From the IMG/VR virus record IMGVR_UViG_3300043543_000230, positions 1 through 23,503 of that record: 23,503 nucleotides of DNA; one strand, 5' to 3'. The notes under the pieces are model-generated. The model was not told the origin of the DNA, did not search any database, and worked only from the letters and a program-made list of their open reading frames with translations. How positions within the stretch are numbered: position 1 is the first letter of the stretch; the number at the start of each line of letters is the position of its first letter. Below are positions 1-23,503 of this stretch, in pieces. Both the position numbers and the translations under genes were made by a program. The DNA comes from a virus.

Positions 1-3
1 GAT

Positions 4-369
4 ATGCCGTATCCAGTGGATATACCGGGTCGGAACACATGGGAGCGTCGCGAGGCGCAGTTGACAATCCCGGTCGGTGCCACGGCCAGTGATGAATTGG
101 AGCTGTTCATCTACGTGCCGTTGGCAATCCGCTTTCCAGCGAACATCACGGCGATTACGTTGGCTGTCGAAGAGCGCGGTTCGCCTGACGGTGTATGGAG
201 CCGTGTGCGGGATGCCAGTGGCGTGCCGTTGGCAATTCCGGTGTCGCCGGGCGCGACCGTGACGTTGCCGGCTGATACGCTGTTAGCGTACACGCGGCTG
301 CGGTTTGTCGGTAACGTGGCGCAAAGCGGCGCGTCGGCAACCTTCGTGGTGCTTTGCGGAGCTTATTGA
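4..369 (+). CDS. Small beta-rich phage structural protein, function unknown
   Basis: A 121-residue protein that begins almost at the window edge, so an upstream start cannot be excluded, although ATG at 4 gives a sensible N-terminus. It has no signal peptide, membrane segment or catalytic motif. It alternates hydrophobic and polar residues and is rich in Val, Thr, Ala and Pro, as expected for a beta-sandwich. The ending, with the motif YTRLRF followed by a Gly/Ala loop and a final hydrophobic strand, resembles small beta proteins often found beside phage fibre or capsid genes. Its stop overlaps the start of the fibre-like gene by one base, so the two are probably translated together. A role as a fibre-associated or decoration protein is inference. 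Fold guess moderate, function unknown. Confidence 0.75.
   Translation: MPYPVDIPGRNTWERREAQLTIPVGATASDELELFIYVPLAIRFPANITAITLAVEERGSPDGVWSRVRDASGVPLAIPVSPGATVTLPADTLLAYTRLRFVGNVAQSGASATFVVLCGAY
358..361 (+). promoter_or_regulatory. Ribosome binding site for the fibre-like gene
   Basis: GGAG lies seven bases before ATG 369, inside the end of the upstream gene. It decides the start in favour of ATG 369 over the in-frame TTG at 354. Confidence 0.5.
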
Positions 370-1751
370 TGCTGACGAGCGGCCGCCCGTCCGTTATTCA
401 TGTCGCACGTCCGCTTGCCAGCGTGCGTAATCGGCGACGTAAATTGTTGATCCCCGACCTGTTGATCAATTTCGAGACTGGCGCCGGCATTCCGCCGGCC
501 AATGGCGGCGCTGGCGGGCGGGGCTCCGAGCTCGTGCAGGTGATCTCGCCGCAGGATGCCGCCGGCGGCGCCCGGCTCGTCCGCGCGCCGCGGTACTGGG
601 ACCCGGCGGCCGAGTGGCGTCCTGGCGAGCCCATTTTCGTCGGGAAACAGCCGAACCAATTGGTCGGCTGGCCCGGCCCGCGCGACGGCGGCTATTGGAC
701 CGGCCCGATGGAGAACCAGTCGAGCACGAGCGAGACGGTCGCGGTCTACTACAACACGACGGGCCTGACGGTCACCACGGTGGCCGGCGGCGTGGTCGGG
801 CCGGAGGCAATTCGGTGTGACATCGCGGCGGGTCAGGGCGGGGATGGTTGGGCGGTTTGGCCGACCGCATCGATGACTGGCGGGTGGAACGTCAACGCGG
901 ATGGAAACGGCACCGTTTGCTACTTGCATGCTGTGGTCGAGCTGTTGGGCAATGTCAGCGACCATGCATTCTGGATGATGTTGTTCGATCACGGCACGTC
1001 TGGAATAATCGATTTGGTCGTGCAGCGCTACGACGCATCAAATCAGTTACGTGTTGGCAAATTCTTTCGCGGTGTCGGCCCGCACGGTGGACAACTCTAC
1101 GAGATCTGGGCGCTGGTACGACTTACGTCGACGCCCGTCGGGCCGATCGCTGTGTACGCGTATTTGTTGAGTAGTGGATCGGGATCGAACCCTGCGCGCA
1201 CGGTAATCGTGCACGGGTGTCAGATTTACTTCGTGCCGTCGTTTCAGAGTGTCGGTATTGCAGGACTGCCGCCGTTTTTCAGTCATGCGCGCGGGACGGC
1301 GGTTGTCTGGACAGGCGAAAACCTGCGGATCAATATTGCCGATGTTGCTTACAGCGCAGCGCTCAAAGCGCGGGCACGTCAGTTCACGGTTGGCGCAACG
1401 AACTGCTTTGCTGACATTGTTGCGCGGAATGGCTCCAGCGTGGAAACGTGGTATCACCGGTCTGTGAATGGTTGGCGAGCCGCGTCGCCGAATGCTGAGT
1501 TTCCTGGCTTCGACAGCCGCGTGGCGTTTCGCACGGGTGCCGATTATTCGCGATCCGCGACCGTCGATGGCAATACCGTGGTATCCGGCGGTACATTCGG
1601 TTCGCCGCCCACACCATCCTATTTAGAGGTCGGGAGAGGTGACGGCGGCGTGTTTTTTGGCCACTTCGATCGCCTGGCTCTCTGGCGGCGCGCGTTGACT
1701 GACGCGGAACTGTTGCGCGCTTTCAGTATGCTTGGAAGCCCGCTGCCATGA
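369..1751 (+). CDS. Receptor-binding tail fibre-like protein with LamG-type C-terminus
   Basis: A protein of about 460 residues. I place the start at ATG 369 because GGAG lies at 358-361 with good spacing and the ATG overlaps the previous stop; an in-frame TTG at 354 is less likely. The first part is Gly- and Pro-rich. Residues about 100-300 look like the carbohydrate-binding module common in phage fibres: a run of aromatic beta strands leading to GCQIYF near residue 283, which matches the usual 'GAQ' turn of that module, though the normal YIPT/TRAAD motifs that follow are eroded. The last 30 residues (GHFDRLALWRRALTDAEL) match the closing strand-plus-helix of concanavalin/LamG domains in phage fibres. 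Likely role: binding a host surface glycan from the virion tail. No enzymatic depolymerase motif was seen. Confidence 0.7.
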   Translation: MLTSGRPSVIHVARPLASVRNRRRKLLIPDLLINFETGAGIPPANGGAGGRGSELVQVISPQDAAGGARLVRAPRYWDPAAEWRPGEPIFVGKQPNQLVGWPGPRDGGYWTGPMENQSSTSETVAVYYNTTGLTVTTVAGGVVGPEAIRCDIAAGQGGDGWAVWPTASMTGGWNVNADGNGTVCYLHAVVELLGNVSDHAFWMMLFDHGTSGIIDLVVQRYDASNQLRVGKFFRGVGPHGGQLYEIWALVRLTSTPVGPIAVYAYLLSSGSGSNPARTVIVHGCQIYFVPSFQSVGIAGLPPFFSHARGTAVVWTGENLRINIADVAYSAALKARARQFTVGATNCFADIVARNGSSVETWYHRSVNGWRAASPNAEFPGFDSRVAFRTGADYSRSATVDGNTVVSGGTFGSPPTPSYLEVGRGDGGVFFGHFDRLALWRRALTDAELLRAFSMLGSPLP

Positions 1752-2245
1752 CCTACTACATCGAGTTGCTTCACTGTCCTCATCCCTATCACGAATTGCG
1801 TAAAGTTGTTGCGTCTTTGCCACGCTACGCTGAGGCGTTGGCGCCGCGCGAAATCGAGCAGCCCGATGGTAACCGTGAAATCGTTGAACGTCGTATTGTA
1901 GAAATCGATAATACGCGGGTGCACGTGATCCAGTTGCAGCAAGAGATGCATAAAAACGGCACAATCACACCGCCCGCTGCGGTGGTGATCGTAGATGGTC
2001 CTCGGGCATCTGATGTGCGCGCGAAGCTGGATGCGGCTTTGATTGCCGCGGCCATTGATGTGCGAGCTGATGCGGCTGTTTTGCCGGGTGGCGCGTCAGT
2101 CGTGCTCGCTGGCCGGCGGCTGATTGCTGATCCGACGCCCCGGGTAGCGCGTGCTACGCGTTTGGCGCGCGCCGCTGCCTTCAAGGCCGGGCGCGAGCTT
2201 GTGGACGAACCTTCTGACACCACTGATGTTTCTGGCGAGCCATGA
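1748..2245 (+). CDS. Hypothetical protein between fibre and terminase genes
   Basis: A 165-residue protein I do not recognise. Its ATG overlaps the preceding stop in an ATGA, and its own stop overlaps the next start in another ATGA, so it is translationally linked on both sides. A weak GGAAG lies at 1735-1739. It has no signal peptide or membrane helix. The first 60 residues are mixed and contain several Arg/Glu-rich stretches; residues about 75-150 are Ala/Val/Arg-rich with a predicted alternation of helix and strand. The two Cys/His residues near the start (HCPH) do not form a recognisable zinc site. Its fixed place directly before the small terminase suggests a role in packaging or virion assembly, but that is only positional inference. 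Confidence 0.7.
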   Translation: MTYYIELLHCPHPYHELRKVVASLPRYAEALAPREIEQPDGNREIVERRIVEIDNTRVHVIQLQQEMHKNGTITPPAAVVIVDGPRASDVRAKLDAALIAAAIDVRADAAVLPGGASVVLAGRRLIADPTPRVARATRLARAAAFKAGRELVDEPSDTTDVSGEP

Positions 2246-2862
2246 GGATCCAAGTAGAACCTGATGAACTTCGCGAGCTCGCCAAAAAATATGAGCTGCG
2301 ACGATTGAAGCCGCGCGATTTTCCGATAATTGCGCTGGCATTGCGCGGGCTGACAAGCAGGCAAATAGCGAATGAACTTGGTTTGCACCCGCAGACTGTT
2401 ACTGTAATATTGCGCAAACACGATGCTCGACAATTGATGCGGGTTGTTCAACTGCAGCCGTATCAATCGTTGGCTACGAGTTCCGAGAGCGTCGTTCAGG
2501 CGCTTGCGCATCAAGCATTGTTCGATCCGGGAATGTTCGTCGGTGTCAAGTCGCCCGCGGATCTCAACGAGTTGATCCCAGAGCGCGATCGGCGCTTGTT
2601 GGTCAAGGGTTGGCGGTACGACCAAAAGGGCAATTTCATTATCGACTTCGTTGACAAGGAGAAAGCGCTCGATCGTCTCGCGCAGTATCATGGTGTCTAT
2701 CGTGCGACTTCGACGTCGTTGGAAGACTACACGACGGCACTGGAACGTGCTTTGGAGCGCCATGAACGTCGGCGTAGTCGTATGATAGACCGTGGCCGGG
2801 TTGACAATGCCCTCGACCTCGAACTCGAACCTGAGCCCGGGTCCGAGCCCCAGCCCGCGTAA
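2242..2862 (+). CDS. terS: Terminase small subunit (HTH, DNA recognition)
   Basis: A 206-residue protein. Small terminase subunits bind the packaging start site on concatemeric DNA and deliver it to the large subunit. Residues about 27-58 form a helix-turn-helix of the LuxR/sigma-region-4 kind (ALALRGLTSRQIANELGLHP, then TVTVILRK), the usual DNA-binding element. Near residue 145 the motif DKEKALDRLAQYHGVY is typical of the oligomerisation region in phage small terminases. The C-terminus is an acidic, proline-rich tail (alternating E-P and E-L). The start overlaps the upstream stop in an ATGA. The gene end overlaps the large terminase start by about 56 bases, the normal small-then-large terminase order. 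Confidence 0.85.
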   Translation: MRIQVEPDELRELAKKYELRRLKPRDFPIIALALRGLTSRQIANELGLHPQTVTVILRKHDARQLMRVVQLQPYQSLATSSESVVQALAHQALFDPGMFVGVKSPADLNELIPERDRRLLVKGWRYDQKGNFIIDFVDKEKALDRLAQYHGVYRATSTSLEDYTTALERALERHERRRSRMIDRGRVDNALDLELEPEPGSEPQPA

Positions 2863-4318
2863 GGCGCCGATCCAAGCTCTTAGCGAGTTGGCGGCGGCTT
2901 ATCGCTACGACCCGCTCGGTTGGGCCGAGGTGGCGTTCCCGTGGGGTGAAGGCGAGCTCGCCAACTCTGCGTTGCGTACTTGGCAGCGCGAGGTGCTCGG
3001 CATCATACGCGATCATCTGGCTTCGCCCGAAACTCGCTTTCGGCCGCTACGAATTGCCCGCGCGTCGGGGCATGGTATCGGCAAATCTTCGTTGCTGGCG
3101 ATGATCGCTAATTGGGCGATGACGTGTCATGCCGGCGCTCGCGTGCTGGTAACAGCTAATACCGAGAACCAGCTCAGGACCAAGACTAGCCCCGAGTTCG
3201 CGAAGTGGTTTCGGCTGTCGGTGAGCCGCAATCTGTTCAGCATCGAGACGCTTCGTATTGCGTGCAACAGCGGTTCGTTTCGTGAGCGGTGGCGCGTCGA
3301 TTTCGTCCCTTGGAGTGAGCACAACACCGAAGCGTTCGCGGGGCTTCACAACGTCGGCCGGATCATCGTGTTGATCATGGATGAGGCATCGGCGATTGCC
3401 GACAGCGTGTGGGAAGTCGCCGAAGGTGCGCTCACTGACGAACAGACCATCATTCTCTGGTTGGCGTTCGGTAACCCGACGCGTAATACTGGCCGGTTCC
3501 GCGAATGCTTTCGGCGGTTTCGCTCCATGTGGAACGTGGGCCACATCGACGCGCGCCAGGTCGAAGGCACCAACAAGGAATTGCTCGCCGAGTGGGCGAA
3601 CGTTTACGGCGAGGACAGTGATTTCTACCGCGTCCGCGTCCGTGGCCAGTTTCCGAGCGCTTCGACCATGCAGTTCATTCCAACGGATCTTGTCGAAGCG
3701 GCGGCCGGGCGTCATCTGCGGCCGGAACAGTACAACTTCGCGCCCGTCATATTGGCGTGCGACCCGGCTTGGACCGGTGACGATGAGTTGGTAATCGTCA
3801 AACGGCAAGGTTTGTACGCCGAGATACTCGATGTCATGCCGAAGAACGATAACGATGTCTGGGTGGCTCAGAAGCTGGCGATGTACGAAACGCAGCACAA
3901 AGCTTCGGCTGTATTCGTCGATGCTGGCTACGGCACCGGGATTGTCTCGGCCGGTACTGTGATGGGGCGAGCGTGGCACTTGGTGTGGGGTTCGGGCAAG
4001 CCGGTTGATCCTGGCTATCTGAACCGGCGGGCCGAGATGTGGCGCGACATGCGCGAGTGGTTACGAGCGGGTGGCGCCATTCCGAATGATCCGCGCTTGA
4101 TCGAAGATCTCATCGGGCCGGAGATATTGCCGCGGCTCGATGGCAAGGTTGCGCTCGAAAGTAAAGTCGAGATGCGGCGACGTGGTCTGCCGAGCCCAGA
4201 TCGGGCAGATGCACTTGCGTTGACGTTTGCGTTTCCTGTTTTACGTGAAGAGTTGTCGTCACCGTTGAGCGCACCATATTCTGTGGTCGACACAACCGAG
4301 TTCGATCCCTGGAGGTGA
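2807..4318 (+). CDS. terL: Terminase large subunit (ATPase-nuclease)
   Basis: The packaging motor, about 503 residues from ATG 2807. An in-frame GTG at 2792 would add five residues; neither start has a strong ribosome site. Walker A is GHGIGKS at residues 88-94. Walker B is IIVLIMDEAS with the Asp-Glu pair at 192-193. The C-terminal RNase H-like nuclease keeps its acidic residues: ACDPAW (Asp319), FVDAGYG (Asp372) and PDRADAL (Asp465, Asp468). The N-terminal 20 residues are Ser/Pro-rich and are encoded over the end of the small terminase gene. Length and motif order are normal, with no intein or homing endonuclease insert. It hydrolyses ATP to pump DNA through the portal and cuts the concatemer. 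Confidence 0.93.
   Translation: MPSTSNSNLSPGPSPSPRKAPIQALSELAAAYRYDPLGWAEVAFPWGEGELANSALRTWQREVLGIIRDHLASPETRFRPLRIARASGHGIGKSSLLAMIANWAMTCHAGARVLVTANTENQLRTKTSPEFAKWFRLSVSRNLFSIETLRIACNSGSFRERWRVDFVPWSEHNTEAFAGLHNVGRIIVLIMDEASAIADSVWEVAEGALTDEQTIILWLAFGNPTRNTGRFRECFRRFRSMWNVGHIDARQVEGTNKELLAEWANVYGEDSDFYRVRVRGQFPSASTMQFIPTDLVEAAAGRHLRPEQYNFAPVILACDPAWTGDDELVIVKRQGLYAEILDVMPKNDNDVWVAQKLAMYETQHKASAVFVDAGYGTGIVSAGTVMGRAWHLVWGSGKPVDPGYLNRRAEMWRDMREWLRAGGAIPNDPRLIEDLIGPEILPRLDGKVALESKVEMRRRGLPSPDRADALALTFAFPVLREELSSPLSAPYSVVDTTEFDPWR
4311..4318 (+). promoter_or_regulatory. Strong ribosome binding site for the small MCG protein
   Basis: GGAGGTGA overlaps the stop codon of the large terminase and sits four bases before ATG 4323. 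It supports ATG 4323 as the start and implies active re-initiation after the terminase. Confidence 0.7.
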
Positions 4319-4322
4319 CTAT

Positions 4323-4568
4323 ATGTGCGGTATTTCGACCCCGAAGCCCCCGAAGCCGCCCGAGATCGCTCAACAGAAGCAGCCGGACCGCGGCATGGTG
4401 GGCGCTGAAGCGCGCCGTGACGTCGATGCTACTGTCGGGGCGCGGGCGCGTTCGACCGGTGCGGTGCCTCTTGGCGCGCCGGCGATCGATACGAGCGCGA
4501 CAGATCAGCTCGCGCTCGCCTATGTCTACAACCGGCTGCGCGCTGCGTTGAATTCGTTGGTCGGATGA
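4323..4568 (+). CDS. Small phage protein between terminase and portal
   Basis: An 81-residue protein with a strong GGAGGTGA ribosome site. It starts MCG and continues with a lysine/proline-rich stretch (PKPPKPPE), followed by a charged middle and a short C-terminal helix (DQLALAYVYNRLRAALNSL). Small proteins starting with MCG and a Pro/Lys-rich stretch are common near the head genes of podoviruses, but no biochemical role is known to me. Its stop overlaps the portal start in an ATGA, so it probably feeds ribosomes to the portal gene. It could be a minor virion or assembly protein. An overlapping ORF at 4315-4551 in another frame is a shadow. Confidence 0.7.
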   Translation: MCGISTPKPPKPPEIAQQKQPDRGMVGAEARRDVDATVGARARSTGAVPLGAPAIDTSATDQLALAYVYNRLRAALNSLVG

Positions 4569-6298
4569 CTAGCGTCACCAACGACAAGACGAAGGCTGCG
4601 GCGCTGGCCGACGCGCTCAAGCGCCTTCGCGCTCCTTACGATGAGCATTACAAGGAGCTACAAGAGAATTTCTTGCCGCGTCGTGGTTCGTTCTTCGGCC
4701 AAGATAAGCTGGATAACGGCAGCAAAGTAAACGACCGGATCATCAACAGCACCGGTACTATCGCTCTGCGTACCTTGCAGTCGGGAATGCACGCCGGCAT
4801 TTCGAGCCCGGCGCGTCCTTGGTTCCGGCTGGTTCCCGCGTCGGAGGATCTTCGCAATGCGCATGACGTGAAAGAGTATTTGGACATGGCTCAGCGCGTC
4901 ATGCGGCAGGTCTTTCAGTCGGCCGGTATTTACAACTCGCTGCATGTCAGCTACGGTGATTTGGCGCTTTACGGTACTGACTGCGCTATCCTCGAAGAAG
5001 TCGTCAACGAACACTCGCCAGCTGGCGGCATCGTGCTGCGTCAATTGGAGCCGGGCACGTTTTGGCTCGCTGCCGATGCCGAAGGTCGGATCACGGTGTG
5101 CTATCACGAAGTAGCGTTGACCGTCGAACAAGTCGTTGGTCAGTTCGTCTATGGCGGTGACCCGTCAGCCTCGCCGAATTGGGATGTCGTGTCTACCACC
5201 ATCCGTAATCTGTGGACGAAGGGCGCGCGTTACGAGCCTGTGATCGTGTCTCGGCTCATTGCGCCTCGGTATCGCGGGGACGTAGTGTTCGGTTCGACGC
5301 CCGACCGCATGCCGATTGCGTCGTTGTGGTGGGAGGCGGGCGGGCCTAGCGACAAATTTCTGCGGGTCAGCGGCTATCGCCGGAACCCGATCATCGCCAG
5401 TCGCTGGTACGTCTCGGGCAACGAGATCTACGGGCGCTCGCCGGCGATGGATTGTCTGCCCGACGTCAAGATGCTGCAAGTCATGGAGCGTGACCGGGCC
5501 GAGGCGGTCAAACGCATGTTGCGCCCGCCTCTCAATGCGCCGACTGCGTTGCGTAACACGCGGTTCTCGACCTTGCCGGGTGCGATCAACTTCGTCGATA
5601 TCGACCGTGGTATCGCCCCGGTCTACCAAATCAATCCGCCGGTTGCCGATCTGCGGCTCGACATCAAGGAAGTCGAGCAGCGTATCAACACGGCTTTGTT
5701 TGCCGACTTGTTCTTGATGATTTCGTTGTCGGATAGACGGCAGATCACGGCGCGCGAGATCGAAGAGCGCCACGAAGAGAAGTTGATCGGGCTCGGCCCG
5801 GTGTTGGAACTGCAACACAGAGAGAAGCTGCGTCCGTTGATCTTCGGCGCGCTCGACTTGTTGCTAGAGCAAGGACGCATACCGCCTCCACCTTCTGCTT
5901 TGCGGGGTCAGCCGCTTTTGATAGACTACATCTCGCTGTTGGCTCAGGCCCAGAAAGTCATCTCGACCGGGTCGTTGGAGCGCCTTTCGGCGTTCGTCGG
6001 CTCGGTTGCGGCCGTAGTGCCGGAAGTGGTCGATGCGCTCGACGTAGATGCCGCTGCGCGCGAGTACGCCGACTTGATCGGCGCGCCGGCGACGGTGCTG
6101 CGTGACGAGCGTGAGGTGGCGGCTATCCGCCAGGCGCGAGCGGCGGCGATGCAGCGTCAGATGCAGATAGAGCAAGCGGCACAAGCTGCGCCCGCCGTCA
6201 CCGCCGTTGCCGAGGGCGCGCGTGTCCTAGCCGAAAGCGGCGGGCTGGGGCGCGATAACGTCACAGAGTTACTACGCCGCGTGGGGGCGTTACCATGA
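4565..6298 (+). CDS. Portal / head-to-tail connecting protein
   Basis: A 577-residue protein of the podovirus head-tail connector family (Pfam Head-tail_con type; counterpart of T7 gp8 and the BPP-1 portal). The portal is a dodecameric ring at one capsid vertex through which DNA enters and leaves. Family signs in order: N-terminal helices (LRAPYDEHYKELQENFLPRR), then the motif RTLQSGMHAGISSPARPWF near residues 70-90, a conserved DLALYGTDCAILEE near 135, the stem region around EIYGRSPAMDCLPDVKMLQ, and the long C-terminal helix, Ala/Gln-rich after residue 500. The start overlaps the small upstream gene in an ATGA, and its own stop overlaps the next start the same way. Length fits the family. 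Confidence 0.9.
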   Translation: MTSVTNDKTKAAALADALKRLRAPYDEHYKELQENFLPRRGSFFGQDKLDNGSKVNDRIINSTGTIALRTLQSGMHAGISSPARPWFRLVPASEDLRNAHDVKEYLDMAQRVMRQVFQSAGIYNSLHVSYGDLALYGTDCAILEEVVNEHSPAGGIVLRQLEPGTFWLAADAEGRITVCYHEVALTVEQVVGQFVYGGDPSASPNWDVVSTTIRNLWTKGARYEPVIVSRLIAPRYRGDVVFGSTPDRMPIASLWWEAGGPSDKFLRVSGYRRNPIIASRWYVSGNEIYGRSPAMDCLPDVKMLQVMERDRAEAVKRMLRPPLNAPTALRNTRFSTLPGAINFVDIDRGIAPVYQINPPVADLRLDIKEVEQRINTALFADLFLMISLSDRRQITAREIEERHEEKLIGLGPVLELQHREKLRPLIFGALDLLLEQGRIPPPPSALRGQPLLIDYISLLAQAQKVISTGSLERLSAFVGSVAAVVPEVVDALDVDAAAREYADLIGAPATVLRDEREVAAIRQARAAAMQRQMQIEQAAQAAPAVTAVAEGARVLAESGGLGRDNVTELLRRVGALP

Positions 6299-6606
6299 CG
6301 ACTATCAGTGTTGAAGAGATGCTCGATGCCGACATACGGGCCGTGCTCAATACGGTCGAAGGCCGGCGATTGCTGCTAGGGATCATGAAAGCGTCGGGCA
6401 TGTTCACTGCGAGTGGCGTCGCCGATCCAGTGGCCGAGGGGCGCCGGTTGCTCGGCGTTTCGTTGTTCAATCTGGCGGTCGAGACGGATTGGCGCTTGGT
6501 GCTCAAAGCGCTGCAGGAAGATTTCGAGCTGGCCGAGTTGATGGTGCGGGCGGCTGGCAGCGCGCCCGCGTCCGCGCCAGCGTCTGGTCGGCCGAGCGTC
6601 AACTGA
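6295..6606 (+). CDS. Bbp19-like small phage protein
   Basis: A 103-residue, mostly helical protein. The pattern of an Asp-rich start, 'AVLNTVEGRRLLLGIMKASG', a short loop, then 'EGRRLLGVSLFNLAV' and a final helix is that of the small Bbp19-like family found beside the scaffold genes of BPP-1-type and related podoviruses. Its molecular job is not established as far as I know. A role in prohead assembly is inferred from its position between portal and scaffold. The last 20 residues are an Ala/Pro/Ser-rich tail. The start overlaps the portal stop in an ATGA with no clear ribosome site of its own, so translation probably depends on the portal. Confidence 0.75.
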   Translation: MTTISVEEMLDADIRAVLNTVEGRRLLLGIMKASGMFTASGVADPVAEGRRLLGVSLFNLAVETDWRLVLKALQEDFELAELMVRAAGSAPASAPASGRPSVN

Positions 6607-6612
6607 GTGAGA

Positions 6613-6619
6613 GGGAGGT
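6613..6619 (+). promoter_or_regulatory. Ribosome binding site for the scaffold gene
   Basis: GGGAGGT lies three bases before ATG 6623, in the 16-base gap after the Bbp19-like gene. It is the first head gene after the portal with its own good ribosome site. Confidence 0.6.
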
Positions 6620-6622
6620 AGT

Positions 6623-7279
6623 ATGAGCGAGCAAGCCGCGGCCAGCGCGCCGCAACCCGAGACCAAGCCCGAGGCCGTGGCCTCGGCTGAACCCACAGCT
6701 CCGGTGCTCGGGGCCGAGTTGGTCGAGCAAGCGCCGTCGGAGCCTGCGCCGACGGGCGAGAAAGCGGCCGAGACGGCGGCTACGTCGGATCCGCTCGACA
6801 CGGTGCCGGAGAAGCCCGACTACGAGCTGAAGTTTTCGGAGGGCGTCGATGTTGATACGGGCCTGTTGGAAGCGATGCAGCCCGTGATGCATGAGCTGGG
6901 CATCACGCGCCGACAGGCACAGGCTCTTGCCGCCGCGTTCGAGGCCCGCGTCAAAGCGAGCCTCGATGAGCAAGCCAAGCAGCACACGCAGATCATCGCG
7001 CGATGGGCTGAGCAAGCACGAAGCGACCCCGAGTATTCAGAAGGTTTCGAGGCTGCCGTCACTGTCGCCAACCGTGCGCTCGACAAGCTGGGCACGCCAG
7101 AGCTTCATGAGGTGCTCAAATTAACAGGCTTGAATAATCATCCGGCCGTACTCAAGTTGTTCTGGCGAGTAGGAAAGATGCTACGTGAGGACGGGACGCC
7201 GGCTGCGATGAGTGCTCCGGCTCCGGAGCCTATCGAGCGTCGTCTCTACGGTAAAACGACCCCGTTGACGCGGGTATAA
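6623..7279 (+). CDS. Capsid scaffolding protein
   Basis: A 218-residue acidic protein just upstream of the capsid gene, the standard scaffold position (T7 gp9-like). Residues 1-65 are low-complexity Ala/Glu/Pro. The conserved part starts at about residue 72 with YELKFSEGVDVDTGLLEAMQ, continues with a helix typical of the family (ELGITRRQAQALAAAFEAR), then WAEQARSDPEYSEGFEAAVTVANRALDKLGTPEL and NHPAVLKLFWRVGK. This sequence of motifs is shared by many podovirus scaffolds. The positively charged C-terminus (ERRLYGKTTPLTRV) would contact the capsid protein, as known for other scaffolds. The protein guides prohead assembly and is normally removed before packaging. Confidence 0.87.
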   Translation: MSEQAAASAPQPETKPEAVASAEPTAPVLGAELVEQAPSEPAPTGEKAAETAATSDPLDTVPEKPDYELKFSEGVDVDTGLLEAMQPVMHELGITRRQAQALAAAFEARVKASLDEQAKQHTQIIARWAEQARSDPEYSEGFEAAVTVANRALDKLGTPELHEVLKLTGLNNHPAVLKLFWRVGKMLREDGTPAAMSAPAPEPIERRLYGKTTPLTRV

Positions 7280-7284
7280 CTGAT

Positions 7285-7292
7285 AAGGGAGG
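7285..7292 (+). promoter_or_regulatory. Ribosome binding site for the major capsid gene
   Basis: AAGGGAGG is seven bases before GTG 7300 and fixes that GTG as the start, since no in-frame ATG lies near. Confidence 0.7.
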
Positions 7293-7299
7293 CTGAACG

Positions 7300-8295
7300 G
7301 TGCCGACAATTGGCAACACGTATCTGACGCTGGCGGATGCGTTTCGGCAGCAAGATGCCAATCGCGAGATCGCCGACGTCATCGAGATGTTGGCGCAATA
7401 CAACACTATCCTCGAAGACGCGCCGACGATGGAGTGTAACCAGGGTGCTACGCATCTGACCACGGTGCGGACCGGGTTGCCGACCCCTGTTTGGCGCCGG
7501 CTCTATCAGGGCGTGAAACCGACCAAAGGCACGACCGCTCAGGTCTCCGAGGCGACCGGCTTCATGGAGACTTGGTCGGAGGTCGATGCGCGACTGGTAG
7601 AGCTGCAGAAGAACCCGGCGAAGTTCAGGCTCAACGAGGCCAACGCGCATCTCGAAGCTCTGTCGCAGGAAGCGGCTCGTACTATCGTTTACGGCGATAT
7701 TGCGACGGATCCCGAGAAGTTCACGGGGCTGGCCCCGCGTTTCAGCTCCAAGACGGCGCCCAACGGGACGCAGATCATCGATGGTGGTGGTACCGGTAAC
7801 ACCAACACTTCGGTGTGGTTCATCACTTGGGGTGAGAACGCGGTGCACTTGCTTTATCCCGAGGGCACGCGCGCCGGCATCCAGCGTGAGGACAAAGGCA
7901 AGCAGACCCGTACTGACGCGGACGGTGGGCTCTATGACGTGTATCGCGAGAAGTTCGTTTGGCATCTCGGCCTGTCGGTGCGAGATTGGCGATCGGTTGC
8001 GCGTATCGCCAACATCGACGTGAATACGCTGACGTCTGACGGTTCTTCGGGGGCGAAGTTGATCGATTTGATGATCGACGCGTATTACGCACTTCAGAAC
8101 CCGAACCAGCCGAGCGGGCGTACCGTGATCTATTGTAACAAGCGGATCATGTCTTTCTTGCACAAGCAGGCGATGAACAAGGTCGCCTATACGCTCACTT
8201 TCGCCGATATCGGCGGCCGGCCGATCCTGACGTTCCTCGGGTCGCCGATCCGACGGCTCGATGCGCTCGTCGAGAACGAGCCGCGCGTGACCTGA
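7300..8295 (+). CDS. Major capsid protein
   Basis: A 331-residue protein placed directly after the scaffold. It starts at GTG 7300 behind a good ribosome site. The N-terminus (TYLTLADAFRQQDANREIADVIEMLAQYN, then ILEDAPTMECNQG) and the following THLTTVRTGLPTPVWRRLYQGV match the capsid family of BPP-1 (Bbp17) and similar podoviruses, which adopt an HK97-type fold. Later family signs are ALSQEAARTIVYGDIATDPEKFTGLAPRF near residue 125-155 and the C-terminal region with LIDLMIDAYYAL and PIRRLDALVENEPRV. No delta-domain or protease-processing signal is visible, in keeping with a separate scaffold. It forms the icosahedral shell. Confidence 0.92.
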   Translation: MPTIGNTYLTLADAFRQQDANREIADVIEMLAQYNTILEDAPTMECNQGATHLTTVRTGLPTPVWRRLYQGVKPTKGTTAQVSEATGFMETWSEVDARLVELQKNPAKFRLNEANAHLEALSQEAARTIVYGDIATDPEKFTGLAPRFSSKTAPNGTQIIDGGGTGNTNTSVWFITWGENAVHLLYPEGTRAGIQREDKGKQTRTDADGGLYDVYREKFVWHLGLSVRDWRSVARIANIDVNTLTSDGSSGAKLIDLMIDAYYALQNPNQPSGRTVIYCNKRIMSFLHKQAMNKVAYTLTFADIGGRPILTFLGSPIRRLDALVENEPRVT

Positions 8296-8304
8296 TGAGT
8301 TCAG

Positions 8305-8317
8305 AAGGGAGGTGATC
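8305..8317 (+). promoter_or_regulatory. Near-perfect Shine-Dalgarno for the Bbp16-like gene
   Basis: AAGGGAGGTGATC contains ten consecutive bases (GGAGGTGATC) complementary to the 16S rRNA 3' end. It ends two bases before ATG 8320. It is the best ribosome site in the window. Confidence 0.8.
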
Positions 8318-8319
8318 CG

Positions 8320-8751
8320 ATGATCTTCGATCAAGAGAACCTGTTCAGCGACCGCCAGTCGGTGGTCGGTAGCAATGGTGCGACCATCAATTCGACGAAC
8401 ACTATCGATCTCGGCGAGGCGACGTTCAATCGTGATGTGGGGCTGGCGAATGTTCCGCTGCGGGTGCAGGTTGTGGAGGATGTGGCGGGCTCTGGTTCGT
8501 CTTTGACTGTCGAAGTCGAGACTTCGAACGCCGAGAACTTCAGTTCCAGTGCCGTCATTGCAACTACACCTGCTGTGCCCGTAGCGTCGCTGAAGGCGGG
8601 CTACGTCTTCCCGGAATTGCAACTGCCCATCGGCTCGACCCGACGTTACGTGCGATTGCGCTACAAGATTACTGGCGCTGCTACGACCGCCGGCAAGGTG
8701 ACCGCGGGCGTTGTTCACGGCCACGATTTCAGTCGCTATCGGGCTCTCTGA
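8320..8751 (+). CDS. Bbp16-like virion protein (probable capsid decoration protein)
   Basis: A 143-residue beta-rich protein immediately after the capsid gene, the position of Bbp16 in BPP-1. The opening MIFDQENLFSDRQ is the typical start of this family, in which the 'LFSDxQ' segment is conserved. The rest alternates beta strands with Gly/Ser/Thr loops and ends YVRLRYKITGAATTAGKVTAGVVHG. Position and family suggest a protein that decorates or cements the capsid exterior; this is inference from BPP-1-like virions. The strong Shine-Dalgarno implies synthesis at a level comparable to the capsid protein. Confidence 0.8.
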   Translation: MIFDQENLFSDRQSVVGSNGATINSTNTIDLGEATFNRDVGLANVPLRVQVVEDVAGSGSSLTVEVETSNAENFSSSAVIATTPAVPVASLKAGYVFPELQLPIGSTRRYVRLRYKITGAATTAGKVTAGVVHGHDFSRYRAL

Positions 8752-8773
8752 TAGTCGGGTAGGGTGATGACGT

Positions 8774-9379
8774 GTGGCCTCGCCAGTCGACAGTCCGGTC
8801 GCTCTTTGCAATCTTGCGCTCGGGTACGTAGGTAAACCGTTCATCTCGGCGCTGGACGAAAACAGCGCCGAGGCCGCGGCGTGTGCGCTGTACTGGCCGG
8901 TGGCGCGGCAGACATTGCTGCAAGTTAGCCTGTGGACGTTCGCGTTGCGGCGCATTGTTTTGGCGCAGATCGAGAACGACTTCCCGACTGCCTACTCCTA
9001 CGCTTATGCTTATCCAGTCAATGCCCTGCGCATCGTCCGTTTGTTCCCCGCCGATCGTCCCGTACGCCGGCGCGGTCTCCCCGAGCCTGACTTCGAGGTC
9101 CGCGAGGGTAAGATCTACACGTTCGAGCCGGCCGTTGCCGCTGAGGTTCTTGTTGATTTAGAGGACGTCACTCAGTACCCGGCACTGTTCGTCCAGGCTC
9201 TCAGCTATCACTTGGCTGAGTTCCTGGCTCGCGTTCTCGTGCGCGCGCCGGCGCTCGCGCGCGAGATGGCGACGTTCCGTGACACCGCGCTGGCTGCAGC
9301 CGTGGCAGCCGACGCGGCGCAAGACATGAAGAGCTATCTGCAAGAGCCTCCGGACGATTACAGCGACGTGCGGAGGTAG
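8774..9379 (+). CDS. Tail tubular protein A-like head-tail adaptor
   Basis: A 201-residue protein starting at GTG 8774 (MASPVDSPVALCNLAL...). The N-terminal pattern, CNLAL then a Gly, then ISALDENSAEA, then a block with Cys-x-x-x-Tyr and ARQTLLQVSLWTFALRR, is the hallmark of the T7 gp11/P22 gp4-like adaptor family. It is followed by YAYAYPVNALRIVRLF, also typical. These proteins form the ring that attaches the tail nozzle to the portal after packaging. The upstream AGGGTGATGA is only a weak ribosome site, 22 bases after the previous stop. Gene order (capsid, decoration, adaptor, nozzle) agrees. Confidence 0.85.
   Translation: MASPVDSPVALCNLALGYVGKPFISALDENSAEAAACALYWPVARQTLLQVSLWTFALRRIVLAQIENDFPTAYSYAYAYPVNALRIVRLFPADRPVRRRGLPEPDFEVREGKIYTFEPAVAAEVLVDLEDVTQYPALFVQALSYHLAEFLARVLVRAPALAREMATFRDTALAAAVAADAAQDMKSYLQEPPDDYSDVRR
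9371..9377 (+). promoter_or_regulatory. Ribosome binding site for the tail nozzle gene
   Basis: CGGAGGT overlaps the end of the adaptor gene and lies four bases before GTG 9382, fixing that start. Confidence 0.65.
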
Positions 9380-9381
9380 TC

Positions 9382-11709
9382 GTGGCCTTCCGGACGCTAC
9401 ACAGCAACTTCACTGCCGGCGAGCTGGCCCCGGCTGTTTGGGCACGGGCCGACTTGCCGAAGTATGCGCAAGGCGCCAAGGAGCTGCGTAACTTGCTTGT
9501 TCGCCCGCAGGGCGGCGTCACGTCGCGCCCCGGGACGCAGTATGTCGCTGAAATCCCGGGGCCGCTCGATGTTCCGTTTCAGCTCATGCCGTTCACGATC
9601 GCGGCCAGCGAGAGTTATGTGTTGTGCTGGGGCGACGAGCGGCTGTTCATCGTGCGGGACGGCGGGCTCGTTGCGCAAGCTAGCACTTCGCGTACGGTGA
9701 CGGTGTCGACTGTAAATGGCTATGCGAAATGCTCGCTGACTTCGCACGGGTTCGCAGCCAATGCATTGGTGTTCGTCGACCAAACTTCCGACCTCGGGCT
9801 CGATAGGTGCTTGTTTCGGGTCGAGCTGGATGGATCGAATGCATTCTGGCTACGAACGGTTCCTGGCAACGTTCGTGCACTTCGAGGTGATCTGCCTAAT
9901 ACCACGGCGCGGGTGACCGCGATCTATTCGGTGACGTCTCCGTATCCCGCGTCGGCCCTGCCTGTCTTCCTCGCGCGAGATCAAGCCACTGGTTACATCC
10001 TTCACCGCGATTACGCGGTGCGTCGACTACGGAGGCAGGCGGTCGACAATTGGACCCTGACGACTGAGACGTTCGGGCCGTCCATCTCGCCGCCGACGAA
10101 CGTCACCGCCACCCGCGAACAGAACAATGGCTCCAGGACGTACCGGTACGTCGTGTCGGCGGTGGACAATGCTACCGGCGAAGAGAGCTTGCCGAGTGCC
10201 GAAGCGACAGTGCAAAACGCTGGCACCGGTTACAAGAACCGCATTTCGTGGGATGCTGTCAGCGGGGCTGGCCGCTACATCGTCTACAAGTTCGACAACG
10301 GCGTCTTTGGCTATATCGGCGGTACCGACGGCACGTCTTTCGTCGATGACGAAATCACACCTGATACTTCCGATACGCCTCAGAAACTTCTCAATCCGTT
10401 CAATGGTGACAACAACTACCCGGCGTACGGGACTTTCTTCGAGCAGCGCCTCGTGTTGGCTGGCACGCGAGCGGCTGTCGGCGGCGTGTGGATGAGCCAG
10501 ACGGCAAGTCCGCGCAACTTCAACGTGTCGCAGCCGCTCAAAGCGAGCGACGCGATCTCGTTCCGTGTTCGCGCGAACGAGATCACCGAGCTGACTGGCG
10601 TCATCCCGATGGACAAGTTGGTGCTGTTGACCGCCAGCGGCGCTTGGACTGTGCGAGGCGGGGATCAGCAAGAGTACTTGACGCCGCGAAATGTCGTGCT
10701 GCGGCCGTTGCTCACCCGCGGTGCGGCTGAAGTGCCGCCTTTGTTGATCGGCGACGTGGTGCTCTACGCTACGCGTGGCGGGCGCGAGCTGCGAGACCTG
10801 AGCCTAACGCGCGACGTAACGAGCATCGACCTGACCATCCTTGCACGGCATCTGTTCGATGGCCGTTCGATCCGGGCTATGGCCTATCAACAGTCGCCGT
10901 TCAGTGTGGTGTGGGTTGTGTTCGATGACGGCAAAGTCGCCGCAATGACCTTCATGCCCGAGCACCAAATTTGGGCTTGGTCGTCTATTGAATTCGGTGG
11001 AACCGACGTCTTCGTCGAGAGTGTGGCAGCTGTCCCGGAGGCGCGCGGCGACGCCGTGTACTTCTTGCTGCGGCGTCGTGTGAACGGTATCATGCGCCGT
11101 TACATCGAGCGGCTGATTGATCTTTGGCCAACAGTTACCGTGCCGGCCGACGCATCCTACGAGCGCGACAGATACGCGTACGCCGATCTGGCTTCGTTTC
11201 TCGATTGTAGTCGGCGTTATGTGTTGATCGATCCGACCGGGTCCATCGATGGGCTGCATCACCTCGAAGGTGAGCGTGTAGCGGTTGTGGCCGACGGCGA
11301 GGTGTTCACTGATCTGGCGGTGATCAACGGCACTATCGAGTTGCCGATCTCGGCGCGTGTAATAGACGTGGGCTATCCTTTCATGCGGCGGCTGCGTACG
11401 CTCGACTTGGATCTCGGCTCCGTGGCCGACGTCGGCACCGTGCTGAACCGCCACAAGACCGCAGTCGATGTGCATGTACTCGTTGAAGCATCTCGGGGTT
11501 TTCGATTGGGTTACGAGGCGCCGACGCGCGTGCAATGGGCCGGTCAACCGTCGCTGGCGCCGAGCGGTGATCCGATGCTCTACAGCGGCTACGTGAGGTT
11601 GACGCCGTGGTGGGACTGGGTGCCGGGCGGTAATCTGATAATCGAACAGCCGGAGCCGCTTCCACTTACGATCGGCGCAATTCTTGTCGATTGGGAGATT
11701 GCCGCATGA
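9382..11709 (+). CDS. Tail tubular protein B-like nozzle protein
   Basis: A 775-residue protein from GTG 9382. The opening (TLHSNFTAGELAPAVWAR, LPKYAQGAKELRNLLVRPQGGVTSRPGTQYVAEI) is the standard start of T7 gp12-like tail proteins. Residues about 237-333 form a fibronectin-III-like beta domain, beginning PPTNVTAT with 'YRYVVSAVD' and 'ISWDAVSGAGRYIVYK'; such an insert is usual in this family. Further family motifs are FFEQRLVLAGT, PRNFNVSQPL, VRANEITELTGVIPMDKLVLLTASGAW and VTSIDLTILARHLF. The protein makes the distal tail tube (nozzle) through which DNA and internal proteins pass. Normal length, no frameshift. Confidence 0.9.
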   Translation: MAFRTLHSNFTAGELAPAVWARADLPKYAQGAKELRNLLVRPQGGVTSRPGTQYVAEIPGPLDVPFQLMPFTIAASESYVLCWGDERLFIVRDGGLVAQASTSRTVTVSTVNGYAKCSLTSHGFAANALVFVDQTSDLGLDRCLFRVELDGSNAFWLRTVPGNVRALRGDLPNTTARVTAIYSVTSPYPASALPVFLARDQATGYILHRDYAVRRLRRQAVDNWTLTTETFGPSISPPTNVTATREQNNGSRTYRYVVSAVDNATGEESLPSAEATVQNAGTGYKNRISWDAVSGAGRYIVYKFDNGVFGYIGGTDGTSFVDDEITPDTSDTPQKLLNPFNGDNNYPAYGTFFEQRLVLAGTRAAVGGVWMSQTASPRNFNVSQPLKASDAISFRVRANEITELTGVIPMDKLVLLTASGAWTVRGGDQQEYLTPRNVVLRPLLTRGAAEVPPLLIGDVVLYATRGGRELRDLSLTRDVTSIDLTILARHLFDGRSIRAMAYQQSPFSVVWVVFDDGKVAAMTFMPEHQIWAWSSIEFGGTDVFVESVAAVPEARGDAVYFLLRRRVNGIMRRYIERLIDLWPTVTVPADASYERDRYAYADLASFLDCSRRYVLIDPTGSIDGLHHLEGERVAVVADGEVFTDLAVINGTIELPISARVIDVGYPFMRRLRTLDLDLGSVADVGTVLNRHKTAVDVHVLVEASRGFRLGYEAPTRVQWAGQPSLAPSGDPMLYSGYVRLTPWWDWVPGGNLIIEQPEPLPLTIGAILVDWEIAA

Positions 11710-12179
11710 TGCCTGTCATCATGCCCTACGACCCGCGCCTCGCAGCGTCTTTGGCCGATCGATTGCGGGCGTCGGATCGGCAGGAGCTCGCTTTGATCGC
11801 AGGCGTCAGCCCGCGCGAGGCATTTGCGGAAATCGAGAGCGAGCCGGGCGAGGCGTGGCTGGCGTGTGTCGGCGGCGTCCCCGTGGCTGCGTTCGGGTGC
11901 GCGGCCGGCTGGTTGGGCCGGATCGGCACGCCGTGGTTTCTCGCGGCTCCTGAAGTCCAACGTTATCCGGTTTCTCTGGTTCGTATTTCGATAGGTGTTG
12001 TCGAGCGGTGGCGGCGTGCCTATCTGCTATTGGAGAACTATTGCGCCGCTGACCGTTGCGAGACAATAAACTGGCTGCGTCGTCTCGGCTTTTCGTTCGA
12101 CGAACCGGTTCGTCTGCCGGGGGGCGGTCGGGTCAGGCGCTTTTGGCTGCAAGGAGGCGCGGTGTGTGTGCTCCAGTGA
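11706..12179 (+). CDS. GNAT acetyltransferase-like protein at the T7 gp13 position
   Basis: About 157 residues from ATG 11706, which overlaps the upstream stop (ATGATG) and has GGGAG at 11693-11697. The core layout is an N-terminal helix pair, a beta pair (GEAWLACVGGVPVAAFGCAAG), then GTPWFLAAPEV, a long helix with VVERWRRAYLLLENYC, and a final NWLRRLGFSFDEPVRL. That last block is the familiar GNAT ending and is typical of the phage proteins that sit between tail protein B and gp14. The acetyl-CoA pyrophosphate loop (Q/R-x-x-G-x-G/A) is not evident, so it may be inactive and serve in virion assembly. It overlaps the next gene by 16 bases. Confidence 0.75.
   Translation: MMPVIMPYDPRLAASLADRLRASDRQELALIAGVSPREAFAEIESEPGEAWLACVGGVPVAAFGCAAGWLGRIGTPWFLAAPEVQRYPVSLVRISIGVVERWRRAYLLLENYCAADRCETINWLRRLGFSFDEPVRLPGGGRVRRFWLQGGAVCVLQ
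12151..12157 (+). promoter_or_regulatory. Ribosome binding site for the gp14-like gene
   Basis: AAGGAGG is six bases before GTG 12164, inside the end of the GNAT-like gene. It selects the MCAPV start rather than the more upstream open frame beginning at 12056. Confidence 0.7.
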
Positions 12180-12727
12180 CGGCACTCTTGGTCGGCAGTA
12201 TGGTCACGTCTACGATTGGCAGCATGCTCACGGCGCAATCGCAGGCGGCCGCCGCGCGCTATCAGGCGCAGGTGGCTACAGCCAATGCTGCCTACGCCGA
12301 ACAGCGCGCGCTGGATGCGATAGAGCGCGGGGCCGAGCGCGTCCAAGCGCTGCGGCGCGAAGGTGCTCAGGTGTTTGGCGAGCAAGTGGCCAGTCTCGCG
12401 GCCGGTAACGTCGACCTCGGACATGGCTCGCCGCTGGATTTGCTCGTTGAGACCCGCACGGGCATCGAGCTGGATACGCTGCGCGAGCGTCGCAATGCGC
12501 TCTTGGAGGCCGAGGATTATCGCCGGCAGGGTTGGAGCTATCGCGCTGAAAGTGTGCTCTCGACGGCTACTGCGCGTAACGCGCTCCGAGCTGGGCTGTT
12601 CACAACCGCAGGCGAGTTCATGACCGGTGCGGCTCGCATCGCGCGGTATCAGGCTTTGCAGGCTGAGCGGGCGCGTACTGACGCACCCGTGACCCGAGTG
12701 CGGCTGTTCGGGCTCGACGCGCCATGA
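12164..12727 (+). CDS. Internal virion (ejection) protein, T7 gp14-like
   Basis: A 187-residue protein. The reading frame is open from 12056, but GTG 12164 with AAGGAGG at 12151-12157 gives an N-terminus MCAPVTALLVGSM, matching the MC-start of T7 gp14. Residues about 5-28 are a hydrophobic Ala/Gly/Ser-rich helix that could insert in a membrane. A long helical part rich in Ala and Gln follows. The motif AAGNVDLGHGSPLDLLVETRTGIELD around residues 77-100, with the Gly-Ser/Asp pair, is characteristic of the gp14-type family. These proteins leave the capsid first and help build the trans-envelope channel. Its only cysteine is residue 2. The stop overlaps the next start in an ATGA. Confidence 0.82.
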   Translation: MCAPVTALLVGSMVTSTIGSMLTAQSQAAAARYQAQVATANAAYAEQRALDAIERGAERVQALRREGAQVFGEQVASLAAGNVDLGHGSPLDLLVETRTGIELDTLRERRNALLEAEDYRRQGWSYRAESVLSTATARNALRAGLFTTAGEFMTGAARIARYQALQAERARTDAPVTRVRLFGLDAP

Positions 12728-15561
12728 CCCGCCAGCGCTACGTCGAACAGGTCTTCAGCCGCCCCTCGCCGCAGGAAGACCTGCGGGTGCAAGTGTCGCC
12801 GGCCGCGTTCGGCGCGCAGGTTGGACAAGCACTTGTCGATACCGGGCAAGCACTCGGCGAGGTTGCCGATGTCACGGCTCAAATCGAGGCGCTCACTAAC
12901 GAGACGTTGGCACGAGAGGCCGCAGTCAAATTCAGTAAGGCCGCAGCTGATGTATTGCACGGCCAGGATGGTTACTTGCAGCTGACTGGTACGGCTGCGT
13001 TGGGCCGGCGTGGTGACTATCAGCGGCGTATCGATGAGCTTCGCGGTCGTCTGGCGCAGGATCTACCGGCCGGTGCGCGGCGTGTGTACGACCGCCTGAC
13101 GGAACCGCGTGCGCTCGCGTATTACGAGCACTTGGTGCGCCACGAAGCCGACCAATTGAAGGTCGCGACGAACGCCAATTTGTCCGCGGCGGTGGCCAAC
13201 TCGGTGGAAGACGCCGTGCGCGCGCGAGCTGATCCGGCCCTGTTTCAGTGGCATCTCGACGAAGCCCTTCAGTCACTTGATCGGTTCGCCGAGTTGAACG
13301 GCCTGCCGCCCGAGGAACGCGACTTGAAGCGCCGCGAGTTGGTGTCCAGTACCTACTTGCAGGCGATCATGGCTACTGCCGATGAACCGGGCGGGGCGCC
13401 GGTTGCGGCGGCCATGGCACGGCGCGCAACCGACAAGTTGACCGTTGCCGATCGGCAGAAACTGGACCGGATTTTGGGGCCGACCCTGCGGCGCGGCGAG
13501 GCTGCGGCATTTTTGGAGCGGTTCGCCCGTTCGCCGTCCGCTGCTTACCATTCGGGCGGTCCGCGTGATGGCTATACCGACGCCGTCGCGCGACTTCTCG
13601 GCGAGCCGTTCGCGTTGCCGCCTGGCTCGCCGGCGGTTGCCCGTGCGGTCTACGATGAGTTCGTACGGTTGGGGCTCCCGCACGCCGTAGCTCGTGCACT
13701 GACGGCCGAGGCGTATCGCGAGAACAGGTTGAACCCGAACTACATGTTCGGTGATCACATCGATGCAAAGAACATGGCAACCAACACCGGGTTGTTTTCG
13801 TGGCAGGGCGACCGCCGCGAGCGGCTCTTGGCGTGGCTGCGCGAGCGCGGGCACATCGACGAACACGGCCGTATCAAGCAAACACGTGATGCTTTGCGCG
13901 CGCAGGTCGAGTTCGCCGTTACCGAGTTGCTCAGTCGGCCTGACGCTGACGCATTCATGGGGCGCTTGAACGAGGCGAAGACGGACGACGAATTGGCCGA
14001 GTTGCTCGGTCGCGAGTACATCAAATGGGCCGTAGACGATCCGCAGTATCGCGAGCGCGGCCTGCGTGCTGTTCGTATCGGCCGCGAGCTTGTCGACCTG
14101 GCCAACGACCCGGCTATGCTCGGCGTCGAGCCGACGCCCGAGAACCGTTTCTTGATCGAACGGTTCGGCGCGTCCGAGGGATCGGCTATGATCACCGCCG
14201 AGCCGGGTACTCCCGTCGAGAGCATTCTGGGCGAGGCCGAGGCCGAGCGACGCGGGCTGACAGGGTTGACGGTCGGCTATGTGCGCCGCCGTGTGGCGGA
14301 GTTGTTCGGCGCACCATCGGCGCCGGTGTCGAGCGGCAGGCCCTTCGATTATGCCGCCGCTGCGCGCGCCATCGACGGGATCCAAGATCCGGAGCTTCGC
14401 CGGCTGGCGTGGGACGAGCTGACCGCTCGCTACAGGCGCGATACGTTTGCCCGCGAGCAAGAGCGGCAAGATATGCTCGACAGCATCTGGCAACGGCTGG
14501 TTGCCGGCGAAGAAGTCAAGCTGACGGCTGCGCAACAGATGCTGTTGGGCGCCGAGGGGGTTGCCGCGGTTAATAAGTTGATCGAAAGGATGCGAGAGGG
14601 ACCATCCACCTCTGATATTCGCGTCTACACGCAACTCCGTAAGATGGCGTTCGAAGAGCCGGAGAAGTTCTTGTTGGTCGACCTTTTGGAACATCGGTCG
14701 CACGGGTCGTTGTCCGACCAAGATTATCGTGAGCTGCATGATCTGCAACTTCGACTGCGCGCAGGTAAAGAAGCGCATCAACGTGAGCGGCAAGCCGACA
14801 TCAGCGCCAAGGCTATGTTGGAGCGCGTGAAAGCGTACGCGACGCATAAGCTCAAGTTCAACCCGCTCGGCACAGATAAAGAGGATATGAAGCACTCCCG
14901 AAAGGCGGAGCTGTTCTTGAAAGAGTTCACCAAGTTGATCGAAGCCGAAAGTTCGCAGAAACAGAAGCGCGAGTGGACAGACTTGGAGTTGATGCAGTTG
15001 GTGGATAAGTTAACTATGAAGGTGCGGACGCGGCAAGGCGAGATGGAAATGTATCTCGCAGACTACCAGCGCCGTCCCGGCGATATCGTCGAGTTGGCGC
15101 CTTTTACGGCTGAACAGTTCGGTGCGACGGCGATTGAAGCCGCGAGAGCGGCGTTGGCGCAGATCCCGCTTCACTCGACGGTGAAGAAGGATGACTTTCT
15201 GTCGCAAGACGTAGTCGTGCGGCATTTGAACAACATCCGGCGTGTACGCGAGTGGTTGCAGCACAATCCGTCGCCTACGAAGGAAGACGCGTTCGAGTTC
15301 GCGCCGCGGCTCGACATTGACCCGAGCATGGATTTGCCCGAGGGACTATTCGCCGAGGTGCCGCCAGCATCTTTGGTTCAGAAACTCGTTGACGCGGCCC
15401 AAAGCGTGTTTTCGTCTGGTTCTAGTGACAAACAGAAGTACGTCTATTTTGATGACAGCGGTCAAAAAGTAGAACTGCAAGTCCCGGAAGGTATCGAGCG
15501 TCTCAAACGATACTGGGTGCTGTTCTATTTGAGTGTGCTGCGGGGAGGCCAAGTATGGTAG
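12724..15561 (+). CDS. Internal virion (ejection) protein, gp15-like, with tail-lysozyme domain
   Basis: A 945-residue, mainly helical and charged protein between the gp14-like and giant proteins, the position of T7 gp15. Residues about 315-380 contain AEAYRENRLNPN (328-339), then NTGLFSWQGDRRERLLAWL. This is the pattern of phage tail-lysozyme domains, with a Glu in the first motif (E329 or E333 as the likely catalytic residue) and a 'G-L-F-x-W-x-G-x-R' block. Such domains cut peptidoglycan so the ejected proteins can cross the wall. The rest (400-930) is helical with no domain I recognise. The C-terminus YWVLFYLSVLRGG is hydrophobic. There is no cysteine at all. The stop overlaps the next start by seven bases (ATGGTAG). 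Confidence 0.82.
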   Translation: MTRQRYVEQVFSRPSPQEDLRVQVSPAAFGAQVGQALVDTGQALGEVADVTAQIEALTNETLAREAAVKFSKAAADVLHGQDGYLQLTGTAALGRRGDYQRRIDELRGRLAQDLPAGARRVYDRLTEPRALAYYEHLVRHEADQLKVATNANLSAAVANSVEDAVRARADPALFQWHLDEALQSLDRFAELNGLPPEERDLKRRELVSSTYLQAIMATADEPGGAPVAAAMARRATDKLTVADRQKLDRILGPTLRRGEAAAFLERFARSPSAAYHSGGPRDGYTDAVARLLGEPFALPPGSPAVARAVYDEFVRLGLPHAVARALTAEAYRENRLNPNYMFGDHIDAKNMATNTGLFSWQGDRRERLLAWLRERGHIDEHGRIKQTRDALRAQVEFAVTELLSRPDADAFMGRLNEAKTDDELAELLGREYIKWAVDDPQYRERGLRAVRIGRELVDLANDPAMLGVEPTPENRFLIERFGASEGSAMITAEPGTPVESILGEAEAERRGLTGLTVGYVRRRVAELFGAPSAPVSSGRPFDYAAAARAIDGIQDPELRRLAWDELTARYRRDTFAREQERQDMLDSIWQRLVAGEEVKLTAAQQMLLGAEGVAAVNKLIERMREGPSTSDIRVYTQLRKMAFEEPEKFLLVDLLEHRSHGSLSDQDYRELHDLQLRLRAGKEAHQRERQADISAKAMLERVKAYATHKLKFNPLGTDKEDMKHSRKAELFLKEFTKLIEAESSQKQKREWTDLELMQLVDKLTMKVRTRQGEMEMYLADYQRRPGDIVELAPFTAEQFGATAIEAARAALAQIPLHSTVKKDDFLSQDVVVRHLNNIRRVREWLQHNPSPTKEDAFEFAPRLDIDPSMDLPEGLFAEVPPASLVQKLVDAAQSVFSSGSSDKQKYVYFDDSGQKVELQVPEGIERLKRYWVLFYLSVLRGGQVW

Positions 15562-18500
15562 ATCTACTGCAACAACTGAAAGATCCTTCTGTCGACCACG
15601 TCAAGCTTTTGCTGACGCTGGAAAAACAGCAAGCGGCCGAGGCTGAGCTCGCCAACCGTCGCGCTGCCGCCGCTTCCGCGGTCGCGCTGCCGCCCCGGTT
15701 CGTCTCTGGCCTGCAGGTGGTCGACGAATACGCCATGGCGACAGGCAATCCGCCTCCGTCCGTACCGGTGACCCCCGAGGGCGTTGAAGCGCTGCGGTCG
15801 GCGATCGATGCTTTCCGGCTGGCAACGGCCGTCGAGCAAGCGCCGGCTACCGCGCGGCTGTTGGCTGCCGCGGAGCATGCGGCGTGGCTGCGGCAGGATG
15901 CCGAGCGTCTGGCCGCGTACGAGCGCATCATGCGTGAGCCGACCGCCTGGGATAAAGCCGAGGCGCTAGTGAAAGGCGTCGGCGAGGGTTTCGTCGGTGT
16001 GTTCGGGTCTACAGCGAAAGGTATGGCCGAGGCCCGCGCGCTCGGTGGACGGGCACAGCTGACTGCGGTGCAAGAAGCACTCGAAGAGACTGTCCAAGAG
16101 CTCGAAAGCGGCACGCCACGTGAAGAAGTGGTCAAAAAGCTGCGGCGTCCTCGATTGTGGATGCTGACGGACCCGGTGGCGAGCGAAGTCTACAAAGAGG
16201 CGATCACTCGGGTCGAGCGCGGCGAGCCGCTCACCGATCTGTTCGAGCGGTTGACGAAAGCAGCCGCCGACGAAAGCCGCGTGTCGGAACAGTGGCTGTA
16301 CCGGATCGGCGAGACGCTACAGCGTGACGCCGCGCGAGTGTTTGCGCCGCCGCTTGGTACGGAGGCCAGCGTCTGGCGCGATCTGGGTGCGGCGTTCGGT
16401 TCGTTCGGGGCGTTCGCTACTACCGGACTGCTTACGCGCGGGTTCTTCGGCCGTGTCGGCAGCCAGCTGTCGATGTTTGGCGTTGCGACCGCGACCGGCA
16501 TCGACGAAGCGTATCAGCGGGCGTTGGCCGCCGGGTTGTCGCCAAGCGAAGCGCTCGACAAGGCACTACAAGGCGCGCCGGCTGGTTTCATCCAGGCGCT
16601 GTCGGTAGAGTTCGCGCTGCGGCGGCTGTTGCCGCCACCTGCCAGCCGTCGCGTGTTGCAGCTCGCGGCTGATATCGCTGCTACGGCTGGCGGCGAAGCC
16701 GTAGTCGAGACGCTCGGAGTGATCATGCAAAACATGGTCGAGCGCACTTATAACCCCGAGCGAGACTTGTTCGAGGGCACGCTTTACCAGGGGCTGATTG
16801 CCGGTTCGGCGGCTGCGTTGTTCCGGTCGCTGCTCTACGCGGTCATCCCCGGCGCGCGGCGGTCGCTGTACCGCGATATAGAGCGGGCCGAGGTCTCGGC
16901 CGACATGCAGCGCACGATGGAACTGTTGAGTGCTGGCGTGTCGGGCGAAGAGCTGCGCAAGAAAGCACCACCCCGGTTCAGGGCCTGGGCGGAGGCCGCC
17001 GCGACCGGCACGCCGGCCGAGACGGTTTACGTGTCGCCCGAGGGCGTGACGGCGCTCGCGCAGACCGTTGGCGGTATCTCGCGGGCTATGGAGTTGCTGG
17101 CAGCGGTCGACCCGTCGCTCACAGCCGAGACGGTCCGCGAGGCGTTGGCCGAGGGCCGCGACATTTCCGTGCCGATGGCCGCATGGCTTTCCAGCGTGGT
17201 GGGTTCGGGGCTCGACACCGCTTTGATGCCGTACATCCGGCTCGACCAAGAGCAACTTACCGCTGCCGAGCGCGCCCGACTGACGCCGGAGCTCGAAGCT
17301 GAGCTGGCGGACATCCAGGCCCGCTCGGCGGCCGAAGCGCGTGGCGAGGCTGTCGAGCGCCCCGTCACGCCGGTCGAGCGGATGCGGGCCGAGGTCTACG
17401 AGACCGTGCGGCAACAGCTCGTAGGCGCTGGCCAGACGGAGAGCGTGGCAGCCGCCACGGCGGCGCAGTACGCGGCGGCCTACGGCCGGCTGGCCGAGCG
17501 CTCGACGCTGTCGCCAGAAGAGTTCCTGCGCCGCTTCCCGCCGGTGGCCGTGCGCGCCGAAGCGGGCGGAACGGCCGTAGGTATGCCCGAGACCGTAGCC
17601 GAGGCGATGGCCGAGTTGGTGCGCCACGCGCGGAGCGGCGCGCCGCTGTCTCCCGTCGGCCGCAAGCTGGCAGAGTTGATCCAGCGGCTCGGTGGCGATC
17701 CGCGGACGATCTCGCTCGATGAGCTCCGCGATTTGCTGGCGTCCGCTGTCACGCGGGGTGCGGTAGCTCGCGGCGCGGCCCCTGGATCGGCCGAAGCCGG
17801 TCGCGAGTTGACGGCCGAGGATCTTGAGCGAATGCCGGTTGATACTCTGGTAGAGGCCCTCACGACCGTGCCGGAAGGCCCGTCGGAAGCTGCGGCGCCC
17901 GTGGATGTCGAACGCAAGCCTTTGACGCAAGACGGTGCTCTGGCTCAGGTTGCCGACGGCGCCGGCGAGTTTACCACGCTGCCGGATCGCCCACAGCTGC
18001 CGGTTCGGGTGCGCGACGGTCTCGCGCCGTTGTATCATTGGAGCCACCTGCGGCTCAAGGCTATCGACCCGGCGCGGGCTGGCACCGGCCCGTTGCGTGG
18101 CGCGGAGCGTTTCCGTGGCGGGCCGCCGAAGAGCTTCTACGGGTTGAACGTCGATGATCCGCGCATTGGTTATCGGCCGGAGCGGGGGCTTGGCCCTTAC
18201 ATGCACGTGGTGGCAGTCGACCCGCGCAAGTTGTACCCGTGGTACGAGGACCCCGACGGCATCAAGACTTCGAAGTTGTATCCGTGGCGCGATGAGATCG
18301 CAGCTGCGAAACAACGGCCGCCTGTGACGACAGAAGAGCTGGTTGCGAAGTACGAAGAGCTGATCAAGGAGGCAGGTTACCTCGGCTACTATATCACCAA
18401 TGACGGCCAGGGTTCTGCGCCGCTTGGCACTGTAGCGGCACTGTTCTATCCTATGCCTGTCGAAGGTGCGGGTGATGCGGACACTGGGCAGGTGCTGTAT

Positions 18501-21500
18501 CAGTCGACAGGCAACAAATGGTACTATTCGGCGCTGGCACGTGCTGTCGAAGCTATGAAGCAGACGGTAGCGCCGGCAAGCCAGTGGAAAGGTGCGATCA
18601 AGAACTTACCCGGCGTCAAGGCCGACGAGCTGAAATGGACTGGCATACTCGAATACCTGGATGCCCGCGGCAAGGATAAGGTCACCAAGGCCGAGTTGTT
18701 GGCTTATCTGGAAGCCAACGGGTTGCAGGTCAAAGCAGCGATCCGGACGGAACCTTCTTACACTTCGGACCCGGCAGAACTATCCGATGCCGAGATTGTC
18801 GAACGGAGAGAGCCTCCGCGATACGGGAAGTACATAGTATCTGTTAAGAATTATACTGAGTATGGCGAAGTTCTCATCGTATCACCCGGGTTGGCGGACA
18901 CCGGGCTCAACGTGTTTCTTCCGCGAGCTTCAGTAGAGAACATCAAGACGCACTTTTCAGACGCTCGCCCGTTGAGCCATTTACGCTATACGGTGCGTAC
19001 AGCGCCGAACAAAGGGCGCGCGTTTTTCATCGAAGAGGTGCAATCCGACTTCGGTACGCAGCTGGCCGAAGCTGTGAAATTCGATCCGGCGACCGCTATT
19101 GTCAGCCCAGAAGCTGCCACCGAGATACGCCTATCGGCGACAACAAGCTCGGCTGATGAAGCGGCGAGTTTGACCTCTGGGCTGTCAAGTCAAGAATTGT
19201 ATTCGAATGTAGAAGACCGCGCCAGAAAAGTTTTTAAATTGATCGCGCTTTTTACTGGCCCGGGCCTGCCGCGGGAGGTAAAAGAAAAGATCAGTAGGTT
19301 AGGGCCTGAGACCCGTGATATGTATTATTTCAGCTATTGGATGGACTGGCTGGAGACGCAGCCACAAGCCGATCGATTTATCGAGCGTTTGTGGCGTGCT
19401 TTTGCCGTGCTCGCTACCGACATCGAGACGGCCGGTTCTCCTATAAAACTGTTTTTCAAAGTCGTTACGTTTTGGACCCCCGACCGTGAGAGCAAAGCGA
19501 GGTTTGCCGCCTTTTTCGACGAGTATTATTCGAGCAGTGATGAGCGAGAAGCCGAACTCGAACAGCACCATAAAGAGTTGTACGATGCGTTGGACAGCTA
19601 TCTAGAAGCTGTGGATGCTTACGCAAAGAAGATTTCGCTGGCAAAACTACACAAGTCTCGGGAAAATTCGTTGCTTGGTCTCGATCAATATTTGGTTGAC
19701 TACTATGGTAGATTACAACAAGAAGTTGATCTAACCGAGAAGCTCGATTTGACGTCGCACGAAGATCAAAAAGTCGTGCTTCTCGCTCACGCTGTTCGCG
19801 AAGTGATGCAGGCCGACGCGCAGTACGCAGCTGCGGTCGACCGGTTCGTGTCGACGTATGACAAATTGCCGGCCAACTGGCGGAGCGTGCTCAAAGAGAA
19901 AGCGCTGGACCCGAAAAATTTGTTGATGCTTATGAATTCCGATGAACTGATGCAGCGTGTTACAGACGCTGTAAACCTTTACATAAAGAAAGTACCGAGG
20001 TTTTCGAACACGATTAAAGATGCGCGTACGCACCTCACCGTTTATTATCGTTGGTTGATGGCCGTCGACGAGGCGTTTGTCGAGCTCAATGCCGCCAAAC
20101 TCGCCGACATCGAAAACCCAGAAACAGCCGCTATCGGAGAAGGACCGGTCACCCGTAATTTTCCCGAGCTGGGGGCGGCTATTATCAAAAAGGACGTCGC
20201 GTTCTTCAAAACACGTGACATCTACATTGCGCGGCTTTCGCGTGCGTTCAACGTACCGGTCGAAGAACTGGCCCGTGCCGCAAGAATGCACGGTGGTTTG
20301 AAGCCGGATAGTTCGGCCTATGAGCGTTCCTCCAAGGTGGCGGCTGCGGTCGATGAAACATTCAACAAGCTGGCCACCGAACTGCCACCGGTAGCCAGTT
20401 CACTGGCCCTCGCGCCGACGTGGTTGCATGCCGGCATAGCTTCGCCTGCAGATTTGCTCGAATGGGCTCAGCTACCCGAGGCCGACGCTGAGCAACGTAT
20501 CGTTGCGGCTGCGGGCGGGTACGCTACGATAGCCGACGAACTACGCAGCCGCGTGGCTGCGATACGCGCCCAGCTGGCCGACGCGACAGCCGACGGCCTT
20601 GCTGCCGTGGCCGACTACATCGCCGCCGTGCGCGCAGCCGAGCAACTCGTGACGGCGAGCCCGACCAATAGCATCGAAAGTGACGTCGCGTCAGGCCTTA
20701 TGCGAAACGTCCCCATGTCGCCGCTGGATCGCTCCGGGCTGCAACTTCTCGCCGTCAAGTGGGCGCTTCACCACGCAGTCAGGCAGGGTTACGATCGGTT
20801 CGCTTGGACGCCAGCCTACGTCCAGGAACAGCGTTGGAATACGGCCGTACAGAACGTCGTTCGGCGCGTTTGGTGGGCCGCGCCGATGCCGGAAGCCAGC
20901 GCCGAGCAGGCCGCCAAGCTACAGGCGGCACGCGAGAAACTCCGGCAGCGCGCACTCAAGACAGTGCTGAAAGAGAGTTTCGACATCGATGAAATCAACG
21001 AGCGCGTACATTTGGAACTGGCTGAACGTCTACCGGCCGGCTTGCTCCATGCACACTTCAACGGGGACAAAGAAGCAGCCGGGCGCGCTGCGTTGGCCGT
21101 CGTACAGCACTACATCGATCGCGTCATCAATGACAGCGAGCGCTCTGTATTCTACGCCGCTGTCGGCACGCTGCCTGAGCACATAGGTTACCGCGCTGTC
21201 GTGACCTCGCTTCATACTTCCGCGGCTGATTTGCTTGTTGAAAACGTGCCGCTGAATTTTGCGCAGGAGTTGGAGTATCACTACTGGCGCACGGAGTTGC
21301 GACGCATAAGCAACGTGGTTGGTCGAAACACAACTATTTGGTACAACGAGCAAGACTTGGGCGCTGCATACGCCGATATACTGGATGATCATCTGGCTCG
21401 CGCGATTGGCGCACACCGCATCGTGCATCTGGATATCGGTACGCAAGATCAATCTACCGACTACATCATCTCGCTTCTTGTCGACCGCAACGGCATTGTA

Positions 21501-23503
21501 GTCGGGCTCGGCGCCTCGGAGCCGCCCTCCAACGCGCAGGAAACAGTACAACAGCTGTTGGGTACGCGGCTGAGTGCAACCATCGGCGATGCGCTCACGG
21601 CACGGGTTCTCGAAGAAGAGAGAGGCGAAGCGGACGCATCCGACGTGAAGTTCGGGTCGAGCGGGTACGAGACCGTCTACGACAAGCTGATCAAGAAGTT
21701 CGTAGACGATTTCGCGAAGAAGTACGGCGCGCGCGCAGAAAAAATGGAAGATTTGTTCAGGCCTGAAGAAAAATCACGGGTCGACGATGTCAAGCTGTTC
21801 ATGCAGATGTCATCGCATAAACGTGAGCGCTTGTTAAACGAAGACTTCATGAAAGCTTTCATGCGAGGGCGCGGGCGTTCCTCGGAGCGTGTCGAGCGGT
21901 TTTTGCGAAAGATCCACGAAGCGATCAGCGCAGGCGGTGACGCAACCCTGGCCGATCGATGGGCACGACAAGTCGCCGAAGACTTGCGGGATGGGCTCGA
22001 CGGCCTCATCGTAACCGATGAGCGCATGTTGTCTCTGAGAGGCAAAGAAGCCAAAGTCGAGACCTATGAGGTAGTAAAGCTGCGCAGATTGAGAGACAAG
22101 GTGATGGATACCTTGGATGACGCAGCCCGCGATGTCGACATTGACAAGCTGAGCTACGCGGTAGGACTGTTGTATCCGGAAGCCGATACGGACGTACGAG
22201 ATATCATCAGAGAGACCGTTGCGTACACAGCTGTTTCCGACGAAAACAACACCGAGGTAAGCACTGCGTTCGGACGAGGTGTACGCAGTATCTACGAAGA
22301 AGACGACTTTACATTCAGTTCAATTATTGCCGTCCTGGACGAAATGCGACGCGAGATCGAACCTGAAGACGCCGACGTCGAGCCCCCCGAGTGGGTTTGG
22401 GGCGTCCGGATCACGCCGCAAATGCGTGAAGCCGCACTCAAAGGCTTCCCGCTGTTCCAGCCCGGAATGCAGCGCAAGGTTCGCGGCCAGATCGTGCTGC
22501 CGCCGCGGCAGGGAGAGCGCGCCGTCATCACGCTGTTCGCGCAGGCGAACCTGTCGACGCTGCTTCACGAGATGGGCCACCACTACCTGTGGATCATGGA
22601 GCAACTCGTAAAGTCCGGCGAGGCGAAGCCGGATCTGGCTGCCGACTGGCAGACGATTGGGCAGTGGTGGGCCGAGAATGCCGACACGGTGGCCGAAGAT
22701 GCGAGCCGCATCGGCCCGGCGGTGACGGCAGACGATGTGCGGACGTACCTCGCCACCGGGTCGACAGGGCGCGGCGACGCCGACCGGGCGATTTGGACTG
22801 CGCTACAAGAATTGTGGGCGCGCGGCACCGAGGCCTACCTCCGCGAAGGTCGCGCACCGTCGAACGCCCTACGGCGGGCGTTCCACGCGTTCCGAGCGTG
22901 GCTCACGGCGATCTACCGCTCGCTCGATGAGCTGCGCGTACGCGTCAGCCCGGCGATCCGCACCGTATTCGACAGGCTGTTCGCGACCGAGGCCGAGCTC
23001 GAAGAGGCCCGCGGGCGCGAGAACCTCGGCCGGCTGTCGGAGAAACTGGCCGAACAGTTGGGCTTGCCGCCGGAGCGGTGGCGCCGCCTGAAAGAGTTGG
23101 AGGACGAAGCGCTCCGCGAGCAAGAGGCTACCGCGGTCTACGAGATATTGACCGAAGTGCACGCTGAGGTGGACGAACAACGACGCGAGCGCGAAGCGGC
23201 GTTACGCGCGGCGGCGCTGGCCGAGCTGCGCCAGCGCCCCGAGTATCGTGCGCTGGCCATCCTCGGCGACCTCCGCGACCCGAGCGACCCGAATGCCCCT
23301 ACGGCCGTGCCACCCGAGCAACGGCTCGACCGCCGCGAGCTCATCGAGCGCTACGGCCCCGACGTGCTGCGAGCGTTGCCGCGCGGGCGGCGGGCCATCT
23401 ACACGGCCGAGGGCGTGCAAGGCATGCCGCTCGACGCGGCCGCCGAGATGCTCGGCTTCCGCTCGGGCGACGAACTGGTACAGACGCTGCTTCGCACACC
23501 ACC
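15555..23503 (+). CDS. Giant polyvalent ejection protein (partial, runs off the right edge)
   Basis: I translated this frame from ATG 15555 to the window end: 2649 complete codons, no stop and no cysteine. It occupies the gp16 place. Order: helical N-terminus (1-150); Gly/Ala-rich, membrane-active-looking region (about 274-432); conserved block 492-575 (YVSPEGVTALAQ ... LMPYIRLD); block 607-674; ART-like domain (825-968); polyvalent core from VLYQSTGNKWYYSALARAVE (980) through FIEEVQSDF (1159-1166), LQLLAVKWALHHAV to FAWT (to 1752), YETVYDKLIKKFVDDFAKKYG (from 2038) and RITPQMREAALKGFPLFQ (from 2285); HExxH metallopeptidase (HEMGH, 2338-2342); C-terminal helical tail with a GFRSGDELVQTLL ending seen in this family. 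Three parts of the core are expanded. Likely stored in the capsid and injected with DNA. ATG 15555 overlaps the previous stop (ATGGTAG); GGGGAGG lies at 15542-15548. Confidence 0.88.
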   Translation, partial: MVDLLQQLKDPSVDHVKLLLTLEKQQAAEAELANRRAAAASAVALPPRFVSGLQVVDEYAMATGNPPPSVPVTPEGVEALRSAIDAFRLATAVEQAPATARLLAAAEHAAWLRQDAERLAAYERIMREPTAWDKAEALVKGVGEGFVGVFGSTAKGMAEARALGGRAQLTAVQEALEETVQELESGTPREEVVKKLRRPRLWMLTDPVASEVYKEAITRVERGEPLTDLFERLTKAAADESRVSEQWLYRIGETLQRDAARVFAPPLGTEASVWRDLGAAFGSFGAFATTGLLTRGFFGRVGSQLSMFGVATATGIDEAYQRALAAGLSPSEALDKALQGAPAGFIQALSVEFALRRLLPPPASRRVLQLAADIAATAGGEAVVETLGVIMQNMVERTYNPERDLFEGTLYQGLIAGSAAALFRSLLYAVIPGARRSLYRDIERAEVSADMQRTMELLSAGVSGEELRKKAPPRFRAWAEAAATGTPAETVYVSPEGVTALAQTVGGISRAMELLAAVDPSLTAETVREALAEGRDISVPMAAWLSSVVGSGLDTALMPYIRLDQEQLTAAERARLTPELEAELADIQARSAAEARGEAVERPVTPVERMRAEVYETVRQQLVGAGQTESVAAATAAQYAAAYGRLAERSTLSPEEFLRRFPPVAVRAEAGGTAVGMPETVAEAMAELVRHARSGAPLSPVGRKLAELIQRLGGDPRTISLDELRDLLASAVTRGAVARGAAPGSAEAGRELTAEDLERMPVDTLVEALTTVPEGPSEAAAPVDVERKPLTQDGALAQVADGAGEFTTLPDRPQLPVRVRDGLAPLYHWSHLRLKAIDPARAGTGPLRGAERFRGGPPKSFYGLNVDDPRIGYRPERGLGPYMHVVAVDPRKLYPWYEDPDGIKTSKLYPWRDEIAAAKQRPPVTTEELVAKYEELIKEAGYLGYYITNDGQGSAPLGTVAALFYPMPVEGAGDADTGQVLYQSTGNKWYYSALARAVEAMKQTVAPASQWKGAIKNLPGVKADELKWTGILEYLDARGKDKVTKAELLAYLEANGLQVKAAIRTEPSYTSDPAELSDAEIVERREPPRYGKYIVSVKNYTEYGEVLIVSPGLADTGLNVFLPRASVENIKTHFSDARPLSHLRYTVRTAPNKGRAFFIEEVQSDFGTQLAEAVKFDPATAIVSPEAATEIRLSATTSSADEAASLTSGLSSQELYSNVEDRARKVFKLIALFTGPGLPREVKEKISRLGPETRDMYYFSYWMDWLETQPQADRFIERLWRAFAVLATDIETAGSPIKLFFKVVTFWTPDRESKARFAAFFDEYYSSSDEREAELEQHHKELYDALDSYLEAVDAYAKKISLAKLHKSRENSLLGLDQYLVDYYGRLQQEVDLTEKLDLTSHEDQKVVLLAHAVREVMQADAQYAAAVDRFVSTYDKLPANWRSVLKEKALDPKNLLMLMNSDELMQRVTDAVNLYIKKVPRFSNTIKDARTHLTVYYRWLMAVDEAFVELNAAKLADIENPETAAIGEGPVTRNFPELGAAIIKKDVAFFKTRDIYIARLSRAFNVPVEELARAARMHGGLKPDSSAYERSSKVAAAVDETFNKLATELPPVASSLALAPTWLHAGIASPADLLEWAQLPEADAEQRIVAAAGGYATIADELRSRVAAIRAQLADATADGLAAVADYIAAVRAAEQLVTASPTNSIESDVASGLMRNVPMSPLDRSGLQLLAVKWALHHAVRQGYDRFAWTPAYVQEQRWNTAVQNVVRRVWWAAPMPEASAEQAAKLQAAREKLRQRALKTVLKESFDIDEINERVHLELAERLPAGLLHAHFNGDKEAAGRAALAVVQHYIDRVINDSERSVFYAAVGTLPEHIGYRAVVTSLHTSAADLLVENVPLNFAQELEYHYWRTELRRISNVVGRNTTIWYNEQDLGAAYADILDDHLARAIGAHRIVHLDIGTQDQSTDYIISLLVDRNGIVVGLGASEPPSNAQETVQQLLGTRLSATIGDALTARVLEEERGEADASDVKFGSSGYETVYDKLIKKFVDDFAKKYGARAEKMEDLFRPEEKSRVDDVKLFMQMSSHKRERLLNEDFMKAFMRGRGRSSERVERFLRKIHEAISAGGDATLADRWARQVAEDLRDGLDGLIVTDERMLSLRGKEAKVETYEVVKLRRLRDKVMDTLDDAARDVDIDKLSYAVGLLYPEADTDVRDIIRETVAYTAVSDENNTEVSTAFGRGVRSIYEEDDFTFSSIIAVLDEMRREIEPEDADVEPPEWVWGVRITPQMREAALKGFPLFQPGMQRKVRGQIVLPPRQGERAVITLFAQANLSTLLHEMGHHYLWIMEQLVKSGEAKPDLAADWQTIGQWWAENADTVAEDASRIGPAVTADDVRTYLATGSTGRGDADRAIWTALQELWARGTEAYLREGRAPSNALRRAFHAFRAWLTAIYRSLDELRVRVSPAIRTVFDRLFATEAELEEARGRENLGRLSEKLAEQLGLPPERWRRLKELEDEALREQEATAVYEILTEVHAEVDEQRREREAALRAAALAELRQRPEYRALAILGDLRDPSDPNAPTAVPPEQRLDRRELIERYGPDVLRALPRGRRAIYTAEGVQGMPLDAAAEMLGFRSGDELVQTLLRTP
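18027..18458 (+). other. ADP-ribosyltransferase-like domain inside the giant protein
   Basis: Residues about 825-968. LYHWSHLRLKAIDPARAGTG opens the domain with the Tyr-His pair (827-828) and the 'D-P-x-x-x-G-T-G' turn seen in the ART domain of polyvalent proteins. ERFRGGPPKSFYGLNV, the 'P-E-x-G-L-G' segment and the closing 'APLGTVAALFYPMP' strands fit the same domain. Known relatives transfer ADP-ribose from NAD+ to host proteins. The complete catalytic triad cannot be assigned by eye. Confidence 0.65.
19065..20702 (+). other. Large low-GC expansion inside the polyvalent core
   Basis: Residues about 1171-1716 separate FIEEVQSDF from LQLLAVKWALHHAV, motifs I remember as 30-60 residues apart in relatives. 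Counted by hand, single 60-base lines here are 42% GC (19201-19260), 35% (19681-19740) and 42% (19921-19980), versus 72% at 17401-17460 in the same gene. The encoded sequence is helical, charged and rich in aromatic residues; no domain recognised. Confidence 0.55.
21765..22388 (+). other. Further expansion before the ITPQMRE motif of the giant protein
   Basis: Residues about 2071-2278, between FAKKYG and WVWGVRITPQMRE, which are normally some 40 residues apart. The segment is charged and helical (for example RVERFLRKIHEAI, ADRWARQVAEDLRDGLDGL). Line 22261-22320 is 48% GC by hand count. No known domain recognised. Confidence 0.45.
22506..23009 (+). other. HExxH zinc metallopeptidase-like domain of the giant protein
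   Basis: Residues about 2318-2485. VITLFAQANLSTLLHEMGHHYL contains HEMGH (2338-2342), the zinc-binding and catalytic motif. WARGTEAYLREG supplies a conserved Glu (2426) that could be the third zinc ligand. RAFHAFRAWLTAIYRSL and VRVSPAIRTVFDRLFATEAEL complete the block always found downstream in phage polyvalent proteins. The substrate is unknown; a host protein or self-cleavage are both possible. Confidence 0.75.

What the first reader, a model, noticed from the sequence alone, without database searches (positions are those of the whole stretch)
15555..23503. Giant polyvalent protein in the gp16 slot of a T7-like ejection cassette
Directly after gp14-like and gp15-like genes, where T7 encodes gp16, lies a frame of at least 2649 residues with large-polyvalent-protein motifs rather than a gp16-type sequence. 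Polyvalent proteins (as defined by Iyer, Aravind and colleagues) are thought to be delivered into the new host along with DNA. The synteny here gives a concrete delivery route: ejection through the tail nozzle. The protein is open at the right edge, so more domains may follow.
Basis: partly seen in the sequence, partly recalled or inferred. Interest (0 to 1): 0.75.

Follow-up and report, generated by a model that had tools for sequence, protein, structure and literature searches.

The report
Giant ejected effector protein of podophages
The window carries most of a roughly 3,600-residue phage protein that sits in the gene slot for proteins squirted into the host before the DNA, and comparison with dozens of relatives suggests a constant delivery frame around an exchangeable block of enzymes, an interesting and testable member of a kind that is already known.

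Summary
ORF 15555-23501 (2649 aa, open at the right edge) follows a nozzle, an internal virion protein, a gp14-like protein and a lysozyme-bearing gp15-slot protein. An 81%-identical relative (L002) ends at 3602 aa, so about 950 residues are missing here. The cassette is of the Bordetella phage BPP-1 / epsilon15 type: the protein is a relative of BPP-1 Bbp10, not of T7 gp16. In 64 complete relatives the zinc-motif-to-C-terminus distance is nearly constant (1198 +/- 31 aa) and the N-terminal part ends near residue 630, while the block between varies from 98 to 1840 aa and carries different effector domains (ADP-ribosyltransferases, PBECR RNases, GNAT, zeta toxin, GGDEF). Here the block holds a domain without Pfam match whose predicted structure best resembles ADP-ribosyltransferases, at modest scores. 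Of 51 relatives with enough upstream DNA, 51 have the nozzle, 50 the lysozyme and 49 the gp14 gene. Best reading: a virion protein ejected through the nozzle. Virion location is not shown for this family; it is for other podophage giants (N4, JC1). Delivery of polyvalent proteins was proposed in 2017, so the concept is not new; the frame-and-cargo regularity in this slot is the main addition.

The parts
15555..23501 (+). giant polyvalent protein, residues 1-2649, open at the right edge (relative L002 ends at residue 3602)
   Evidence: phrog_9880 E 2.6e-83
15555..17624 (+). N-terminal frame, residues about 1-690, shared by the family
   Evidence: A1 alignment and bins; Nt profile ends near residue 630 in relatives; dN/dS 0.08
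15729..15947 (+). LPD22-like segment, residues 59-131 (sub-threshold in this protein)
   Evidence: 13 of 14 family members, this one included, match LPD22 at E<0.05
17970..18509 (+). divergent ADP-ribosyltransferase-like domain, residues 806-985 (LYHWS ... SFYGLN ... GYLGYYIT ... VAALF)
   Evidence: alignment A6; AlphaFold2 pLDDT 74, pTM 0.75; best Foldseek PDB match 6kyf prob 0.97, E 5.9e-3; most VIA rows with Z>=2 are ADP-ribosyltransferase-type folds; dN/dS 0.05
19023..21779 (+). EVQSD ... AWTP ... YDK...KKYG module (residues about 1157-2075) interrupted by a long, fast-evolving insertion; function unknown
   Evidence: motifs at residues 1157, 1745, 2042; compact versions in L081 and L057; identity to L002 drops to 46-60% at 1201-1500
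21807..22454 (+). fast-evolving linker before the zinc motif, residues 2085-2300
   Evidence: 48% identity, dN/dS 0.32 against 96% and 0.06 in the next domain
22452..23054 (+). zincin-like metallopeptidase domain, residues 2300-2500
   Evidence: 62-sequence alignment with invariant H, E, H, E, R, E, Y
22566..22580 (+). HEMGH zinc-binding motif, residues 2338-2342
   Evidence: invariant H2338, E2339, H2342 and downstream E2419, E2426 in 14 phage proteins
12724..15561 (+). gp15-slot internal virion protein with lysozyme domain
   Evidence: PF18013 E 6e-8; endolysin-type PHROGs; family profile matches epsilon15 gp15 (hhalign 98.7%)
13636..14076 (+). Phage_lysozyme2 domain of the gp15-slot protein (residues 305-451)
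12176..12727 (+). gp14-like internal virion protein (listed ORF starts at 12056; likely start near 12176)
   Evidence: phrog_418 E 1.6e-23
11691..12179 (+). internal virion protein A (phrog_308)
   Evidence: IVPA profile
9382..11709 (+). tail nozzle protein
   Evidence: phrog_376 E 4e-143
8774..9379 (+). tail tubular protein A-like
   Evidence: phrog_394 E 8e-34

Best explanation
The ORF encodes a Bbp10-type large polyvalent protein that is packaged in the head as the last member of the podophage ejection cassette and is ejected through the nozzle ahead of the DNA. It works as a frame plus cargo. An N-terminal frame (LPD22-like plus Gly/Ala-rich helices, about 630-690 residues) and a C-terminal frame (zincin-like HExxH domain plus about 1,200 residues with a hydrophobic helix about 145 residues from the end) would handle packaging, threading and membrane insertion. 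The block between them carries enzymes that act on the new host. Here that cargo includes a divergent ADP-ribosyltransferase-like domain and an EVQSD/AWTP module. The zincin-like domain most likely cuts the chain so that the cargo is freed. The lysozyme in the preceding protein opens the peptidoglycan. Shown here: gene order, frame conservation, cargo variability, invariant zinc-type residues. Inferred: packaging, ejection, membrane insertion, self-cleavage, ADP-ribosylation of host targets.
For: Gene order nozzle - internal virion protein - gp14 - lysozyme - giant: of 51 census loci with more than 5 kb upstream, nozzle 51, lysozyme 50, gp14 49, and the same in BPP-1, CP2, AF, HU1, Carin1, MZH0603, SR18, DC33, Ab9 and others. 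In 64 complete giants the second zinc-domain motif lies 1198 +/- 31 aa from the C-terminus (CV 2.6%) while start-to-motif is 820-2620 aa (CV 32%); the centre is 98-1840 aa. Centres match different effector families: ART-PolyVal 18 of 62 relatives, PBECR5 8, PBECR3 3, GNAT 4, zeta toxin 2, GGDEF 2, ddrB-ParB, MuF_C and others. HExxH and downstream E/R/E invariant in 62 sequences. Predicted fold of residues 806-985 matches ADP-ribosyltransferases, best 6kyf. C-terminal hydrophobic helix (19-mer hydropathy >1.6) in 40 of 64 at a fixed place, 0 of 64 in each of two control segments. Frame dN/dS 0.06-0.08, cargo outside the ART-like domain mostly 0.3-0.4. Independent precedents: JC1 gp69 in virions (PMC9144972), N4 vRNAP with NTD - cargo - HExxH - helical C-terminus (PMC12633501).
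Against: No virion proteomics for this phage or, in what I could read, for a Bbp10 homologue. The ART-like match is modest (E 5.9e-3, Z 4.7 to 5.6; Z under 8 can be a common arrangement). No Pfam ART family hits the window. The zincin fold was not confirmed by Foldseek (no match under E 1; only weak pointers to the SprT protease Spartan). Self-cleavage is untested. N4 vRNAP is packaged uncut despite its MPTase domain (PMC5512222). The N-terminal match to epsilon15 gp16 is weak and of low complexity. The census loci were selected through the zinc region, so its conservation is partly by selection.
Confidence: 0.75

Rival explanations
1. The giant is only a structural ejection protein: the central block is channel or core material and the enzyme-like domains are inactive relics.
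For: Slot and frame conservation; the block between the frames can be as short as 98 aa in some relatives, so the frame works without much cargo.
Against: Central blocks match many unrelated catalytic families; the ART-like domain is under strong purifying selection, dN/dS 0.05, with conserved H/W/S and G-Y motifs.
Confidence: 0.13
2. The protein is made late and acts inside the producing cell (head maturation protease or assembly chaperone), and is not delivered.
For: HExxH domain; P1 DdrB, which has such a domain, is processed before packaging (PMC5512222).
Against: Effector cargo against host functions is hard to explain in a producing cell; position among ejection proteins rather than next to the head protease (6623-7279, phrog_458); other giants of this plan are in virions (PMC9144972, PMC12633501).
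Confidence: 0.08
3. Assembly or annotation artefact: several genes fused by lost stops or a chimeric contig.
For: Very long ORF; the contig ends inside it.
Against: A separate contig, L002, has the same frame at 81% identity; complete phages have 1902-4012 aa homologues in the same place; dN/dS below 1 throughout.
Confidence: 0.02

Closest known systems
Bordetella phage BPP-1 Bbp10 (Rauchvirus; 'crystallin beta/gamma motif-containing protein', 2052 aa) and PHROG 9880
   Same: Same slot and neighbours; homologous N-terminal region and C-terminal 1,265 residues; LPD22 and HExxH domain
   Different: Shorter; its central block matches PBECR1 (PF18809, E 1.9e-7) instead of the ART-like and EVQSD modules
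Nostoc phage Nsp-JY18 'lysin' (4012 aa)
   Same: Nearest annotated relative: 50% identity over the C-terminal frame, 35% N-terminal, same ART-like domain at 49%, same synteny
   Different: Carries an additional module of about 560 aa with the FGHG...EENAW motif between N-terminal frame and ART-like domain
Coliphage N4 virion RNA polymerase gp50 (Schitoviridae)
   Same: Plan NTD - catalytic cargo - HExxH - long helical C-terminus; HExxH-to-end 1273 aa in N4 against a median of 1247 aa here; an ejection protein (PMC12633501)
   Different: No sequence or profile similarity in any part; cargo is an RNA polymerase; GYxP motif positions do not line up
Bcep22-like giant, e.g. Burkholderia phage JC1 gp69 (4515 aa, DarB-like)
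   Same: Giant polyvalent protein in a podovirus virion (PMC9144972); HExxH about 1,050 aa from the end
   Different: No profile similarity; LPD38, SLT, methylase and helicase domains
Cyanopodophage A4 pre-ejectosome (PDB 9k3a chain B, by length probably gp27, 1717 aa)
   Same: Last ejection slot; its structure is the top VIA match of our ART-like domain (Z 5.6); LYHGT motif
   Different: No sequence relation to the frames; no HExxH
T7 gp16
   Same: Same slot after gp14 and gp15
   Different: No detectable similarity; transglycosylase domain in gp16 itself

Membership tests
Large polyvalent proteins (Iyer et al. 2017) | two or more distinct functional domains in one polypeptide of a mobile element | tested here: met
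   ART-like domain, HExxH domain, EVQSD module, LPD22-like segment
Large polyvalent proteins (Iyer et al. 2017) | recognised LPD/PolyVal Pfam family above cut-off in this protein | tested here: not met
   LPD22 19.6 bits against a cut-off of 28.6; homologues pass
Large polyvalent proteins (Iyer et al. 2017) | zincin-like MPTase domain | tested here: inconclusive
   HExxH and downstream E invariant; fold search gave no zincin above noise
Large polyvalent proteins (Iyer et al. 2017) | encoded among virion genes | tested here: met
Large polyvalent proteins (Iyer et al. 2017) | delivered into the host with the DNA | not testable with these tools
   needs virion and ejection proteomics
Bbp10-type family (PHROG 9880) | sequence homology of N- and C-terminal frames | tested here: met
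   phrog_9880 E 2.6e-83; BLASTP to Bbp10 E 8e-29 for the window and 2e-131 for L002
Bbp10-type family (PHROG 9880) | slot after the gp14-like and lysozyme genes | tested here: met
T7 gp16 | sequence or profile similarity | tested here: not met
   2.1 and 1.9 bits, at control level
T7 gp16 | transglycosylase domain in the protein | tested here: not met
   no muralytic family in the giant; lysozyme in the gp15-slot protein
ADP-ribosyltransferase superfamily (residues 806-985) | ART fold | tested here: inconclusive
   6kyf prob 0.97, E 5.9e-3; most listed VIA rows are ARTs but Z 2-5.6
ADP-ribosyltransferase superfamily (residues 806-985) | NAD-dependent transfer activity | not testable with these tools
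   needs an assay
N4 virion RNA polymerase | RNAP domain or C-terminal sequence homology | tested here: not met
   hhalign probability below 1%; no vRNAP Pfam hits in the giant

The most novel reading that the evidence does not exclude
The plan N-terminal frame - exchangeable cargo - HExxH - roughly 1,250-residue C-terminus is one ancient delivery platform shared by descent between BPP-1-type giants, N4 virion RNA polymerase and Bcep22-type giants, diverged beyond sequence detection; N4's polymerase would then be just one of many cargoes.
Probability: 0.15. Interest if true: 0.85.

Novelty: new member of a known kind. Interest (0 to 1): 0.5.

Why it matters
If the frame-and-cargo reading is right, this slot in a large group of podophages (at least 531 viral-contig relatives; matches in many bacterial genomes) is a natural protein-injection system whose payload can be read straight from the genome: the sequence between two recognisable frame parts. 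That makes it a place to look for new anti-defence enzymes. It also makes a long-open question testable: how a protein of several hundred kilodaltons passes a nozzle a few nanometres wide and is released inside the cell.

Tried and rejected
T7 gp16 homology: at control level. Homology of the C-terminal frame to N4 vRNAP: a first hhalign run showed a short GYxP match at a suggestive place, but with seven more vRNAP C-termini it vanished, and motif spacing differs, 777 (mean) against 654-715 and 484 (mean) against 576-593 residues. Homology to Bcep22-type JC1 gp69: none. Homology of cyanophage A4 gp27 or gp28 to the frames: none. Pfam ART-PolyVal in the window by direct six-frame search: none. 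PDB sequence searches with the whole L002 protein and with the family profile: nothing above chance. Foldseek for the zinc domain: nothing above chance; 6mdw (Spartan SprT) appears with Z 2.1. Genome-contig scan for the ART-like domain: no relative confirmed. Papers on the phiRIO-1, Carin-1 and A4 virions were not held, and a text search for Bbp10 virion data found nothing useful.

Full report
What is there. The window is a fragment of a viral contig (23,503 bases, linear). Its right third is one open frame, 15555-23501, 2649 codons with no stop. Upstream lies a podophage morphogenesis run: terminase, portal (phrog_332), major head protein, tail proteins, nozzle, two internal virion proteins and a lysozyme-bearing protein. 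The giant starts inside the last codons of the lysozyme-slot gene (7-base overlap).

Completion. One IMG/VR contig (L002) carries the same cassette with a giant 81% identical over all 2649 residues; its frame ends at 3602 aa and is followed by a tail-fibre-type gene. The nearest annotated phage, Nostoc phage Nsp-JY18, has 4012 aa. So about 950 residues are missing from the window.

Family. PHROG 9880 matches at E 2.6e-83 and tblastn finds 41 phage records, among them Bordetella phage BPP-1 Bbp10. In BPP-1 and eleven other annotated relatives the order is nozzle, internal virion protein(s), lysozyme/endolysin slot, giant, in most followed by tail-fibre or lysis genes. The cassette is therefore of BPP-1/epsilon15 type. 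T7 gp16 shows no similarity above shuffled controls; epsilon15 gp16 gives 22.9 bits with the N-terminal profile against 4.2 for the best of 302 controls, a weak link through Gly/Ala-rich helices.

Frame and cargo. In 64 complete giants the second zinc-domain motif lies 1198 +/- 31 residues from the C-terminus (CV 2.6%), whereas its distance from the start is 820-2620 (CV 32%). The N-terminal profile ends near residue 630 in most. The stretch between is 98 to 1840 residues. The central stretches match different Pfam effector families: ART-PolyVal in 18 of 62 relatives, PBECR5 in 8, PBECR3 in 3, GNAT in 4, zeta toxin in 2, GGDEF in 2, and single cases of ddrB-ParB, MuF_C, RadC and LPD1/5/23. Named phages agree: BPP-1 PBECR1, SR18 and DC33 ART-PolyVal, Carin1 and Ab9 PBECR5, AF LPD23, ctCJ8213 ddrB-ParB. 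Between the window and L002, frame parts are 93-96% identical with dN/dS 0.06-0.08, while cargo stretches fall to 48-60% with dN/dS 0.3-0.4. The census was selected through the zinc region, so its presence is by construction; the fixed length of the rest, the N-terminal frame and the synteny are not.

The cargo of this phage. The window's centre has no Pfam match. Residues 806-985 form a domain found in only a few contigs. Its model (pLDDT 74, pTM 0.75, nine sequences) has as best Foldseek match 6kyf, an anti-CRISPR protein (prob 0.97, E 5.9e-3; from memory this is AcrIF11, an ADP-ribosyltransferase). VIA-align ranks 9k3a chain B, cyanophage A4 pre-ejectosome (Z 5.6), then 6kyf (Z 4.7), then RES-type toxins, PARPs and diphtheria-like toxins. 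The Z values are low, but nearly all rows are of one fold class. I call it ADP-ribosyltransferase-like, not proven. Further on, an EVQSD...AWTP...YDK module that is compact in relatives L081 and L057 is split here by an insertion of roughly 500 residues. The zinc domain has HEMGH and downstream glutamates invariant in 62 sequences; its model (pLDDT 82) gave no convincing fold match, only weak pointers to the SprT protease Spartan.

How it probably works. The protein is packaged with gp14 and the lysozyme-slot protein and is ejected through the nozzle; the lysozyme opens the wall; the frame inserts or threads (a hydrophobic helix about 145 residues from the C-terminus occurs in 40 of 64 relatives and in none of two control segments); the zinc domain frees the cargo; the cargo modifies host targets. 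These steps are inferred. Packaging and ejection are supported by slot and by precedents: N4 vRNAP (PMC12633501) and Burkholderia phage JC1 gp69, found in virions with 51 unique peptides (PMC9144972).

Wider comparison. N4 vRNAP has the order NTD, RNA polymerase, HExxH domain, long helical C-terminus. Its HExxH-to-end length (1273; 1230-1308 in six Schitoviridae proteins) is close to that of the giants (median 1247), but no profile similarity was found. JC1 gp69 has HExxH 1,051 residues before its end and LPD38, again without similarity. A4 gp27, in the same slot, carries an LYHGT motif and no HExxH. Whether these are one diverged platform or convergent is open.

Verdict. A real, near-complete member of the Bbp10-type polyvalent proteins of the ejection slot, with an unrecognised ART-like cargo. 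The kind is known; the frame-and-cargo regularity in this slot is the useful addition.

Noticed in passing
census loci L018-L096, central blocks: Among the cargo domains are zeta toxin (2 relatives), GGDEF (2) and a RadC domain (1); Iyer et al. list RadC among domains of polyvalent proteins of conjugative elements.
   Followed up: no
L059:6446-7687 and 7691-13744: A match to the N-terminal frame also appears as a separate ORF of about 413 aa just before the giant, suggesting that frame parts can be encoded separately or duplicated.
   Followed up: no
L025:6285-7543, L035:4881-6190: About 1.3 kb lies between the lysozyme gene and the giant in a few relatives; not examined for extra genes.
   Followed up: no
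L012 (Limnohabitans phage DC33, PQ492659.1): The record is classified as Inoviridae, but it carries the podophage cassette with a 3125-aa giant; the taxonomy looks wrong.
   Followed up: no
H1 and H2 (PP438410.1, PP438424.1): Nostoc phage Nsp-JY18 and Microcystis phage Mel-JY33 give almost the same match at the same spacing; they may be nearly the same phage reported from two hosts.
   Followed up: no
L182 and L183 (JAFTWQ010000019.1): One Bacteroidales MAG contig carries two matches with identical scores about 45 kb apart.
   Followed up: no
L109:20116-25269 (-), Anabaena phage A-4L gp27: LYHGT motif near residue 1424 suggests an ADP-ribosyltransferase-type domain in a protein that by length fits chain B of the solved A4 pre-ejectosome; no Pfam match.
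   Followed up: partly
window 12724-15561: The muralytic domain sits in the gp15-slot protein; in T7 it is in gp16.
   Followed up: yes
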